A stretch of DNA of 64,000 bases from Bacteroides fragilis (lineage in GTDB: Bacteria > Bacteroidota > Bacteroidia > Bacteroidales > Bacteroidaceae): assembly GCF_019583405.1 (NCBI RefSeq), contig NZ_SZUU01000008.1, forward strand, positions 62,001 through 126,000. The letters are read 5' to 3'. The notes beneath the pieces are model-generated. The model did not search any database. It was not told where the DNA came from and saw nothing but the letters and a program-made list of their open reading frames with translations. The position numbers and the translations under genes are program-made. Positions 1 through 64,000 of the stretch are shown one piece after another (the first letter of the stretch is position 1; each line of letters opens with the position of its first letter).

Positions 1-88
1 TATTCCTTTCGGACGAAAGAAAGTGTCGGGTGCTAAAAGCCATTCGGGGGCTTCGGCTAATGTGAAAAATAGGATACAATGCTTATAG
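1..88 (+). CDS. C-terminal tail of an outer-membrane beta-barrel protein (partial, runs in from the left)
   Basis: An open frame enters from the left edge in frame 2 and stops with TAG at 86-88. Its first residues, IPFGRKKVSGAK, are identical to residues near the C-terminus of the next protein (ending at 2682), after which the tails diverge. This shows it is the end of a paralogue of that outer-membrane barrel protein, so the two genes are a tandem duplicate. Nothing can be said about its N-terminus. The 197 bases that follow hold only the promoter of the next gene. Confidence 0.75.
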   Translation, partial: IPFGRKKVSGAKSHSGASANVKNRIQCL

Positions 89-233
89 TTATTTTCGGTG
101 AGGAATGTTTTATGCTGTCTATTTATTGCTAATAAAATGACTTGATAGATGAAATCTGGATGTCTATATATCTGATAATGTGCTATTTTGTATTTGTCTA
201 TGAAGGATTTCCGTTTCTGTTGCTTATTTTGTT

Positions 234-241
234 TATATTTG
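234..241 (+). promoter_or_regulatory. Bacteroides -7 box for the barrel-protein gene
   Basis: TATATTTG matches the Bacteroides -7 consensus TAnnTTTG and lies 44 bases before the ATG at 286. A clear -33 TTTG at the usual spacing is not visible, so the assignment rests on the -7 box and its position. Confidence 0.5.
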
Positions 242-285
242 CATCGTAATTTGAAGTTAAATCCTTTTTCTAATACAAATAACGA

Positions 286-2682
286 ATGAATCACAGACAA
301 TTTTATGTATGGTTTCTATGCTTGTTTTTTTCTTTAGAGATAGTTGCACAAAGTGTAAGGGTTAAAGGAGTAATCTTGGATGAGCAGAATCGTCCTCTGG
401 TAGGGGCAGTAGTGGCTTGTTTGCAGTCAGGGGACGATCGTCTACTGCGTGGGACTACTACCGATAGCGTTGGAGCTTTTAATTTGAATGTTGATTGGCA
501 AAGTGAGTGGATACGGATTTCTTATCTTGGTTATGGGAACGTAGACTATAGATCAGCTATAGAATTGCCTTCTACCGTTGTATTGAAGCCTGCCAGTGTA
601 GAGTTGGGCGAAGTGGTAATACAAGGTAAATCCATTATTACTCAAAAAAATGACCGTTTAATTTTTTCTATAGCTAACTCTAACCTTGTGAGAGGTAATA
701 ATACTGCTCAACTCTTACGTTTTACTCCGTTGATAGATATGCGAGATGAACGGATCAGTATGTTGGGTAAGAATGGGATGTGTCTTTATATAAATGGAAA
801 AAAGAGTATCTTGTCAGGAGAAGCGATGCAGAGCTATTTGCGGAGCCTTCCCGCAGAAAAAATAGATCGTATTGAGTTGATTGTTAATCCGGGCAGCGAG
901 TATCACGTTGGTACTAATGATGGTGTTTTGAATTTGATTCTGAAGAAAGACGAAAATCAAGGGTGGAAAGGAACGGTTTCATTGAATGATAAACAGGGTG
1001 TGTATAATAGCTACGATGGCAATTTATATTTGGATTATCAGAAAAATAAGTTTGCCTTGTCTATCAGTAGCTATGGTAATAAGAATCGAGAACGGTACGA
1101 TCAAGAAGTCCGATATGATTATTTGAAAGATGGATTACGTAACTATGTGGATCAGACAACTCGGCTGAATCATAGATACGGGGGAACAAATGTGATAATG
1201 GATTATCAATTATCCGATAGGCAGAGAATAGGAGCGTCTGTTGATGTGTTTTATGCTCGTCGCGGAAATAATCTTGATGGAACAACTTTATATGGACAAT
1301 TGCAGACAACTCGGCTTGATTCTGCTGTTTATGCCCGGAATTTGGGAGACGTCACGCAGTTCTCTTTGTCTGCCAACTTGAATTATCGTTTGCAAGTAGG
1401 TGATAATGGTAGCCAGTTTGCTTTTGATGCGGATTATCTGCATACAAATAAGGAGAATGAAGAGTTGTTGGATTATTCTCGTATCTATGGAGATATGATT
1501 GATGAGCCTTATGAACGGTTTAGCCAGAATACAGATGAGCAGTATAATACTTATTCGGGGAAGGTAGAGTATCTACATGTTTTTACTCCGACACGTAGAC
1601 TTCAAGTGGGAGTTGAAGCTTATCATCTAAATGGATATAACAATTTTTTTTATGGTGATTTTCAAAATGGAGATTATGTCAGTGATTTACAGAAGAGTAA
1701 TCGATTCAATATGAATGAAGAATATTTGTCTGTATATGCGACTTATAATCATACGTGGAATTCTAAATTTACAAGTACATTAGGATTTCGTGGGGAATAT
1801 GTGTATCGTCATGGGAACCAGGTAGCTACTGGTGAAGGTATGAATCATCACGATTTGACTCCTCTGCCGTCATTGTCATTGAGTTTCAATCCTAATTCCG
1901 ATCATCAGTTGGCATATTCATTGAATACATCCATTGTGCGTATTCCATTAGTGTTGTTGAATCCTTTTCGTTATTGGGTGAGTCCGACGGTATATCGTGT
2001 GAATAATCCGGATGTGATTTCCCCTTATCAGATTAATACTTCGTTAACTTATGTGCTTAAAAGGCATTATATTTTTTCTGTTAGATATCTGACAGGGAAA
2101 GGAGTCACTGGTTTTCAAACTCCTATGGAAGGAGGATATACACAGATCCGTACAGAGTCTTATGGGCGTAATCATTCGGTGCTTGCTCTTTTTAGCTGGA
2201 ATAATTCATTCTTCAATAATTACCTGACTCTAAATGCTGCATTGATTGGGAGTTATACTCGTGCTTATGGGCATTTTGATAAATATAAAATAAATGTGAC
2301 TGATTTCTGGGGTGACGGTACATTGAATGCAAATATATTGTTGTCTAAGAAATATGACTGGAACGTGACAGGGAGTTTTAGATGTTCCAGTGCTATAAAG
2401 CAAGCCGAGTATGAAGGGAAAAAGAGCTACCAAGTAAGTTTGAGAGTGCGTAAAGTGTTTAAGAATAATATATCTCTAAACTTTGGGATTGGTCAACTTC
2501 TGTATAAAGCAAGTCAGCGTAACTTCTTCACAGATGATTATCGTACCTATAATCATACAGATTATAATTTTCGTAAATATTACGTTGGGATCAGTATTCC
2601 GTTTGGGCGTAAAAAAGTATCGGGAGCCAAATATCATAAAGGAACATCTTCAAGAGGAAAAGAGCGCTTGAATGCGCAATAA
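286..2682 (+). CDS. Outer-membrane beta-barrel protein with N-terminal carboxypeptidase-regulatory-like domain
   Basis: 798 residues. A signal peptide (about residues 1-21, ending near VAQS) is followed by a carboxypeptidase-regulatory-like beta-sandwich (about 25-100; GVILDEQNRPLVGAVV), a plug-like segment (about 105-215; VVIQGKS, then LYINGKKS and IVNPGSEY) and a long barrel of alternating aromatic strands ending in NFRKYYVGISIPFGRKK plus a basic tail. This is the architecture of the Bacteroidetes TonB-receptor-like outer-membrane beta-barrel family; it is not a SusC. It is the second of two tandem paralogues and sits just upstream of the RiPP precursor, so it may import or export the mature peptide or act in immunity. 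That role is inferred from position only. Confidence 0.85.
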   Translation: MNHRQFYVWFLCLFFSLEIVAQSVRVKGVILDEQNRPLVGAVVACLQSGDDRLLRGTTTDSVGAFNLNVDWQSEWIRISYLGYGNVDYRSAIELPSTVVLKPASVELGEVVIQGKSIITQKNDRLIFSIANSNLVRGNNTAQLLRFTPLIDMRDERISMLGKNGMCLYINGKKSILSGEAMQSYLRSLPAEKIDRIELIVNPGSEYHVGTNDGVLNLILKKDENQGWKGTVSLNDKQGVYNSYDGNLYLDYQKNKFALSISSYGNKNRERYDQEVRYDYLKDGLRNYVDQTTRLNHRYGGTNVIMDYQLSDRQRIGASVDVFYARRGNNLDGTTLYGQLQTTRLDSAVYARNLGDVTQFSLSANLNYRLQVGDNGSQFAFDADYLHTNKENEELLDYSRIYGDMIDEPYERFSQNTDEQYNTYSGKVEYLHVFTPTRRLQVGVEAYHLNGYNNFFYGDFQNGDYVSDLQKSNRFNMNEEYLSVYATYNHTWNSKFTSTLGFRGEYVYRHGNQVATGEGMNHHDLTPLPSLSLSFNPNSDHQLAYSLNTSIVRIPLVLLNPFRYWVSPTVYRVNNPDVISPYQINTSLTYVLKRHYIFSVRYLTGKGVTGFQTPMEGGYTQIRTESYGRNHSVLALFSWNNSFFNNYLTLNAALIGSYTRAYGHFDKYKINVTDFWGDGTLNANILLSKKYDWNVTGSFRCSSAIKQAEYEGKKSYQVSLRVRKVFKNNISLNFGIGQLLYKASQRNFFTDDYRTYNHTDYNFRKYYVGISIPFGRKKVSGAKYHKGTSSRGKERLNAQ

Positions 2683-2700
2683 TTAATAAAATTATTAATT
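2681..2700 (+). other. AT-only inverted repeat between the barrel gene and the RiPP precursor
   Basis: AATTAATAA, two bases, TTATTAATT, then a run of T: a perfect 9-bp-arm hairpin made only of A and T. It lies directly after the barrel-gene stop and 10 bases before the precursor ATG. It could be a weak attenuator or a processing site that sets precursor levels. It is too AT-rich to be confident that it folds. Confidence 0.35.
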
Positions 2701-2709
2701 TTTAAATGA

Positions 2710-2931
2710 ATGATTATGAACGGAAAATTTACACAAATTGCTGAGTTTATCGAAGATTTGGAAACTCAGAATGTTATCAATGATGATGAACAGTTCCTTA
2801 TGCTGGTAGGAGGTAATTCTACAGGAAAAACAACCAATCTGGGTTGTACTAATGCCGGTTGTACGAATCCTAGTGATACAAGGGATGATGTCGACTGCAA
2901 AAATGTTAGCTGTGTAAATGCTGGTTGCTAA
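2710..2931 (+). CDS. GG-leader RiPP precursor peptide with Cys-x-Asn pentapeptide-repeat core
   Basis: 73 residues. The leader (about 1-35) is acidic and amphipathic and ends FLMLVGG, the double-glycine site cut by C39 peptidases. The core (36-73) contains a five-residue repeat C-x-N-x-(G/S): CTNAG at 46, CTNPS at 51, CKNVS at 63 and CVNAG at 68, closing with C73. So the cysteines (46, 51, 63, 68, 73) are five apart except for one Asp-rich insert (56-62). The leader type resembles the 'natural product precursor, GG-Bacteroidales' family. A radical SAM/SPASM enzyme and a PCAT exporter follow at once. The start could be Met1 or Met3 (ATG at 2710 or 2716). Product and activity are unknown; thioether crosslinks from Cys are the likely modification. 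Confidence 0.85.
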   Translation: MIMNGKFTQIAEFIEDLETQNVINDDEQFLMLVGGNSTGKTTNLGCTNAGCTNPSDTRDDVDCKNVSCVNAGC

Positions 2932-3063
2932 CTAGAATTGAAAATAGGGGGATGATCTAAATATTAATTATCTTGTAATTATTGTAATATGAATAGTTTT
3001 AAGAAAATTAATCTTTTGGATTTTCCCCTTACTTTGTTTCCCTTTTTATAAAATTGTAATACT

Positions 3064-4365
3064 ATGAAGCGGAGCATATATAATAATGTCATTTCTTTGT
3101 CAACTGGATATTTTCTACTTTATAATTCTTATGCAAATATGTATATACTTATGAAGAAGAATGTCTGTGACGCTTTTTTTATGTTATCGGTTGAGGAAAT
3201 CAAGATCAAATTCTCTTCTTTTTATGAGAAATTAATAGAATCAGGGTGTTTGGTTGAGGATTATATTGATGAGGTTGGCTTATTGAAAGAACGTATTCAT
3301 CAAGTTGAAAATGAAGATAGTGATTATTATTTAACTATTAATCCAACCCTTAATTGTAATTTTAAATGTTGGTATTGTTATGAAAATCATTTGTATAAAT
3401 CTAAAATGGAGGTTGATATTCTTGAAAGGGTAAAAAAGCATCTTGAGAATGTCATTAAGAAGTTAAATCATACACAGAGGTTTCATTTAGGCTTTTTTGG
3501 CGGAGAGCCCTTATTATATTATACTGATGTTGTACAACCCATTTTGAAGCATTTAAAGTTGTTGTGCATGGAATATGGCGTTGATTCTTCTATTGGAATC
3601 ACTTCAAATGGATATTTGATTAAAGAACAAATGGTCAATGAATTGAAGGAACTTAATGTTTCCTCATTCCAAATAACTTTAGATGGCGGGCGAGAATTTC
3701 ATAATAAAGTACGTTATCCATATAATGGAGGTGACTCATATAATCAAATTTTAAGTAGTATAAAAAAATTGATTCATGTCGGTATTTATGTAGTATTACG
3801 AATTAATTATACACAAGCAAATTTGCTCTCCGTACGATCAATTATAGAAGATCTAAAAGATATCCCCGAAAGTGATAAACTTTTTCTTGCAGTTGATTTT
3901 CAACGTGTTTGGCAAGATGGAGATTCTAATGATTTAGTATTACAGGATTGTTTAGAAGAATGTATTGATGGCTTTGAAAATTTGGGCTTGCGAGTTAGCT
4001 CTCGAATTTTAAATCAAGTGTGGAGACCTTGTTATGCAGATCGGAAAAATCAGGCATTGATTAATTTTAACGGTGATGTATATAAATGTACTGCTCGTGA
4101 TTTTACTCACGAAAATAGATTGGGGGTATTAAATGCTTCGGGTGATATTGAATGGGACGCGCATAAAATGGGCCGGCGAATGAATCAACGTTTATCAAAA
4201 GAGATGTGCTGCGATTGTCGAATTGCTCCGTTATGTGGAGGAACTTGTACTCAGCGTATATTAGATAGTGGTGATCGTATTGATTGTATCCGTGGTTTGG
4301 ATGAAACAGGGAAAGATAGGGTTGTTCTGGATCGATTCTATTATAATATGGTTAAACAGGTATGA
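3064..4365 (+). CDS. Radical SAM/SPASM peptide maturase
   Basis: 433 residues. The N-terminal 75 residues resemble the leader-recognition/PqqD-like region of Bacteroidetes peptide maturases (GYFLLYNS ... GCLVEDYIDE). The radical SAM CxxxCxxC cluster motif is CNFKCWYC, with cysteines at 98, 102 and 105, followed by a GGEPLL motif and the TIM-barrel core. The C-terminal SPASM region carries the auxiliary-cluster cysteines (VYKCTA, then CCDCRIAPLCGGTC and a final C). Such enzymes form Cys thioether or C-C crosslinks on RiPP precursors. The gene lies 132 bases after the precursor, and its stop overlaps the exporter start (ATGA), so the two are translationally coupled. The substrate is inferred to be the upstream pentad-repeat peptide. 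Confidence 0.9.
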   Translation: MKRSIYNNVISLSTGYFLLYNSYANMYILMKKNVCDAFFMLSVEEIKIKFSSFYEKLIESGCLVEDYIDEVGLLKERIHQVENEDSDYYLTINPTLNCNFKCWYCYENHLYKSKMEVDILERVKKHLENVIKKLNHTQRFHLGFFGGEPLLYYTDVVQPILKHLKLLCMEYGVDSSIGITSNGYLIKEQMVNELKELNVSSFQITLDGGREFHNKVRYPYNGGDSYNQILSSIKKLIHVGIYVVLRINYTQANLLSVRSIIEDLKDIPESDKLFLAVDFQRVWQDGDSNDLVLQDCLEECIDGFENLGLRVSSRILNQVWRPCYADRKNQALINFNGDVYKCTARDFTHENRLGVLNASGDIEWDAHKMGRRMNQRLSKEMCCDCRIAPLCGGTCTQRILDSGDRIDCIRGLDETGKDRVVLDRFYYNMVKQV

Positions 4366-6554
4366 GATTCCCTTTTAGAAGCCAATTAGAAGGTGCTGAC
4401 TGTGGCCCGGCATGTATACAAATGATAGCTGCTTATTATGGGAAACAAATTTCTATATCTACTTTGAAAGATTATTGTCAAGTAACTCGTATAGGGGTTT
4501 CATTGAAGGATATTTTAGATGGATGCAAACGCATAGGTATACATGCTGTACCTCTTCATTTATCGAAGGAAAAAGTGATAAGAATGCCTCTTCCTGCTAT
4601 TTTATATTGGAAACAAGAGCACTATGTGGTACTTTATTGTATAAAGGAAAATAGAGGACGAAATATTTACTATATAGCTGATCCGGGTTATGGAAAAATA
4701 AAATTGGAAGAGTCTGCATTTTTAGAGGCGTGGGCACCAAATGGGGGACAGGGGGTTGCAGTTGTTGTAGAGCCCGTGGAAACTTTTAGGGACGAAGCTG
4801 TCCAACAAGAAACAATAAAACAGAAAGTAATAGCTTTCTTATCAACTTTTCGATATCTTTCCAAACAGAAAAGAAATCTGCTAGGTGTATTAATGCTATC
4901 TGGGATTATTTTTGGTTGTAGCTTATTAATTCCTTTTCTACTTCAGAAGATTATGGATGATGGTATAGCACTTAAAAATCTGAATTTGATATTACTTTTA
5001 CTTTTAGGGCAAATGTCATTATATGCGGGAAGTTTGTTTTCGTCGGCTGTGAATCGTTGCTTATTATATCGAACCGGTTTACAGGTTGGTTTGGCAATTT
5101 CTACTCAGTATATTTGGAAGTTGGTAAAACTACCTATCAGCCTATTTGATACAAAATTGGGTGCGGATTTGTTACAACGTTTGGAAGACGAAGGGAAAAT
5201 TAGAAATTTCCTGACTACTACAGTTAGTTCGTCTCTTTTTATGTTTTTGAATCTTCTTATATATTCTTGTATCTTACTGTATTATAATATTTATGTGTTT
5301 CTTGTTTTTTTATTGTTTAGCGTTATTTCAGTTGTTATGGCTCGCTGTCTATTGAGAGTTCGTAAACGTTTGAGTTATGCACTTTTTACAGGAATCGGAA
5401 AGAAGAAAAATCTAGAATATGAATTGGTATATGGAATGATGGAGATAAAAGTGAATGCAGCGCAACATCCATTCTTGGCACGATGGGAAGGACTTCAGAA
5501 GAGCATTAATTCTCAGTCTTTAAAGACTATGCTGTACGAATCTATCATTTCTTTTGGAGCTTCTTTTGCGGGTACATTTAGGGATGTTTTGATTACTGGT
5601 GGGTGTGCTTTTTTTGTGATAAAAGGGGAAATGTCTATTGGCATCATGCTAACTATTACTTATATATTAGGTCAATTGTCAAATAGTGTAAGTCAGATAA
5701 TGAATTATAGTAACACTTCACAAGATGCTGCTTTGGCTTATAGCCGTTTAGATAATATTTTAAGTGTAACGGAGGAGAATGTTGGCAGAACTATAGTAGA
5801 GATACCTTTGATGTCTGAAGCGTTTCGACTTAATAATGTTTCTTTTAAATATGATGGTTCTTTTAATCCGTATGTACTAAAAGATGTTGATATAGAAATA
5901 CCTCGTTCTAAAGTGACAGCAATCGTGGGAGCAAGTGGTAGCGGAAAATCTACACTGTTGAAGTTATTGTTGGCCTTTTATTACCCACAAAAAGGGGAGT
6001 TGAGAATAGGTGGAGTACTTATGAAAGAACTGGATGTAAATGCTTGGCGTGAGAAATGTGGTGTTGTAATGCAGGATGGATATATTTTTAGCGGTACTAT
6101 TGCCGATAATATTGCCTTATCTGATGAAGAGCCTGATCAAGTACGCTTGAAACAGGCTGCTCGTATAGCTTGTATTGATGAATTTATAGAGCGGCTTCCT
6201 ATGCAATATTATACAAAAATCGGGAAAGCAGGTGTTGATTTAAGCGGTGGGCAAAAACAACGTATTTTAATAGCTCGGGCAGTGTATAAGAATCCGGAGT
6301 TTATCTTCTTTGATGAGGCTACATCTTCTTTGGATGCCACTAATGAAAAAGAAATTATGGGGAATCTGAAAGAGTTTTATAAAAATAAAACAGTAGTGAT
6401 TATTGCGCATCGTCTGAGTACGGTGAAAGATGCCGATAACATTATTGTACTCGATAATGGTTTTGTAGTAGAGCAAGGCTCTCATACAGATCTAACTGCC
6501 CGTAAGGGTAAATATTATCATTTAGTAAAAAATCAGTTGGAATTGGGGCAATGA
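4362..6554 (+). CDS. Peptidase-containing ABC transporter (PCAT), C39 type
   Basis: 730 residues in one chain. C39 peptidase domain (about 1-140): catalytic Cys14 in LEGADCGPAC, His87 in QEHYVV, and Asp in the ADPGYGK motif. Six-helix transmembrane domain (about 170-450). ATPase domain (about 485-730) with Walker A GASGSGKST (near 523), signature LSGGQKQR (near 627), Walker B FIFFDEATSSLD (near 647) and the H-loop AHRLST. PCATs remove double-glycine leaders and export the core across the inner membrane, which fits the LVGG site of the precursor. ATGA overlap with the rSAM gene indicates one operon. No separate HlyD-like adaptor is visible in the window. Confidence 0.95.
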   Translation: MRFPFRSQLEGADCGPACIQMIAAYYGKQISISTLKDYCQVTRIGVSLKDILDGCKRIGIHAVPLHLSKEKVIRMPLPAILYWKQEHYVVLYCIKENRGRNIYYIADPGYGKIKLEESAFLEAWAPNGGQGVAVVVEPVETFRDEAVQQETIKQKVIAFLSTFRYLSKQKRNLLGVLMLSGIIFGCSLLIPFLLQKIMDDGIALKNLNLILLLLLGQMSLYAGSLFSSAVNRCLLYRTGLQVGLAISTQYIWKLVKLPISLFDTKLGADLLQRLEDEGKIRNFLTTTVSSSLFMFLNLLIYSCILLYYNIYVFLVFLLFSVISVVMARCLLRVRKRLSYALFTGIGKKKNLEYELVYGMMEIKVNAAQHPFLARWEGLQKSINSQSLKTMLYESIISFGASFAGTFRDVLITGGCAFFVIKGEMSIGIMLTITYILGQLSNSVSQIMNYSNTSQDAALAYSRLDNILSVTEENVGRTIVEIPLMSEAFRLNNVSFKYDGSFNPYVLKDVDIEIPRSKVTAIVGASGSGKSTLLKLLLAFYYPQKGELRIGGVLMKELDVNAWREKCGVVMQDGYIFSGTIADNIALSDEEPDQVRLKQAARIACIDEFIERLPMQYYTKIGKAGVDLSGGQKQRILIARAVYKNPEFIFFDEATSSLDATNEKEIMGNLKEFYKNKTVVIIAHRLSTVKDADNIIVLDNGFVVEQGSHTDLTARKGKYYHLVKNQLELGQ

Positions 6555-6569
6555 AGTATAGATTTTTTT

Positions 6570-6577
6570 TAACTTTG
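6570..6577 (+). promoter_or_regulatory. Bacteroides -7 box before the lipoprotein regulator
   Basis: TAACTTTG is an exact TAnnTTTG match lying 25 bases before the ATG at 6603. It suggests the regulator and the genes after it can be transcribed separately from the precursor-rSAM-PCAT unit. No clean -33 element is visible. Confidence 0.5.
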
Positions 6578-6602
6578 TAGCTATTCTAAAAAGTGAATAT
6601 GT

Positions 6603-7598
6603 ATGCGTGTGTTTATTGTTGTGATTTTTGTTGGCCTTCTTTTGTTGGGTGCTTGTAGTCAGAAAAAAGGTGTGGGACTGGATTTAAAGCAAACGGAAAA
6701 GTCTATATTGCAAAATTCTGATAGTATGTTGGCATTGCTAAAGGGTATTCCTGCTCTTGATAATATCTATATTGAGCATCTTGATTCTGTTTATAGGCAA
6801 TCCATTTCCAAAGCACAAAGTATGTATGATGAGGAGATATTGCTTCGTGAAAATGCCGAACAGAAGGTAAAGTTGGTATATTTAGTGTTGACTAATGTAG
6901 GATTGATTGCAGTAACTGTTGGCATGGGGTATGGCGGCGTATATATTCATCGAAAATATAAGAGGCAGAAAGAGCAAGAGCTGGAAGAGCTACTTATCAG
7001 ACATCAGGATGAATTGGAGTCTCTGGAGACAGAACTGGGATTGGTAAAGGAAAAATCAGAAAGAAATATTGAAACTCTCAGTGACTTGAAAATCGAAAGG
7101 GAGGCATTGGCTGAGCAAGTAAAGAAAGAGGAACAACAAGCGAAAGATTTTGAACGTTTGATTGCGGAAAAAGAAGTTCAGATTGGGCTATTACTGAAAG
7201 ATATAGGGGACAAAAAAGATGTAGATGAACGTGTTTCGCAAGTCCTGGAAGGATTAAATTTGGAAGCCCGCTTGAAGTTAAGTGTTAAGGAGAAGAGTAA
7301 GCTGTTGAGGATTGAAGTATCGCAGTTTAAAAGTTATATCGCCTATCACAGGAAAATGGCTCCACAGTTTGTACAGGCATTGAGAAAGTGTATGCTCACT
7401 GATTATGAAATTGTAATTTGTCTTTTATTTAGTACGTCTTTAACTCATAAACAAGTTTGTGAGGTTTTATGTAAGACTTCTGAAACTCTGAGCCGAAATA
7501 AATTACGTCTTAAGAATAAAATAAAAACGGAAGGGGACGAAAAAGTATGGAATATTATTAAACAATGGATTGGTTGGGATTTGGATAAAGATGGATAA
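6603..7598 (+). CDS. Membrane-anchored lipoprotein with coiled coil and C-terminal HTH-like domain (putative regulator)
   Basis: 331 residues. Lipoprotein signal (LLLLGAC, Cys about 18), a periplasmic segment of about 75 residues, one transmembrane helix (about 93-115), a long charged coiled coil (about 118-205; ELEELL, LESLETELGLV) and a C-terminal helical domain (about 262-310; LTHKQVCEVLCKTSETLSRNKLRLKNKI) that looks like the DNA-binding end of Bacteroides TPR-type membrane regulators. The usual N-terminal TPR sensor is missing; only a short periplasmic segment remains. It lies between the exporter and the glycosyltransferases, so it may couple an envelope signal, perhaps the peptide itself, to expression of the cluster. 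Regulator function is inferred. Confidence 0.65.
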   Translation: MRVFIVVIFVGLLLLGACSQKKGVGLDLKQTEKSILQNSDSMLALLKGIPALDNIYIEHLDSVYRQSISKAQSMYDEEILLRENAEQKVKLVYLVLTNVGLIAVTVGMGYGGVYIHRKYKRQKEQELEELLIRHQDELESLETELGLVKEKSERNIETLSDLKIEREALAEQVKKEEQQAKDFERLIAEKEVQIGLLLKDIGDKKDVDERVSQVLEGLNLEARLKLSVKEKSKLLRIEVSQFKSYIAYHRKMAPQFVQALRKCMLTDYEIVICLLFSTSLTHKQVCEVLCKTSETLSRNKLRLKNKIKTEGDEKVWNIIKQWIGWDLDKDG

Positions 7599-7671
7599 AT
7601 TTACTAATATAGTTGTATCTGAGATTATTTGTTTCTTTTTGTGGTGATTTTGTTGTTAAGTTAAATAGATT

Positions 7672-8523
7672 ATGTCAATAACCCCTGCTATTAGTATAGT
7701 GATGCCCACTTATAATATGGGATCTTATTTATTTGATTCTGTTCCTAGTATATTGGGGCAGAGTTTTGAGGATTTTGAGTTGATTATTGTAGATGACGGT
7801 TCTACTGATCAGACAGAAGAGATAATAAAATCATTTACAGATTCGCGTATTGTATATATTTATAGGGAACATGAATATATGGACTCCATGAATGCGGGCA
7901 TAGCTGCTGTGAGAGGGAAATATATTGTGCGTATGGATGCGGATGATCTTATGACGGAAGATCGATTAAAGAAGCAGTTTGATTTTATGGAAGTTCATCC
8001 GGAAGTAGATATTTGTGGAGGAGGTATGGAATTGTTTGGTGATGCAACGGGGTGTTTGTATCCGTTGGTGGAGCATCGTGCTATTGCTGCCTCGTTGTTG
8101 TTACAAAATACGGTGGTACATCCAAGTGTAATTATGAGAAAAAGTAGTTTAGATGAATATATTGCAAAACGAGGATTTCTCTATGATAAAACTTTTGTAT
8201 TTGCTGAGGATTATCATTTGTGGACTTGTCTGATGATGGAAGGATATCGGTTTGCTAATATTAGGGAAATTCTGGTAAAACATCGAGTGTCGAAAGAAGC
8301 TGTTACTTCAAAACATTCTGTAGAAATGCAGAAGGCAACAATCGCAACCCAAAAAGTGTATTTAAAGTTTGCAATTCAACAAATAGTAAAAGGAGAAAGG
8401 CAGTATTTACCGTTGATCGAGGAGGTCGGTAAATTATCTTCATTACAGTTATTAATGCCGCAGGATGTGGTTCAACTTATCTATACACTTTATAACCGAC
8501 TATTGACTACTTCAAATCAATGA
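7672..8523 (+). CDS. Family 2 glycosyltransferase
   Basis: 283 residues, GT-A fold. The N-terminus ISIVMPTYNMGSYL, the nucleotide-binding VDDGSTDQTEEI and the metal-binding MDADD motif are typical of GT2 enzymes. An aspartate in FAEDYHLW is the likely catalytic base. It has no transmembrane segment, so it should act in the cytoplasm on a soluble or lipid-linked acceptor. It is followed after one base by a second glycosyltransferase and sits inside the RiPP cluster. The simplest reading is that it glycosylates the precursor peptide, but a surface-glycan role cannot be excluded. Confidence 0.88.
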   Translation: MSITPAISIVMPTYNMGSYLFDSVPSILGQSFEDFELIIVDDGSTDQTEEIIKSFTDSRIVYIYREHEYMDSMNAGIAAVRGKYIVRMDADDLMTEDRLKKQFDFMEVHPEVDICGGGMELFGDATGCLYPLVEHRAIAASLLLQNTVVHPSVIMRKSSLDEYIAKRGFLYDKTFVFAEDYHLWTCLMMEGYRFANIREILVKHRVSKEAVTSKHSVEMQKATIATQKVYLKFAIQQIVKGERQYLPLIEEVGKLSSLQLLMPQDVVQLIYTLYNRLLTTSNQ

Positions 8524-8524
8524 T

Positions 8525-9913
8525 ATGATTTATATTTCGGCTCAACCGGATGAGGTCTATTTTCTGTGGCAGTTAGAGTTGCAGATTTTTAATTTCCAAA
8601 CATGGGGGATTCCACCCGAACATATTCATGTATTGGTCAGCTATCAATCGAATAAAGGGTTGAATCCTGATTTTAAACGTTTCTTTAGTGAATGTCATGA
8701 TGCTTGTTTTTTTGCTTATCCGGATACGCGCTTGCGAAAAAAGTATTTATCGTCATTGCGTCCACATATTATAGCAAAGCATTTTCGGGCACATCCGGAA
8801 TTAGAAGAAGAAACATTGTTTTATCATGATTCGGATATCTTGTTTTGTAAAAAGCCTGACTGGCAAACACTGTTGGAGGATGACTGCTGGTATGCGTCAG
8901 ATACACGTTCTTACTTAGACAGCAATTATATAAAAACGAATGCGGGTAGGGGTGAGTTTCTTAGAATGTGTGAAATCCTTTCTATAGATCCCAAATTGGT
9001 AGAGGAGAATAATAATTCTGCGGGAGGATCACAATATATTCTGAAACATTGTACTGCGACGTTTTGGGAAAAGATAGAGCATGATTGTGAAAAATTGTTC
9101 TCTTATTTATATTATCGTCAAAAATTTATGACCCACATTAGTCCGGATTTTCAGATATGGTGTACGGACATGTGGGCTATGTGGTGGAATGCTATATTGG
9201 GAGGGCGCTGTTTCAAAATTCATCCTTTAATGGACTTTTGCTGGGCAAATTCACCTGTAGAAGAACTTAAACGAAAGGTTATATTGCATTATACTGGAAG
9301 TTGCAGGACTAATGAGTTGATATTTGATAAAACTAAATTTCAAACCCACGCACCTTTTTATTGTGACTTGTCAGGAATAGGAATGGAATCGTGTAGTACT
9401 TTTGTGATAGATGTTATTTTGAAATATCGGAAAATGCTTGATGCCAAACGTAAGCGGATTGATAATACTATATTTGTGGTACTTGCTAATGAAAAAGAGA
9501 TTCAGTGGGAAAGAAAAGCAATTATTACACGACAGTATTTTTTGCGTTATTGGGATGTGCCTGTTGAGATAGTTGCGGGGAAGACTGAACGGGATGTAGC
9601 GATAGAGCGAAAATACTCCAATTGTTGGGTGATTCCATCGGGACTCATTATTCCGATAACTGAATTGGAAAGTGTGATAAGCGAATTAGAACAATATCCA
9701 GTGGACGGGGTCCTTATTTATAAGGTGAAAGTGGCTAAAGTGGACTCACTGGGGGCTCTTGTGTTCTCTTCCTTATTGGATATTCGTTATCTTGAGGAGA
9801 ATATAGGTAAAACGATACTTATGAAGCAGCTTGCTGAATTGCACTTATATAGTGGTGAGAGTATTAATAATCAAAATCTAGTAGATAAAATGTTGAGGGC
9901 ATATGAATTATGA
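8525..9913 (+). CDS. Putative glycosyltransferase with DxD motif, resembling eukaryotic peptidyl-glycosyltransferase types
   Basis: 462 residues, soluble. The region around residues 100-106 reads YHDSDILF, a DxD-type metal site after a predicted beta strand. A later block IWCTDMWAMWWNA (about 210) followed by a conserved-looking HPLMDFCWANSP gives a layout like hydroxyproline/serine O-glycosyltransferases of plants and algae. That resemblance is my recollection of motif order, not an alignment. The C-terminal 130 residues (from about 325, TIFVVLANEKEIQWERKA) may be a second domain. It starts one base after the GT2 stop and its 3' end overlaps the LanC-like gene by 11 bases, so it is co-translated with both. 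The likely acceptor is the RiPP core (Ser, Thr, Asn or Cys). Confidence 0.6.
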   Translation: MIYISAQPDEVYFLWQLELQIFNFQTWGIPPEHIHVLVSYQSNKGLNPDFKRFFSECHDACFFAYPDTRLRKKYLSSLRPHIIAKHFRAHPELEEETLFYHDSDILFCKKPDWQTLLEDDCWYASDTRSYLDSNYIKTNAGRGEFLRMCEILSIDPKLVEENNNSAGGSQYILKHCTATFWEKIEHDCEKLFSYLYYRQKFMTHISPDFQIWCTDMWAMWWNAILGGRCFKIHPLMDFCWANSPVEELKRKVILHYTGSCRTNELIFDKTKFQTHAPFYCDLSGIGMESCSTFVIDVILKYRKMLDAKRKRIDNTIFVVLANEKEIQWERKAIITRQYFLRYWDVPVEIVAGKTERDVAIERKYSNCWVIPSGLIIPITELESVISELEQYPVDGVLIYKVKVAKVDSLGALVFSSLLDIRYLEENIGKTILMKQLAELHLYSGESINNQNLVDKMLRAYEL

Positions 9914-10658
9914 TTCAATAAATAAGGCAGTAGTTGATAAGTTTATTGCTCACTACGCCAATACGGATCAATTGGGGCTGTCATCAGGTAGGGCCGGTAT
10001 TGTTTTGTTATGCTTTTTAATGGCTTGTCGTGAAGAGAATAACGATTATTATTGGGCATTAGGTGAAAAACATCTTCTATATTTGTCCCGACATGTATAC
10101 GAGGTCCAAAATATTTCTTTTACTAATGGGCTGTTAGGTATTGGGTGGTTACTGGAACTTATCACTCAGGTTCGTGGTACAGAATACAATTATACCGATA
10201 TATTGGAAGAAATCGACAATGTAATTTATAAACAGGTTACCTTCCATCGCAACCTTCCTTTTTCGTTGGATAATGGATATATAGGATGCTATTTTTATCT
10301 GTATTATCGTTTAAAAGGCACTCGAAAAGGGATGAGCTTCTACGAAGAGTTGGCATTAAAGGAGTGTATTGTATTGGTGATGGGGCGTTTATATCAGGAG
10401 ATGCAAAAGGGGGAGGGAGGAGCCCTCACAATATATGATTGGTTGCAGTGCCATATTCTTACAGGGCAATTTCGGTTGTTGCAGATACAAGATACAATTA
10501 CAAGGAACATATTGATTGAAACCCGGAAAAAATTATCTACTAATGGGAAAGTGGTACACAGGAAGATTCATTTGGAAGAGTCTTGTACTCTTTTGGATGC
10601 TTTGCATTACTTAGTGACGCAGACCGACGGGTATCGGGTTTTATCGAATTTCTTGTAG
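9903..10658 (+). CDS. Short LanC-like alpha-toroid protein without visible zinc ligands
   Basis: 251 residues. Three repeats of the LanC-type helix-turn motif (x-x-x-G-x-x-G) are visible: LSSGRAGI (about 26), FTNGLLGI (about 73) and LDNGYIGC (about 122). LanC cyclases are about 400 residues and bind zinc through Cys-Cys-His in GWCYG-like and CHG motifs; neither is seen here, although one CH pair occurs in LQCHILTG. This is probably a shortened, non-cyclase relative that binds the precursor or acts as a scaffold. No LanB or LanM dehydratase is in the window, so lanthionine formation is not supported. It overlaps the preceding glycosyltransferase gene by 11 bases and ends 25 bases before a strong terminator. 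Confidence 0.65.
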   Translation: MNYDSINKAVVDKFIAHYANTDQLGLSSGRAGIVLLCFLMACREENNDYYWALGEKHLLYLSRHVYEVQNISFTNGLLGIGWLLELITQVRGTEYNYTDILEEIDNVIYKQVTFHRNLPFSLDNGYIGCYFYLYYRLKGTRKGMSFYEELALKECIVLVMGRLYQEMQKGEGGALTIYDWLQCHILTGQFRLLQIQDTITRNILIETRKKLSTNGKVVHRKIHLEESCTLLDALHYLVTQTDGYRVLSNFL

Positions 10659-10683
10659 AAATAAAAAAGTTATATATAGAATA

Positions 10684-10729
10684 AAACACAAACTCCTCAG
10701 ACTACTTCTGTCTGAGGAGTTCGTGTTTG
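10684..10729. terminator. Bidirectional terminator closing the RiPP cluster
   Basis: An inverted repeat with 19-base arms (AACTCCTCAGAC / GTCTGAGGAGTT core, flanked by AAACACA / TGTGTTT-like sequence, one mismatch) surrounds a 7-base loop. It lies between converging genes (LanC-like + and YfhO -), so it can serve both. It marks the edge of the AT-rich island. Confidence 0.85.
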
Positions 10730-10757
10730 TAAATGATGAACCGATCTCTGTAGACGG

Positions 10758-13259
10758 TTATTTTTTTATGCTTTCTCCATATTTTTTCCGGTTGATCCAT
10801 ACCAGAATAATTACTCCTATCAGCAATAATGCCATCGCTCCATATGCAATACCTTCTGTGACGTGCAGACTTTGCGGATCAAAACGCATTTCGATGGTAT
10901 GCTTACCCGCCGGTACGTTCATAGCACGTAAGATGTAATCTGCACGGGCAATATCGGCAGGTTTGCCATCAATGGTTGCTGTCCATCCCGGATAATATAT
11001 TTCCGAGAATACAACTACACCGTCTTTGGGTGAGGAGGTCTCGTATACTAATTGGTTGGGTTCATAACCCGTCAACCGGATGGTAGACAGTGAGTCTTTG
11101 TAGCCTTCGTTCACTTCCTTCAGGGCTGCTTTAAACTTAGAGTCTACTATAGCGGTTTGTTGGAGGTCGACTTGGCCGATGGCATCGATTTCTTCGTTCG
11201 CATTGTTCACGTACTGTACTTTATCTACGAACCACGCATTGCCGAAAGCATATGGATTTTCAATGGGGACTGTTTGGCCTTGTTGCCCGGCAGGGAATAT
11301 AAAGTACTTTGTATTCAGCATATTCAGTACAGGGAATTTAGCTGCGTTCACACTGTCCATTTGTCCGCCTGCTGTTGCTACTTCCTGATAGGCTGCCTGC
11401 ATCTCTTTGGCAATATGATGGTCTATCATTTCCTGATAACGGCGGAGTTTGGCAGCATGGTAGCCACCTACGCTCTTGTGCCAATAAGAAGTATTGTTTT
11501 CTTCGAATGTATTGCCTGCGAAGTTCAGTACACGGTAATCCGGTGATTGATCTTGCAGGATCAGTTCATCTGTCTGACTCTTTCGGAACGTTGCAGTCTG
11601 TTCGGATTTCGGGACGAACTGTTCGTCGTACAAATAGCGTTTGTTTACGCTCCACATGTCTCCCAGGCATAGCAGGGCAATAGCGGCAACAGTCCAGGTC
11701 GCTTTCAGTTTTTTTGCATTGTAAGCCAGTAAGAGCAGGGTGCCGATAGTAACGATAAAGAAACTGCGCCAAGCGTCAGAAGTGAAAAGGTGCACACGCA
11801 TCTCTTCAAGATTAGCTACTATAGGCGATAACTGATCGGCGGGCAGAGCGTTCTGCAGGGCTGCCATCTCGTTAGCAGGAATATAAGTCGGGAAGAATAG
11901 GCGGGGAGCAATGGCAAAAAGTAGCGCAAGTCCCCCGGTCAGTCCGAAACTGATATAGATATATTTCAGTTTTTCTTTCAGCAGCTCCGGCTTGGTAAGT
12001 ATCTCTTTCAGAGTGAGAATCGCGAGCAGGGGAATGGTAAACTCGGCTATTACCAGAATGGAAGATACGGCGCGGAACTTATTATACATCGGGATGTAAT
12101 CGATAAAGAAGTCTGTCAGCCCCATAAAATTTTTACCCCACGAAAGCAGGATAGAGAAAATGGTGGCTCCTAACAGTGCCCATTTCATGGGACCTTTTAC
12201 AATGAAACAGCCCAGAATGAAAAGCATTAGTACAAAAGCACCTACGTAGACAGGACCGCTTGTCATGGGTTGGTCGCCGAAGTACTGGGTCAGTTGTGAG
12301 TAGAGGCTGCTATACATCGGATTGGCTTTTTCCATTGCCTTTTCACTTCGTGACAATGGCACCGAGGCACCTCCCTTGACATTGGGGACCAGTAATGAAA
12401 ATGTTTCGCCGATGCCATAGCTCCATTGGGTGATATAGTCACGATTGAGCCCGCTGCTTGTTTGCTTTGCGGCAGCTCCTTCATATTTCAACTCACTTTT
12501 GCCACGCATCGTTTCTTTGCTATACTCGTAAGTGTGGTATAGGCTCGAAAGATTGATGGATACACCGATTAATCCGGCGATAATCAGCACACCGGTAGCT
12601 TTGAAGAACTGGGGAAGTTCTTTTTTGCGCCAGGCATCTTCGAAGAATGCACCTACCATGAAGAGAATGACAAACAGGAAATAGTAGGTCATTTGCACAT
12701 GGTTGGACAAAATCTGCATGGCCATGAACAAAGCAGTGACAATCCCTCCTAACAAATATTTTTTCCGGTAAGCAAGTACAATCCCTGCTATTGTAGGTGG
12801 TATATAGGCAAGGGTGATGAATTTCCAGATATGTCCGGCAGCAATCAAAATGAAGAAGTAGGACGAAAAGGCCCAGATAATTCCTCCCAACCCCGAGAGC
12901 CATGCCGGTATGCCGAATGCCCTTAGCAGGATATAGAACCCGAGCATCATGATAAATGTGAGCCATACGTAGTTCGGGAGAAAAAGATGATATACTTTTT
13001 GTACGAATGTCAGCGGCTCGGTGGAGTCGTAACTTGGGGACATCTGGTAGGTGGGCATTCCTCCGAAAAGGGCGTTTGTCCAACGTGTGCGTTCACCTGT
13101 TTTTTCATAGTACTCTTTAGCTTCCTGTCCGGCTCCGGCTCCGGCTACGGTGTCGTGCTGGAAGAGAATCCGGTCTTCAGTGATCGCCGGGAAGAAATAG
13201 ATGAAAGAGATGACTATGAATGCCAGAATGGCAATGAGATCTGGAAGAAACTTTTTCAT
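10758..13259 (-). CDS. YfhO-family multispanning membrane protein
   Basis: 833 residues. It starts MKKFLPDLIAILAFIVISFIYF and has about a dozen transmembrane helices in the first 540 residues, with an early periplasmic loop containing FQHDTVAGAGAGQEAKEYY and LFGGMPTYQ. That layout is typical of YfhO proteins, GT-C-like membrane enzymes thought to use lipid-linked sugars. The C-terminal 250 residues form a soluble domain (YYPGWTATIDGKPADI motif, also typical), followed by one last helix and a basic tail. In Firmicutes YfhO glycosylates lipoteichoic acid; the substrate in Bacteroides is unknown. It lies 104 bases downstream of the adenosylhomocysteinase gene, with repeats in between. Confidence 0.88.
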   Translation of the reverse strand: MKKFLPDLIAILAFIVISFIYFFPAITEDRILFQHDTVAGAGAGQEAKEYYEKTGERTRWTNALFGGMPTYQMSPSYDSTEPLTFVQKVYHLFLPNYVWLTFIMMLGFYILLRAFGIPAWLSGLGGIIWAFSSYFFILIAAGHIWKFITLAYIPPTIAGIVLAYRKKYLLGGIVTALFMAMQILSNHVQMTYYFLFVILFMVGAFFEDAWRKKELPQFFKATGVLIIAGLIGVSINLSSLYHTYEYSKETMRGKSELKYEGAAAKQTSSGLNRDYITQWSYGIGETFSLLVPNVKGGASVPLSRSEKAMEKANPMYSSLYSQLTQYFGDQPMTSGPVYVGAFVLMLFILGCFIVKGPMKWALLGATIFSILLSWGKNFMGLTDFFIDYIPMYNKFRAVSSILVIAEFTIPLLAILTLKEILTKPELLKEKLKYIYISFGLTGGLALLFAIAPRLFFPTYIPANEMAALQNALPADQLSPIVANLEEMRVHLFTSDAWRSFFIVTIGTLLLLAYNAKKLKATWTVAAIALLCLGDMWSVNKRYLYDEQFVPKSEQTATFRKSQTDELILQDQSPDYRVLNFAGNTFEENNTSYWHKSVGGYHAAKLRRYQEMIDHHIAKEMQAAYQEVATAGGQMDSVNAAKFPVLNMLNTKYFIFPAGQQGQTVPIENPYAFGNAWFVDKVQYVNNANEEIDAIGQVDLQQTAIVDSKFKAALKEVNEGYKDSLSTIRLTGYEPNQLVYETSSPKDGVVVFSEIYYPGWTATIDGKPADIARADYILRAMNVPAGKHTIEMRFDPQSLHVTEGIAYGAMALLLIGVIILVWINRKKYGESIKK

Positions 13260-13363
13260 TTACGATTAGACGATTTACAATTTATGATTGAGGTTTGACT
13301 GTAGGATTAGACGATTTACAATCCGGCTTAACCGTTATTCGTAAATCGCCCAATCGTAACTTT
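13260..13363. repeat. Intergenic repeat: two direct copies and one inverted copy
   Basis: GATTAGACGATTTACAAT occurs at 13264-13281 and again at 13305-13322. A third, inverted and diverged copy (CGTAAATCGCCCAATCGTAAC) begins at 13340 and is complementary to 13260-13279. The arms could pair into a hairpin between sahH and yfhO. It looks like a short non-coding dispersed repeat of the kind common between Bacteroides genes. Confidence 0.65.
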
Positions 13364-14782
13364 TTAATATCTGTAGTGGTCGGCTTTATATGGGCCGTCA
13401 ACCGAAACTCCGATATAGGCAGCCTGCTCAGGAGTCAGTTTGGTCAGCTTTACACCGATCTTTTCAAGATGCAGTCGGGCTACTTCTTCATCCAGGTGTT
13501 TCGGCAAGCGATATACGTTGATGTCGTATTTCTTGTTGAACAGCTCGATCTGTGCCAGTGTCTGGTTAGTGAAAGAGTTGCTCATCACGAAAGAGGGATG
13601 TCCTGTGGCGCAGCCCAGGTTTACCAAACGGCCGTCTGCCAATAGAATGATGCTGTGTCCGTCAGGGAAATAATAACGGTCTACCTGTGGTTTGATATTG
13701 ACACGTTTGATACCCGGGTAATGTTTCAGGGCATCTACCTGAATTTCATTGTCAAAGTGACCGATGTTACAAACAATGGCCTGATCTTTCATCTGTTCCA
13801 TGTGATCGATACGGATGATGTCGATGTTGCCGGTTGTGGTAACAAAGATGTTACCTTCTTTGCAGGCGTCCTCCATGGTCACTACCTCAAAACCTTCCAT
13901 AGCGGCCTGAAGTGCACAGATGGGATCGACTTCTGTTACTAAAACGCGGGCTCCATAAGAGCGCATGGAGTGTGAGCAGCCTTTACCTACATCTCCATAA
14001 CCGCATACTACAACTACTTTACCGGCAATCATTACGTCTGTGGCACGTTTAATGCCGTCTGCCAGTGATTCGCGGCAACCATACAGGTTGTCGAATTTAG
14101 ATTTGGTAACCGAGTCGTTTACGTTGAAGGCAGGGAACAACAACTTGCCTTCTTCCTGCATCTGGTATAGGCGATGCACGCCGGTCGTTGTCTCTTCCGA
14201 AACTCCGCGTACTTCAGCCGCTACCCGGTGCCAGCGCTCTTTGTCTTCTGCCAGCACTTTTTTCAGTATGGCGTTCAGTTCTATTTCATCTTCGGCATGT
14301 ACCTCTTTGTCCAATACGGCAGCATTATTTTCTGCTTCATAGCCCACATGGATCATCATTGTGGCATCCCCGCCATCGTCGACAATCACTGTCGGCCCTT
14401 TACCTCCTTCGAAGTTCAGAGCCTGCAAGGTACACCACCAATAGTCTGCCAAAGTTTCACCTTTCCAAGCAAATACGGCAACACCTGAAGCTGCAATGGC
14501 TGCTGCTGCATGATCTTGTGTCGAATATATGTTGCAAGAGCACCAACGAACTTCAGCTCCCAGGACTACCAGTGTTTCGATCAGGACAGCAGTCTGGATA
14601 GTCATGTGCAGTGATCCCATGATGCGGGCACCTTTCAATGGTTTGGATTCTCCATATTTTTCGCGAAGAGCCATAAGGCCGGGCATTTCTTTTTCTGCCA
14701 AGTCGATTTCCTTGCGACCAAAGTCGGCAAGTGTGATGTCTGCCACTTTGTAGGGCAGGGTAGAGAATAATTCTGTGGACAT
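13364..14782 (-). CDS. ahcY: Adenosylhomocysteinase
   Basis: 472 residues from the ATG at 14782. Hydrolyses S-adenosylhomocysteine to adenosine and homocysteine with bound NAD, removing the inhibitor made by methyltransferases. Visible signatures: [20 protein letters not shown], the NAD-binding [38 protein letters not shown], and the conserved end [10 protein letters not shown]. An in-frame ATG 45 bases further upstream (14827) was not chosen because it lies upstream of the expected transcript start: the -7 box is at 14814-14821. Length and motifs match the family over the full length. Confidence 0.97.
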
Positions 14783-14813
14783 AAATGTAAATTGTTTAAA
14801 ATATAAAGTGGTG

Positions 14814-14821
14814 CAAAGATA
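14814..14821 (-). promoter_or_regulatory. Promoter -7 box for ahcY
   Basis: CAAAGATA on the + strand reads TATCTTTG on the - strand, an exact TAnnTTTG match. It is 32 bases from the ATG at 14782 and supports that start over the upstream in-frame ATG. Confidence 0.65.
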
Positions 14822-14908
14822 GAACATTCTGAATAGTAGGGCAAAAGCTATCGGATTTTTTAATCAATAATAACTTCGATTTGTAGGATATTTTTCAGAT
14901 TTATGTAT

Positions 14909-14916
14909 TATATTTG
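14909..14916 (+). promoter_or_regulatory. Promoter -7 box for the histidine kinase
   Basis: TATATTTG, an exact TAnnTTTG match, lies 52 bases before the ATG at 14969. A TTTG lies at 14880-14883, but its 25-base spacing is longer than usual. Confidence 0.5.
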
Positions 14917-14968
14917 CAAGTAATCAAATGCTATATACAACAATATAGACTTAAACAACCTGAAATCC

Positions 14969-16537
14969 ATGGGATACTACGAGTATAAAACAAAAGAAGA
15001 ACTACTGGAGATTGTAGAGAAATTGGAGAAAAAAGTAGAGGGGCTCTCTTCTGAACTTGACTCTCTTAAAAAAGGACGGTTTCGCGAACGGTACAGTACT
15101 CGGATTTTGGATGCTTTGCCCGATATGCTTACTGTTTTTGACCATAATGCCAATATAGTAGAGTTGGCTTCATCACCTACGACGAACCATGTCGAAGGTA
15201 CTACCGCCGAGAGTATTATAAATTCAAATGTAAGAGATATTGTTCCTGAGGAAGCTTATGAAAGTGTTCGTCAGAACATGGATAAGGTGATTCGTACCGG
15301 AAAGAGTTCGATAGCCGAACATTCGTTAACGCTGGACGGTATTCTTCACCATTATGAAAATCGTATTTTTCCGTTGGATGATCAATATTTGTTGTGTATG
15401 TGCCGTGATGTATCACAAGAGACTGAAATGGCAAGAACCAACGAGGCTCAGCGAAGTGAAATCGTACGTCTTAATTCGTTGATGAATGATATTCTGAATA
15501 ATATTCCTGTCTATTTGTTTGTGAAAGATACAGGAAACGATTTCCGTTATCTTTATTGGAATAAAGCTTTTGCCGAATATTCGGGAATTTCTGTACAGAA
15601 GGCTGTCGGTAGTACGGATGCAGATATATTTCCGGACAAAAAAGATGCCGAACGTTTCCGGCAAGACGATTTGAAAGTAATGAAGTTGGGACGTATTGAA
15701 TATTTGGAGAATTATACTACGATGAGTGGTGAAGTCCGCACGGTTACCACTATGAAGACAGTCATTCCTTCGGGAGGTCAGCATCCGTATATTATTGGAG
15801 TATCATGGGATGTGACCGAAATAAAGAAGACAGAGAAGGAACTTATAGCTGCCCGGGTTAAAGCAGAAGAGGCCGACCGGATGAAATCTTCGTTTTTAGC
15901 TAATATGAGTCATGAAATTCGTACTCCTCTTAATGCAATTGTGGGCTTTTCCAAACTGATTATTGAAGCGGAAAATGAATATGAAAAGCGACAGTACGCC
16001 GATATCGTGGAACACAACTCAACTATTTTGTTGAATCTCTTCAATGATATTCTTGATCTATCTGCACTTGAAGCCGGCTCTCTGGAGTTTTCTTATCATC
16101 CGGTGAAGTTGAAAGATATCTGTTTACAGTTGTATGGGTTGTATGTGAAGTCGGTTAAACCGGAAGTCCGGCTTGTACTGGATGACGTAGATTCGCAACT
16201 GTGTATACAAGGAGACTGGGAACGTATTTCTCAGGTATTGGTTAACCTGATTACTAATGCCATTAAATTTACTTCTGTCGGAGAAATTCATTTTGGATTT
16301 CAGAAGAAGGCGGATGTAGTCCAGTTTTACATATCTGATACGGGGAAAGGTATTCCGGCAGAAAGGGTGGCTACAATCTTTCAGCGTTTCGGAAAAATAG
16401 ATGATTTCGTGCAGGGAACAGGATTAGGATTGACTATTTGCCGGATGCTTGTCGAAAAGATGGGCGGGCGAATCTGGGTGCGTTCTAAACAGGGAAAAGG
16501 AACTGTTTTCTATTTTACTTTGCCTATGGAAAAATAG
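14969..16537 (+). CDS. PAS-domain sensor histidine kinase (cytoplasmic)
   Basis: 522 residues with no transmembrane segment. A short N-terminal coiled coil (about 8-35) is followed by PAS1 (about 45-155), PAS2 (about 165-285; FVKDTGNDFRYLYWNKAFAEYSG), a HisKA domain with H-box MSHEIRTPLNAIVGF (His315 phosphorylated) and an HATPase domain with DTGKGIPAERV and GTGLGLTIC. No receiver domain is attached and no response regulator is adjacent, so it is an orphan kinase whose partner lies elsewhere. It probably senses an internal or redox/ligand signal through its PAS domains; the ligand is not readable from sequence. Confidence 0.92.
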   Translation: MGYYEYKTKEELLEIVEKLEKKVEGLSSELDSLKKGRFRERYSTRILDALPDMLTVFDHNANIVELASSPTTNHVEGTTAESIINSNVRDIVPEEAYESVRQNMDKVIRTGKSSIAEHSLTLDGILHHYENRIFPLDDQYLLCMCRDVSQETEMARTNEAQRSEIVRLNSLMNDILNNIPVYLFVKDTGNDFRYLYWNKAFAEYSGISVQKAVGSTDADIFPDKKDAERFRQDDLKVMKLGRIEYLENYTTMSGEVRTVTTMKTVIPSGGQHPYIIGVSWDVTEIKKTEKELIAARVKAEEADRMKSSFLANMSHEIRTPLNAIVGFSKLIIEAENEYEKRQYADIVEHNSTILLNLFNDILDLSALEAGSLEFSYHPVKLKDICLQLYGLYVKSVKPEVRLVLDDVDSQLCIQGDWERISQVLVNLITNAIKFTSVGEIHFGFQKKADVVQFYISDTGKGIPAERVATIFQRFGKIDDFVQGTGLGLTICRMLVEKMGGRIWVRSKQGKGTVFYFTLPMEK

Positions 16538-16546
16538 TGGAATAGT

Positions 16547-16586
16547 AAGTGATTAGCGGGAGAAAAGCTCCAAACGCTAATCACTT
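16547..16586. terminator. Hairpin between convergent genes (kinase and acyl-CoA ligase)
   Basis: AAGTGATTAGCG (16547-16558) pairs with CGCTAATCACTT (16575-16586), with an inner GGAG/CTCC stem in the loop. It lies between two converging stop codons. There is no strong T-run, so termination efficiency is uncertain. Confidence 0.55.
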
Positions 16587-16602
16587 ATCATGTGTATCTA
16601 TT

Positions 16603-18252
16603 TTATATGATCTGGATACCCTGCTCTTCACAAAGTTTCAGTCCTAAATCTTTCAATTTGAATTTTTGTATCTTTCCGCTTCCTGTCATGGGGAATTCGT
16701 CAATAAAGAAAATGTATTTAGGGATTTTGTAGCGGGAGATTTTATTACGGCAGAAGTCCTGTACGTCCGAAGCCTGCATGGTTACTCCTTCGTGCAAAAT
16801 AATGAAAGCGCCTACTGCCTCTCCATATTTTTTAGATGGGATACCCGATACCTGTACGTCTTTTACTCCGTCGAGCTTATAAAGGAATTCTTCTATCTCA
16901 CGAGGATAGATATTTTCTCCGCCACGAATGATCATATCTTTGATGCGTCCCGTGATACGATAATTTCCATCTTCATCTTTGATCCCCAGGTCTCCTGAGT
17001 GTAGGAAATTGTTCTTATCTATCACTTCAGCCGTAGCTTGTGGATTCTTGTAATATCCCTTCATGGTGTTGTATCCCCGGTTGCACATTTCCCCTTGTAC
17101 ACCGATCGGGCATTCTTCACCAGTTTCAGGGTCAAGTACTTTCACTTCTGTAAATTCGAAGTCACGTCCTACGGTGTTGCAGCGTACGTCAAACGGATCG
17201 TCAATACGTGTAGCGGTCATGCCGGGGGCCGCTTCTGTCAGTCCGTATACACTGGTAACCTTCATATACATTTTTTCTTCCACTTGTTTCATTAACTCTA
17301 CCGGGCAGAGTGAGCCGGCCATGATGCCTGTACGAAGGCTTGACATGTCGAACATATCGAACATCGGATGATTTAGTTCGGCGATAAACATGGTAGGTAC
17401 TCCGTAGAGTGCGGTGCATCTTTCTTTATGGATGGATGCCAGTACGATCAGTGGGTCAAAGCGTTCAACCATCACCTGGGTACAGCCGTGGGTCAGGCAG
17501 TTCATGGTGGCTAACACTACGCCGAAGCAATGGAACAGAGGTACGCAGCAACATAGTTTATCGTCGGCTGTGAATTTCATATGCTCGCCGGTCAGGAAAC
17601 CATTATTGCTTATATTGTAATGTGTCAGCATGACCCCTTTGGGAAAACCGGTTGTCCCGGAGGTATATTGCATATTTACCACGTCATGACAGTCGACGCA
17701 GGCTTTGAGTTCATTGAGTCTGGTGTCTTCTATATTATCGCCCAACAACAGGATTTCCTGTGTATTGTACATCCCGCGGTGCTTCTCTTGTCCTACGTAG
17801 ATCACATTTTTCATATAGGGGAAGCGTTCGCTCTTCAAGTGTCCGCGCTCACAGGTTTTCAGTTCCGGAAGCATGTTGTAGGTCATCTGTACAAAGTCAC
17901 TGTCTTTTTCGCCGTTGACGATGCAGAGCGTATGCATATCCGAGTTTTCGCACAAGTATTCCAGTTCGGCTTGCTTATAGTTGGTGTTTACCGTTACATA
18001 GACTGCACCTATTTTTGCGCAGGCATATAATAAGGTAAGCCAGTCCGGTACGTTTGCGGCCCAGATTCCTACATGAGTACCTCTTTCCACTCCGATAGCA
18101 ATCAATCCTTTCGCCATCTCGTCCACCCGTCTGTTGAATTGCTGCCAGGTGAAGCGCAAGTTGCGGTCGGAGTACACAATATATTCTTTATCGGGTGTTG
18201 TTTCGGCCCAATGTTCAAGCCATTGTCCGAGTGTTCTTTCGTATAGTTGCAT
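16603..18252 (-). CDS. AMP-forming acyl-CoA synthetase (fatty-acid-CoA ligase type)
   Basis: 549 residues. ANL-superfamily enzyme that activates a carboxylic acid with ATP and joins it to CoA. The P-loop-like motif [11 protein letters not shown] (about residue 196), [15 protein letters not shown], the hinge/adenylate motif [32 protein letters not shown] and the catalytic lysine region [11 protein letters not shown] are present. The order and length fit medium- or long-chain acyl-CoA ligases; the exact acid is not readable. Its start lies 36 bases after the XRE/cupin gene on the same strand, so the pair is probably one operon. Confidence 0.9.
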
Positions 18253-18288
18253 GTTTTTAGTAATGTGTAGAGCGATAATTGCCGATCA

Positions 18289-18864
18289 TTAAATAGGTGT
18301 ATAGATTACTGCCAGGATTTTGGCGGCTTGTCCTTCATAAGCATGAACGTGATGGGGGACGATGGAATCATAGTAGATGCTGTCACCTTCTTCGAGCAGG
18401 TAAGTGCTTTTTCCGTAACTGATTTCCATGACACCTTCCATGACCATGATAAATTCTTCTCCTTCGTGGGAAGAAAGTACAAAATCACTGTCTTGTGTAG
18501 GGGCTACATCAATGATGAACGGTTCCATATGGCGGTCGGCTTTTGACTTAGACAATGAATGATACTGCATGTGCTTGCGCGAATGGATAGCATTGTTTGA
18601 GAAGCTGATTGTGTCTGTAGCTTCCATCTTGCGTGAAACTACCGGACCTGTTTCGTCCTGGTCGTCGAGGAAAGTGCCCAGACGTACGCCCAATACACGG
18701 GCTATTTTGATAAGTGGAGCCAATGAAGGCAAGTCAATATTGTTTTCGATACGCTCTATTTGTTCAATAGCCAATCCTGAGCGTTCGGCAAGTTCTTCTA
18801 TTGAGATTCCTTTGTTCTCACGGAGTGATTTAATTTTTTCTCCTACGATTTTGCTTGTATCCAT
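18289..18864 (-). CDS. XRE-family regulator with C-terminal cupin domain
   Basis: 191 residues. N-terminal helix-turn-helix (about 5-62; IKSLRENKGISIEELAERSGLAIEQIERIENN) and C-terminal cupin barrel (about 110-188; HEGEEFIMVMEGVMEISYG ... EEGDSIYYDSIVPHHVHAYEG). Proteins of this form bind DNA and sense a small molecule in the cupin. It is transcribed with the acyl-CoA ligase downstream, so it probably controls that gene in response to an acid or its CoA ester. A TAATTTTG -7 box lies at 18917-18924 on the - strand, with a CAAG (-33-like) 19 bases beyond. Confidence 0.9.
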   Translation of the reverse strand: MDTSKIVGEKIKSLRENKGISIEELAERSGLAIEQIERIENNIDLPSLAPLIKIARVLGVRLGTFLDDQDETGPVVSRKMEATDTISFSNNAIHSRKHMQYHSLSKSKADRHMEPFIIDVAPTQDSDFVLSSHEGEEFIMVMEGVMEISYGKSTYLLEEGDSIYYDSIVPHHVHAYEGQAAKILAVIYTPI

Positions 18865-18916
18865 AATGTTGAATGTATTTTCCCGGTAAAAGGTTATAAT
18901 TTAATTCGTTTTGCTG

Positions 18917-18924
18917 CAAAATTA
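18917..18924 (-). promoter_or_regulatory. Promoter -7 box for the XRE/cupin-ligase operon
   Basis: CAAAATTA on the + strand reads TAATTTTG on the - strand, matching TAnnTTTG. It is 53 bases upstream of the regulator ATG. Confidence 0.5.
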
Positions 18925-18965
18925 ATGAAATTTTATATCCAAGCAAGGGAGAAAGATAAAAAATA

Positions 18966-19001
18966 AAAGCCGTTTCCTCCATAGAGAAGAAACGGCTTTT
19001 A
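18966..19001 (-). terminator. rpsO terminator
   Basis: AAAAGCCGTTTC (18966-18977) pairs with GAAACGGCTTTT (18990-19001). On the - strand the hairpin is followed by a T-rich run, giving a standard intrinsic terminator after rpsO. Confidence 0.85.
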
Positions 19002-19022
19002 AATTTTGTTCGCAGTAAGTGA

Positions 19023-19292
19023 TTACTTACGCAAGCCGAGCTCTTTGATGATAGCGCGATATCTGGTGATATCTTTTGCTTTCAGGTAGTCGAGCAAAGC
19101 ACGACGTTTACCTACCAACATAGTCAAAGCTCTTTCTGTACTATAATCTTTTCTGTTGAGCTTCATGTGCTCAGTCAGGTGAGTAATACGGTATGAAAAC
19201 AAAGCTACCTGGGCCTCAGCTGAGCCAGTATCAGTGTTAGACTTTCCGTACTTACTGAAGATTTCTTGCTTTTTAGCAGCGTCTAAATACAT
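19023..19292 (-). CDS. rpsO: 30S ribosomal protein S15
   Basis: 89 residues, the standard S15 length. It binds 16S rRNA in the central domain and helps form the intersubunit bridge. Typical sequence: DTGSAEAQVALFSYRITHLTEHMKLNRKDYSTERALTMLVGKRRALLDYLK, ending in IKELGLRK. It is a single gene with its own promoter (TATCTTTG at 19336-19343 on the - strand) and terminator, transcribed divergently from typA. Confidence 0.98.
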   Translation of the reverse strand: MYLDAAKKQEIFSKYGKSNTDTGSAEAQVALFSYRITHLTEHMKLNRKDYSTERALTMLVGKRRALLDYLKAKDITRYRAIIKELGLRK

Positions 19293-19335
19293 AATTAATA
19301 AAATTATTGATCTATAAAATGTTTCTTTGAGCGTG

Positions 19336-19343
19336 CAAAGATA
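19336..19343 (-). promoter_or_regulatory. Promoter -7 box for rpsO
   Basis: CAAAGATA on the + strand reads TATCTTTG on the - strand, an exact match, 44 bases from the ATG. Confidence 0.65.
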
Positions 19344-19418
19344 GGCATTATCTTTTATCCCACAATGAATTGCAGGAAATATTTTCTATAGTATCCCTTT
19401 TTTCTAATCCAATTTTTG

Positions 19419-19426
19419 TACCTTTG
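19419..19426 (+). promoter_or_regulatory. Promoter -7 box for typA
   Basis: TACCTTTG matches TAnnTTTG and lies 22 bases before the ATG at 19448. It sits inside the longer open frame starting at 19370 and so excludes that earlier start. Confidence 0.65.
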
Positions 19427-19447
19427 TCGCCAAATAATAGGTATTCT

Positions 19448-21247
19448 ATGCAAAATATTCGAAACATTGCAATTATTGCCCATGTTGACCATGGGAAAAC
19501 GACTCTCGTCGATAAAATGCTTTTAGCCGGAAACTTGTTTCGCGGCAACCAAACAAGCGGTGAATTAATTCTGGATAACAATGACTTGGAGCGTGAACGA
19601 GGGATAACGATCCTCTCTAAAAACGTTTCTATCAATTACAACGGAACTAAGATTAATATTATTGATACTCCGGGACACAGCGACTTCGGTGGCGAAGTAG
19701 AGCGTGTGCTCAACATGGCCGACGGATGCATTCTGTTGGTTGATGCTTTTGAAGGCCCGATGCCGCAAACGCGCTTTGTGCTGCAGAAAGCTTTGGAAAT
19801 CGGATTGAAACCGATTGTTGTTATTAATAAGGTTGATAAACCGAATTGTCGTCCGGACGAAGTACACGAGATGGTCTTCGACCTGATGTTCAGCCTCGAT
19901 GCTACTGAAGAGCAACTTGATTTTCCGACAATCTATGGCTCGGCCAAGAACAACTGGATGAGTACGGACTGGAAAGAGCAGACGGACAGCATTGTGCCTT
20001 TGCTGGATTGTATTGTAGAGAACATTCCTGCTCCGGAACAACTGGAGGGTACTCCACAGATGCTGATCACTTCGCTCGACTATTCTTCATATACAGGCCG
20101 TATTGCTGTAGGACGTGTTCATCGTGGTACACTGAAAGAAGGTATGAACGTGTCTTTGGCTAAGCGTGACGGCAGCATTGTAAAATCTAAGATTAAAGAG
20201 GTTCATGTATTCGAAGGGCTGGGTCGTGTGAAGACGACCGAGGTTTCTTCGGGAGATATTTGCGCTTTGGTGGGCATTGACGGATTCGAGATTGGAGATA
20301 CGATCTGTGATTATGAAAATCCGGAAGCATTGCCACCTATTGCTATTGATGAACCGACTATGAGTATGCTGTTTGCCATCAACGACTCTCCGTTCTATGG
20401 TAAAGATGGTAAATTTGTAACTTCACGTCATATCCATGATCGCCTGACCAAGGAATTGGATAAGAATTTGGCTTTGCGCGTACGTAAGAGCGAAGAAGAC
20501 GGTAAATGGGTTGTATCAGGCCGTGGTGTGCTTCACCTTTCTGTCTTGATCGAAACCATGCGTCGCGAAGGTTACGAGTTACAGGTCGGACAGCCGCAAG
20601 TAATCTATAAAGAAATAGATGGAGTAAAATGTGAACCGATTGAGGAGCTTACGATTAACGTGCCCGAAGAATATTCAAGTAAGATCATCGATATGGTAAC
20701 CCGCCGTAAAGGTGAGATGACCATGATGGAGAATACCGGTGAGCGTATTAACCTTGAGTTTGACATGCCTTCACGTGGTATCATCGGTCTTCGTACGAAC
20801 GTTCTGACAGCTTCGGCAGGTGAAGCCATTATGGCTCACCGTTTTAAAGAATATCAACCGTTCAAAGGGGATATTGAACGTCGTACCAATGGTTCGATTA
20901 TCGCGATGGAGGGTGGTACTGCATTTGCTTATGCTATCGACAAGTTGCAGGATCGTGGTAAATTCTTTATTTTTCCTCAGGAAGAGGTATATGCAGGTCA
21001 GGTAGTGGGTGAGCATGCCCATGAAAAAGATTTGGTTGTAAATGTGACTAAGTCGAAGAAGTTGACTAATATGCGTGCTTCCGGTTCTGACGAGAAAGCC
21101 CGCTTGATTCCTCCCGTACAGTTCTCTCTTGAAGAGGCATTGGAATACATCAAGGAAGACGAATATGTAGAGGTTACTCCGAAGGCTATGCGTATGCGTA
21201 AAGTGCTTTTGGATGAAAACGAACGTAAGCGCGCTAACAAGAGCTGA
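19448..21247 (+). CDS. typA: Ribosome-associated GTPase TypA/BipA
   Basis: 599 residues from the ATG at 19448 ([20 protein letters not shown]). Translational GTPase that binds ribosomes and affects assembly and stress adaptation. G1 [10 protein letters not shown]2 ERERGITI, G3 [12 protein letters not shown] and G4 [10 protein letters not shown] are present; EF-G-like domains III and V and the BipA-specific C-terminal domain follow, ending NERKRANKS. An upstream in-frame ATG at 19370 would add 26 residues not typical of the family, and the promoter lies within that stretch. A terminator follows at 21271. Confidence 0.97.
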
Positions 21248-21270
21248 TATTTGCGGATATTCATATAATG

Positions 21271-21299
21271 AAAGGCTGTGCAATTTGCGCGGCCTTTTT
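21271..21299 (+). terminator. typA terminator
   Basis: AAAGGCTGTGC pairs with GCGCGGCCTTT (two G-U pairs) over a short AATTT loop, followed by TTT. Confidence 0.8.
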
Positions 21300-21335
21300 G
21301 TTTATATATACCGTTCTTCTAATTATGTAATTATA

Positions 21336-21365
21336 AAAAAGGACATCCTCACGGACGCCCTTTTT
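21336..21365 (-). terminator. Terminator of the downstream SusC/SusD operon
   Basis: AAAAAGGACATCC pairs with GGACGCCCTTTTT around a TCAC loop (two wobble pairs). On the - strand it follows the SusD stop at 21477 by about 110 bases and ends in a T-run. Confidence 0.8.
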
Positions 21366-21476
21366 CCAATTTTCCTTTTTTAAATTTGTGTAGTTGCTAT
21401 AAATCTCTTACCACAACAACTTTATTATATACTAAAAATCAATACTTTTTATATTTTAGTTCCTATTGGAAAACTA

Positions 21477-23504
21477 TTATTCGATAGCCGGTTCGCTTGT
21501 TTTGTTTGGCCAGTATGGGTTCTGGTAAAGTACAGAACTGTTGACTGAGCGGTCTGGAGACAGGAGCTCCATCTGCCGTATCGGCACCGGATACAAGTAG
21601 TATGCCTTAGCGAATGTGTAACCGTCGAATACAGCGTTATTTGCTTTTACGATTGAGTATGGACGTACATATTTACCTAATTCTTTGGCTGACATATTGG
21701 CTGTTGAACTACCGTCTGATACAATCTTATATTTAGGCTCACCTTTGTCGTTCTTCATTGCCACATAGTCATCATAAGCTTCATCCCAGAAGTTGAATCC
21801 TTCCGGAACATATTTGGTTGTGAGCAACTGATCCATGGCCCTCCAACGCATCAGGTCGTCCCAACGCATACCCTCACCGATAAATTCGCAACGACGTTCG
21901 CGGCGGATATTGAATAAAGTTGCATCTATCAATGTAGAACCGGAGTATTTTGCCCAGTCTACTTCCTTGCTCATGTCCGTATTGCGGATGGTCTTTTCGT
22001 AATCTGTGTCCACTCCGCCACGTTTGCGGATAGCGGTCCAGTATTGGGCTGCTTTTCCGTCGACCTTACCGTTTCTCAGGTAATATGCCTCCAGATAGTT
22101 AAGGTAAGCTTCCACACCACGATAGATGATGCATCCTGTGGTCGACTGGTCGGAACCGGAAATAATCTGGTCTTTCTTATAAGTTAGGCACTTGCGGATA
22201 CGATATCCCGTCAAATCTCTGACTTCTTGCAATTCAAAGAGAGCAGGTTCGCCGAACTCGGGCATAGTGCCGTCACCATCGGCTCTTGGGGCCTGTTTGT
22301 CTTTCTCACCGAACAAGAAGAGTTGTAGGCGCTGGTCACGTCCTTCTTTTTCTTCCTGAATTCTGCTGTCACCTTTAAATCCGCTGTTGTCGGCATACCA
22401 GGGTAATCCGTTCTCCATCAGGAAAGTCTGTACATAGCTTCTCAACATTCCATTGTTTCCACCTGAATAAATATAATTGGGAGCACCGTGGCTGATGTTG
22501 ATACTTCCCGAACGAAGATAATCTTTCCAGAAAAGAACCTCGGAATAACCACTCATGTCTTCAGCAGAGAACATTTCAAAGTAAGGATTCCAACCGGAAT
22601 ATTCACTGTCGCTAAGCGGATTGAATATCCCTGTATTTTCGGTCAGTGTGATAGCGTCCGCTACTTGTGAAGCTGCATCCATACACTGGTCGAGGAAGAA
22701 GTTGATTTCGGCTGATACATCGAGTGAGAAATTCGGATGTACGCTCTTTCCCGGCCATGTTTCGTCACCCGGCACGCGGCCCGTTCCCTGATGATATTTC
22801 TCAAATGTAGCTTCGTATAATGCTACACGTGATTTGATCAGCAAAGCACATTGTTTGTTCAGGCGATTGTTGTTCATAAAGCCCTGGTTTTTCATTAATC
22901 CGATGGCTTTGTCGAGATCTTCGAGAATGAAGCGGGCCACTTTATTGCGTGGCTGACGTACACTCTTTTCAATCAGTATCGCTTCATCATCCGGAAGCAC
23001 CTCAGTGATGATAGGATAATCTCCGTATTTGCGTAGCTGGTTGTAATATACCAAGGCGCGCATGAAATACATTTCACCGATGTAGTGTTTGAGATCATCT
23101 TCTGATCCCGAGATCTTTCCGGCTTCGTATTTAGGCAATACTTGTTCGAAAAAGTAGTTGCAATAGCGGGCCAGTGACAATCCGTTGGACCAGTTGTCAT
23201 TGTTTGAAGGTACTTTCCAGATCCCTTTTTCATAGTAGGTAGAGTTATAACCACCCACTACCATGTTGTCTGTACCGCCATCATTGTTTACCGTACCGGC
23301 ATTCCATCCGCTATGTGTTGAGAACATAGAGTTGTATTTTGAAATGGTATATGCTGCCAGGTGGTCTGCAGTTTGGAAATACTCTTGCGGAGTGACCTGA
23401 TCCAGCGGCTCTCTGTCCAGAAAGTCGTTGCACGAAGTCAGAGCCATGGATGCTCCCGCTACGAGGCAAGCCTGCGCCACGATATATTTCATTTTAATTT
23501 TCAT
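21477..23504 (-). CDS. SusD/RagB-family glycan-binding lipoprotein (first pair)
   Basis: 675 residues. Surface lipoprotein that captures glycan and sits as a lid on its SusC partner. Lipoprotein signal with lipobox LTSC (about residues 22-25), followed by the SusD start NDFLDREPLDQVTPQEYF, the TPR-like core (GEMYFMRALVYYNQLRKYGDYPI) and the C-terminal RagB/SusD motif RRERRCEFIGEGMRWDDLMRW. A second Met four residues in is an equally good start. It begins 14 bases after the SusC stop, so the pair is one operon. No enzyme is attached on the downstream side. Confidence 0.95.
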   Translation of the reverse strand: MKIKMKYIVAQACLVAGASMALTSCNDFLDREPLDQVTPQEYFQTADHLAAYTISKYNSMFSTHSGWNAGTVNNDGGTDNMVVGGYNSTYYEKGIWKVPSNNDNWSNGLSLARYCNYFFEQVLPKYEAGKISGSEDDLKHYIGEMYFMRALVYYNQLRKYGDYPIITEVLPDDEAILIEKSVRQPRNKVARFILEDLDKAIGLMKNQGFMNNNRLNKQCALLIKSRVALYEATFEKYHQGTGRVPGDETWPGKSVHPNFSLDVSAEINFFLDQCMDAASQVADAITLTENTGIFNPLSDSEYSGWNPYFEMFSAEDMSGYSEVLFWKDYLRSGSINISHGAPNYIYSGGNNGMLRSYVQTFLMENGLPWYADNSGFKGDSRIQEEKEGRDQRLQLFLFGEKDKQAPRADGDGTMPEFGEPALFELQEVRDLTGYRIRKCLTYKKDQIISGSDQSTTGCIIYRGVEAYLNYLEAYYLRNGKVDGKAAQYWTAIRKRGGVDTDYEKTIRNTDMSKEVDWAKYSGSTLIDATLFNIRRERRCEFIGEGMRWDDLMRWRAMDQLLTTKYVPEGFNFWDEAYDDYVAMKNDKGEPKYKIVSDGSSTANMSAKELGKYVRPYSIVKANNAVFDGYTFAKAYYLYPVPIRQMELLSPDRSVNSSVLYQNPYWPNKTSEPAIE

Positions 23505-23518
23505 ATTCTTGGTGTTTT

Positions 23519-26500
23519 TTAGAAGTTAACATTTAAACCGACTGAAATGACTCTCTGCAACGGATATAGTTTACCGTTGTTCGCATCATATGTACTTCCG
23601 ATTGCTTCCGGGTCGAAGATGCCTGTGATATCAGAGAAAGTAAGTAAGTTGTCTCCGGATACATAGACACGTACAGACGACATACCTGCTTTTTCTGTCC
23701 ATGTTTTAGGCAAAGTATAACCTATCTGGATGTTTTTCAGACGGCAATAAGCTGCGTTCTGCAAATAACGGCTTTGTACATTCGTATTCTTACCGCCGTT
23801 TCTTGCTACACGTGGGTAGTAAGCGTTGGTGTTTGCTCCCAGAGGGTCACCTTCCGGACGCCAGAAATCCCAATGTTCCTTGAAGCCGGCAGCCTGCCAT
23901 TGTCCAAGGCCGGTTGATCCCCAGAAGTACGGGCCCTGCAGCCAATAGTCACGTTTGCCGATGCCCTGGAAGAATGCGCGGAAGTCGATTCCTTTCCAGC
24001 TTGCATCGATAGTCAGACCGTAGTTAAAGCGCGGAGTACTGTTACCCAAGATAACGCGGTCACCTGTATCTCCCAGTTTATTACTTCCTGTGCTGATCTT
24101 GCCATCACCGTCGAGGTCGGCATACATGATGTCGCCTGCTCCCCATTTACTACCCAAGGCCGATTGGTCTACTTTTGCCAGATGGGCATCCATTTCTTCC
24201 TGGCTTTGTGCGATACCGATTGTCTTGTATCCCCAGATATTATTGAGTTTCTGGCCTTTGTAATAAGTACCGATGTTGTAGTCTTCATTCGGATATTTCA
24301 GGATTTTCTGCTGAGAATCAGACAGAACGAATTTCACGCCATAAGAGAAGTCCCGGATACGGTCTCTCCAACCCAGTTCAAGTTCAAAACCGTAGGACTT
24401 CATATCCGCATTATTGATCTTTGGCACTCCTGTACCTAAAGATGCTGCCAATTCGGGAGCCGGACCGATCATATCGTAAGTATAACGAACGAAGTAGTCG
24501 AACGAACCGGTCAAGCGGTTGTTAAACAATCCCCAGTCCAAACCGACATCCCATGTTTCGATGGTTTCCCACGTTTTCTTCATGCTGACAATGCCCGGAT
24601 TGTTGGCGTAGTTAGGTAATGCTCCGTTCAGTAACCAGCCATAGTTGGAGCCTGTCGGCATAGTCTGATAGAAAGGATACCATGCGTCTTTGGTATCTGT
24701 ATTACCTAATTGTCCCCAAGAAGCGCGGAGTTTCAATGTACCGATGCTGCATTTTTCAGCGATTCTTTCAAAGAATGGTTCTTGTGCAACGTTCCATCCG
24801 GCAGAGAATGAGGGGAAGAATCCCCAGCGTTTGTCACCTATAAAACGTGACGAACCGTCGTAACGTCCGTTAGCTTCCACCATGTATCGGTCTTTATAAT
24901 TGTAGTTGATACGTCCGAAGAAACCGGCCACGGCATTGTGGGCATATCCTCCCCATGCTTTCGGGTCTTCAGTGGCTGTGTTGATAGTAGGCACTGAACT
25001 TGAAATCAGTGTACTCTTTTGAGCCTGGACATAACGGGTTTTATAAAGCTCACTGTTGAAACCGGCCATGACTTTGAAGTAGTGTCCGCTGTCAAACTGT
25101 TTAAAGTAGTCCGAATAGATGTTGGTCGTGTAGTAGTTTTCTTTATATGAATACTCGTTTACCTGAGAGAGGCCGAGTGCGCCGCCGTTCCATGAAATCA
25201 GGTACGGTTCGTTATCTGCGTTGTATGCATACACCGGCAATACATCCCAGTGTTCGTTCGTGTTCGTTGTGCGTAAACTACCTTCTACGTTGATTCTCCA
25301 GTTTTTGATGGGTTCGAAAACGAACTGTAGCTGTTGGGTGTTCAGGTCTTTTTGGTTGATCTGTTTTCCACCGTTTTCCAACTGCTCGATTTCCATGCCG
25401 TCTACCGGATGTCCGTTCGGGTCGTAAGCCGGGTTGGTCGGCCAACGACGGGCGATGTTGTGGAAGAAGAGGCCTGTCAGATATGACGGGCGGTCAAAGT
25501 CTTCGCGTGTCCATTTGGTTGAGTAAGTGACAGTGAACCAATCAGCAATCTGGCTTGTGATTTTACCGTTCATCGTATAGCGTTGGAAATTATCGCTACC
25601 ATGACGAAGCAGACCGTTTTGGTCAAGGAAGCTTCCGCTGATGGTATATTGTGTCTTTTCTGTACCTCCGCTGATACTCAGGCTGTGTTCTTGTGACGGA
25701 ACCCAGTCATTATAGAATTCCTTGAACCAGTCGGTATTGGCATTAGCACCGCCATAAGCCTGCCATTTACGGGTTTGTTCGTTCATGGTCATTGTCTCTT
25801 TCAGGGTTCCGGCTTGGTAGGCAAGGATACGGTCGAGTGCTTCTTGGCTGAATGGACCTGAGTCACCGGCATTTTCGGCTGCACGGTTGAAGTATTGTGC
25901 AAATTGATAAGAGTCCATCATTTCCGGTACACAGAGTGCGTCAGAGAAACGTACGTTACCGTTATAGCTGACCCTTGCTTTTCCGCTTTTACCACTCTTG
26001 GTTGTAACGAGGATTACACCGAATGCAGCACGGGCACCATAGATAGAGGCAGAAGCTGCATCTTTCAGTACAGATACATTTTCGATGTCGTTCGGGTTAA
26101 CTGAGTTCAGGTCACCTTCGATACCATCGATCAAAATAAGAGGTGAAGATCCAGACCCGTCTCCAATGGTACCCGCACCACGGATATTGATACTCATCGA
26201 GCTATCCAATGCACCGCCGGAGTTACCCACCGAGAGGTTCAGACCCGGTACTACACCCTGCAATGCCTGCGATACGTTTTGTACCGGTCGGGCTTCAAGT
26301 ACGTCGGAGCTGACCATGCCGACGGCACCGGTCACGTTCACTTTCTTTTGTGAACCATAGCCTACAATAACGACTTCATCCAATACCTCTGCATCTTCTT
26401 TCATTGTAATGTTGAGGACTGTACCTTCTGCCTTGACAGTTACGGTTTTGTAGCCAATGTAAGAAATTTCAAGTGTAGCGCCTTTAGGTACGTCAAAAGA

Positions 26501-26779
26501 GAATTTACCATTCAGGTCGGTGATAGTTCCCATGGTGGCATTGTCTTTCACTTTGACGGATACACCAATCATAGCTTCCCCATTTTGATCTACCACGGTA
26601 CCGGTAGCTTTTACTTTTTGCTGCTGTACAGTGGCGATTTCGTGTTTTTCGTAAGTATCGGCTGCCGCTTGCTGAGGTGTAGCACACCATAGCATGATAG
26701 AAGCAGCGATTGCCATTTTCAGGCGATTTGTTTCTCGAAACCGGATTAGGTTCGGAAACAGGTTAGTTTTTTCTGTCAT
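23519..26779 (-). CDS. SusC/RagA-family TonB-linked outer-membrane transporter (first pair)
   Basis: 1086 residues. Imports oligosaccharides across the outer membrane with its SusD. An unusual extended N-terminus (MTEKTNLFPNL) leads to a signal hydrophobic stretch ending PQQAAADT; then a carboxypeptidase-regulatory-like domain (about 58-140), a TonB box-like DEVVIVGYG, a plug (about 145-265; VPGLNLSVGNSGG, SINIRGAGT, VLKDAASASIYGARAAFGV) and a 22-strand barrel ending VGLNVNF. No STN domain is present, so it should not signal to an anti-sigma factor. The start is shared in style with the second SusC (MTKRTNLFPKL). Expression probably depends on the invertible promoter segment 205 bases upstream. 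Confidence 0.95.
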   Translation of the reverse strand: MTEKTNLFPNLIRFRETNRLKMAIAASIMLWCATPQQAAADTYEKHEIATVQQQKVKATGTVVDQNGEAMIGVSVKVKDNATMGTITDLNGKFSFDVPKGATLEISYIGYKTVTVKAEGTVLNITMKEDAEVLDEVVIVGYGSQKKVNVTGAVGMVSSDVLEARPVQNVSQALQGVVPGLNLSVGNSGGALDSSMSINIRGAGTIGDGSGSSPLILIDGIEGDLNSVNPNDIENVSVLKDAASASIYGARAAFGVILVTTKSGKSGKARVSYNGNVRFSDALCVPEMMDSYQFAQYFNRAAENAGDSGPFSQEALDRILAYQAGTLKETMTMNEQTRKWQAYGGANANTDWFKEFYNDWVPSQEHSLSISGGTEKTQYTISGSFLDQNGLLRHGSDNFQRYTMNGKITSQIADWFTVTYSTKWTREDFDRPSYLTGLFFHNIARRWPTNPAYDPNGHPVDGMEIEQLENGGKQINQKDLNTQQLQFVFEPIKNWRINVEGSLRTTNTNEHWDVLPVYAYNADNEPYLISWNGGALGLSQVNEYSYKENYYTTNIYSDYFKQFDSGHYFKVMAGFNSELYKTRYVQAQKSTLISSSVPTINTATEDPKAWGGYAHNAVAGFFGRINYNYKDRYMVEANGRYDGSSRFIGDKRWGFFPSFSAGWNVAQEPFFERIAEKCSIGTLKLRASWGQLGNTDTKDAWYPFYQTMPTGSNYGWLLNGALPNYANNPGIVSMKKTWETIETWDVGLDWGLFNNRLTGSFDYFVRYTYDMIGPAPELAASLGTGVPKINNADMKSYGFELELGWRDRIRDFSYGVKFVLSDSQQKILKYPNEDYNIGTYYKGQKLNNIWGYKTIGIAQSQEEMDAHLAKVDQSALGSKWGAGDIMYADLDGDGKISTGSNKLGDTGDRVILGNSTPRFNYGLTIDASWKGIDFRAFFQGIGKRDYWLQGPYFWGSTGLGQWQAAGFKEHWDFWRPEGDPLGANTNAYYPRVARNGGKNTNVQSRYLQNAAYCRLKNIQIGYTLPKTWTEKAGMSSVRVYVSGDNLLTFSDITGIFDPEAIGSTYDANNGKLYPLQRVISVGLNVNF

Positions 26780-26984
26780 ACACTAAATTGTTCGGTTAAA
26801 CATTAATTTGATAGTTTGTTTTAGGATTCCGGATTTTATTTTGTTTCCGGAATAAGGTTTGTAAAGGGTTCGTTTTTTCTACTTCATAAGCATAATTATT
26901 AGAGGTTAATGTATGTATGTCATTTTTTTCTTGCTCCTTTCTGAACCATGCTGACTTGTTTATTAAATTGTTCGTTCAAAAGTG
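26780..26984 (-). promoter_or_regulatory. 5' leader of the first SusC gene, with elements shared with the second SusC leader
   Basis: Between the invertible segment and the ATG there is no gene. Two elements recur in the leader of the second SusC: TTCGGTTAAACA at 26791-26802 (11 bases from the start codon in both) and CTGAACCATGCTGACT at 26941-26956 (CTGAACTATGCTGATT in the other), which ends 28-30 bases from the inverted repeat in both. They may form part of a conserved untranslated leader. Confidence 0.5.
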
Positions 26985-27004
26985 ATTAAGTTCTCACGGA
27001 ACTT
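26985..27004. repeat. Left inverted repeat of invertible segment 1
   Basis: ATTAAGTTCTCACGGAACTT. It is matched in reverse complement at 27431-27450 in 19 of 20 positions. The core is itself a palindrome, AGTTC-TCACG-GAACT, as expected of a site-specific recombinase crossover site. Confidence 0.85.
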
Positions 27005-27286
27005 GGAAAAAAATAATAAATCGGCTTTTGTATATTCTAAATTGTCTGATTCGTTCCTTTTCTTTATTGTTTTACTTGCAATTGTAATTGCATAGCCCCG
27101 AAAAGCTAATTATATTAAATGATACAGGAACTGCTCTGTCCCGACGATAGATCTTATGCAAATAGAAAGAAGCGTCTTTTTTCTACCACCTTCCTCTGAG
27201 GCGGCATATTTTATTTATTGTCTGCTACTTTTTAATAAAATAATGATGTGCAAAACATAGATAAAGAAAATTATTATTATAAATTC

Positions 27287-27317
27287 TTGCATATTATTAA
27301 AAGTTATCGCATCTTTG
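27287..27317 (+). promoter_or_regulatory. Promoter inside invertible segment 1, facing away from SusC
   Basis: TTG (27287-27289), 20 bases, then CATCTTTG (27310-27317), one base off TAnnTTTG. The spacing and the TTGC at -33 are the same as in the promoter of segment 2. No + strand gene follows to the right, which makes sense only if the promoter is used after inversion. Confidence 0.6.
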
Positions 27318-27430
27318 CCAAGAGATATTGTGATTTTATAAACACAAGTTAGCCTAAGTTAACAAAAAAATATTAATACAAGAACAGGTCAAAGGTTAAG
27401 GTACATTTACAGAAACACTTTAATGGCGAT

Positions 27431-27450
27431 AAGTTCCGTGAGAACTAAAT
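27431..27450. repeat. Right inverted repeat of invertible segment 1
   Basis: AAGTTCCGTGAGAACTAAAT, the reverse complement of the left repeat except for one base. It lies 426 bases from the left repeat. Confidence 0.85.
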
Positions 27451-27787
27451 TCTTCTTATACTCCGTTCATAATGCACAGGTGAGCATTATTTAATATTAA
27501 TCATGAAAATCTTTTTCTTCAGCGGAATTTTCTGTTTTTTGTTTTGAGACTTTATATTTAATTTTTGTCTTTTTCTTTCCGTTTCCTATCCGATTTTGTT
27601 TAATAGTGTTTATATTTAGGACTGTTGGATTAAGAAATACTAAAGTGTTAAATATGATACTTTTTGAGTTCTTTAATAAGGATAGTAGAACAGTAGTAGT
27701 AAGATGCGGATGGTGGTAAGATTAGGTTTGGACATCTCTATATGATGGATCTGTTTCTCTGGGTAAATCAGTGTCTGTGTAATAAAG
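27451..27787. other. Gene-free stretch right of invertible segment 1
   Basis: No coding sequence is supported on either strand. The only structure seen is a small hairpin, ATAATGC (27469-27475) pairing with GCATTAT (27484-27490), about 150 bases downstream of the outward promoter. Confidence 0.5.
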
Positions 27788-27832
27788 CAAAAACATCCCC
27801 GGAAAAAAACTTTTCTTCCGGGGATGTTTTTA
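27788..27832 (-). terminator. Terminator of the GH95-containing locus
   Basis: AAAAACATCCCCGGAA pairs with TTCCGGGGATGTTTTT (16-bp perfect arms) with a short A/T loop. It lies 24 bases after the GH95 stop at 27856 on the - strand. Confidence 0.9.
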
Positions 27833-27855
27833 TTTAATAGGATTATACTAAAGTA

Positions 27856-30345
27856 TTATTTGATGACCAGTCGGTCTCCATCTAAAGCCAATTTATAAAC
27901 TATTCCTTTACTTGTTTTGAAAGAGAGAACCTTATCTCCATATCTTACCGTACAAGGCTCACCTGCTTTCGAAAAGATGGTTGCTTCTGCAAGCTGTCCG
28001 TCTTTCCATGACAAGTCTACCTCAAAGTTCCCTTTGGCGCAGATTCCACTAATACTTCCGTTTTTCCAGGCATCCGGAAGTGCGGGTAATAGTTGAATGA
28101 AGCCCATGTGACTCTGAAGCAGCATCTCTGTGATACCGGCGGTACCTCCAAAGTTCCCGTCGATCTGGAAAGGCGGGTGAGTATCCCACAGATTGTCCAA
28201 TGTACCGTTTTTCAGCAAATTGCCGAAAAGTTTGTATGCGTGGTTACCGTCTTGCAGACGTGCCCATTGGTTAAGTTTCCATCCCATACTCCATCCGGTT
28301 GCTCCGTCGCCGCGATGCTCAAGTACCACTCTGGCGGCTTTGGCGAGATCGGGCGTGGTGATGGGTGAGAGAGTATGTCCCGGGTGTAGTCCGAAAAGAT
28401 GGTTGACGTGACGGTGTTCGTCTTTCGGGTCGTCTATATCTTTCGACCATTCCATCAACTGACCGTAGCGACCTACTTTATAAGGAGCCAGATGTGCCAG
28501 CACTTCTTGCCATTGTTTACGTTCCTTGCTGTCCACTCCGAGCACTTTACTTGCTTCGATAGCATCCAGTAAGATTTCGCGGATTACGGCATGCACAAAG
28601 GTGGTTCCTTCGTCAATCGGTCCGTGTTCGGGCGAAGTGGAAGGAGCTGCGGTGTAAGTTCCATCCGGTTTGCGCCACAAAAAGTCAGTGGCAAACTGAG
28701 CACTGCTCTTAATCAAATCGTATCCGGTTTCTTTCAAGAATTTCTTGTCACGGGTATAATCATAATATTCCCAGATGTGTGTTGCCAGCCAGGGACCGGC
28801 CATCGGATTGAAGTTCCACGACATATCTTCGCTTTCGAGTGGAGCGGTAAATCCGAAAATATTGGCCGAAATGGATGCGGTCCATCCCCTTGTTCCGAAA
28901 TAAGCTTGTGCTGTTTTCTGTCCCGGTTTTACCAATGTACGGATAAAGTCCACCAACGGGAGTGTACATTCATTGAGGTTGGTCGAGCAAGCCGGCCAGT
29001 AGTTCATTTGTATGTTGATGTTGTTATGGTAGTCTACTCTCCACGGACCGTCTACGTTGTTGTGCCAGATGCCTTGCAGGTTGGCAGGCATGTTGCCCGG
29101 TCTTGAGCTGGCGATAAGCAGGTAGCGTCCGAACTGATAGTAGAGTTCTTCGAGATAAAAGTCCGGTTGTCCTTTGCGATAGTTTTGCAAACGCTTGGCT
29201 GTAGGCAGGCTGGCGCTTTGCTGATCGGGATTCAACTGTAACTTCACTCGGTTGAACAAGGCGGCGTAGTCGTCATAGTGTTGTTTGAACAGCACATCAT
29301 ATCCCATGGTTACCGCATTGTCCATCCATTGACGAGTGGTTTCGGCAGGGTTTACTCCTACGTATGTTTTGGGATCCTTGAAGTCCGGATCAAAGTTTAT
29401 TTTATAATCCGTATCCGCAGTGACGAGGAATACTACTTCGTCGGCATCCTTTATGGTAATTTTTCCGTCTGCGTTTGACAATGTTCCGCCTTTGGCAGTG
29501 GCATGGATGCGTACGACGTACTGCATACCGTTGTTGTCGAGGTGGGCAGTGTATGCAAGGCCGTTGGCACCGTCTGCCGACATACTTCCTGTCGATACGG
29601 GATTGGGGGCGTAACTGAAAGTAAGGTTCTGCTTGCCCGGCCGGTCGGCTTTGAAGCGGATTGCCATCACATTGGCAGGATAGGAAATGAAGTAGTCGCG
29701 TTCGTAGGCTACATCGTCTTTCTTGAATTGCACCACGGCCAATGCCGAATCCAAAGAGAGAATACGTTTATAGTCACTCATATTCACAGCGCTCAGTCCG
29801 GTTTCTATATAAAACTCTCCCATTGTGGTGAAGTTACCAAAACGGAAAGGCTTTTCGCGGCTCGACTCATAAGGCACTTCGCTATTGAAGTTCTTGCGCG
29901 TCAGCATTTCGGCTTTTTTCTGGTCTCCGTCGGTAAAGGCCTGGCGTATTTCTTTCAGTACGTGTGCCGATTGTTTGTTTACATTCCAGTAGGCATCGGC
30001 TCCTCTCGAAGTGTTAGGTCCTCCTCTCCAGAGAGTTTTCTCGTTGAAGGTGATGCGTTCCGCCTCTATCGAGCCCATGATGTTGGCTCCGATGCTTCCG
30101 TTTCCAATGGGCAATGATTGCGACTCCCAGTTGGCATCCGGGTTCCGGGCAGTGTCTCCTGCACTTTCCGGTTTACTTTCTCCTTTCCAGAGGTCGGGAC
30201 GGCTGCCATACCAGATGGCTCTGCCCTGTAGCGTATTCGGTGTGTCGAACCAGATGGAGAGCCCTTGCGTGTAGTCGGTGCCGCCGGCGTGTGCTGCCGG
30301 AAGAGCGAACAGGGCACTGAGGAGAAATGAATAAAGTTTCTTCAT
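27856..30345 (-). CDS. GH95 glycoside hydrolase, probable alpha-1,2-L-fucosidase
   Basis: 829 residues. GH95 enzymes remove terminal fucose (some remove L-galactose) by inversion. Signal peptide (about 1-20, ending AHAG), so it acts in the periplasm. The N-terminal beta domain holds the family motif LPIGNGSIGANIMGS and TFNEKTLWRGGPN; the (alpha/alpha)6 barrel holds HNNINIQMNYW (about 441, the paired Asn residues), STSPEHGP (about 571, the acid Glu) and FQIDGNFGGTAGITEML (about 728, Asp). All key residues match those of the bifidobacterial AfcA enzyme as I recall them. It is the last gene of the locus that starts at 41,512. A possible own -7 box (TATTTTTG) lies at 30397-30404. Confidence 0.92.
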   Translation of the reverse strand: MKKLYSFLLSALFALPAAHAGGTDYTQGLSIWFDTPNTLQGRAIWYGSRPDLWKGESKPESAGDTARNPDANWESQSLPIGNGSIGANIMGSIEAERITFNEKTLWRGGPNTSRGADAYWNVNKQSAHVLKEIRQAFTDGDQKKAEMLTRKNFNSEVPYESSREKPFRFGNFTTMGEFYIETGLSAVNMSDYKRILSLDSALAVVQFKKDDVAYERDYFISYPANVMAIRFKADRPGKQNLTFSYAPNPVSTGSMSADGANGLAYTAHLDNNGMQYVVRIHATAKGGTLSNADGKITIKDADEVVFLVTADTDYKINFDPDFKDPKTYVGVNPAETTRQWMDNAVTMGYDVLFKQHYDDYAALFNRVKLQLNPDQQSASLPTAKRLQNYRKGQPDFYLEELYYQFGRYLLIASSRPGNMPANLQGIWHNNVDGPWRVDYHNNINIQMNYWPACSTNLNECTLPLVDFIRTLVKPGQKTAQAYFGTRGWTASISANIFGFTAPLESEDMSWNFNPMAGPWLATHIWEYYDYTRDKKFLKETGYDLIKSSAQFATDFLWRKPDGTYTAAPSTSPEHGPIDEGTTFVHAVIREILLDAIEASKVLGVDSKERKQWQEVLAHLAPYKVGRYGQLMEWSKDIDDPKDEHRHVNHLFGLHPGHTLSPITTPDLAKAARVVLEHRGDGATGWSMGWKLNQWARLQDGNHAYKLFGNLLKNGTLDNLWDTHPPFQIDGNFGGTAGITEMLLQSHMGFIQLLPALPDAWKNGSISGICAKGNFEVDLSWKDGQLAEATIFSKAGEPCTVRYGDKVLSFKTSKGIVYKLALDGDRLVIK

Positions 30346-30396
30346 GTTTTGGGTGTTATTTTAGGGGTTAGTTATATTGGTTTGTCATAGTCTGCG

Positions 30397-30404
30397 CAAA
30401 AATA
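30397..30404 (-). promoter_or_regulatory. Possible internal promoter -7 box before GH95
   Basis: CAAAAATA on the + strand reads TATTTTTG on the - strand, matching TAnnTTTG, 52 bases from the GH95 ATG. No -33 element is clear. Confidence 0.35.
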
Positions 30405-30441
30405 ATAAAAACTATTGATTTTCACGCAGACTGCTTCGGGT

Positions 30442-33400
30442 TTACTGCGGAGCGATGTAGATTAGCCATCCTTTTCTGGGTGCTGTACTTATCGGGTCGT
30501 CAATATTCCATTCGTCAGCCTCCTGCATATCCTGAATCTCAGGTGCTACCAACTTCACTTGTTGCGGGTCGAGTCCTAACTGTTCCCAGTTTATGCTCAG
30601 TTTCACGCTCTTCACTTCATCCGAATAGTTGCCGATGGATAGCAGGGTCTTTCCCGGTTTGCGATAGGCAGTGACTTTGACAGCCTCGTCGGATGTGGAG
30701 ACGGCCGGATGTTCCTCCCAGAACCCGAGCATGGTGGCGTCCGCAATGCCGAATGAATCCCATACCTTCCATACCTGTCGCGGATCGCAGTTGACTCCTT
30801 CGGTGTACCATGGATAGCGGACAGTCATTCCGTATTGCATCCCTAACCATGCATTGCCTCCTCTGTACAGCATATCGCCTGTTAGTCCGAACGGAATACC
30901 TGACGATTCTACCAACCAGTTGGCCGGTGTCATTTTATCGTAAAGGAAGCTTTCACCGAACCATAGTTTGTCTACATACGGGAAGAACTCCGTATATTGA
31001 TTGGCAGGTCCCCTCGAGAATCCTGTATTCGAATGCAGATCGATCAGGCATCCCGGCTTTACGCTTTCCATGGCGCGGCGCATCCGTTTCAGGATACGGC
31101 GGTCAAAGGAAACGTCATCCAGATAGATACCGTCGATGTCCATGTTCTGCACCATCCAGCGTAATCCTTCTATATAGTAGTTGTACCACCGGGAGTCTCC
31201 TTCCGCTGTCAGTACGGAGGCATCGGCCGTGATGCCCTGTGCGTTGGCATAGTCAAAGTGTTCGTACCACTGTGGCGTGTAGTCCGCCACGAAGTGTTCG
31301 CGACACCATGGGAAGCCTCCGCCGTTGCCGCCTCTCAGTATCTCGTGTCCCAGGCTGCGGATGGCCCAGATTTCGGATGTGGCGTTGCTTAGTTCACGTA
31401 GTGTGTAGTATATTTTCACCTTACACCCTTTGGCATGCCACTCTTTGGTGAACTCCTTCATCTTGTCTACTGTGAGGAACGGATAGTTGATAAACGGATT
31501 GTAGTTATTCCCCTGATGAACGTTGATGATGCGCACGCCTGCTTCGATATCAGCCTGAGTCGGTGTCGGTTTAGGGCCGTTGTGGTAATAACGGTCTGTA
31601 AACTGGCTTCTCATATTCAATGGCTTCACCGGAGTGATGATCGTGGCAAAGTCGAATGTGATGGGCTTACCCGCTTCGAGTGTGCGTTCTCCGCTGTATG
31701 CCACAGCTTTCACTCCGTCTGCCTCTTTCCGTATGGCGAATCCGCCCTTACCCCCGTTGAACCAGCTTTCCGGATAGGCCGGACGATACAGATTCAATAG
31801 CGGACCGCTGTAGGTGCTTCCCCTGAATTCGCAGTGGATACCCGCATGTTCGTTTCCGATCCAGAAGCTGTCGAACGGCCACAGCCATTGTTGCTCTTTC
31901 GATGTAGGAATCGATACTCCGAAGTTGTTCACCGTTTTCTCCGGTGCGTCCCATTTACCGTCGTATTGTTGAGGCGTGGCTTGCCCCGGAAGGCCCATCC
32001 CCAGGAAGTAAGTTCCTACTTTGTTCGTGACCGGCAATACCAAGCGGATATCTTTCACCTCTATCCGCTTCTTAGGTGTGATGGTGTATACGTAGTTCAT
32101 CCATCCGTCGAACTCCATGATTGCTTTGCAGCTTACGGTCATCTCTTCGTCCTCAGCCTTCCAGCTTCCGGTCACATGGCCTTCGGTATGTTCCGTCAGT
32201 TCGGGGATGGCTTTCAGCTCTTTCACCCCGGCGGCGGTTTGTATCACAAACCGCATGGGGCTGCTCAGCACGTCGTTGTTCCATGAACGAATCTGTGCGG
32301 GTAGCCCTGTGGTTTCGTCCACCGTAACGGTGCGTCCCAGACATCCGATCCGGTTCTCGTCTACCGTCATCGCCGTATAGGGTCCGGTAGGTGTATCGGC
32401 TATGCCCAGTGTCGAGTTCAGCCATCTCAGGCGGCTATATCTCCACAACTCGTTGTCGCCTCTGTCGGCCAGCGGCTCTCCCGCTATTCGTATGCTTACG
32501 GGGACTACGCCTTGCGCTCCGTTAGCGTCACTGATGGTGATGGTGCCTGTATAGACTCCTTCTTTCTGCCCGTCGGGTATATCTACTCCGAACCAGAGAG
32601 CCTGTACCTCTCCTTTGGGTACGTTTACTTCTTTTTTGAACGCTTTTCCGTAAGGATCGGTTCCTTCGACATTAAAACAGGTAATGGCTGTTGCCGATAT
32701 TATTTCCCGGCCACACTTCAGGGAAGAAGCCCGGTAAGCAATCTTGTCTGCTTGGTTCACGGCTGCCCAAAGCCCGATCTGGAAGGTATAGTATTCATTG
32801 GGGGCTGCTTCTCCCCGAAACAGTTTTCCCTGTTTGTCTGCCAGCCATTTGGTGGGGAGGTTGTTGCGCATCCGGATGGGGAACCTGCGATCTTCGGCAA
32901 AGAGGTAGAGGGCGGCTTTGTTGCGGTTGACGTAGTTTTCTTTTTCCCGGGCCGTTGCGGCAACTTCCATCGGATAAAAACTGTCGAAAGCCTGTCGCGA
33001 CTCTACTTTGACCACTTTGGCCTGAGGGCTTTTGCGGGTTGCTTCGGCCTCGGACAGCCAGGTTGCGTCCGGTGCGCTTTCTTTCGGAATGTATCCGCCA
33101 TTGTAGAATCCGTATCCATTTTGTACCCGATAGGGCAGGTAGTAGAAGTAGTACGTGCCTTTCTCCTTGACCGGGCCGAATTGCAGGCGGCAGTGTTCAT
33201 TGTTCACTTCTATCCGCCGGATGTTGCGGATGGTGTCTCCGGTGGCCGCATGGATAACCAGGAACCGCCTGTCGTCTACATCCTTGTCCGGACGTCGCCA
33301 TTCAAAGTCGAGCGCCACCACCTTTGCCGGTTTCTCTATTTGCAGTATAGCCCGGTGATTGCCAAAAGACTCCTCCCACGGGCTGGAAGGAACACCGTAC

Positions 33401-33489
33401 GGATAGTTTTGTGGCTTTTGGGCTGCGATCGGCCCTGCGCCTCCTACTGTAAGCAGCAGGCATGTGAGTGATAGTACATGTAGTCTCAT
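30442..33489 (-). CDS. DUF6067-type glycoside-hydrolase-like protein
   Basis: 1015 residues. Signal peptide (ends PIAAQK, about 24), N-terminal beta-sandwich domains to about residue 340, a central super-sandwich-like region (340-560), then a TIM-barrel-like part with GCKVKIYYTLRELSN and a catalytic-looking block DIDGIYLDDVSFDRRILKRM (about 780), LIDLHSNTG and LWFGESFLYDK, and a C-terminal beta domain (SIGNYSDEVKSVKLSINW). The fold order resembles glycosidases of the GH-A/GH27-36 superfamily; substrate and mechanism are not established from sequence. It sits between GH95 and the acyltransferase, and so probably trims the same fucosylated glycan. Confidence 0.75.
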   Translation of the reverse strand: MRLHVLSLTCLLLTVGGAGPIAAQKPQNYPYGVPSSPWEESFGNHRAILQIEKPAKVVALDFEWRRPDKDVDDRRFLVIHAATGDTIRNIRRIEVNNEHCRLQFGPVKEKGTYYFYYLPYRVQNGYGFYNGGYIPKESAPDATWLSEAEATRKSPQAKVVKVESRQAFDSFYPMEVAATAREKENYVNRNKAALYLFAEDRRFPIRMRNNLPTKWLADKQGKLFRGEAAPNEYYTFQIGLWAAVNQADKIAYRASSLKCGREIISATAITCFNVEGTDPYGKAFKKEVNVPKGEVQALWFGVDIPDGQKEGVYTGTITISDANGAQGVVPVSIRIAGEPLADRGDNELWRYSRLRWLNSTLGIADTPTGPYTAMTVDENRIGCLGRTVTVDETTGLPAQIRSWNNDVLSSPMRFVIQTAAGVKELKAIPELTEHTEGHVTGSWKAEDEEMTVSCKAIMEFDGWMNYVYTITPKKRIEVKDIRLVLPVTNKVGTYFLGMGLPGQATPQQYDGKWDAPEKTVNNFGVSIPTSKEQQWLWPFDSFWIGNEHAGIHCEFRGSTYSGPLLNLYRPAYPESWFNGGKGGFAIRKEADGVKAVAYSGERTLEAGKPITFDFATIITPVKPLNMRSQFTDRYYHNGPKPTPTQADIEAGVRIINVHQGNNYNPFINYPFLTVDKMKEFTKEWHAKGCKVKIYYTLRELSNATSEIWAIRSLGHEILRGGNGGGFPWCREHFVADYTPQWYEHFDYANAQGITADASVLTAEGDSRWYNYYIEGLRWMVQNMDIDGIYLDDVSFDRRILKRMRRAMESVKPGCLIDLHSNTGFSRGPANQYTEFFPYVDKLWFGESFLYDKMTPANWLVESSGIPFGLTGDMLYRGGNAWLGMQYGMTVRYPWYTEGVNCDPRQVWKVWDSFGIADATMLGFWEEHPAVSTSDEAVKVTAYRKPGKTLLSIGNYSDEVKSVKLSINWEQLGLDPQQVKLVAPEIQDMQEADEWNIDDPISTAPRKGWLIYIAPQ

Positions 33490-34134
33490 ACTTATAAAAA
33501 TTATCTGTTAAACGTTCTATTTTATTATGCGTGTTCCCCTTACCGAGATCACCCGTGAGCAAAGTGTCACTTTGATTATCGGACCTCTTCAGAATCGTTT
33601 CTTTAGGACCGACTGGCAGCCCGGGCGAAAAAAACGCGCCCTGCGTGTAATGTCCGATATCACATTTCCCGTCTTTGGGCTTGTTTGCTTTTACTTTGAA
33701 GGTGGAATGACGGTTCCGCCGGTAAATAGTTCCTTTTCCGGTCTCCTTCCTGCTTTTCTGTCAGTGTGCCATGCTTTGTCTGCAATGGTCAACGGGAGAA
33801 AAAGTTCTTTCGCCAAGACCCGTTTCGGATCGCAATAGGAGATATTCTGGACAACAATAGGAGATATTTCCGGAACATAAGGACATTTTAGGAAAATGCT
33901 TACTTCTTTCCGGGTAAATGCTTACTCCTTTCGGAGTAAATGCTTGCTTCTTTTTCCGAAAAGCAAGGCTCTTTTACCCCCGGAACCCGGCTTTTCACCT
34001 ACGAAAGCTGCCGTTCGGCTTTTTTTTTCTCCTGAAGCATCCGAAACGGATAGAAGCTCTGTCAGCGAAAAGTGCTATTCGGTTTCTTTTTGCGCTATGA
34101 TTCTGCAGATGGCTGACACTTCCGATCTTCCCAC
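33490..34134. other. 645-base gap with dispersed repeat and no supported gene
   Basis: It separates the DUF5009 stop from the DUF6067 start inside an otherwise compact locus. No frame has gene-like composition. It contains three imperfect tandem units of about 21 bases (AAATGCTTACTTCTTTCCGG type) at 33894-33960, also seen near 53433. The surrounding sequence (CCCGGCTTTT, CGGCTTTTTTTT) also resembles that other gap. The gap may be an inserted repeat element or the remains of a lost gene. Confidence 0.5.
33893..33985. repeat. Dispersed repeat, copy 1 (three tandem units)
   Basis: Units of the form AAATGCTTACTTCTTT-CGGGGT occur three times in a row, then CCGAAAAGCAAGGCTCTTTTAC. Copy 2 at 53413-53505 has two such units followed by CCGAAAAGAAAGGGTCTTTT. 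The two copies are in the same orientation and both lie between - strand genes. Confidence 0.7.
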
Positions 34135-35262
34135 TCAGATCTTCAGGAATATCTTCTGCCTGTACATGATCCGTAGGATAAGGAATACAATCAGATAGTT
34201 GGCTAAGCTTAACCACACCTGATAATAACCGCCCAAGTATTGTTCCAGTCCGTAACTGACGGATGCTGCTATGCAACGGAAGTTGATGACCTCTCCCAAG
34301 ATATAAGCCGTAATGGAGTTCATGCCGTATATTTTCAACCAGTTCAGCCCGCGGCTGTGTCCTTTGTAGTCTATCCGGTAGTAGAAGGCACCCATCAGCA
34401 GGAAGCAAAGTCCGCCGGAAAAAAGCGTCATGCTGCTTGTCCACAACCGTTTGATGATGGGCATTTGCAGACTCCATATCAGTGAGAAGGCTATCAGGGA
34501 TATGCCGATTATCAGCAAGGTCTGTACCACTTTCCGGCGATTATCCTTGCCTGCTTTCATTATCTTTCCGGCAAAAGCTCCCAGCATCACGGTAGCCCCG
34601 AAAGTGAGGCTGCTCCAGATCCAGGTGTAGTTGTAGTGAGCAGAGAAGCTCCAACTGCCGTCTTCATTCCAGAACACTCCGTCGCGGAAATGCCCCAGTA
34701 CCAGCCTGTCCACCTTCTCGGCAAAGTTTCCTTCCGGGGTGAAGTCGCCCAGGAAGGTCATCGGTATCCAGTAGATCAGTAATAGCAGGGCTGTGACGAT
34801 CAGCTGCCAGCGGAAGTTGCAATGCAACTGTATGATGGCGGCAATCAGATAGCCTGTGGCAATGGCTTGAAGGGTGTTGGAGTATAAGTACAGATGTTTC
34901 GGGTCGAGGCCCAGCAGATTGCCCTGTACAATCATTCCGAAGATGAACAGAAGGATGAAGCGTTTGATGATTTTGCGGTAAACGGGTCCTTTGTCCGGAT
35001 TGTCTTTAAACTTGGAGAACGAGAACGGCATGGAGGCTCCTGTCATGAAGAGGAAGAGAGGCATTACCAGATCCCAGAAACGGAACCCCTCCCACACTTC
35101 ATGATCGAACTGGAAAAGGATGCTGTTCAGCCATGGGAGGTTGAGTTGATGTGCCAATGTCCACAATACCGGCTGGAAGAAGACCAGCAGGAAAAGGTCG
35201 AAACCGCGCAGGATGTCCAGTGAGGCCAGGCGGGGAGAGGTGGGTGATGAAGGCTTTTTCAT
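34135..35262 (-). CDS. DUF5009/HGSNAT-like membrane acyltransferase
   Basis: 375 residues with about ten transmembrane helices. It starts with a short cytoplasmic tail and RLASLDILRGFDLFLLVFFQPVLW, with FDHEVWEGFRFWDLVMPLFLFMTGASMPFS close behind. This is the signature of the DUF5009/YeiB-like family related to heparan-alpha-glucosaminide N-acetyltransferase (NagX in other Bacteroidetes). Such proteins are thought to move acetyl groups across the membrane onto amino sugars or glycans. In this locus it may acetylate a sugar freed in the periplasm. It starts 12 bases after the stop of the short beta-helix gene, so the two are co-transcribed. Substrate unknown. Confidence 0.82.
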   Translation of the reverse strand: MKKPSSPTSPRLASLDILRGFDLFLLVFFQPVLWTLAHQLNLPWLNSILFQFDHEVWEGFRFWDLVMPLFLFMTGASMPFSFSKFKDNPDKGPVYRKIIKRFILLFIFGMIVQGNLLGLDPKHLYLYSNTLQAIATGYLIAAIIQLHCNFRWQLIVTALLLLIYWIPMTFLGDFTPEGNFAEKVDRLVLGHFRDGVFWNEDGSWSFSAHYNYTWIWSSLTFGATVMLGAFAGKIMKAGKDNRRKVVQTLLIIGISLIAFSLIWSLQMPIIKRLWTSSMTLFSGGLCFLLMGAFYYRIDYKGHSRGLNWLKIYGMNSITAYILGEVINFRCIAASVSYGLEQYLGGYYQVWLSLANYLIVFLILRIMYRQKIFLKI

Positions 35263-35274
35263 AAGCGGAAGGGA

Positions 35275-35721
35275 TTATTTGATCGTTGTTTTCAGATCTT
35301 TTCTTTTCATATTCTCTGTTTTTATACTCTGCCGGGGGACCTCTCCTTCGAATACGGTGCCTTCTATCACTGGCTTCTTGCAACCGTTCAGATAGAAAAC
35401 GTACGGATTACCGGATGTGGTAGGAAAAGTTTCCGTGCGGACGATGGTGTTGTTCCTGAACAGGAGTCCTGCCGTACTCTTGGCGTAGAGCACCGGGTAG
35501 TCGAATGCTCTGAAGGTGTTATTCTCTATGCGGATGTTCTGGTGTACCGGGCGTTCGGCATCGATGACTTTGCTGGAGGGATGTATGGCGATCACAGCAT
35601 GGCCGGGGCCTCCATTATAGGTACAGTCTATATCGGTGACGTAGATGGTATCTTTCTGCTGTGCGTGGGTGGTAGCGCAAAATAAAAAGAAGGCGGATAG
35701 GATGTGCAGATACTTTTTCAT
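35275..35721 (-). CDS. Short secreted beta-helix protein, probable internal-deletion remnant of a GH110 alpha-galactosidase
   Basis: 148 residues. A normal signal peptide (MKKYLHILSAFFLFCATTHAQ) is joined directly to what looks like the last turns of a right-handed beta-helix: RIENNTFRAFDYPVLYAKSTAGLLFRNNTIVRT, with the NNT ladder repeated, then VIEGTVFEGEVPRQSIKTENMKRKDLKTTIK. The ladder and ending resemble the C-terminus of GH110 alpha-1,3-galactosidases, which are about 600 residues, but I cannot align it here. If so, the catalytic middle has been lost by an in-frame deletion and the product is probably inactive. Alternatively it is a small intact PbH1-repeat protein. A -7 box at 35778 would allow its expression. 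Confidence 0.55.
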   Translation of the reverse strand: MKKYLHILSAFFLFCATTHAQQKDTIYVTDIDCTYNGGPGHAVIAIHPSSKVIDAERPVHQNIRIENNTFRAFDYPVLYAKSTAGLLFRNNTIVRTETFPTTSGNPYVFYLNGCKKPVIEGTVFEGEVPRQSIKTENMKRKDLKTTIK

Positions 35722-35777
35722 GGTATGTAGTCTCCTCTTGCTTTAAATGTATTATTGGATAAGATGAATTGGGTATC

Positions 35778-35785
35778 CAAAGGTA
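35778..35785 (-). promoter_or_regulatory. Internal promoter -7 box before the enzyme genes of the locus
   Basis: CAAAGGTA on the + strand reads TACCTTTG on the - strand, an exact TAnnTTTG match, 57 bases before the ATG at 35721 and just downstream of an internal hairpin. It suggests the enzyme genes can be expressed independently of the switch in front of SusC. Confidence 0.45.
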
Positions 35786-35825
35786 TATGATTTTTCTGTA
35801 TTAGTGGATTGCTTGAAGCTAAATA

Positions 35826-35877
35826 GAAGCCGCCGGGTTACTATTTATTTCCATAAATATGTTTACCCGACGGCTTC
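35826..35877 (-). terminator. Hairpin between the Sus surface genes and the enzyme genes
   Basis: GAAGCCGCCGGGTTA (35826-35840) pairs with TTACCCGACGGCTTC (35863-35877), 13 of 15 positions plus a wobble, with a second small stem ATTTAT/ATAAAT in the loop. It lies about 75 bases after the surface-lipoprotein stop. The T-run is weak, so it may be an attenuator or an mRNA-stabilising end. Confidence 0.6.
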
Positions 35878-35951
35878 AGAGAACATCTGATAATTAAGCA
35901 ATACTTACCTATTGAACCTGTGACTTCTACAAGTCATAATCAGCCGGGGGA

Positions 35952-36431
35952 CTATTTGTTCAGAGTAACTTTCACTGTCCAGATTTTCTTTGTACCGTTG
36001 GCAGCCATTACGCTGTATTTATGCTCCTGGGTCCAATCGGCAGGAACACCGAACTTGGGTGAACCGTCCAATGGGGTGACGCGGGCGGCGGTAGATACAT
36101 TGACGTAAACCACGAGGTTACTCAATGACACTTTAGCGCGTTCGGCCTCTGTGAATTTGCCCCCTGCGGCAGGAATTGTAAATACGGCAGTGGCTACACC
36201 GTGCTCCGAGTCGATATTGTTTGTACGGTCCAACTCTTTTTCGGCTACAATGTTTTCTCCCGTGATGGCATCCTTATCGCCGGAGTAGAAGCGGTGATAA
36301 GCACCTACTTTGGTTATTTCCGCCTCTTCGTAGGCGGGCAGATCTTCTTTACTGCAAGAACTGATGATGGGAGCACAGATCAGCAGCAGTAACATAAACC
36401 ATTTGGTATCTGATAATTTGATTCTCTTCAT
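35952..36431 (-). CDS. Surface lipoprotein in SusE position (DUF5018-like)
   Basis: 159 residues. Lipoprotein signal with lipobox IISSC (Cys about 26) followed by SKED, the acidic +2 region typical of surface-exported Bacteroides lipoproteins. The rest is a small beta-sandwich-like domain (TAVFTIPAAGGKFTEAERAKVSLSNLVVYVNVSTAARVTPLDG ... KYSVMAANGTKKIWTVKVTLNK), the pattern of DUF5018/cadherin-like domains found in extra glycan-binding or anchoring lipoproteins of SusCD loci. It follows SusD by 42 bases on the same strand. The ligand is not readable from the sequence. Confidence 0.75.
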   Translation of the reverse strand: MKRIKLSDTKWFMLLLLICAPIISSCSKEDLPAYEEAEITKVGAYHRFYSGDKDAITGENIVAEKELDRTNNIDSEHGVATAVFTIPAAGGKFTEAERAKVSLSNLVVYVNVSTAARVTPLDGSPKFGVPADWTQEHKYSVMAANGTKKIWTVKVTLNK

Positions 36432-36473
36432 ATTATTTCCTTCTTAATTTATTTAATGAATGAACTGTTGTGT

Positions 36474-38327
36474 TTACCATCCCGGGTTCTGGTCGCTGTC
36501 ATTGATGGCGGAGTTGGCATTGATGATGCTTTGTGTGATCGGGAACAGGTAGCGTTTCTTGGAGAATGTACGGTCGGCATTGGTATATCCTACAGTACCT
36601 ACAAACATGCGATGCCTGTCTTGGCTGATCTCAACAAAGGTGGCCGGTGAACTCAATTCCGGAATGATGTCTCCTGCGGGTTTCCCGTGATTGGCTTCGC
36701 CGCCGTACATGCCCCAGCGTAACAGACTCCAGTAGTAATCGCCTTCCAGAGCCAGATCTACGTGACGCTCAATCTTATAATCGTTCCATGCGTCGGCCAG
36801 TGAAGCGGCGATGGAAGGAGGCAGATTGCCGTGGGTGGTGCGTGTCCGGTTGAATGTGGCTACCGCACTGCTCACTTTGGAGGCATCGTATTTGGCCAGT
36901 CCGAGCAAAGCTTCGGCCTTATTCAACAATGCACGTCCGTAGCGGAAGATGACATAATGGTAGTCGGTCGGATTGTTCCAGAAGATGCGTTCGGCGTTGA
37001 CATAGATATATTTGCGCCAGATGTAGTTCGTTATGGGGATGTATCCGTTGCCCGGTGTCTTACCGTCTACGGCTGTCCTATGCAGGTTTCCGCCCTTATG
37101 AAGAGTGATCAGCTCATTGTAGAACATACACGAATCATACTGGATGGAGTGATAGAAGCGTTGGTCACGGTTCTTGTACATAAAGTCATTGATCTGCACG
37201 TCCGGAGCGTTGCTGTTTGTCTGATACGCCAGGCTGTTGTCATCCAGCTCTTTGGCATCTACAGCCATGTCCGCTACGTCGGCATTGGATAATGGTGTCG
37301 TGTTGTTCAGGAACTGGGTCGACTCATTCCATTTCACGCCTTGGTTGGTAATCTGGTCTATTACTAAATAATCGTCCACCAGATTCTGGGAAGGTGAGTG
37401 TTCCAGCCAGCATTCAAACACCAGGTCCTGATTGAAGAACGGACGTCCTCCGTAGTCCTCCAGGCGTTTGTTGCTCTGGTTGGGAAGCATCTCCTGCATA
37501 AGTGTACCTGCACCGTTGGTGTTATCCTTGCTGTAATATTGTGCCAGAATGATTTCGGGAGATGTCCTGGCACCATCCTGATTGAACATACTGCCGTAAT
37601 TGCTGTCCAGTGTGTATCCTTGTATGCCGTCTACTGCCGCTACTGCCTGCTCGAAGAGTGACTTCTTGCGGGTGTCGTCTGTGCTGTAGGCAGCAGCTGT
37701 CAGGCATACTTCTGATTTCAGCTCACGGGCTGCATTGGCATTGATACGCCCTTGCAGGGAGGTTTCGGGCAGTCCTGCGATGGCATCATCTATATCTTTC
37801 AGGATCAGGTCGTACGTTTTGTCGATAGATTCTGTGAGCGGTAAGTTGAATTCATCCGTTTCAGCCAATACATGGTCTACCCAGATCACACGTCCGCAAT
37901 GCTTGGCAATATAATAATAGGTCATTGCACGCAGCATCTTTCCCTCGGCTGCCAATGCTTTCTTATCCGCATCGGACAAGCCTGTAGACGCTTGCGATTT
38001 TTCGATGATCAGGTTACATCGGCGGATGGTGCCGAACTGGTTGAATCCCCATGACCAGTCACGGTTCATAAGATCTCTGGCTTCATTCGGGCAGTTCTGG
38101 CGCATGACCGAATTCAAGGTCCATTGCTCCTCCGTGCGGATATCGTGATAGAACGGAAGGACATTGTTGTAGGTTTGCAATACAAAAGCGTCCGCTGTCG
38201 ATTTTAGGCTCCAGACGAGGTCTTCCGAATAAGATTCCATGGGCTTCGTATCCAGGAAGTGTTCACAGCTTTGGAGTGTCAGTGCTACGCAAAAGAGCGC
38301 AGGAGTGATGTATTTTATGAATTTCAT
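36474..38327 (-). CDS. SusD/RagB-family glycan-binding lipoprotein (second pair)
   Basis: 617 residues from the ATG at 38327 (MKFIKYITPALFCVALTLQSC), which gives a standard lipoprotein signal with lipobox LQSC. An in-frame ATG eight codons upstream (38351) is only 5 bases from the SusC stop and adds a poor N-terminus. SusD features: EHFLDTKPMESYSEDLVW, GKMLRAMTYYYIAKHCGRVIWVD and the C-terminal DYKIERHVDLALEGDYYWSLLRWGM. It forms the glycan-capturing lid on the SusC encoded just upstream and is followed by the SusE-position lipoprotein. Confidence 0.95.
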   Translation of the reverse strand: MKFIKYITPALFCVALTLQSCEHFLDTKPMESYSEDLVWSLKSTADAFVLQTYNNVLPFYHDIRTEEQWTLNSVMRQNCPNEARDLMNRDWSWGFNQFGTIRRCNLIIEKSQASTGLSDADKKALAAEGKMLRAMTYYYIAKHCGRVIWVDHVLAETDEFNLPLTESIDKTYDLILKDIDDAIAGLPETSLQGRINANAARELKSEVCLTAAAYSTDDTRKKSLFEQAVAAVDGIQGYTLDSNYGSMFNQDGARTSPEIILAQYYSKDNTNGAGTLMQEMLPNQSNKRLEDYGGRPFFNQDLVFECWLEHSPSQNLVDDYLVIDQITNQGVKWNESTQFLNNTTPLSNADVADMAVDAKELDDNSLAYQTNSNAPDVQINDFMYKNRDQRFYHSIQYDSCMFYNELITLHKGGNLHRTAVDGKTPGNGYIPITNYIWRKYIYVNAERIFWNNPTDYHYVIFRYGRALLNKAEALLGLAKYDASKVSSAVATFNRTRTTHGNLPPSIAASLADAWNDYKIERHVDLALEGDYYWSLLRWGMYGGEANHGKPAGDIIPELSSPATFVEISQDRHRMFVGTVGYTNADRTFSKKRYLFPITQSIINANSAINDSDQNPGW

Positions 38328-38356
38328 ATATTGTCTTCTTTTTAAGTTCATACTAT

Positions 38357-41300
38357 TTAGAATCCTACATTGACACTGATGGAGTATACTCTTGAAACCG
38401 GATAGGTGTAGAGGTTGCCGTCGCCGATTTCCGGGTCGATGTCGAACTTATTCGCTTTACTGAAAGTCAATAAGTTATAACCATTCAGAGAAACGTTACA
38501 TTTATTCATCCATGCCACTCTTTTGAGTAGTTTATGTTTGAAGTCGTAGCCGATGGATAATGTCTTCAGGCGAAGATAGCCTGTGTTGATCAGCCAGAAG
38601 TCTGAGCTGCCGTAGTTGTTACTGCCGTTGTAGCTCGCCGTACTCCTCAAACGTGGATAGCGGGCTCCCGTATTATTCGGAGTCCATACGTCGGTCTGGA
38701 AGTCATAGATAACAGGAGGATAACCGCTGCCGCTTTGGCTTCCCTGAATCATACCGCCCATATAAAGGTCGGCCGGAGTAGCTCCCTGCCACAGCATGTT
38801 CATAAACCAACCCTTATAGTTCAAGTCGGCACTGAAACCATATTGACCGCGAGGCATACTGTTTTTACCGATACGGTGTTGATCGGAACCATCAATGATA
38901 CCGTCACCGTTGAAGTCATTGTATTTCAGGTCGCCTGCACCCAGGTTGGTGGAACTCTGTCTTTTAGGTGAGTTCATTATATCTTCCTGGTTCTGGTAAT
39001 AGCCCAGACAGTCGTATCCGATACCCCAATATCCTTTGGCTTGAGTCGTGCGTTTGTATGGGTTTTTGGTATCTGTCTCCGCTTCATTCGGGTTGATATT
39101 CCAGTATTGATCGAAGTAAGTAAAGTTACCCGAAAGAGTGTATTCGAAATCACCTCTCTTCTCTTTCCATTGCAGAATAAACTCAGCACCCTGGCGGATG
39201 AATTCACCGTTTGACTTTACTTTGGGTAATGCGATACCCAACGGGTCAGTATAAGCTACTGCTGACGGAGAGGTCAGATAACCTTTGGTACTTTTGCGGA
39301 AATAGTCTACAGAACCAGAAAGACGATTGTTGAGTGATCCGAAGTCGAAGCCGATATTGAAGTCACGGGTGGTGTACCACGTAATATCTTTGCTTACCAG
39401 AGCGCCTTCGGAAAATCCCGGATACCAGCTTCCGTTCAGCAGGTAACCACGATCATTTAGTCCGTATGATTGGAGGTAGGCATAGCGTCCGATGGCATCT
39501 GAACCGATCTCTCCATAAGAAGCTCTCACTTTGAACTGATCGAAGATATGACGGTCCTTTAATGTCTTCCAGAAACTTTCTTCCGAGATGACCCATGCAA
39601 GAGATCCGGCATAGAATGTTCCCCAGCGTTTGCCTCGGGGGAAGTTGTCGCTACCGTCGTAACGGAGACTAACTTCGGCCACATATTTGCTGGCATAGTC
39701 GTATTTCAGTCGGGCTACTACACCGGCACGCGCTTGTTCACCTTCCGAAGAACTGTTTTTGGCTGTAGATACAGGACCTGCACCGATTTGGTCTACATCC
39801 AGCAAATACTCTTCGCGGGATAATGATGAGTCGTCAGTGAAGAGCTTGTAAGCTTCGATACCGGCTGTGGCGCTGATCGTGTGTACCTGATTGAAAGTGC
39901 GGTCGTAATTGGCAAAACCTTGCACGGTGTACGATGACCAGTTTGAGTAAGACTTACTCAGCGAAGGTTTGCCCGGATCGTTGGGATTGCCGTCCCAGTC
40001 ATATGCTAAAGGTGATTTTTTCCAGCTCTTTGACTTGTCGTTGTTGATGCGGTAGTTACCCAGTGCTTTTAATCGCAAGCCCGGTACATAAGGTACACTC
40101 CATTCCAGTGCGAGGTTAGCTATGGCACTGAGGTTTTCGTTCTTAGTGTATCCGGCTTCGGGGGAGATTTCCATCAATGGGTTGTCCGGCGTGTTGAATA
40201 TCTGTCCGTTCGGATTATAAGCTATTTCCCAGGGAGCTTTATTCTGGATATGTCCCCAGGTGTGATAATAGCTGTCTCCTGATTTGGCATTGGGCGATCT
40301 TAAGTCCGTCTTATAAGCTTCGATGCTGGAAGTAACTTTCAAGCCTATTTCTTTGAAGTCCGCTACAATGTTTGTACGGAAGTTATAGCGTTTGAAGCTG
40401 TTTACGTCGAACTTATAGAGTGACTTCTGATCGTAGAATCCCAGTGAAGTGTATGCTTTTATCTTTTCGCTACCGCCGGTAACGGTCAGGGTATGCTGCA
40501 TTTCCGGTGCAAAGTTCTTCAAACAGAGTTTCTGCCAGTCTGTATTGGGGTACTTTCGTGGATCTGACCCGTTACGGAACAATTCCAGCTCGGCATCCGT
40601 ATAAGCCGGTGCTAATCCATCATTGGTCATACTCATGTTCTTGTAGAAGGCTGCATCGTGAGCATCCAGTTTATTGGGCATATTGGCAGGTTGACTCCAG
40701 TTATAGTTAAAGTTATAATTGACGCTCATTTTTCCTGCTTTACCTTGCTTGGTGACTATCATTACAATACCATTGGCGGCACGTGCTCCGTAAACGGCGG
40801 TAGAAGCGGCGTCTTTCAAAATTGTGATCTGTTCGATATCCTCAGCATTCAGGTTGCGGAAATCGCGTTCTTCCGAGATAACATCGTCGATTACATATAG
40901 AGGAGTACCTCCACCGCGGATAGAGATACTGGAGAAATTGTTCAGACCTCCACCGCTGGTTGTAACCAATAGACCCGGCGCACGTCCCGCCAGGCTTTGG
41001 GTGATGTTTGCCGTTGGTGCTTTGATGATGTCTTCGGTGTTGACACTGGCAATGGCAGCAGTGGTTTTACGTTTGGAAGTCGTGCCATAACCTACCACGA
41101 TGACTTCATCTAATGTCTTGGTGTCTTCTTCCATGGTGATGCGTAAGTCTTTGGATTTTCCGACAACGACTTCTAAAGGCTTATATCCGATGTAGCTGAT
41201 TTCGAGTACGGCCTTGTTAGGGACATTCGGTATCATAAACTCTCCTTCCATATTGGTGATGGTACCGATAGTGCTTCCTTGTACTTTTACCGAGGCACCG

Positions 41301-41512
41301 ATAATGGCTTCTCCGTTTTCATCGACTATTTTACCTGTGAGTTTCTCCGTTTTACTCTGCTGTGTGGCTGTGACAGCATATGTTTCATAAGTGTCTGCTA
41401 CGGCAACTTGTGATGTCGTGCAGAATAACAGGAGACTGATGCCTGCTATTTTCAAAAAGTGCATTTCTCGAGGGCATGTGAGCTTCGGAAACAGGTTAGT
41501 TCTTTTTGTCAT
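38357..41512 (-). CDS. SusC/RagA-family TonB-linked outer-membrane transporter (second pair)
   Basis: 1051 residues. The extended N-terminus MTKRTNLFPKL parallels the other SusC. Signal stretch ending VAVADT, carboxypeptidase-regulatory-like domain (about 55-130), TonB-box-like DEVIVVGYG, plug (about 140-255; APGLLVTTSGGG, SISIRGGGTPLYVIDDV, ILKDAASTAVYGARAANGIVMI) and barrel ending YSISVNVGF. There is no STN domain, so regulation through an anti-sigma factor is unlikely. It is the first gene of the locus containing GH95 and probably imports the fucosylated oligosaccharide. Its ATG lies 192 bases from invertible segment 2. Confidence 0.95.
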   Translation of the reverse strand: MTKRTNLFPKLTCPREMHFLKIAGISLLLFCTTSQVAVADTYETYAVTATQQSKTEKLTGKIVDENGEAIIGASVKVQGSTIGTITNMEGEFMIPNVPNKAVLEISYIGYKPLEVVVGKSKDLRITMEEDTKTLDEVIVVGYGTTSKRKTTAAIASVNTEDIIKAPTANITQSLAGRAPGLLVTTSGGGLNNFSSISIRGGGTPLYVIDDVISEERDFRNLNAEDIEQITILKDAASTAVYGARAANGIVMIVTKQGKAGKMSVNYNFNYNWSQPANMPNKLDAHDAAFYKNMSMTNDGLAPAYTDAELELFRNGSDPRKYPNTDWQKLCLKNFAPEMQHTLTVTGGSEKIKAYTSLGFYDQKSLYKFDVNSFKRYNFRTNIVADFKEIGLKVTSSIEAYKTDLRSPNAKSGDSYYHTWGHIQNKAPWEIAYNPNGQIFNTPDNPLMEISPEAGYTKNENLSAIANLALEWSVPYVPGLRLKALGNYRINNDKSKSWKKSPLAYDWDGNPNDPGKPSLSKSYSNWSSYTVQGFANYDRTFNQVHTISATAGIEAYKLFTDDSSLSREEYLLDVDQIGAGPVSTAKNSSSEGEQARAGVVARLKYDYASKYVAEVSLRYDGSDNFPRGKRWGTFYAGSLAWVISEESFWKTLKDRHIFDQFKVRASYGEIGSDAIGRYAYLQSYGLNDRGYLLNGSWYPGFSEGALVSKDITWYTTRDFNIGFDFGSLNNRLSGSVDYFRKSTKGYLTSPSAVAYTDPLGIALPKVKSNGEFIRQGAEFILQWKEKRGDFEYTLSGNFTYFDQYWNINPNEAETDTKNPYKRTTQAKGYWGIGYDCLGYYQNQEDIMNSPKRQSSTNLGAGDLKYNDFNGDGIIDGSDQHRIGKNSMPRGQYGFSADLNYKGWFMNMLWQGATPADLYMGGMIQGSQSGSGYPPVIYDFQTDVWTPNNTGARYPRLRSTASYNGSNNYGSSDFWLINTGYLRLKTLSIGYDFKHKLLKRVAWMNKCNVSLNGYNLLTFSKANKFDIDPEIGDGNLYTYPVSRVYSISVNVGF

Positions 41513-41704
41513 ACATTAAATTATTCGGTTAAACATAAAAATGTGATTTGGAGGATATAGATCAGACTGTCTAATCTACATCGATTTGGGAGGATTCTTT
41601 CAGGTTCTCATAGGCATTAGCTTTTGGTTTATAATATTAAGTCTGTTCAATAACCTTGCTGAACTATGCTGATTGTTATCTGGAAAAAATAGAGCTAAAT
41701 GAGA
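41513..41704 (-). promoter_or_regulatory. 5' leader of the second SusC gene
   Basis: It has no gene. TTCGGTTAAACA at 41524-41535 and CTGAACTATGCTGATT at 41659-41674 match elements at equivalent places in the other SusC leader, while the rest differs. This suggests a conserved untranslated leader element next to the crossover site and another next to the start codon. Confidence 0.5.
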
Positions 41705-41722
41705 TAGGTTCTTTCAGTACTT
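41705..41722. repeat. Left inverted repeat of invertible segment 2
   Basis: TAGGTTCTTTCAGTACTT. Its reverse complement lies at 42127-42144 with one difference in 18. The core GTTC-TTTCA-GTAC has the same half-site spacing as the repeat of segment 1. Confidence 0.82.
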
Positions 41723-42013
41723 TTACCATCTGTATTAGATTGATTATTAATGGTGTATTAAGTGGAGTGTAAAACGGTGAAGATGCTTGGCCGAATATTT
41801 TAATGCTTTTGAGTGGGAGGTATAATACCTATTTTCTACCTTTTACTTATATATTCACCTGGAATATAGTTTATTATCGTTTATGGGAAGAGTTGTGAAC
41901 GCTATCTGCATGTTTCTTCTGCCATTTCAGTGCTAACCGAATAAATGAAAATCTTAATGATATTAAATCTTTATTATATAAATTATGTTGGCATAAAAAA
42001 ATATAGTAAAAAG

Positions 42014-42044
42014 TTGCAGGGATATTAACTTATTGTTATCTTTG
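42014..42044 (+). promoter_or_regulatory. Promoter inside invertible segment 2, facing away from SusC
   Basis: TTG at 42014, 20-base spacer, TATCTTTG at 42037-42044 (exact TAnnTTTG). After inversion it would lie about 83 bases inside the left repeat and read into SusC. Confidence 0.7.
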
Positions 42045-42126
42045 ACCCCATAATAAATACTAATAATTGCAAATACAATGGTTAACTGGTTCTAAGAGCT
42101 ATCTGTTGTCTTTTCGTATAATTTCT

Positions 42127-42144
42127 AAGTACTGAAAGAACTTA
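42127..42144. repeat. Right inverted repeat of invertible segment 2
   Basis: AAGTACTGAAAGAACTTA, the reverse complement of the left repeat with one mismatch. Confidence 0.82.
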
Positions 42145-42646
42145 GCCTATTTTTCTGCTGAGATTTTTATCATTATTTTTATTATATATCATTTATAAGG
42201 GTTGTCGATTCTTTCAATGTGGTTTATCGTATTCTGAGAAATTAGATAATTCCGTTCTTTCCGCAAGTATCATTTTTGCAAGATTTATTCCGTATCCGTA
42301 TTGGAGGATTGTTTCGTTTGACTTTTATTTTTTCTATCTTGAAGCGGTAGTTACTTGTCAGGATGGTAATTATGTCTTTGAAGAATGAATGGACGAAATC
42401 TTAAAGAATAAGATTTGTTTTCTATCTGATGTATTGAAAATCAGGAAAATGAATAGTATGGATTTCTTATATTGCAACCTTCGTTTTAACAGAGCGTTAA
42501 AGGCAGGGTTCTGATAACAAATAACAAGTCTTTTACAAGCAGAAGGCTTGTTGTTTGCATATAGGAAAAAAGTAATATGAAAACGGTATTAACAATGTTA
42601 ATTGAGAAAAGATGCTAATCGGTGGGTTTTGTAGTGCAGGATAAAA
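42145..42646. other. Gene-free stretch between invertible segment 2 and pckA
   Basis: No supported gene. The only structure seen is a hairpin, CAAATAACAAGTC (42518-42530) pairing with GGCTTGTTGTTTG (42545-42557). It could end rightward transcripts made by segment 2 in its present orientation, though it lacks a T-run. Confidence 0.45.
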
Positions 42647-42678
42647 AGAAAGGCGGCTCTTTGTAGAGTCGCCTTTTG
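42647..42678 (-). terminator. pckA terminator
   Basis: AAAGGCGGCTC pairs with GAGTCGCCTTT (one wobble) around a TTTGTA loop, 28 bases after the pckA stop on the - strand, ending in a T-run. Confidence 0.85.
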
Positions 42679-42706
42679 CTTATTTAAAGTTGTTAACTTT
42701 GTCTGA

Positions 42707-44314
42707 TTAGAGTTTCGGACCAGCAGCAACCAACTTCTTACCAGCTTCGTTTCCAGTGAACTTAGCGAAGTTCTTGATGAAACGACCGGCAAGGTCTTTT
42801 GCTTTTTCATCCCACTGTGCAGGATCAGCATAAGTATCGCGAGGATCAAGGATCTTCGGATCAACACCCGGAAGTTCTGTAGGAACAACAAAGTCGAAGA
42901 AAGGAATAACCTTAGTAGGAGCTTTGTCGATAGAACCGTCAAGGATAGCGTCGATGATACCACGAGTATCTTTGATAGAAATACGTTTACCGCTTCCGTT
43001 CCATCCTGTGTTAACCAAGTATGCTTTAGCACCGGTCATTTCCATCTTCTTAACCAATTCTTCTGCATATTTAGTTGGGTGCAATGATAAAAATGCAGCA
43101 CCGAAGCAAGCAGAGAATGTCGGAGTCGGTTCAGTGATACCACGTTCTGTACCGGCCAATTTAGCTGTAAATCCAGACAGGAAGTAGTACTGAGCTTGTT
43201 CCGGGTTCAAGATAGATACCGGAGGCAATACACCGAAGGCATCAGCTGACAAGAAGATAACTTGTTTAGCGTGAGGACCTTTAGACACCGGTTTAACGAT
43301 GTTTTCGATGTGGTAGATAGGATAAGAAACACGAGTGTTTTCTGTTACTGATTTGTCAGCGAAATTGATTTTGCCATCAGCAGCTACTGTTACGTTCTCC
43401 AACAGAGCGTCACGTTTGATAGCGTTGAAGATATCCGGTTCACTTTCTTTATCCAGGTTGATAACCTTAGCGTAGCAACCACCTTCGTAGTTGAATACGC
43501 CTTCGTTGTCCCATCCGTGTTCGTCGTCACCGATCAATTTACGTTTCGGGTCAGTAGACAAAGTAGTTTTACCTGTACCAGACAAACCGAAGAAGATAGC
43601 AGAGCTGGTTCCTTCCATATCTGTGTTAGCAGAGCAGTGCATAGAAGCGATACCACGAAGCGGGTTCATGTAGTTCATGATTGAGAACATACCTTTCTTC
43701 ATTTCACCACCGTACCAAGTATTCAGGATAACTTGTTCTTTAGTCTTCAGGTTGAAAACTGTAGCAGTTTCTGAGTTCAGACCCAGTTCTTTGTAGTTGT
43801 CAACTTTTGCTTTAGAAGCGTTGAAGCATACGAAATCAGGTTCTCCGTAGTTAGCAAGTTCTTCAGCTGTCGGGCGGATGAACATGTTAGTTACGAAGTG
43901 TGCCTGCCAAGCTACTTCCATGATGAAACGTACTTTCATGCGAGTACTTTCGTTAGCGCCACAGAAAGTATCAACAACGAACAGGCGTTTGTTAGAAAGT
44001 TCTTTAACGGCTTTAGCTTTCAGGTCAGCCCAAGCTTCTTCTGAACAAGGTTTGTTGTCGTTCTTGTATTCTTCAGAAGTCCACCATACTGAATTTTCAG
44101 AAGCTTCATTCTTAACGAAGAATTTATCTTTAGGAGAACGGCCTGTGTAAACGCCAGTCATTACGTTTACAGCACCCAATTCTGTTACTTGACCTTTTTC
44201 AAAGCCTTCCAGACCTGGTTTTGTTTCTTCAGCGAACAAAACATCGTAAGACGGGTTGTGCAGGATTTCAGTTACACCTGTAATACCGTACTTGCTTAAA
44301 TCTAAATTTGCCAT
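42707..44314 (-). CDS. pckA: Phosphoenolpyruvate carboxykinase (ATP)
   Basis: 535 residues, full family length. It interconverts oxaloacetate and PEP with ATP/ADP; in Bacteroides it mainly fixes CO2 onto PEP on the way to succinate. Visible signatures: [28 protein letters not shown], the P-loop [11 protein letters not shown] followed by [14 protein letters not shown] (metal Asp), and [17 protein letters not shown]. It has its own promoter (TACTTTTG at 44413-44420 on the - strand) and terminator, and is divergent from upp. Confidence 0.98.
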
Positions 44315-44412
44315 TTTCTTTTGAATTAATTAAAATTGGTATATTGTTTATTATCTCTTTTTTCTGGCGTTCGGAATGGAATGTTTTTAAACATCCCCTT
44401 GTAAATCGACTA

Positions 44413-44420
44413 CAAAAGTA
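44413..44420 (-). promoter_or_regulatory. Promoter -7 box for pckA
   Basis: CAAAAGTA on the + strand reads TACTTTTG on the - strand. It is 99 bases from the ATG, leaving a fairly long leader, with CAAA at 44437-44440 as a possible -33. Confidence 0.5.
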
Positions 44421-44512
44421 ATGCTTTCTTTGGAAACAAAGAATATATTAGAGAAATTTTTCTTTAATAGAAACCGTTTTATGTTTACGTAACAATATCT
44501 GCAAACTGAACG

Positions 44513-44542
44513 TTGCAAATTGAAAGATTATCACTTACTTTG
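44513..44542 (+). promoter_or_regulatory. Promoter for upp
   Basis: TTG (44513-44515), 19 bases, TTACTTTG (44535-44542; one base off TAnnTTTG), 40 bases before the ATG at 44582. Confidence 0.5.
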
Positions 44543-44581
44543 CACCGTATAAAACCTGAATATTAAAACGCAGTTGAAAAG

Positions 44582-45235
44582 ATGAAGATTATTAATTTAA
44601 GTGAGACAAACTCAATATTGAATCAGTATGTATCAGAGATAAGGAACGTTGAGGTTCAAAACGACCGCTTGCGTTTTCGCCGTAATATTGAACGTATCGG
44701 CGAGGTAATGGCTTATGAAATGAGCAAGACGTTCGCTTATTCGGTAAAGGAGATACAGACCCCGTTGGGAATAGCACCTGTCAGTACGCCGGACAATCAG
44801 TTAGTTATCAGTACGATACTTCGTGCCGGACTGCCTTTCCACCAGGGTTTCCTGAGTTACTTCGATTATGCTGAGAATGCGTTCGTTTCAGCTTATCGCA
44901 AGTACAAAGATACGTTGAAATTCGACATACATATTGAATACATCGCTTCACCGCGTATTGATGGAAAAACTCTTATCATTACAGACCCGATGCTTGCCAC
45001 AGGTGGCAGTATGGAACTGAGTTATCAGGCTATGCTGACCAAGGGACATCCTTCTGAGATTCATGTCGCTTCGATTATTGCCAGCCAAAGGGCTGTTGAC
45101 CATATAGCCAGTATTCTGCCGGAAGATAAAACTACAATCTGGTGTGCAGCTATCGATCCTGAGATAAACGAGCATTCTTACATTGTTCCCGGATTGGGTG
45201 ACGCGGGTGATCTTGCTTTTGGGGAGAAAGAGTAA
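44582..45235 (+). CDS. upp: Uracil phosphoribosyltransferase
   Basis: 217 residues. Salvages uracil to UMP with PRPP. The PRPP-binding loop ITDPMLATGGSM (about 131-142), STILRAGLPFHQG and the uracil-binding C-terminus YIVPGLGDAGDLAFG are all present. It is followed by a strong terminator, so it is a single-gene unit. Confidence 0.96.
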   Translation: MKIINLSETNSILNQYVSEIRNVEVQNDRLRFRRNIERIGEVMAYEMSKTFAYSVKEIQTPLGIAPVSTPDNQLVISTILRAGLPFHQGFLSYFDYAENAFVSAYRKYKDTLKFDIHIEYIASPRIDGKTLIITDPMLATGGSMELSYQAMLTKGHPSEIHVASIIASQRAVDHIASILPEDKTTIWCAAIDPEINEHSYIVPGLGDAGDLAFGEKE

Positions 45236-45260
45236 AAAAGATAGAAAAGGTGATGGGCGG

Positions 45261-45320
45261 ACAGCCTGCCTTCTTGCTCTCTGAATATGGATTCGGGAGA
45301 AGAAGGCAGGCTGTTTTTTT
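45261..45320 (+). terminator. upp terminator
   Basis: ACAGCCTGCCTTCTT (45261-45275) pairs perfectly with AAGAAGGCAGGCTGT (45300-45314), followed by seven Ts. Confidence 0.93.
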
Positions 45321-45363
45321 ATAAAATGGTTTCTGATGGCAAACAAGAAAGGAGAGATTTATG

Positions 45364-45371
45364 TATCTTTG
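45364..45371 (+). promoter_or_regulatory. Promoter -7 box for the glycerophosphodiesterase gene
   Basis: TATCTTTG, an exact match. It lies three bases after an in-frame ATG at 45361, so that ATG cannot be the start; the first usable in-frame start is the GTG at 45409. Confidence 0.65.
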
Positions 45372-45408
45372 TAACCACTATAATGAAACGTGGAAAGATA
45401 TAATTAAA

Positions 45409-46230
45409 GTGAAAAATAAATTTTCTAAAATATTCTCAATAGCTGTTTATACGTCTCTTGCTTTATCCGTCGGGGCTTGTAAGAGTGATCCCATCCGGTT
45501 GCCGGAACTGAGCGGGCATCGGGGAGCCGATTACATTGCACCGGAGAATACGTTGGCTTCGGCGGATTCTTGTATAAAATATAAGATTGACTTTATGGAG
45601 TGTGATGTTTGTATCAGCAAGGACAGTGTGTTCTATTTGCTGCACGACTCCACTTTAGACCGTACGACGAATGGATCGGGGCCGATTGCTGAATGGCTTT
45701 CGGCCGATATCGATACGCTGGACGCAGGCTCGTGGTTTGGAGAAGAGTTCAGGGAGCAGCGCGTACCCCGGTTAGAGGTTTTATTACGGAAGGCCAAACA
45801 GAATGGATTGAAGCTGACCCTTGATTATCGTTCGGGGGACTTCGGACAATTGCTCGGGCTGGTGCGCAGAGAAGGAATGCTGGAAAATTGTACATTCACT
45901 TTTTGGTCGGACACACAAGCAAAAGCATTTCGTCAGGCAGCTCCTGAAGTACGGACTTTGCAAGCGTATGTGGGAGGTGGTGCCGAACTTGATAAGGTTA
46001 TAGCGGAAATAAACCCTGATATTGCGGTTATCCGGATTGATTCGCTGGATAAGCATCTGGTGGAGCGTTGTCATAAAAAAGGACTGAGAGTGCTTGCATT
46101 GGCATTGGGCGCCGATAATGTGGAAGAGTCCGATCGGAAAGCTATAGAACTTGGAGTGGATGTGTTGGCTACAGACAGACCGGAGTTATTTGTGAAGAAA
46201 TACAGACCAGAGCATACATGGAAGGAATGA
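45409..46230 (+). CDS. Glycerophosphodiester phosphodiesterase-family lipoprotein
   Basis: 273 residues from a GTG start at 45409 (reads M-KNKFSKIFSIAVYTSLALSVGACKSD), chosen because the promoter lies downstream of the earlier ATG and because it gives a clean lipoprotein signal with lipobox VGAC. The GDPD TIM barrel shows HRGADYIAPENTLAS (catalytic His about 37, metal-binding Glu), ECDVCISKDSVFYLLHDSTLDRTTNG (metal Asp, second catalytic His) and a C-terminal ALALGADN ... GVDVLATDRPEL. It probably hydrolyses deacylated phospholipid head groups in the periplasm to glycerol 3-phosphate and an alcohol. Confidence 0.9.
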   Translation: MKNKFSKIFSIAVYTSLALSVGACKSDPIRLPELSGHRGADYIAPENTLASADSCIKYKIDFMECDVCISKDSVFYLLHDSTLDRTTNGSGPIAEWLSADIDTLDAGSWFGEEFREQRVPRLEVLLRKAKQNGLKLTLDYRSGDFGQLLGLVRREGMLENCTFTFWSDTQAKAFRQAAPEVRTLQAYVGGGAELDKVIAEINPDIAVIRIDSLDKHLVERCHKKGLRVLALALGADNVEESDRKAIELGVDVLATDRPELFVKKYRPEHTWKE

Positions 46231-46262
46231 AACGATGCCGGGACGGGACAGATATGTCAAAA

Positions 46263-46357
46263 CTCACCACAGAGGACACAGAGTAACACAGAGGCGATTT
46301 TAAGTTATTGATTATTAATAAAAGACTCTGTGATACTCCGTGTTACTCCGTGGTGAA
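46263..46357. repeat. Imperfect inverted repeat between convergent genes (CACAGAG-type repeat)
   Basis: TCACCACAGAGGACACAGAG at 46264 and its extension GTAACACAGAG face ACTCTGTGATACTCCGTGTT and ACTCCGTGGTGA at 46325-46356. The arms are about 30 bases with several mismatches, and each arm is built of short CACAGAG/CACGGAG repeats. It probably folds into a hairpin and may end transcripts from both sides. Similar short repeats recur between Bacteroides genes. Confidence 0.6.
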
Positions 46358-46399
46358 AAGAGTTATGACACATCTCCATGAATTAACGGGAAAGGCGTT

Positions 46400-47410
46400 T
46401 TATTTTACTTCCCATGTTTCATTGATCATCAGTAACTCCTTGAAGTTGTGATACTTCTTTTTGCCTTTCACTTCATCGATTTGTTCGACAATTGCATCGT
46501 TATAGGTCGGAGCTTCCACGTCGCGAATCACACCAAGCGCAATCGGGAAATCCGGTCCTTCCATCAGTGCTAACTTCAGTTGCAGAGTGTTGTCTTGGCT
46601 GTGAGCATCGTGAACCAAGATGTCTTTCTCCGTAATGCCGTTTTCGCCTAATCTCACTACCTTCAGTCCGAAACCTTCCTGCATCAGTCCGAACTCTTTG
46701 TTCTCACCAAAGAGCATCGGTTTGCCATGCTCCAGATAGATTGCATTTTTGGAACGCCCCTCTTTGGTAGCTACCGATTCATGTGTGCCGTCGTTGAAGA
46801 TAACACAATTTTGCAGAACTTCTACAACTGATGCTCCTTTATGGTTAGCGGCAGCTTTCAGGACTTCGACAGATGCCGGTCCGTCTACTGCTACACAACG
46901 CGCAAAGAAGCGTCCGCGTGCTCCGAAGCAAAGCTCTGCCGGATGAAACGGATCTTCTACGGTTCCGTAAGGAGACGATTTGCTGACGAAACCACGATCG
47001 GAAGTCGGAGAATATTGGCCTTTAGTCAGACCGTAGATGCGGTTGTTCAACAGGATCATATTCAGGTCAATATTGCGGCGTATTGCATGAATGAAATGGT
47101 TACCGCCAATAGCCAGACCGTCACCATCACCGGAAATCTGCCAGATGGTTAAATCCGGATTAGCTACTTTGGCTCCTGTTGCGACAGCAGCTGCACGTCC
47201 ATGGATGGTATGGAAACCGTAAGTGTTGACGTAATAAGGTAAACGGGAAGAACAACCGATACCGGAGATTACGGCAATGTTGTGTGGAGCTACTCCCAGT
47301 TCGGCCATGGCCTTGTGCAGAGAGTTCAGGAAAGCATGGTCACCACATCCCGGGCACCAACGAGGCTGGCCTGATTTATAATCTTTTGCTGTATATACTG
47401 TTTCGCTCAT
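46400..47410 (-). CDS. korB: 2-oxoacid:ferredoxin oxidoreductase, beta subunit (probable 2-oxoglutarate type)
   Basis: 336 residues. TPP-binding subunit. Starts SETVYTAKDYKSGQPRWCPGCGDHAFL (conserved CPGCGD), then GIGCSSRLPYYVNTYGFHTIHGRAAAVATGAK and the TPP/Mg motif ISGDGDGLAIGGNHFIHAIRRNIDLNMILLNNRIYGLTKGQYSPTS. With the alpha subunit it decarboxylates a 2-oxoacid to its CoA ester while reducing ferredoxin. Substrate choice (2-oxoglutarate) is inferred from the two-subunit layout. It lies 3 bases after korA. Confidence 0.92.
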   Translation of the reverse strand: MSETVYTAKDYKSGQPRWCPGCGDHAFLNSLHKAMAELGVAPHNIAVISGIGCSSRLPYYVNTYGFHTIHGRAAAVATGAKVANPDLTIWQISGDGDGLAIGGNHFIHAIRRNIDLNMILLNNRIYGLTKGQYSPTSDRGFVSKSSPYGTVEDPFHPAELCFGARGRFFARCVAVDGPASVEVLKAAANHKGASVVEVLQNCVIFNDGTHESVATKEGRSKNAIYLEHGKPMLFGENKEFGLMQEGFGLKVVRLGENGITEKDILVHDAHSQDNTLQLKLALMEGPDFPIALGVIRDVEAPTYNDAIVEQIDEVKGKKKYHNFKELLMINETWEVK

Positions 47411-47413
47411 CTC

Positions 47414-49264
47414 TTATTCCTCCAATAATTTAGTAAATGCTTCTACAAGTTCTCTCGTTACGAACGGCTGGCCCTTTACCTGGTTGAACTGGCTGATATT
47501 CAATCCGGGCACTTTCATGCGCAGATATCCTGCAAACTGTCCCAGGTTCTGTTCGGCCACCACGATCTTTTTGTATTTCTTCAGTACTTCAGCAGTGTTC
47601 TTAGGCAGCGGATTGATATATTGGAAATGGGCAAGTCCCACTTTTTTTCCGTTTTTGCGCATATGTTCCACAGCTGAATAGAGATGTCCATAAGTACCGC
47701 CCCAGCCAACTACCAACAGGTCGGCATCAGTATCGCCCTGTACTTCAAGTTCGGGGATGCTGTCGGCTATCTTTTCTACTTTAGCCTGGCGTAGAAGCGT
47801 CATTTTCTGGTGGTTCTCAGGTTCTGTAGAGATTACACCTGTTTCATTACTCTTTTCAAGCCCGCCGATGCGGTGCATGAATCCTTCTGTTCCGGGAACG
47901 GCCCAATAGCGCGCGCCGCTCTTTTCGTTACGTTGGAACGGAGTCCATGTTCCGGCCATATCCGGTGTTACATATGGCGGTTTGATAGCCGGATATTCGT
48001 CCAGGTTAGGAAGTTTCCAGGCTGCAGAACCGTTGGCAATGAAGGCGTCGGTCAGCAATACTACCGGAGTCATGTGCTCAAGAGCTATTTTGGCAGCCAT
48101 ATAGGTGGCATCAAAGCAGTTAGTGGGCGAAGTGGCTGCAATGACGGGCATCGGGCTTTCGCCATTGCGTCCGTAGAGAGCTTGCAGCAGGTCGGTTTGT
48201 TCCGATTTGGTTGGCATACCGGTAGAAGGTCCTCCACGCTGTACATTGATTACAACCAATGGAAGTTCGGCAATAACAGCCAGATTCATGGCTTCGCTTT
48301 TCAGGCATACACCCGGTCCCGAAGTCGTTGTCACAGCCAGATCGCCTGCAAAAGCCGCACCAACGGCTGAAGCACATCCGGCAATCTCGTCTTCACACTG
48401 AACGGTTTTCACACCTAATGATTTATGTTTTGCAAGCTCGTGCAGGATGTCGGTAGCCGGAGTAATGGGATATGATCCTAAATAGAGTTCCAGCCCGGCT
48501 TTTTCCGCAGCGGCGATTAAGCCGTAAGCCGTAGCTTTGTTACCATTGATATCGGTGTAGAGTCCTGCAGCTTTTGGAATTTTACTTTCAATTTTGTAAG
48601 TGGAAGTAGAAGCGTGCGTATTGGCTCCATAATTGTAACCGTCGTTCAGCACTTTGATGTTGGCAGCGGCAATTTCCGGTTTCTTGGCGAACTTCTCGTT
48701 CAGCATTTTTTCTGCGGCGGACAGGTTACGGTTAAACAACCAGCATACTAATCCGAGGGCGAACATATTTTTGCAACGCAGCATGGCTTTGTTGTCCAGT
48801 CCGGAGTCCTTAAGGCTTTCCTTACACATTGAGGAGATGGGGACTTCGAGTATTTGTTGTTTAATTCCCAGTTCTTCAAAAGGGTTGCCTGTTTTAAACT
48901 GTGCTTTTTCCAAATCTTTCTCTCCGAAGGAGTCGGAGTCGGTGATAACCAGTCCCTGCGATTTACAGAATTTAATTTGAGTTTTCAGTGCGGCGGGATT
49001 CATGGCTACCAATACGTGGCAATGATCACCGGGAGTGAATATTTTACTTGCGCCAACGTGTACCTGAAAACCCGACACACCTGTCAGCGACCCTTGCGGA
49101 GCACGAATATCTGCCGGATAATCGGGAAATGTACAGATGTCATTTCCAACCGTAGCCGACACGTTCGAGAAGATGTTGCCGGCCAACTGCATACCGTCGC
49201 CGGAATCGCCGGAGAAGCGGACAACCACTTCCTCTAATTCTTTAACCATCATTTCGTCTGCCAT
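47414..49264 (-). CDS. korA: 2-oxoacid:ferredoxin oxidoreductase, fused gamma-alpha subunit
   Basis: 616 residues. The N-terminal gamma domain (about 10-190; VVRFSGDSGDGMQLAGNIFSN) is fused to the alpha domain (about 210-600), with GSYPITPATDILHELAKHKSLGVKTVQCEDEIAGCASAVGAAFAG, TTTSGPGVCLKSEAMNLA and QRGGPSTGMPTKSEQTDL. The C-terminal CoA/ferredoxin side has VEHMRKNGKKVGLAHFQYINPLP. It forms the operon korA-korB. A -7 box, TAACTTTG (49389-49396 on the - strand), lies 125 bases upstream. Confidence 0.93.
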   Translation of the reverse strand: MADEMMVKELEEVVVRFSGDSGDGMQLAGNIFSNVSATVGNDICTFPDYPADIRAPQGSLTGVSGFQVHVGASKIFTPGDHCHVLVAMNPAALKTQIKFCKSQGLVITDSDSFGEKDLEKAQFKTGNPFEELGIKQQILEVPISSMCKESLKDSGLDNKAMLRCKNMFALGLVCWLFNRNLSAAEKMLNEKFAKKPEIAAANIKVLNDGYNYGANTHASTSTYKIESKIPKAAGLYTDINGNKATAYGLIAAAEKAGLELYLGSYPITPATDILHELAKHKSLGVKTVQCEDEIAGCASAVGAAFAGDLAVTTTSGPGVCLKSEAMNLAVIAELPLVVINVQRGGPSTGMPTKSEQTDLLQALYGRNGESPMPVIAATSPTNCFDATYMAAKIALEHMTPVVLLTDAFIANGSAAWKLPNLDEYPAIKPPYVTPDMAGTWTPFQRNEKSGARYWAVPGTEGFMHRIGGLEKSNETGVISTEPENHQKMTLLRQAKVEKIADSIPELEVQGDTDADLLVVGWGGTYGHLYSAVEHMRKNGKKVGLAHFQYINPLPKNTAEVLKKYKKIVVAEQNLGQFAGYLRMKVPGLNISQFNQVKGQPFVTRELVEAFTKLLEE

Positions 49265-49388
49265 AATTCTATTTATATATTTAAATTTAGGATTAACATT
49301 AACCGGTGTTAGTGTGTTCTTAGAATATTAACCACCAGCGTGTCTTTTTTGTTTGTCACTTCCCTATATATGTGGCAGGCAAAGTTCG

Positions 49389-49396
49389 CAAAGTTA
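49389..49396 (-). promoter_or_regulatory. Promoter -7 box for korAB
   Basis: CAAAGTTA on the + strand reads TAACTTTG on the - strand. The leader to the korA ATG would be about 118 bases. Confidence 0.5.
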
Positions 49397-49722
49397 AGTG
49401 ACTTAACAAAATCTTTTCTGATTTATCTGTAGGGCTTTATTAAAAGATACCCGTTTTGCTGCTATTTTGTTCTCCGGAGTAAGCAAAATGTCTGCATTTT
49501 GTCTGAATATAGGCATTCTGACAAACAGATTGATATTGCTTCTTAACCCTTCTTCTGACGAATTGCTCTTCAATCGGCTTGATAGGTAGATATATGATTG
49601 TATTTTAATTGAATTTTCTTTCGTTTTTTGTGTTTTGAGTTCATTCTTATGATCGCTCGTCTATTCTTTATTGATATAGGAGGTATTTGCATATTCTTCT
49701 TGTATAAATCTATTCTTCGGGG
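49397..49722. other. Gene-free stretch between korAB and tRNA-Arg
   Basis: No supported coding sequence or clear repeat is visible in this AT-rich stretch. It ends at the tRNA promoter. Confidence 0.5.
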
Positions 49723-49753
49723 TTTGCCAAATCGGGAGAATGCGTTATCTTTG
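49723..49753 (+). promoter_or_regulatory. Promoter of tRNA-Arg
   Basis: TTTG (49723-49726), 19 bases, TATCTTTG (49746-49753): a textbook Bacteroides promoter, 17 bases before the tRNA. It is a useful internal standard for the other promoters called here. Confidence 0.8.
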
Positions 49754-49770
49754 CAGTCGATATCTATCAT

Positions 49771-49845
49771 GGCCCTGTAGTTCAACGGATAGAATAGAAG
49801 TTTCCTAAACTTTAGATAGGGGTTCGATTCTCCTCGGGGCTACCA
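49771..49845 (+). tRNA. tRNA-Arg (anticodon CCT)
   Basis: 75 bases folding as a full cloverleaf: acceptor GGCCCTG / CGGGGCT (with G-U at the first pair), D arm GTTC / GAAT, anticodon stem GAAGT / ACTTT with loop TTCCTAA giving anticodon CCT (reads AGG), T arm AGGGG / CTCCT with loop TTCGATT, and an encoded CCA end. Followed by a strong bidirectional terminator. Confidence 0.96.
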
Positions 49846-49851
49846 TAAAAT

Positions 49852-49890
49852 AAAAAGCCTCCTTCGCGTTATCGCGAAGGAGGCTTTTTT
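49852..49890. terminator. Bidirectional terminator between tRNA-Arg and secDF
   Basis: AAAAAGCCTCCTTCGCG pairs perfectly with CGCGAAGGAGGCTTTTT around a TTAT loop, with T-runs on both strands. It serves the tRNA (+) and secDF (-). Confidence 0.93.
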
Positions 49891-49912
49891 ATACCTTATA
49901 ATATATTAGGCT

Positions 49913-52900
49913 TTATTCTTCTGTAGTAGTTGCCGGTGCCGAACCTTTTTTGTTTTTCAGCATCATATAAGCAATTGGAGAAGCTACGAACAGTGATGAC
50001 AGTGTACCGATAACAACACCCAGAATCATTGCGAAGGCGAAGCTACGGATAGAATCACCACCCAGGATGAAGATACACAGCAATACGATCAACGTACTCA
50101 ATGATGTATTGATGGTACGTGCCAGAGTTGTGTTCAGAGAGTCATCGAACAACTGTTTCACATTGCGTTTCGGATACAGACTGAAGAACTCACGTACACG
50201 GTCGAAGATCACCACCTTATCGTTGATTGAGTAACCGATGGCAGTCAGGATAGCGCCGATGAAAGTCTGGTCGATTTCCAGAGAGAACGGCATCCAACCC
50301 CAGCACAGAGAGTATGCACCCATGATCATCAGCGTATCGCTGGTCAGAGCCGCTACCGAACCCACACTGTAAGCGATGTTGCGGAAACGGAGCAGGATGT
50401 ACAAACCGATGGCGATCAGGGCAAATACAACCGACCAGATAGCAGCTGTCTTGATATCGTCGGCGATACTCGGGCCCACTTTCTGTGAACTGATAATACT
50501 GCCGCCTGTGTGGTTGTCACGGTCGATGAATGTAGCCAGGGTGATGTTCTGAGTCAGCATGGGCTTCAATGCTTCGTACAGGTAAGATTCGATTTCCGAG
50601 TCCACATTGTTACCTTCGTCCTGAATGCGGTAGTTGGTACTGATACGTACAGTCTTCTTGTCGGTACCGATAGAGATAACACTTACGTTGGCATCACCGA
50701 ACTTGTTAGAGATCAGCTCACGTACCTGTTCCGGTTCTATCGGATTTTCGAATTGAACCTTGAAGTTACGTCCACCGGTGAAGTCGATACTTTGGCTCAA
50801 ACCGCGGGTTACCAATGAACCGATGCAGATCAGCAGGATCACACCTGTGATAGTCAGCCATTTCTTGTTGCCACCCATAAAGTCGAAGTGGGTATTTACC
50901 AGCATCTTCTTAGAGATAGGTGAAGTAAATGTCAGATTCAGCAGTTTGTCTTTGTTCATGAAGTGTTCGTAAACCAGACGGGTCATGAACACGGCTGTGA
51001 AGAATGAACAGAGGATACCGATGATCAGAGTTGTGGCGAAACCACGGATCGGACCTGTACCGAAGTAGAACAGGATGATACCGGTGATGATAGAAGTCAA
51101 GTTGGAGTCGAAGATAGCAGAGAAGGCATTTGAATAACCATCCGCCAATGCTTTCTTCACGCCCTTACCGCTACGAAGCTCTTCTTTGGTACGTTCGTAG
51201 ATCAACACGTTCGCATCCACCGCCATACCGAGTGACAACACCATACCGGCAATACCTGACATGGTCAGCGCAGCCTGGAAAGATGAAAGGATACCCAGTG
51301 TGAAGAAGAAGTTCAGTACCAAAGCGCCGTTGGCAATCATACCCGGGATGAATCCGTACATAGAGCACATATAGATCATCAGCAGGATCAGAGCGACAAC
51401 GAATGAGAAGATACCTGCGTTAATGGATTCCTGACCTAATGACGGACCGACGATGTCTTCCTGAACGATGTGTGCAGGAGCCGGCATCTTACCGGACTTC
51501 AATACGTTAGCCAAGTCCTTTGCCTGTTCCGGAGTAAAGTGGCCGGTGATCTGTGAGTTACCACCTGTAATCTCGTTACTTACGTTCGGAGCAGAATATA
51601 CATAATTATCCAATACGATGGCGATGGACTTATTGATGTTCTGTTTGGTCAGCAATGCCCAACGGCGTGCGCCGTCAGAGTTCATCGACATGCTTACAGA
51701 CGGTTTGCCATATTGGTCGTAGTCGTCTTTGGCATCGGTTACAACGTCACCTTCCAGCGGCGCTTTGCCATTACGTTCGGTCGATTTGATAGCATACAAT
51801 TCAAAAGTCTGTCCTTTCGGATCGTATTCAAACGGAGAAACGCCCCATTTCAGGCGAAGATCTTTCGGCAACTCGGCAGCCACTTCTTTCATAGCGAGGT
51901 ATGAATTGACAGTCGCTGTATCTTTGTAGTTTGCATAACCTACCACAGGGCCTCCGTTCGGATTTACACTCAGGATAGCCAGTAGCGGATGCTCTTTCTT
52001 CAGTTGTTCCAGATCGGCAGAAGAAGCCTGCTGTTTCTTTTCTCCGCCTTTCAGTGCGGCAGCAAGGCTGTCGGCAGCGCTGATTGTTTTATCGGGAGTA
52101 GCTTCTGTTGCAGCCAAGGCGGTTGAATCTATAGCGGCAACTGTATCGTTGGCGGTAGTTTCGTGTGCCAGGACTGCGCGGAGCTTAGAGTCGGCAGCCT
52201 GCAAGTAAGGAGCCACTTCCTTGGCGTTGTATGTTTCCCAGAATTCGAGATTGGCCGATCCCTGGAGCAACTTTCTTACACGTTCGGGTTCTTTGATACC
52301 CGGAAGTTCCACCATGATACGTCCCATTTTGTCCTCGAGGCTCTGGATGTTGGGCTGAACCACACCAAAGCGGTCGATACGTGTACGAAGCACGTTGTAG
52401 GAGTTGGTTACGGCAGCTTTTACTTCTTCTCTCAACACCTTCTCAACTTCGGCGTCAGATGATTTCTGGTTTACTTTGTCTTTGAGCTGTTGTGTTGCGA
52501 AGAGTTCAGAAAGCTTGGCACCCGGGGCAGTCTTGTGATACTCTTTAATAAAAAGCGTGATCACGTCGTCCTGGCTGGTAGTAGCTTGTTTGGCAGCTTC
52601 GGCCAGTGCTTTGTTGAAAGCTTCGTCGGGCTTGTTGTCAGCCAATGCTTTGATAACATCGGGTACAGACACTTCGAGGATAACGTTCATACCTCCCTTA
52701 AGGTCCAGACCTAAACTGATTTCCATTTCACGACACTGTTTCAGCGTATAGTTACCCAACCATACTTTCTCGTTGGAGAGAGAGTCGAGGTAGTCCTGCT
52801 CTACTTTCACATCGCCTTTCGCAAACTCTTTTGCCTTATTGGTATAATGGCGAGTCACGAAGGAGAAAGAGAGGTAGAACACGCATACCAGCGTGAGTAA

Positions 52901-52936
52901 TACCGCAAAAACCTTTACAAATCCTTTGTTTTGCAT
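49913..52936 (-). CDS. secDF: Protein translocase subunit SecDF (fused SecD and SecF)
   Basis: 1007 residues. Uses the proton gradient to pull proteins through SecYEG on the periplasmic side. SecD half: first helix, SLGLDLKGGMNVILEVSVPDVI, large periplasmic P1 domain with TRIDRFGVVQPNIQSLEDKMGRIMVELPGIKEPERV, and LSLGMAVDANVLIYERTKEELR. SecF half (from about 665): SIDFTGGRNFKVQFE and IGYSINDKVVIFDRVREFF. A low-complexity Ala/Thr/Lys insert (about 255-305) lies in the P1 domain. The fused form is normal in Bacteroidetes. The -7 box TATATTTG lies at 52994-53001 on the - strand. Confidence 0.97.
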   Translation of the reverse strand: MQNKGFVKVFAVLLTLVCVFYLSFSFVTRHYTNKAKEFAKGDVKVEQDYLDSLSNEKVWLGNYTLKQCREMEISLGLDLKGGMNVILEVSVPDVIKALADNKPDEAFNKALAEAAKQATTSQDDVITLFIKEYHKTAPGAKLSELFATQQLKDKVNQKSSDAEVEKVLREEVKAAVTNSYNVLRTRIDRFGVVQPNIQSLEDKMGRIMVELPGIKEPERVRKLLQGSANLEFWETYNAKEVAPYLQAADSKLRAVLAHETTANDTVAAIDSTALAATEATPDKTISAADSLAAALKGGEKKQQASSADLEQLKKEHPLLAILSVNPNGGPVVGYANYKDTATVNSYLAMKEVAAELPKDLRLKWGVSPFEYDPKGQTFELYAIKSTERNGKAPLEGDVVTDAKDDYDQYGKPSVSMSMNSDGARRWALLTKQNINKSIAIVLDNYVYSAPNVSNEITGGNSQITGHFTPEQAKDLANVLKSGKMPAPAHIVQEDIVGPSLGQESINAGIFSFVVALILLMIYMCSMYGFIPGMIANGALVLNFFFTLGILSSFQAALTMSGIAGMVLSLGMAVDANVLIYERTKEELRSGKGVKKALADGYSNAFSAIFDSNLTSIITGIILFYFGTGPIRGFATTLIIGILCSFFTAVFMTRLVYEHFMNKDKLLNLTFTSPISKKMLVNTHFDFMGGNKKWLTITGVILLICIGSLVTRGLSQSIDFTGGRNFKVQFENPIEPEQVRELISNKFGDANVSVISIGTDKKTVRISTNYRIQDEGNNVDSEIESYLYEALKPMLTQNITLATFIDRDNHTGGSIISSQKVGPSIADDIKTAAIWSVVFALIAIGLYILLRFRNIAYSVGSVAALTSDTLMIMGAYSLCWGWMPFSLEIDQTFIGAILTAIGYSINDKVVIFDRVREFFSLYPKRNVKQLFDDSLNTTLARTINTSLSTLIVLLCIFILGGDSIRSFAFAMILGVVIGTLSSLFVASPIAYMMLKNKKGSAPATTTEE

Positions 52937-52993
52937 TTTACTTTTAATTTATTATGATTACATTTTAATTGATTTCTGTCGCATACAAGGCTG

Positions 52994-53001
52994 CAAATAT
53001 A
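52994..53001 (-). promoter_or_regulatory. Promoter -7 box for secDF
   Basis: CAAATATA on the + strand reads TATATTTG on the - strand, 58 bases from the secDF ATG. Confidence 0.6.
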
Positions 53002-53749
53002 GTTTTTTTTTCACATTCAGAAGTAATTAGGAGGCAAATATTTGAATGTGAAGGGGATTTTTGAGATGCTTTGGCGGATATTGGCGGAAGTATCGTTTGT
53101 CATTTTGGCAATATGTCAAATGAAGGCTCTCAGATTTCATTTTTTCGGCTCTTGGCACGGGTTGCTCCGGAAAAACGGCTCTATTTCGTTCCGGAGTTTA
53201 TCGTATTTCCGGTTTTACCTTTCATTTCCTTTCAGAAAGAAAGCTGTGTGGACGTAAATGTTTCCGATACGTCTTCCGGGGAGGATAATCTGTCTTTTTG
53301 ATGCTCCGATAAGGACTGTTGAGAGAAGGCAGTTAGAAGATTATAAGGTCCGGATAAGTGTTATTTTTCGGGACAATAGATGTAATTTGAATAACATATA
53401 GAGATGTGGGGGAAAAGAAGTAAGCATTTTCCGAAAATGCTTACTTCTTTTGGGGTAAATGCTTACTTCTTTTCCCGAAAAGAAAGGGTCTTTTTGCTCT
53501 AAATCCCGGCTCATGTCGACGTAAACCCCGGCTTTCCGGTTCCAATTCACCGTTTTTTCTTCTGTCCGGCTCCTGGTTTGAGACTTTTTTCACCGGGTAT
53601 GGTTAGCGAATGGCGCTTTTTTCTGTCTTTTTGTTACTGAATCGGATTGCTGGGAAACAAAAGCGCATATTCCGCTTGTTGTGTCCCAGAGGCAGTGCTG
53701 ATGCGTACAGGGCTGTGTGGATGCTGTCGGAACGAGCTGTTTCCTACGA
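53002..53749. other. 748-base gene-free stretch with dispersed repeat
   Basis: No open frame in it has convincing composition. The notable content is the repeat at 53413-53505 (see separate entry). The flanks share a style of short CCGGCTTT and CCGTTTTTTC motifs with the gap at 33490-34134, suggesting that both gaps hold related non-coding sequence. Confidence 0.5.
53413..53505. repeat. Dispersed repeat, copy 2, containing a perfect 19-bp inverted repeat
   Basis: AAAAGAAGTAAGCATTTTC (53413-53431) is followed after one base by its exact reverse complement (53433-53451). A second direct copy, GGGTAAATGCTTACTTCTTTT, and CCGAAAAGAAAGGGTCTTTT follow. The same unit occurs three times at 33893-33985. 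The near-spacerless palindrome would form a strong cruciform or RNA hairpin. Confidence 0.75.
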
Positions 53750-54847
53750 TTAATCGGGGAGCGTGATGTAGCACCAGATAGGATAATGGTCCGAGTCTTT
53801 GATCGAATTGTCTACCGTACATCCCGATGCTTTCAGATTCTTGCTGATCAGGATATTGTCGATCCGGAAGTAGAATTTATTCTGGTTGTACGAGATACCC
53901 AGTCCCCGTCCCGATTCGGTGAATGCGTCATCCAGATCTTGCGAAATAACCCGGTGGGCATACGATATGGGAGAGTCGTTGAAGTCGCCGCAAACGATGA
54001 CCGAGGGGTAGGGCGAACGGGCTATTTCCTGAGCAATGGCGCGTGCCTGTGCCGAGCGGATAGCCGAAGCTTCAGCCAGTTTATTGACGAGTTGCCGGAT
54101 ACCGCTTTTCACTTTTCCGGCTTTCGGGTCTTTCAGCATGTCTTCGTATACTACTTTATCTTCGCGGGTAAGCTTGTTCGATTCAAGATGATTGTTTATC
54201 AGCAAGACGGTGTCTTTTCCTATTTTTATATCATAAACCATGCTGCCGTTGTAGTTGCTCTGATAGTCGAGCATACGGGCGGAAAGAATAGGGAACTTGG
54301 AGTAACAGGCTATCTGGCTGCCGGCTCCCGTCTTTCCCACCTGTTTGATGTGACGATGCGGGTAGTCTTTTAAGGCTTGCCTGATCTCCTTATTGTTGAG
54401 GTGTATCTTGGCTGTTTCGGAACCCGCATACTCCTGCATGCAGACAATGTCGGCTTTGCTGTTTTTTATATAGTTCAGAATAGGGTTCTGTCCATTCTCT
54501 TTCTTCATGTTGCCGAAGGACATGATGTTGTACGAAAGGAGTTTAATGCTGTTCTCCGGTTGTCCGGACGGCCCCATGTTGATGGGCATATACGTCCTGA
54601 TCTGCGGATAACAAAGCAGGAATCCTAAAAGAGGTACCAACGCGAGACGGTAGCGCACGATAAGCCAAAAGACCAGAAAGCAGAAGTTGATGACGAGAAA
54701 GATGGGGAATGTCAGTCCCAGACACGACTGCACCGGGTGTACTTCAGGGTTGATGTACGGACTGTAAGCTGTCAGCAGCAACATTCCGATAAAGAATGCG
54801 TTGACGGCCAGGAACAGAAATAGGGCTAATCTGCCTATATGCTTCAT
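53750..54847 (-). CDS. Endonuclease/exonuclease/phosphatase-family membrane protein
   Basis: 365 residues. Three N-terminal transmembrane helices (about 5-90; LALFLFLAVNAFFIGMLLL) precede an EEP-fold catalytic domain (about 100-365): LLSYNIMSFG, CMQEYAG (metal-binding Glu), LINNHLES (His), VIVCGDFNDSPISY (Asp/Asn) and the final SDHYPIW (Asp-His). The domain would lie outside the inner membrane and cleaves a phosphodiester; lipid head groups are as likely as nucleic acid. It starts 3 bases after the second rhomboid gene, completing a three-gene operon. Confidence 0.88.
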   Translation of the reverse strand: MKHIGRLALFLFLAVNAFFIGMLLLTAYSPYINPEVHPVQSCLGLTFPIFLVINFCFLVFWLIVRYRLALVPLLGFLLCYPQIRTYMPINMGPSGQPENSIKLLSYNIMSFGNMKKENGQNPILNYIKNSKADIVCMQEYAGSETAKIHLNNKEIRQALKDYPHRHIKQVGKTGAGSQIACYSKFPILSARMLDYQSNYNGSMVYDIKIGKDTVLLINNHLESNKLTREDKVVYEDMLKDPKAGKVKSGIRQLVNKLAEASAIRSAQARAIAQEIARSPYPSVIVCGDFNDSPISYAHRVISQDLDDAFTESGRGLGISYNQNKFYFRIDNILISKNLKASGCTVDNSIKDSDHYPIWCYITLPD

Positions 54848-54850
54848 ACG

Positions 54851-55750
54851 TTATCTTTTGCTTGCGTCGAACAAGCTCTTTTTTTCTTCCGTAGTCAGGC
54901 TCTCGTAACCCGATTTCTTCAGTTTGTCGAGAATGCGGTCTATTTCGTCCGACTGTGCCTTTTTACGGGCATTGTAGTCGTAATCGTCCTGACGGGTCTT
55001 GGTTCCGTAATGCACCTTCATTTTGGGCTTCCGTTTCCAGGTCTTGGCACTGAACAGAGCGGCGATTCCGTCGAGCGCTTTGTTAACCCACGAAGTGATG
55101 TCCTTTCCTTTCTTCAAGCTGGCCGCAAACCAGAGTCCTGCCAGGGCTCCGCCTAAGTGGGCGATGTGTCCGCCTGCATTGCTTGAGGTGATAAAAAATA
55201 AATCGGTCAGCACAACGATCAGGGCCAGATACTTCAGACGCACATTGCCGAAAAAGAGAAGGCGTACGGGATAATTGGGCTCCCGATAGGCTGTTGCCAC
55301 TACGATGGCCAGTACCGAAGCCGATGCACCTACCATGGTGGAGTAGGCGGTCATTGGACGAAAATACGGGAAAACATTATAAGAGATCATATAAAGCAGC
55401 CCGCCGCAGATTCCACCTACAATATAAAGGCCTCTCAGGTGTTTGCCCGAAAAGAAATAGAGGAACAGCGAACCGAACCAGTAAAGCCAGAGCATGTTGA
55501 ACAGGATGTGCAGGAATCCTGCATGCATAAACATATAAGTAAAGATGGACCATGGCTGCCACACAAACCGTGTGAAGGATGCCGGCAAAGCTAATAATTC
55601 AAAGATTCCTGTTGCACTCCGGTTGAACAACTGCAACAGGATACTGATCAGCGTGGTAACAACAAACACTCCGACGTTGATGAATATCAGTTGAATATAG
55701 ACGTTCCCCCTACGAAACGCTTCTTTCAGGTCAGTTATAATATGTCCCAT
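54851..55750 (-). CDS. Rhomboid-family intramembrane serine protease, second copy, with DUF6576-type tail
   Basis: 299 residues. Six or so helices with the first-loop motif HAGFLHILFNMLWLYWFG and the last-helix HIAHLGGALAG (His about 197). The serine motif reads GASAS (about 142): the nucleophile Ser is kept, but the usual following Gly (GxSG) is Ala, so activity may be altered. A soluble basic tail of about 95 residues ends LDKLKKSGYESLTTEEKKSLFDASKR, which resembles the C-terminal domain seen on Bacteroidetes rhomboids. It overlaps the upstream rhomboid gene by 20 bases. Confidence 0.9.
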   Translation of the reverse strand: MGHIITDLKEAFRRGNVYIQLIFINVGVFVVTTLISILLQLFNRSATGIFELLALPASFTRFVWQPWSIFTYMFMHAGFLHILFNMLWLYWFGSLFLYFFSGKHLRGLYIVGGICGGLLYMISYNVFPYFRPMTAYSTMVGASASVLAIVVATAYREPNYPVRLLFFGNVRLKYLALIVVLTDLFFITSSNAGGHIAHLGGALAGLWFAASLKKGKDITSWVNKALDGIAALFSAKTWKRKPKMKVHYGTKTRQDDYDYNARKKAQSDEIDRILDKLKKSGYESLTTEEKKSLFDASKR

Positions 55751-56405
55751 TGTTTCTGTTCTTTTTTCTCCAGTACATAATCAGGATAAATCCGAATATC
55801 ATTCCTCCGAGGTGTGCAAAGTGTGCCACGTTATCACCCGGATTGTTGGCAAAGCCTGCGTACAACTCTATCAGGGCATATCCGATAACGAAGAACTTTG
55901 CCTTGATGGGGAAGGGCAACGGGAAGATGAACAACTGCTGGTTGGGGAACAACATTCCGAAAGCCAGCAAGATGGCATATACGGATCCCGAAGCTCCCAC
56001 TGTAGTCATCATGTTCAGGTATTCACTCATGGGGATAATGCCCGTACCGATGTTTACACTGGTGTATTGTGACAGTTCGGTCGCGTACTGTATGTATTGC
56101 ACCACCTCCTGAAGTAAACCTGCGCCCACGCCGCAGAGGATATAATAGAATAAAAAACGCTTCGGTCCCCATACTTGTTCAAGAATCCGACCGAACATCC
56201 ATACCGCGAACATGTTGAAAAAGATATGGCTGAATCCTCCGTGCATAAACATATAAGTGAATAACTGTACCGGATTGAAGTTGTCGGCGAGGAAAAAGTG
56301 GAGACCCAGATAATCGGATAAGTCAATCCCGTAGCTTTGTGCTACAAGTTGACCGAGGAATAGGAGGACATTGATAATTATCAGGTTTTTTGTTACAGTT
56401 GGCAT
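55731..56405 (-). CDS. Rhomboid-family intramembrane serine protease, first copy
   Basis: 224 residues, compact six-helix core. HGGFSHIFFNMFAVWMFG (loop and helix 2), GASGSVYA (catalytic Ser about 137) and NVAHFAHLGGMIFG (catalytic His about 200) are all intact. It cuts transmembrane segments of substrate proteins within the inner membrane. It is the first gene of the operon with the second rhomboid and the EEP-family protein. A possible -7 box, TATTTTTG, lies at 56475-56482 on the - strand. Confidence 0.93.
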   Translation of the reverse strand: MPTVTKNLIIINVLLFLGQLVAQSYGIDLSDYLGLHFFLADNFNPVQLFTYMFMHGGFSHIFFNMFAVWMFGRILEQVWGPKRFLFYYILCGVGAGLLQEVVQYIQYATELSQYTSVNIGTGIIPMSEYLNMMTTVGASGSVYAILLAFGMLFPNQQLFIFPLPFPIKAKFFVIGYALIELYAGFANNPGDNVAHFAHLGGMIFGFILIMYWRKKNRNNGTYYN

Positions 56406-56474
56406 TCTTTTAATTTGTTAATGTAATTAATGTGATAATGTGTGCATTAGCTCCTTGGCACATGATAATGAACG

Positions 56475-56482
56475 CAAAAATA
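56475..56482 (-). promoter_or_regulatory. Possible promoter -7 box for the rhomboid operon
   Basis: CAAAAATA on the + strand reads TATTTTTG on the - strand, 70 bases from the first rhomboid ATG. Confidence 0.4.
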
Positions 56483-56565
56483 CGAATAAATTCTGTTCTA
56501 CAGCAGAAAAATAATCTACTATTAGTTCTTTTTCAACAAATTGATGTGTTTTTTTGATGTTTTTA

Positions 56566-56596
56566 TTTGATATGTTGTTTTGTTACTCTATATTTG
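56566..56596 (+). promoter_or_regulatory. Promoter for the HU gene
   Basis: TTTG (56566-56569), 19 bases, TATATTTG (56589-56596). Full consensus and standard spacing, 57 bases before the ATG. Confidence 0.75.
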
Positions 56597-56652
56597 TGAG
56601 GATTTTAAGGATATCTTTTGTGTAACATATATTAATTAATCATTTACGTATT

Positions 56653-56925
56653 ATGAATAAGGCTGAACTTATTAACGCAATGGCAGCAGAATCCGGTTTA
56701 AGTAAAGTGGATTCTAAGAAAGCACTCGACGCTTTCTTTTCTTCGGTAACAAAAGCTTTGTCAGCTGGTGACAAAATCTCTTTGGTTGGTTTCGGTACAT
56801 TCTCTGTAGCTGAAAGAGCCGAAAGAGCTGGTATCAACCCTTCTACTAAGCAAGCGATCACCATTCCCGCAAAGAAAGTTGCTAAATTTAAACCGGGTGC
56901 TGAGCTGACAGAAGCTATAAAATAA
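56653..56925 (+). CDS. HU-family DNA-binding protein
   Basis: 90 residues, standard HU length. Starts MNKAELINAMAAESGLSKVDSKKALDAFF; the GFGTFSVAERAERAGINPSTKQAITIPAKKVAKFKPG segment is the DNA-binding arm with its Pro tip. It bends and compacts DNA as a dimer. HU and IHF cannot always be told apart by eye; the arm favours HU. Own promoter and terminator. Confidence 0.95.
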   Translation: MNKAELINAMAAESGLSKVDSKKALDAFFSSVTKALSAGDKISLVGFGTFSVAERAERAGINPSTKQAITIPAKKVAKFKPGAELTEAIK

Positions 56926-56953
56926 GCATTTATAGTTGAAAAGAAATTAAGAG

Positions 56954-56982
56954 AGGAGACACTGACGCGTCTCCTTTTTTTG
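56954..56982 (+). terminator. HU gene terminator
   Basis: AGGAGAC pairs with GTCTCCT around an 8-base loop, followed by six more Ts. The promoter of argS follows directly. Confidence 0.85.
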
Positions 56983-56990
56983 TATCTTTG
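56983..56990 (+). promoter_or_regulatory. Promoter -7 box for argS
   Basis: TATCTTTG, an exact match, directly after the HU terminator and 22 bases before the ATG at 57013. It lies inside the longer frame from 56980 and so rules out that earlier start. Confidence 0.65.
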
Positions 56991-57012
56991 CGCGCAGAAT
57001 AATAACTTGGAT

Positions 57013-58806
57013 ATGAAGATAGAAGATAAACTTGTGGCGTCCGTAATCAGCGGACTCAAAGTGCTTTACGGACAGGATGTGCCTGCCGCACAAGTGCAGT
57101 TGCAAAAGACAAAGAAAGAGTTTGAAGGACACCTCACCCTTGTGGTATTCCCTTTCCTGAGAATGTCGAAGAAGGGCCCGGAGCAAACCGCACAGGAAAT
57201 CGGTGAGTATCTGAAAGCCAATGAACCGGCTGTAGCAGCTTTCAATGTGATCAAAGGCTTCCTGAATCTGACCATCGCGTCGGCTACCTGGATCGAGCTC
57301 TTGAATGAGATTCATGCCGATGCACAATACGGCATTGTCTCAGCGGATGAAAATGCTCCGCTGGTAATGATTGAATATTCGTCACCCAATACCAATAAAC
57401 CTCTTCATCTGGGCCATGTGCGCAATAACCTGTTGGGTAATGCACTGGCCAATATCGTCATGGCGAACGGAAATAAGGTAGTCAAAACCAATATCGTCAA
57501 CGACCGTGGTATCCATATCTGCAAGTCGATGCTGGCATGGCAGAAGTATGGCGATGGTGAAACACCCGAGTCGTCGGGTAAAAAAGGCGACCATCTGGTA
57601 GGCGATTATTACGTCGCTTTCGACAAGCACTATAAAGCTGAGGTAGCGGAGTTGATGGAGAAAGGTATGACCAAGGAAGAAGCCGAGGCAGCCTCTCCGC
57701 TGATGAATGAAGCGCGTGAGATGTTGGTGAAATGGGAGGCGGGTGATCCTGAAGTGCGCGCACTCTGGCAGATGATGAATAACTGGGTATACGAAGGCTT
57801 TGATGAAACCTACCGTAAAATGGGAGTGGGCTTCGATAAAATCTATTATGAATCCAATACATACCTGGAAGGCAAAGAGAAAGTGATGGAAGGTCTTGAA
57901 AAGGGTTTCTTTTTTAAGAAAGAAGATGGCTCGGTCTGGGCTGACCTGACGGCGGAAGGATTGGATCATAAACTGCTGCTTCGTGGAGACGGAACCTCGG
58001 TATACATGACTCAGGACATTGGTACGGCCAAGTTGCGTTTTGCCGACTATCCTATTAATAAGATGATTTATGTGGTAGGAAACGAACAGAACTATCACTT
58101 CCAGGTATTGTCCATCTTGCTTGATAAGCTCGGATTTGAGTGGGGCAAGAGCCTGGTACATTTCTCTTATGGTATGGTGGAACTGCCTGAAGGCAAGATG
58201 AAGTCGCGTGAGGGTACGGTGGTAGATGCTGACGACCTGATGGCGGAAATGATTGCGACAGCCAAGGAAACTTCTCAGGAATTGGGCAAGTTGGACGGGC
58301 TGACACAGGAAGAGGCAGACGACATTGCACGTATCGTCGGACTGGGAGCACTGAAATACTTTATCCTTAAAGTGGATGCCCGTAAGAACATGACCTTCAA
58401 CCCGAAGGAATCTATTGACTTTAACGGTAATACAGGTCCTTTTATCCAGTATACTTATGCACGTATCCAGTCCGTTCTGCGTAAAGCAGCCGAAGCAGGC
58501 ATTGTGATTCCGCAAGTGCTTCCGGCCAATATCGAACTGAGTGAGAAAGAGGAGGGATTGATTCAGATGGTTGCCGACTTTGCCGCAGTAGTGCGTCAGG
58601 CCGGTGAAGACTATAGTCCGTCAGGTATCGCCAACTACGTTTACGATTTGGTGAAAGAATACAATCAGTTCTATCATGACTTCAGCATCCTGCGTGAAGA
58701 GAATGAAGACGTGAAACTGTTCCGTGTCGCTCTGTCTGCCAATATTGCCAAGGTTGTTCGTTTGGGAATGGGATTGCTGGGCATTGAAGTACCGGACAGA
58801 ATGTAA
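57013..58806 (+). CDS. argS: Arginyl-tRNA synthetase
   Basis: 597 residues from the ATG at 57013 (MKIEDKLVASVISGL). Charges tRNA-Arg. The N-terminal Add1 domain is followed by VMIEYSSPNTNKPLHLGHVRNNLLG (HIGH-type motif HLGH, about 133), the class I core, GKMKSREGTVVDADDLM (KMSKS-type, about 395) and the DALR anticodon-binding domain ending LLGIEVPDRM. A start 11 codons earlier is excluded by the promoter. A terminator follows at 58836. Confidence 0.97.
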   Translation: MKIEDKLVASVISGLKVLYGQDVPAAQVQLQKTKKEFEGHLTLVVFPFLRMSKKGPEQTAQEIGEYLKANEPAVAAFNVIKGFLNLTIASATWIELLNEIHADAQYGIVSADENAPLVMIEYSSPNTNKPLHLGHVRNNLLGNALANIVMANGNKVVKTNIVNDRGIHICKSMLAWQKYGDGETPESSGKKGDHLVGDYYVAFDKHYKAEVAELMEKGMTKEEAEAASPLMNEAREMLVKWEAGDPEVRALWQMMNNWVYEGFDETYRKMGVGFDKIYYESNTYLEGKEKVMEGLEKGFFFKKEDGSVWADLTAEGLDHKLLLRGDGTSVYMTQDIGTAKLRFADYPINKMIYVVGNEQNYHFQVLSILLDKLGFEWGKSLVHFSYGMVELPEGKMKSREGTVVDADDLMAEMIATAKETSQELGKLDGLTQEEADDIARIVGLGALKYFILKVDARKNMTFNPKESIDFNGNTGPFIQYTYARIQSVLRKAAEAGIVIPQVLPANIELSEKEEGLIQMVADFAAVVRQAGEDYSPSGIANYVYDLVKEYNQFYHDFSILREENEDVKLFRVALSANIAKVVRLGMGLLGIEVPDRM

Positions 58807-58835
58807 GATATTCTTTGAATTGAATAAAAATATAA

Positions 58836-58891
58836 ACTACGGGATTTCTTTAGTCAGAACAATTGCTAAAGGAGTCCCGTAGTCGTTTTTG
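58836..58891. terminator. Terminator between argS and the LruC gene
   Basis: ACTACGGGATTTCTTTAG (58836-58853) pairs with CTAAAGGAGTCCCGTAGT (58866-58883) with one mismatch, then a T-run. It lies between converging genes. Confidence 0.87.
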
Positions 58892-58911
58892 CCTCATAAG
58901 TTCCGAAGAAA

Positions 58912-59889
58912 TTATTGCAGATCCTGATAGTCCCAGATTTTATGTGACTTGCCATCTTCGCTTATGATGCCACCGGAACAATATTTGTAAACGAGTTCCT
59001 TTTGGAAGCTGCCGATGGAACTTGCTTTTCCGTTTATCCAGTCACTAAAGCCGGGGTAAGTCTCAAAAAGACTGTTCTTTTCCTGCGGATAACTGAACGT
59101 ACCGTTACCACTTGCTACGGCAAGGCCGTAAGGCATATTTTCTTTATTTACCATGTCATAAGCTTTGTAGTCGATATCTGAACTGGCAGCGTACATCCGT
59201 TTTCCGTCTACTTCGATAAACCAGGCTACCCATGCTGAGGCCTTTTCTTTTTTGGGCATGGCATAGTTTACTATATCGGTTGAAGCCAGTTTGTAACGTA
59301 TCGGGTCATTGTCATTGACCGTATTGATGAATCCCTGTTTGCTTCCGAATAAATCGGCTCTGACATCATTGCTGATAATGTGTGTTGAGCCGTCGGATAG
59401 GATACAACCCAGTTTGATCGTTTTGATACTTCCTAATGCGATCGGCTGGATCTTTATTGTTTGCCAGGTTTCCTCAGGATGCTGATAAGCGTGATTACTG
59501 GCGATATTCTGTACATGGATAATCAAGTCATTATAATCATAATCACCGTTTTGCGTATCTTCAAACATGACTGCCTGCCAGGTCTTGGCGTAAGTGGTCT
59601 CGGCACCTTCTTTTAGAACATCATAACTAATGTTGATACCATCTCCCGCACGGGTCGAAACTGCCGTATTTTTAGGTATACGGATGGTGATGGGTTCATT
59701 GGCTACGGCTATAGTGTCTTCTCCGTAAGTCACAAAGGTCGTATGCCCTTCTTTGATAGGCACGTTGAAATCTTGGGAGGTTTCGCAGTTTGCCACGCGT
59801 GTTTCAATAATCTGAGAATAATCTTTCTCATCTTCGATGCAGGAAGCCCACAATGCAATAGAGGCAACTGCTAAAATGACTTTCTTCAT
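58912..59889 (-). CDS. LruC-domain lipoprotein
   Basis: 325 residues from the ATG at 59889 (MKKVILAVASIALWASCIEDE; lipobox WASC). The frame is open for 84 more codons upstream, but these overlap the topA end and lack a promoter; the -7 box at 59914-59921 fixes the start. The central block WQAVMFEDTQNGDYDYNDLIIHVQ is the acidic DYDxND signature of LruC/DUF4842 domains, probably a calcium-binding beta-sandwich. It is a surface or periplasmic lipoprotein with no known biochemical role. Single gene with terminators on both sides. Confidence 0.85.
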   Translation of the reverse strand: MKKVILAVASIALWASCIEDEKDYSQIIETRVANCETSQDFNVPIKEGHTTFVTYGEDTIAVANEPITIRIPKNTAVSTRAGDGINISYDVLKEGAETTYAKTWQAVMFEDTQNGDYDYNDLIIHVQNIASNHAYQHPEETWQTIKIQPIALGSIKTIKLGCILSDGSTHIISNDVRADLFGSKQGFINTVNDNDPIRYKLASTDIVNYAMPKKEKASAWVAWFIEVDGKRMYAASSDIDYKAYDMVNKENMPYGLAVASGNGTFSYPQEKNSLFETYPGFSDWINGKASSIGSFQKELVYKYCSGGIISEDGKSHKIWDYQDLQ

Positions 59890-59913
59890 AGATTGTTTGT
59901 TTTGTTTGTCCGG

Positions 59914-59921
59914 CAAAGATA
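59914..59921 (-). promoter_or_regulatory. Promoter -7 box for the LruC gene
   Basis: CAAAGATA on the + strand reads TATCTTTG on the - strand, 24 bases from the ATG at 59889. Confidence 0.6.
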
Positions 59922-59965
59922 TGCAATAAAAGTGATAACTTGCTGAATAATAGCCGGAAAAATAA

Positions 59966-60040
59966 AAAAAAAGCACAAATGATACAGATGCCGCACACTT
60001 CTCGGGGAAGTTGGCAGATTCTGTATCATCCGTGCTTTTT
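59966..60040 (-). terminator. topA terminator
   Basis: AAAAGCACAAATGATACAGA pairs with TCTGTATCATCCGTGCTTTT (two differences) around a loop of about 30 bases that has its own small pairing. On the - strand it is followed by a long T-run, 22 bases after the topA stop. Confidence 0.88.
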
Positions 60041-60062
60041 AATCGGGAAGCCTTGATTACGG

Positions 60063-62408
60063 CTATTTTTTCTTGGCATAACGTCCGCGTTTCGGGGCGC
60101 TTTCTGCCTTTTCGCTTTGCAGTTTTATGATTTCCAGACAAGTCTGATAATTCAGGTCGACCGGTACTACGTCTTTGGGAATTTTGTAATTACTTCCTTT
60201 ATAAGTGATATAGGGTCCATATCTGCCATTAAGGATTTCCATTTCTGCATCTTCATCAAACTTCTTGATATGCTTTTTCGCTTCCGCTTCACGTTTAGCC
60301 AGAATTAGTTCGACGGCTTCGTCCAGTGTGACTTCCAGCGGATCGTAAGTTTTGGGCAAAGACACGTATTTAGAATTATGATATACATAAGGTCCGAAGC
60401 GTCCGGTACCGATCGTTACGGTTTTATCTTCGAATTCTCCGACTTTGCGCGGCAGTTTGAATAAATCCAATGCTTCTTCCAGCGTGATAGTTTCCATAGA
60501 CTGTCCTTTCTTCATCTGTGCAAAGCGTGGTTTGTCTGTGTCATCGGCCGTGCCGATCTGTACGACCGGACCGAAACGTCCGATTTTCACCGATACAGGC
60601 TTTCCGGTTTTAGGTTCCTCCCCCAAAATCCGTTCGCCTACTTTGTGCTCGGTCTTGGTGGCCAGTGTCGTTTCTACTGAAGGATGAAAGTCCTTATAGA
60701 AATCTTTCATAATACTTGTCCATTTCTTATCGCCTTCAGCTATTTCGTCGAATTGTTTTTCTACGTTAGCTGTGAAGTTATAATCCAGGATGTTGGGGAA
60801 GTATTCGGTCAGGAAGTCATTGACTACGGTGCCGATGTCCGTTGGCAATAGTTTTGATTTTTCTGCTCCGACAATTTCCGTATGTTTGATATCTGTAATC
60901 TGATTATCTTTTAAGGTCAGTATATCGAATGAGCGCTCTTCTCCCGGTTTATCTCCCTTCTCCACATATTCGCGTTGCTGGATGGTAGAGATGGTCGGTG
61001 CATAGGTTGACGGACGTCCGATTCCCAGTTCCTCTAACTTGCGTACCAGGCTGGCTTCGGTATAGCGTGACGGGCGTTGTGTGAAACGTTCGGTAGCTAC
61101 GATTCCCTGATGTTCCAGCATTTGCCCTTTCTTCAGCGGTGGAAGCAGGTGGCTTTCGTCTTCTTGCTCGTTATCGTCATCATACGATTCTTTGTATACG
61201 CGCAGAAAACCATCGAATTTGATCACTTCTCCGGTAGCGGTAAATTTATCGTTACCATTGCTGATACCAATGGTTGCCGTTGTTTTTTCCAATTCAGCGT
61301 CTGCCATTTGTGAGGCTATGGTACGCTTCCAGATCAGGTCGTATAGTTTTCTTTCCTGAGCCGATCCTTCGACGGTCTGGTTTTCCATGTAAGTCGGACG
61401 GATAGCTTCGTGCGCTTCCTGAGCTCCTTTAGTCTTCGTGGCGAAATGGCGTGGATGCACATATTGGTCACCCATCATCTGTGCGATGGCAACTTTGCTT
61501 CCTTCTGTGGCATATTCAGACAGATTCACCGAGTCGGTACGCATATAAGTGATTAATCCCGATTCATAAAGTTTCTGGGCAACCATCATGGTCTGTGCTA
61601 CAGTGAATCCGAGTTTGCGGGCTGCTTCCTGTTGCAGGGTAGAAGTCGTGAAGGGAGCCGCCGGACTTTTCTTTACCGGACGGGTTACGATATCTTCAAT
61701 AGAGAATGTGGCAGCCTTGCATGACTCGAGGAACTTTTGGGCTTCCTTCTTTGTCTTCAGGCGGCGTGCCAGTTCCGCTTTCATTTCTACCAACTTGCCA
61801 TCGGCATCCGGTACCAGGAAAACGGCAGTGACACGGTATGAGGCTTCGCTTTTGAAAGCCTGTATCTCGCGTTCGCGTTCTACAATCAGTCGTACTGCTA
61901 CCGATTGTACCCGGCCTGCAGAGAGCGCCGGTTTCACTTTCTTCCACAGCACAGGTGAAAGTTCGAAACCTACGATGCGATCTAAGATGCGGCGGGCCTG
62001 CTGAGCATTCACGAGGTTTATGTCAATGTCGCGCGGCTGTTCGATAGCTTTCAGTATGGCTGTTTTGGTGATTTCGTGAAAAACGATACGCTTCGTATTT
62101 TCAGGTTTCAGTTTCAGTACCTCGTAAAGGTGCCATGAAATAGCTTCTCCCTCACGGTCCTCATCGGATGCGAGCCATACGGTTTCCGCTTTGCTTGCTT
62201 CCTCTTTCAGTTTATCGACCAGCTCTTGTTTCTCTTCCGGTATTTCATATTTGGGTTTGAAATTCTTTTCTATATCGATAGAAAATTCTTTTTTCTTCAG
62301 GTCGCGAATATGTCCGTAACTTGAGAGAACTTTAAAATCTTTCCCAAGAAACTTTTCAATCGTTTTTGCTTTTGCTGGAGATTCGACAATGACAAGGTTT
62401 TTCTGCAT
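60063..62408 (-). CDS. topA: DNA topoisomerase I (type IA)
   Basis: 781 residues. Relaxes negative supercoils. Toprim domain with VIVESPAKAKTIEKFL (Glu) and ASDEDREGEAISWHL (DxDxE), then the type IA core with PFTTSTLQQEAARKLGF and SGLITYMRTDSVNLS, where the Tyr at about 288 is the nucleophile. The C-terminal half has three small topoisomerase-C repeats (IGRFGPVVQIG, IGTGRFGPYVYHNS, ILNGRYGPYITYKG) instead of Cys4 zinc fingers, as usual in Bacteroidetes, and ends in a basic tail. Promoter -7 box TACTTTTG at 62440-62447. Confidence 0.97.
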   Translation of the reverse strand: MQKNLVIVESPAKAKTIEKFLGKDFKVLSSYGHIRDLKKKEFSIDIEKNFKPKYEIPEEKQELVDKLKEEASKAETVWLASDEDREGEAISWHLYEVLKLKPENTKRIVFHEITKTAILKAIEQPRDIDINLVNAQQARRILDRIVGFELSPVLWKKVKPALSAGRVQSVAVRLIVEREREIQAFKSEASYRVTAVFLVPDADGKLVEMKAELARRLKTKKEAQKFLESCKAATFSIEDIVTRPVKKSPAAPFTTSTLQQEAARKLGFTVAQTMMVAQKLYESGLITYMRTDSVNLSEYATEGSKVAIAQMMGDQYVHPRHFATKTKGAQEAHEAIRPTYMENQTVEGSAQERKLYDLIWKRTIASQMADAELEKTTATIGISNGNDKFTATGEVIKFDGFLRVYKESYDDDNEQEDESHLLPPLKKGQMLEHQGIVATERFTQRPSRYTEASLVRKLEELGIGRPSTYAPTISTIQQREYVEKGDKPGEERSFDILTLKDNQITDIKHTEIVGAEKSKLLPTDIGTVVNDFLTEYFPNILDYNFTANVEKQFDEIAEGDKKWTSIMKDFYKDFHPSVETTLATKTEHKVGERILGEEPKTGKPVSVKIGRFGPVVQIGTADDTDKPRFAQMKKGQSMETITLEEALDLFKLPRKVGEFEDKTVTIGTGRFGPYVYHNSKYVSLPKTYDPLEVTLDEAVELILAKREAEAKKHIKKFDEDAEMEILNGRYGPYITYKGSNYKIPKDVVPVDLNYQTCLEIIKLQSEKAESAPKRGRYAKKK

Positions 62409-62439
62409 ATCTGTGATATTAAAACATATAAATTGCCCG

Positions 62440-62447
62440 CAAAAGTA
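62440..62447 (-). promoter_or_regulatory. Promoter -7 box for topA
   Basis: CAAAAGTA on the + strand reads TACTTTTG on the - strand, 32 bases from the topA ATG. Confidence 0.6.
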
Positions 62448-62528
62448 GAAAAAAACGTTTTCTTTACCTTATAATATAGAGAGAATCTGATATTTTTTGC
62501 AAAAAAAGACCTTTTTTATAAGAATCTT

Positions 62529-64000
62529 TTAAAACTGGAAGCTTAGTCCTCCTACAAAATTGATTCCCTCAACCGGATAATACAAGTAGTACTGATATTT
62601 CTTATTCAGCAAATTGTCAGCCTTTACATATGCCGAGATTCCCTTGAAAATTTTATATGTAGCTCCCAAGCTCAGATTGCTGACGGCAGGAATACTTTTT
62701 CCGTAAAATCCAGTATAGCGTTCGGCTCTGCGGGTATATTGGTAGCCTGTGTTTAGCCAAAGTGCGGGTATCGGATGAACTTCTGCATGAATACCGAAAT
62801 CAAATTCCGGTTTCATCAACAATACCTCATTGTAACTGAGCGCTTTCGAATCGGTTCCTTTGTTGTCCGTATTCCAGTGATAATAGGTTCCTCCTGCCGA
62901 GAGGGCGAATAGGTCTTTGTATTCGTAGCTGGCTTTGATGCCTGCGTAAAAGTTATCCGTATTGGTCTGTCCCAAACCAATGTAGTTTGCTCCCCTTTCT
63001 CCATCCCAGGCATCTATCGATTGATACAGATCATCTTTCAGATTCTGGTATCCGCCGAAGATGTCGAACCAGAGGCCCGGTGTCGGACTGGCTTTGAATC
63101 CTAATCCGGCATTCAGTTGCTCATAAGTGTCTCTGACTTCCTGTCCCGGATTGAGGTATGGATTGTAAGTCTCCAATCGGCGGAAATCATTCAACTGTCT
63201 GCCTCCGGTTGCTTTGGCGTATAGTACGTAACTGTCGGAAAACACATATTGAGCTTTTACGTCCGGAGAGACACGTACTGCTTTTCCATTTCCGAAAGAG
63301 AGGTCTACGTTGGCTCCGACATGTACTCTCCAACTGTCATCATTCAATTCGTAGTAGGGATTCAGATCAAGCGTTGTACGGCTCTTGAAAATATTCTTTA
63401 TCCGGTCTTTATTTTCTTTCAGTTCGTTCCCGTAGATCAGATTGTTCATGGCAAATCCGATAGCTACTGTCTGCTCGTCGCTGATTGAACCGCTTACGGT
63501 TGCCAAGGTGCGTATCAGCGTTTCGTTTACTCCTCCGAAGAGCTGACATTGTTGGCGTCCGTATAACATCAGGTTGGTTTCCGCCCGGTATTGCAGCGGT
63601 AGGGTTTCGTCAGTCGATTTCACTCCGAAGTGCACATCACCGGAAGTAAACTTCTGCTTCTTGAATCCGTAAGGTTCGTAATTGAAATTGCTCAGGCCGA
63701 AATTACCGGCTACGTTCAAATCCAGTTTTGCAAATTGGTGAACATAATCTACGTTTGCCCGTGTGCGGTAATAGAAGGCGTTCCATTTTCGGGTATCACC
63801 GAAAGGCATATCTAACTTTCCGTCCATTCCGTCCATCTTGAAGTTTACGTTCAGTTTGTCCTGATCCGAGAGCCGGAACAGATAGTTGGCCAAAATATCC
63901 AGATTGCCATAGTTACCGTATCCCAGACGGACGTATCCCGGAATGAAGCCCGGTTGTATTTCCTTGCCGGTGTAAGCTCCTATTGTCCCCATCGGAATTG
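62529..64000 (-). CDS. TonB-dependent receptor, C-terminal barrel part (partial, runs off the right edge)
   Basis: About 490 residues are visible; the frame is open to the edge, so the internal Met at 63992 is not the start. The sequence is strand after strand of an outer-membrane barrel (VRLGYGNYGNLDILANYLF, SLGATYKIFKGISAYVKADNLLNKKYQYYLYYPVEGINFVGGLSFQF). The ADNLLNKKYQ motif followed by a terminal Phe is the classical TonB-receptor ending, of FecA/BtuB type and not SusC type. Plug and ligand cannot be judged. It lies 120 bases upstream of topA on the same strand. Confidence 0.85.
   Translation of the reverse strand, partial: IPMGTIGAYTGKEIQPGFIPGYVRLGYGNYGNLDILANYLFRLSDQDKLNVNFKMDGMDGKLDMPFGDTRKWNAFYYRTRANVDYVHQFAKLDLNVAGNFGLSNFNYEPYGFKKQKFTSGDVHFGVKSTDETLPLQYRAETNLMLYGRQQCQLFGGVNETLIRTLATVSGSISDEQTVAIGFAMNNLIYGNELKENKDRIKNIFKSRTTLDLNPYYELNDDSWRVHVGANVDLSFGNGKAVRVSPDVKAQYVFSDSYVLYAKATGGRQLNDFRRLETYNPYLNPGQEVRDTYEQLNAGLGFKASPTPGLWFDIFGGYQNLKDDLYQSIDAWDGERGANYIGLGQTNTDNFYAGIKASYEYKDLFALSAGGTYYHWNTDNKGTDSKALSYNEVLLMKPEFDFGIHAEVHPIPALWLNTGYQYTRRAERYTGFYGKSIPAVSNLSLGATYKIFKGISAYVKADNLLNKKYQYYLYYPVEGINFVGGLSFQF

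Follow-up and report, generated by a model that had tools for sequence, protein, structure and literature searches.

Introduction

In Bacteroides, the -33 box of promoters is TTTG and lies 19-21 bases from the -7 box. The site consensus of the B. fragilis invertase Tsr0667 is reportedly AGTYYYN4GDACT, a string that was not found in the literature searched. Tsr0667-controlled invertible regions of B. fragilis YCH46 are said to have been described by Nakayama-Imaohji et al. in 2009 (J Bacteriol 191:6003). This 2009 study is cited by PMC4747536 and PMC11852207. The former attributes to Tsr0667 the inversions at three SusC/SusD clusters and at nine further regions, and gives the Bacteroides -7 consensus as TAnnTTTG.

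The DNA analysed here is a stretch of 64,000 nucleotides from a B. fragilis genome (the window, to which all positions without a contig prefix refer), with two inverted-repeat segments located ahead of SusC genes. Segment 2, the subject of this report, resembles the Tsr0667 regions in its site consensus, in its location before susC/susD, in the mixture of simple switches and shufflons, and in the putative tyrosine recombinase, but it differs from them in one mismatch of the inner arm and in being known in one orientation only. The IVp-I and IVp-II promoters (BF2766/Tsr19) are similar to segment 2 in simple promoter inversion and a TAnnTTTG -7 box, and BF2766/Tsr19 is a single tyrosine recombinase that acts on remote sites as well, as in the scheme proposed for segment 2 (PMC4747536). 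They differ in the recombinase and in their targets, which are EPS and an outer-membrane gene cluster. The Mpi/FinA capsule promoters of B. fragilis are also invertible promoters under one global enzyme, but this enzyme is a serine recombinase and the loci are capsule loci (PMC4747536 and PMC3090145). The segment 2 locus is not named in the literature passages searched, and it may already be listed in published papers or tables.

Results

Segment 2 is a real feature and very probably a working switch of known kind. With high probability it is an invertible promoter flipped by site-specific recombination at sites of the Tsr0667 class. The features of the region are listed in Table 1.

Table 1. 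Positions of the two segments, their sites, and neighbouring genes in the window.
Feature	Position	Strand	Remark
GH95 protein, 829 aa	27856-30345	-	
GH123-type protein, 1015 aa	30442-33489	-	
DUF5009/NagX-like membrane acetyltransferase, 375 aa	34135-35262	-	score below NCBIfam cut-off
DUF5018-related protein, 159 aa	35952-36431	-	
SusD-family lipoprotein, 625 aa	36474-38351	-	
SusC/RagA-family outer-membrane transporter, 1051 aa	38357-41512	-	presumed target of the switch
Fixed SusC leader	41513-41706	-	
SusC-proximal (inner) arm	41697-41722		core 41707-41721, GGTTCTTTCAGTACT, one mismatch to AGTYYYN4GDACT
Segment 2	41723-42126		404 bases predicted to invert
Bacteroides-type promoter	42013-42044	+	GTTG 42013-42016, 20-base spacer, TATCTTTG 42037-42044
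SusC-distal (outer) arm	42127-42152		core 42128-42142, AGTTCTTTCAGTACT on minus strand, exact to AGTYYYN4GDACT
Terminator-like hairpin	42648-42677	+	between segment 2 and pckA; 1 found, shuffle mean 0.7
pckA (PEP carboxykinase)	42707-44314	-	3' end faces segment 2; outside the switch
Segment 1	26985-27450		core AGTTCTCACGGAACT, both arms exact to AGTYYYN4GDACT; before SusC 23519-26779

Arms and promoter of segment 2

A sequence-only reading had described 18-base inverted repeats with 17 of 18 bases matching at 41705-42144, and the arms were confirmed there as TAGGTTCTTTCAGTACTT (41705-41722) and AAGTACTGAAAGAACTTA (42127-42144). When extended, the arms are 26 nt each, 85% complementary, and 404 nt apart. 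Without mismatch, the arms pair over at most 15 bp, a length that was equalled in 1 of 1000 dinucleotide shuffles of 41513-42706 (perfect pair of at least 15 bp with 150-1200 bases between). The mismatch of the proximal arm, a G at the first base of the core, is common to the window, strain Q1F2 (L010), the Bacteroides MAG locus L011, and genome G105.

The exact promoter that had been noted as pointing away from SusC toward pckA was found in this orientation, on the strand opposite to that of the SusC start codon (ATG at 41512). Its -33 box matches TTTG at three of four positions and is separated from TATCTTTG by 20 bases. TTG-N19-21-TANNTTTG is present in 110 of 2000 shuffles of segment 2, so the promoter match is weak if taken alone; TANNTTTG on either strand is present in 1050 of 2000. 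The promoter boxes and their spacing are unchanged in Q1F2, L011, and G105, to which segment 2 is 94-99% identical. No Bacteroides-type promoter was found on the SusC strand of the fixed leader at the threshold used (exact -7 box, or one mismatch there together with at least 3/4 at -33), and a general promoter scan gave a single sigma-70-type consensus match in the leader (41547-41520, 9/12). Rfam gave no match at gathering score over 26500-43000, and 41513-42706 had no match in the plasmid records searched. Viral contigs were also scanned with the 15-base arm on its own, over at least 120 stretches; the 80 listed had one match each, and this pattern is too short to be informative.

Segment 1 has arms at 26985-27004 and 27431-27450, which are 95% complementary with 426 nt between them. 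It has no exact TANNTTTG on either strand, and it adjoins a SusC/SusD pair other than that of segment 2. The claim that segment 2 repeats the layout of segment 1 is thus right for the arms and the site class, but not for the exact -7 box.

Genes behind the switch

The SusC gene starts 192 bases past the 18-base proximal arm, and SusD is next. GH95 is an alpha-fucosidase family, and the fucosidase that had been claimed for this locus is the GH95 protein, encoded beside that of GH123 type. With SusD, small proteins, and the NagX/DUF5009-like, GH123, and GH95 proteins encoded behind SusC, the locus fits host-type glycans. A gap of 645 bases (33490-34134) lies ahead of the GH123/GH95 genes. The extension of phase variation to the whole host-glycan locus may stand for SusC/SusD and perhaps for the genes behind them, but for the locus as a whole it goes further than shown because of this gap, because segment 1 precedes another SusC/SusD pair, and because of the missing exact -7 box of segment 1.

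For the SusC protein, identity is 99.9% with Q1F2, 97.7% with L011, and 97% with G105. When compared with Q1F2, positions 39001-42000 of the window (most of SusC and much of the switch region) were 98.8-100% identical in 12 of 12 steps of 250 bases, the next step was 96.8% identical, and most of the locus behind SusC (27.75-38.25 kb) was about 75-95% identical. SusC with the switch region is, by this alignment, a recent exchange. The pckA product is 99.6% identical to that of G105 and 90% to that of Q1F2, while the neighbouring SusC shows the opposite pattern, and these reversed affinities suggest a mosaic neighbourhood. Q1F2 has about 1.4 kb extra at 35631-35632 of the window, among the small genes behind SusD.

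Site class within the genome

The palindromic core AGTTCYNNNRGAACT was found at 15 sites versus 1 control in this genome, and at 17 versus 2 in G105. The degenerate consensus AGTYYYN4GDACT is not enriched in this genome, with 81 matches (35 + 46) versus 96 controls (51 + 45). The survey comprised the window and 15 stretches around sites that seemed paired, palindromic, or close to contig ends, and arms were counted as a simple pair if they had two or fewer differences in 15 positions. Nine simple pairs were recognized, and in all of them the match to a SusC homologue begins at most about 1.1 kb from an arm. On C4 there is a tenth site cluster, a shufflon comprising four SusC genes. Eight single sites in these stretches had no partner within their own stretch. 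Exact TANNTTTG is present in six of the nine simple segments and missing in three, including segment 1; it is directed only away from SusC in four (including segment 2), only toward it in one, and both ways in one.

Contigs C6 and C8 of this assembly stop one base past a class site, C19 has a class site 5 bases from each of its ends, and the distance to a class site is 107 bases both at the C7 end and at the C8 start. Of the 1.6-kb segment missing where C6 and C8 stop, a search of this genome recovered only two pieces, of 150 and 64 bases.

Orientation in other genomes

Compared with Q1F2, one of nine segments is flipped, namely C3:589179 (82.5% identity over 400 bases), with both flanks unflipped; the right flank of segment 1 had no match in this comparison. 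Thus C3:589179 is inverted between genomes despite arms that differ at two positions. Compared with G105, one of the eight segments found is flipped, C2:194487 (96.5% over 254 bases), again between unflipped flanks, and C3:589179 had no match in the G105 stretch used. Six other segments of this genome were seen in one orientation only versus Q1F2 and G105, which is a small sample.

The record NZ_CP018938.1 of Q1F2 (G061:C2) is listed by PLSDB as a plasmid of 45,350 bases. It is collinear with positions 390060-435466 of the Q1F2 chromosome except for an inverted 13.4-kb block between two AGTTCTAAACGAACT sites, and this block is 99.985% identical to the chromosome, with no mismatches and two gaps. 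Judged from this alignment, the record is an alternative orientation of a chromosomal SusC shufflon and no plasmid.

Segment 2 was searched in 158 genomes of the genus. Any match was found in 13 of them, and four of these matched over at least 631 of 648 bases: the present genome, G148 (with the coordinates of Q1F2), G105, and G176, the last being 100% identical to L011 over 3630 bases. The remaining matches are 28-46 bases long. No inverted copy was found among the four full carriers, which all have segment 2 in the single, presumed OFF, orientation. Since members of the class occur in both orientations and segment 2 in one (4/4), its own inversion is deduced from the class. The claim of an invertible promoter before SusC is therefore well supported by the class, but segment 2 itself has one orientation in the four genomes.

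Candidate recombinase

A tyrosine recombinase of 393 aa is encoded at C19:5507-6685 and is 98% identical in G105, at 714214. It has the usual catalytic motifs, judged by eye, and sits within a SusC/SusD shufflon in which the flanking SusC 5' ends carry four class sites. This protein is likely the orthologue of Tsr0667 and the enzyme acting on these sites. Its position near 0.71 Mb of G105 would, by estimate, suit the number BF0667, and from this position it is tentatively identified with BF0667.

The phyletic distribution of the recombinase was compared in 119 genomes of the genus. Genomes with a relative of at least 70% (32, including this genome and G105, some copies being broken or partial) have 1.01 core sites per Mb versus 0.40 for the control, those with a relative at 50-69% (39) have 0.47 versus 0.50, and those with no relative at 50% (48) have 0.61 versus 0.50. 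The difference between the first group and the rest gave a Mann-Whitney p of 0.0014, uncorrected for kinship. In 16 of the 20 site-rich genomes (five or more sites, exceeding the control by three or more), a relative of at least 67% is present; no relative of at least 50% was found in the other four (G027, G069, G100, G134). This pattern favours the 393-aa recombinase as the putative invertase, as a supporting and not a decisive argument. The genome G069 is 99% complete and has five core sites and one control, and none of its listed recombinase relatives is above 32%; perhaps its sites are used by a different enzyme.

Of 28 recombinase matches, four shorter ones were examined for nearby sites, and another recombinase of this genome may be the enzyme instead. 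These four tyrosine recombinases (313-315 aa; L035, L037, L040, L043) had no exact consensus site within 30 kb and were rejected as the invertase. L037 adjoins a fimbrial anchor gene. The identification of L040 as Tsr19 beside Mpi was dropped because the neighbouring frame had no Pfam match.

Modules in related loci

The pckA flank of G105 is followed by another switch (sites at 5023728 and 5024130), a SusC of 1092 aa, a SusD of 670 aa, and only then by segment 2. This module of about 6.4 kb (L105 5720-12100; G105:C1:5023728-5030111) is missing at 42128-42230 of the window, where the pckA flank ...GGCTAAGTTCT directly joins segment 2. The breakpoint between G105 and the window lies within the common 7-base half-site AAGTTCT, and the bases ahead of the two sites, outside AAGTTCT, are unalike by eye. 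In L011 the SusC and SusD genes of this module also lie between the pckA flank and segment 2, over the part of the locus covered. The module genes are absent between pckA and segment 2 in Q1F2, in which the pckA match stops about 1.2 kb before SusC. A search for the G105 module at other places of this genome and of Q1F2 gave only paralogues of SusC/SusD, the best with 80-81% over about 900 bases. The best account of the presence and absence of the module would be recombination between directly oriented sites. That class sites insert and excise whole modules of switch, SusC, and SusD, and so are docking points for phase-variable nutrient receptors, is put forward tentatively, as a possibility that is somewhat doubtful.

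An orthologous locus is present in B. neonati (SusC 69%, SusD 61%, GH123 74% identical), and no pair of the Tsr0667 site class was found there upstream of SusC. The B. neonati locus (L016 5580-5824) has a perfect pair of 23-base repeats, GTTAC...GTAAC, of another site class, around 199 bases; promoter-like TATATTTG with -33 TTTT lies inside and is directed away from SusC. G027 has a 57-58% SusC homologue with a class site, and there TATATTTG is directed toward SusC (-33 only 1/4) and TACTTTTG away from it. A class pair upstream of SusC is present in three of ten homologue loci, L078 (G105), L079 (G027), and L083 (G134), and absent in the other seven (L080, L081, L082, L084, L094, L095, L097). 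It was not found in L012, from a Phocaeicola MAG. From B. neonati, G027, and these ten loci, it seems that the switch at such SusC genes was, in some relatives, either retained or acquired again with other sites, and that it is absent in others.

Discussion

In the proposed mechanism, a tyrosine recombinase encoded elsewhere in the genome would pair the two 15-base sites, cut inside them, and flip the bases between. The orientation as read would be OFF, as the promoter would fire away from SusC and its transcripts would end at the hairpin. After the flip, the minus strand would carry the -7 box at about 41805-41812; this form would be ON, with a transcript start about 285 bases ahead of the SusC ATG and with SusC/SusD, and probably also the genes behind them, being made. 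For this copy, we infer the inversion, the promoter activity, and the identity of the acting recombinase.

An accidental inverted repeat with an accidental promoter match in an AT-rich intergenic region is hardly credible as an explanation of segment 2. The promoter match alone is frequent in shuffled sequence, but an arm of this length is rare there (1/1000), and, as an independent point, the sequence of the arms agrees with the site class that precedes SusC genes of this genome; the segment is also conserved among relatives. It is quite improbable that segment 2 is a former switch locked OFF, in which the inner arm recombines never or too rarely and SusC is made from another promoter or is silent. 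The common orientation of the four genomes and the identical inner-arm mismatch in the window, Q1F2, L011, and G105 would agree with this, but 14 of the 15 core bases are unaltered, as is the spacer, C3:589179 flipped with arms that differ at two positions, and the segment, its arms, and its promoter are preserved at 94-99% among relatives. Moreover, the six other segments are likewise seen in one orientation versus Q1F2 and G105.

The sites of segment 2 could also belong to a larger shufflon, in which recombination with segment 1 or adjacent SusC modules would swap whole receptors and not only flip a promoter. The pckA flank of G105, which leads into another switch with SusC and SusD, and the junction of the window within AAGTTCT point this way, and the same site class serves shufflons elsewhere in these genomes. 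This arrangement is nevertheless unlikely, as segments 1, 2, and 3 differ in their spacers, which normally limits exchange, and the stretch from segment 1 to segment 2 is not inverted in the window, Q1F2, or G105. A simple invertible promoter of the Tsr0667 site class is the preferred reading of segment 2.

Such a switch would make this locus, with GH95 and GH123 proteins that fit host-type glycans, subject to random on/off control, and therefore only a part of the population would make the transporter at any moment. SusC proteins occur in abundance on the cell surface. PMC10939037 reports that, in the vicinity of susC/susD, orientations are not the same in inflammatory bowel disease as in controls. 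If the module exchange is true, the same enzyme would also explain the gain and loss of receptors between strains.
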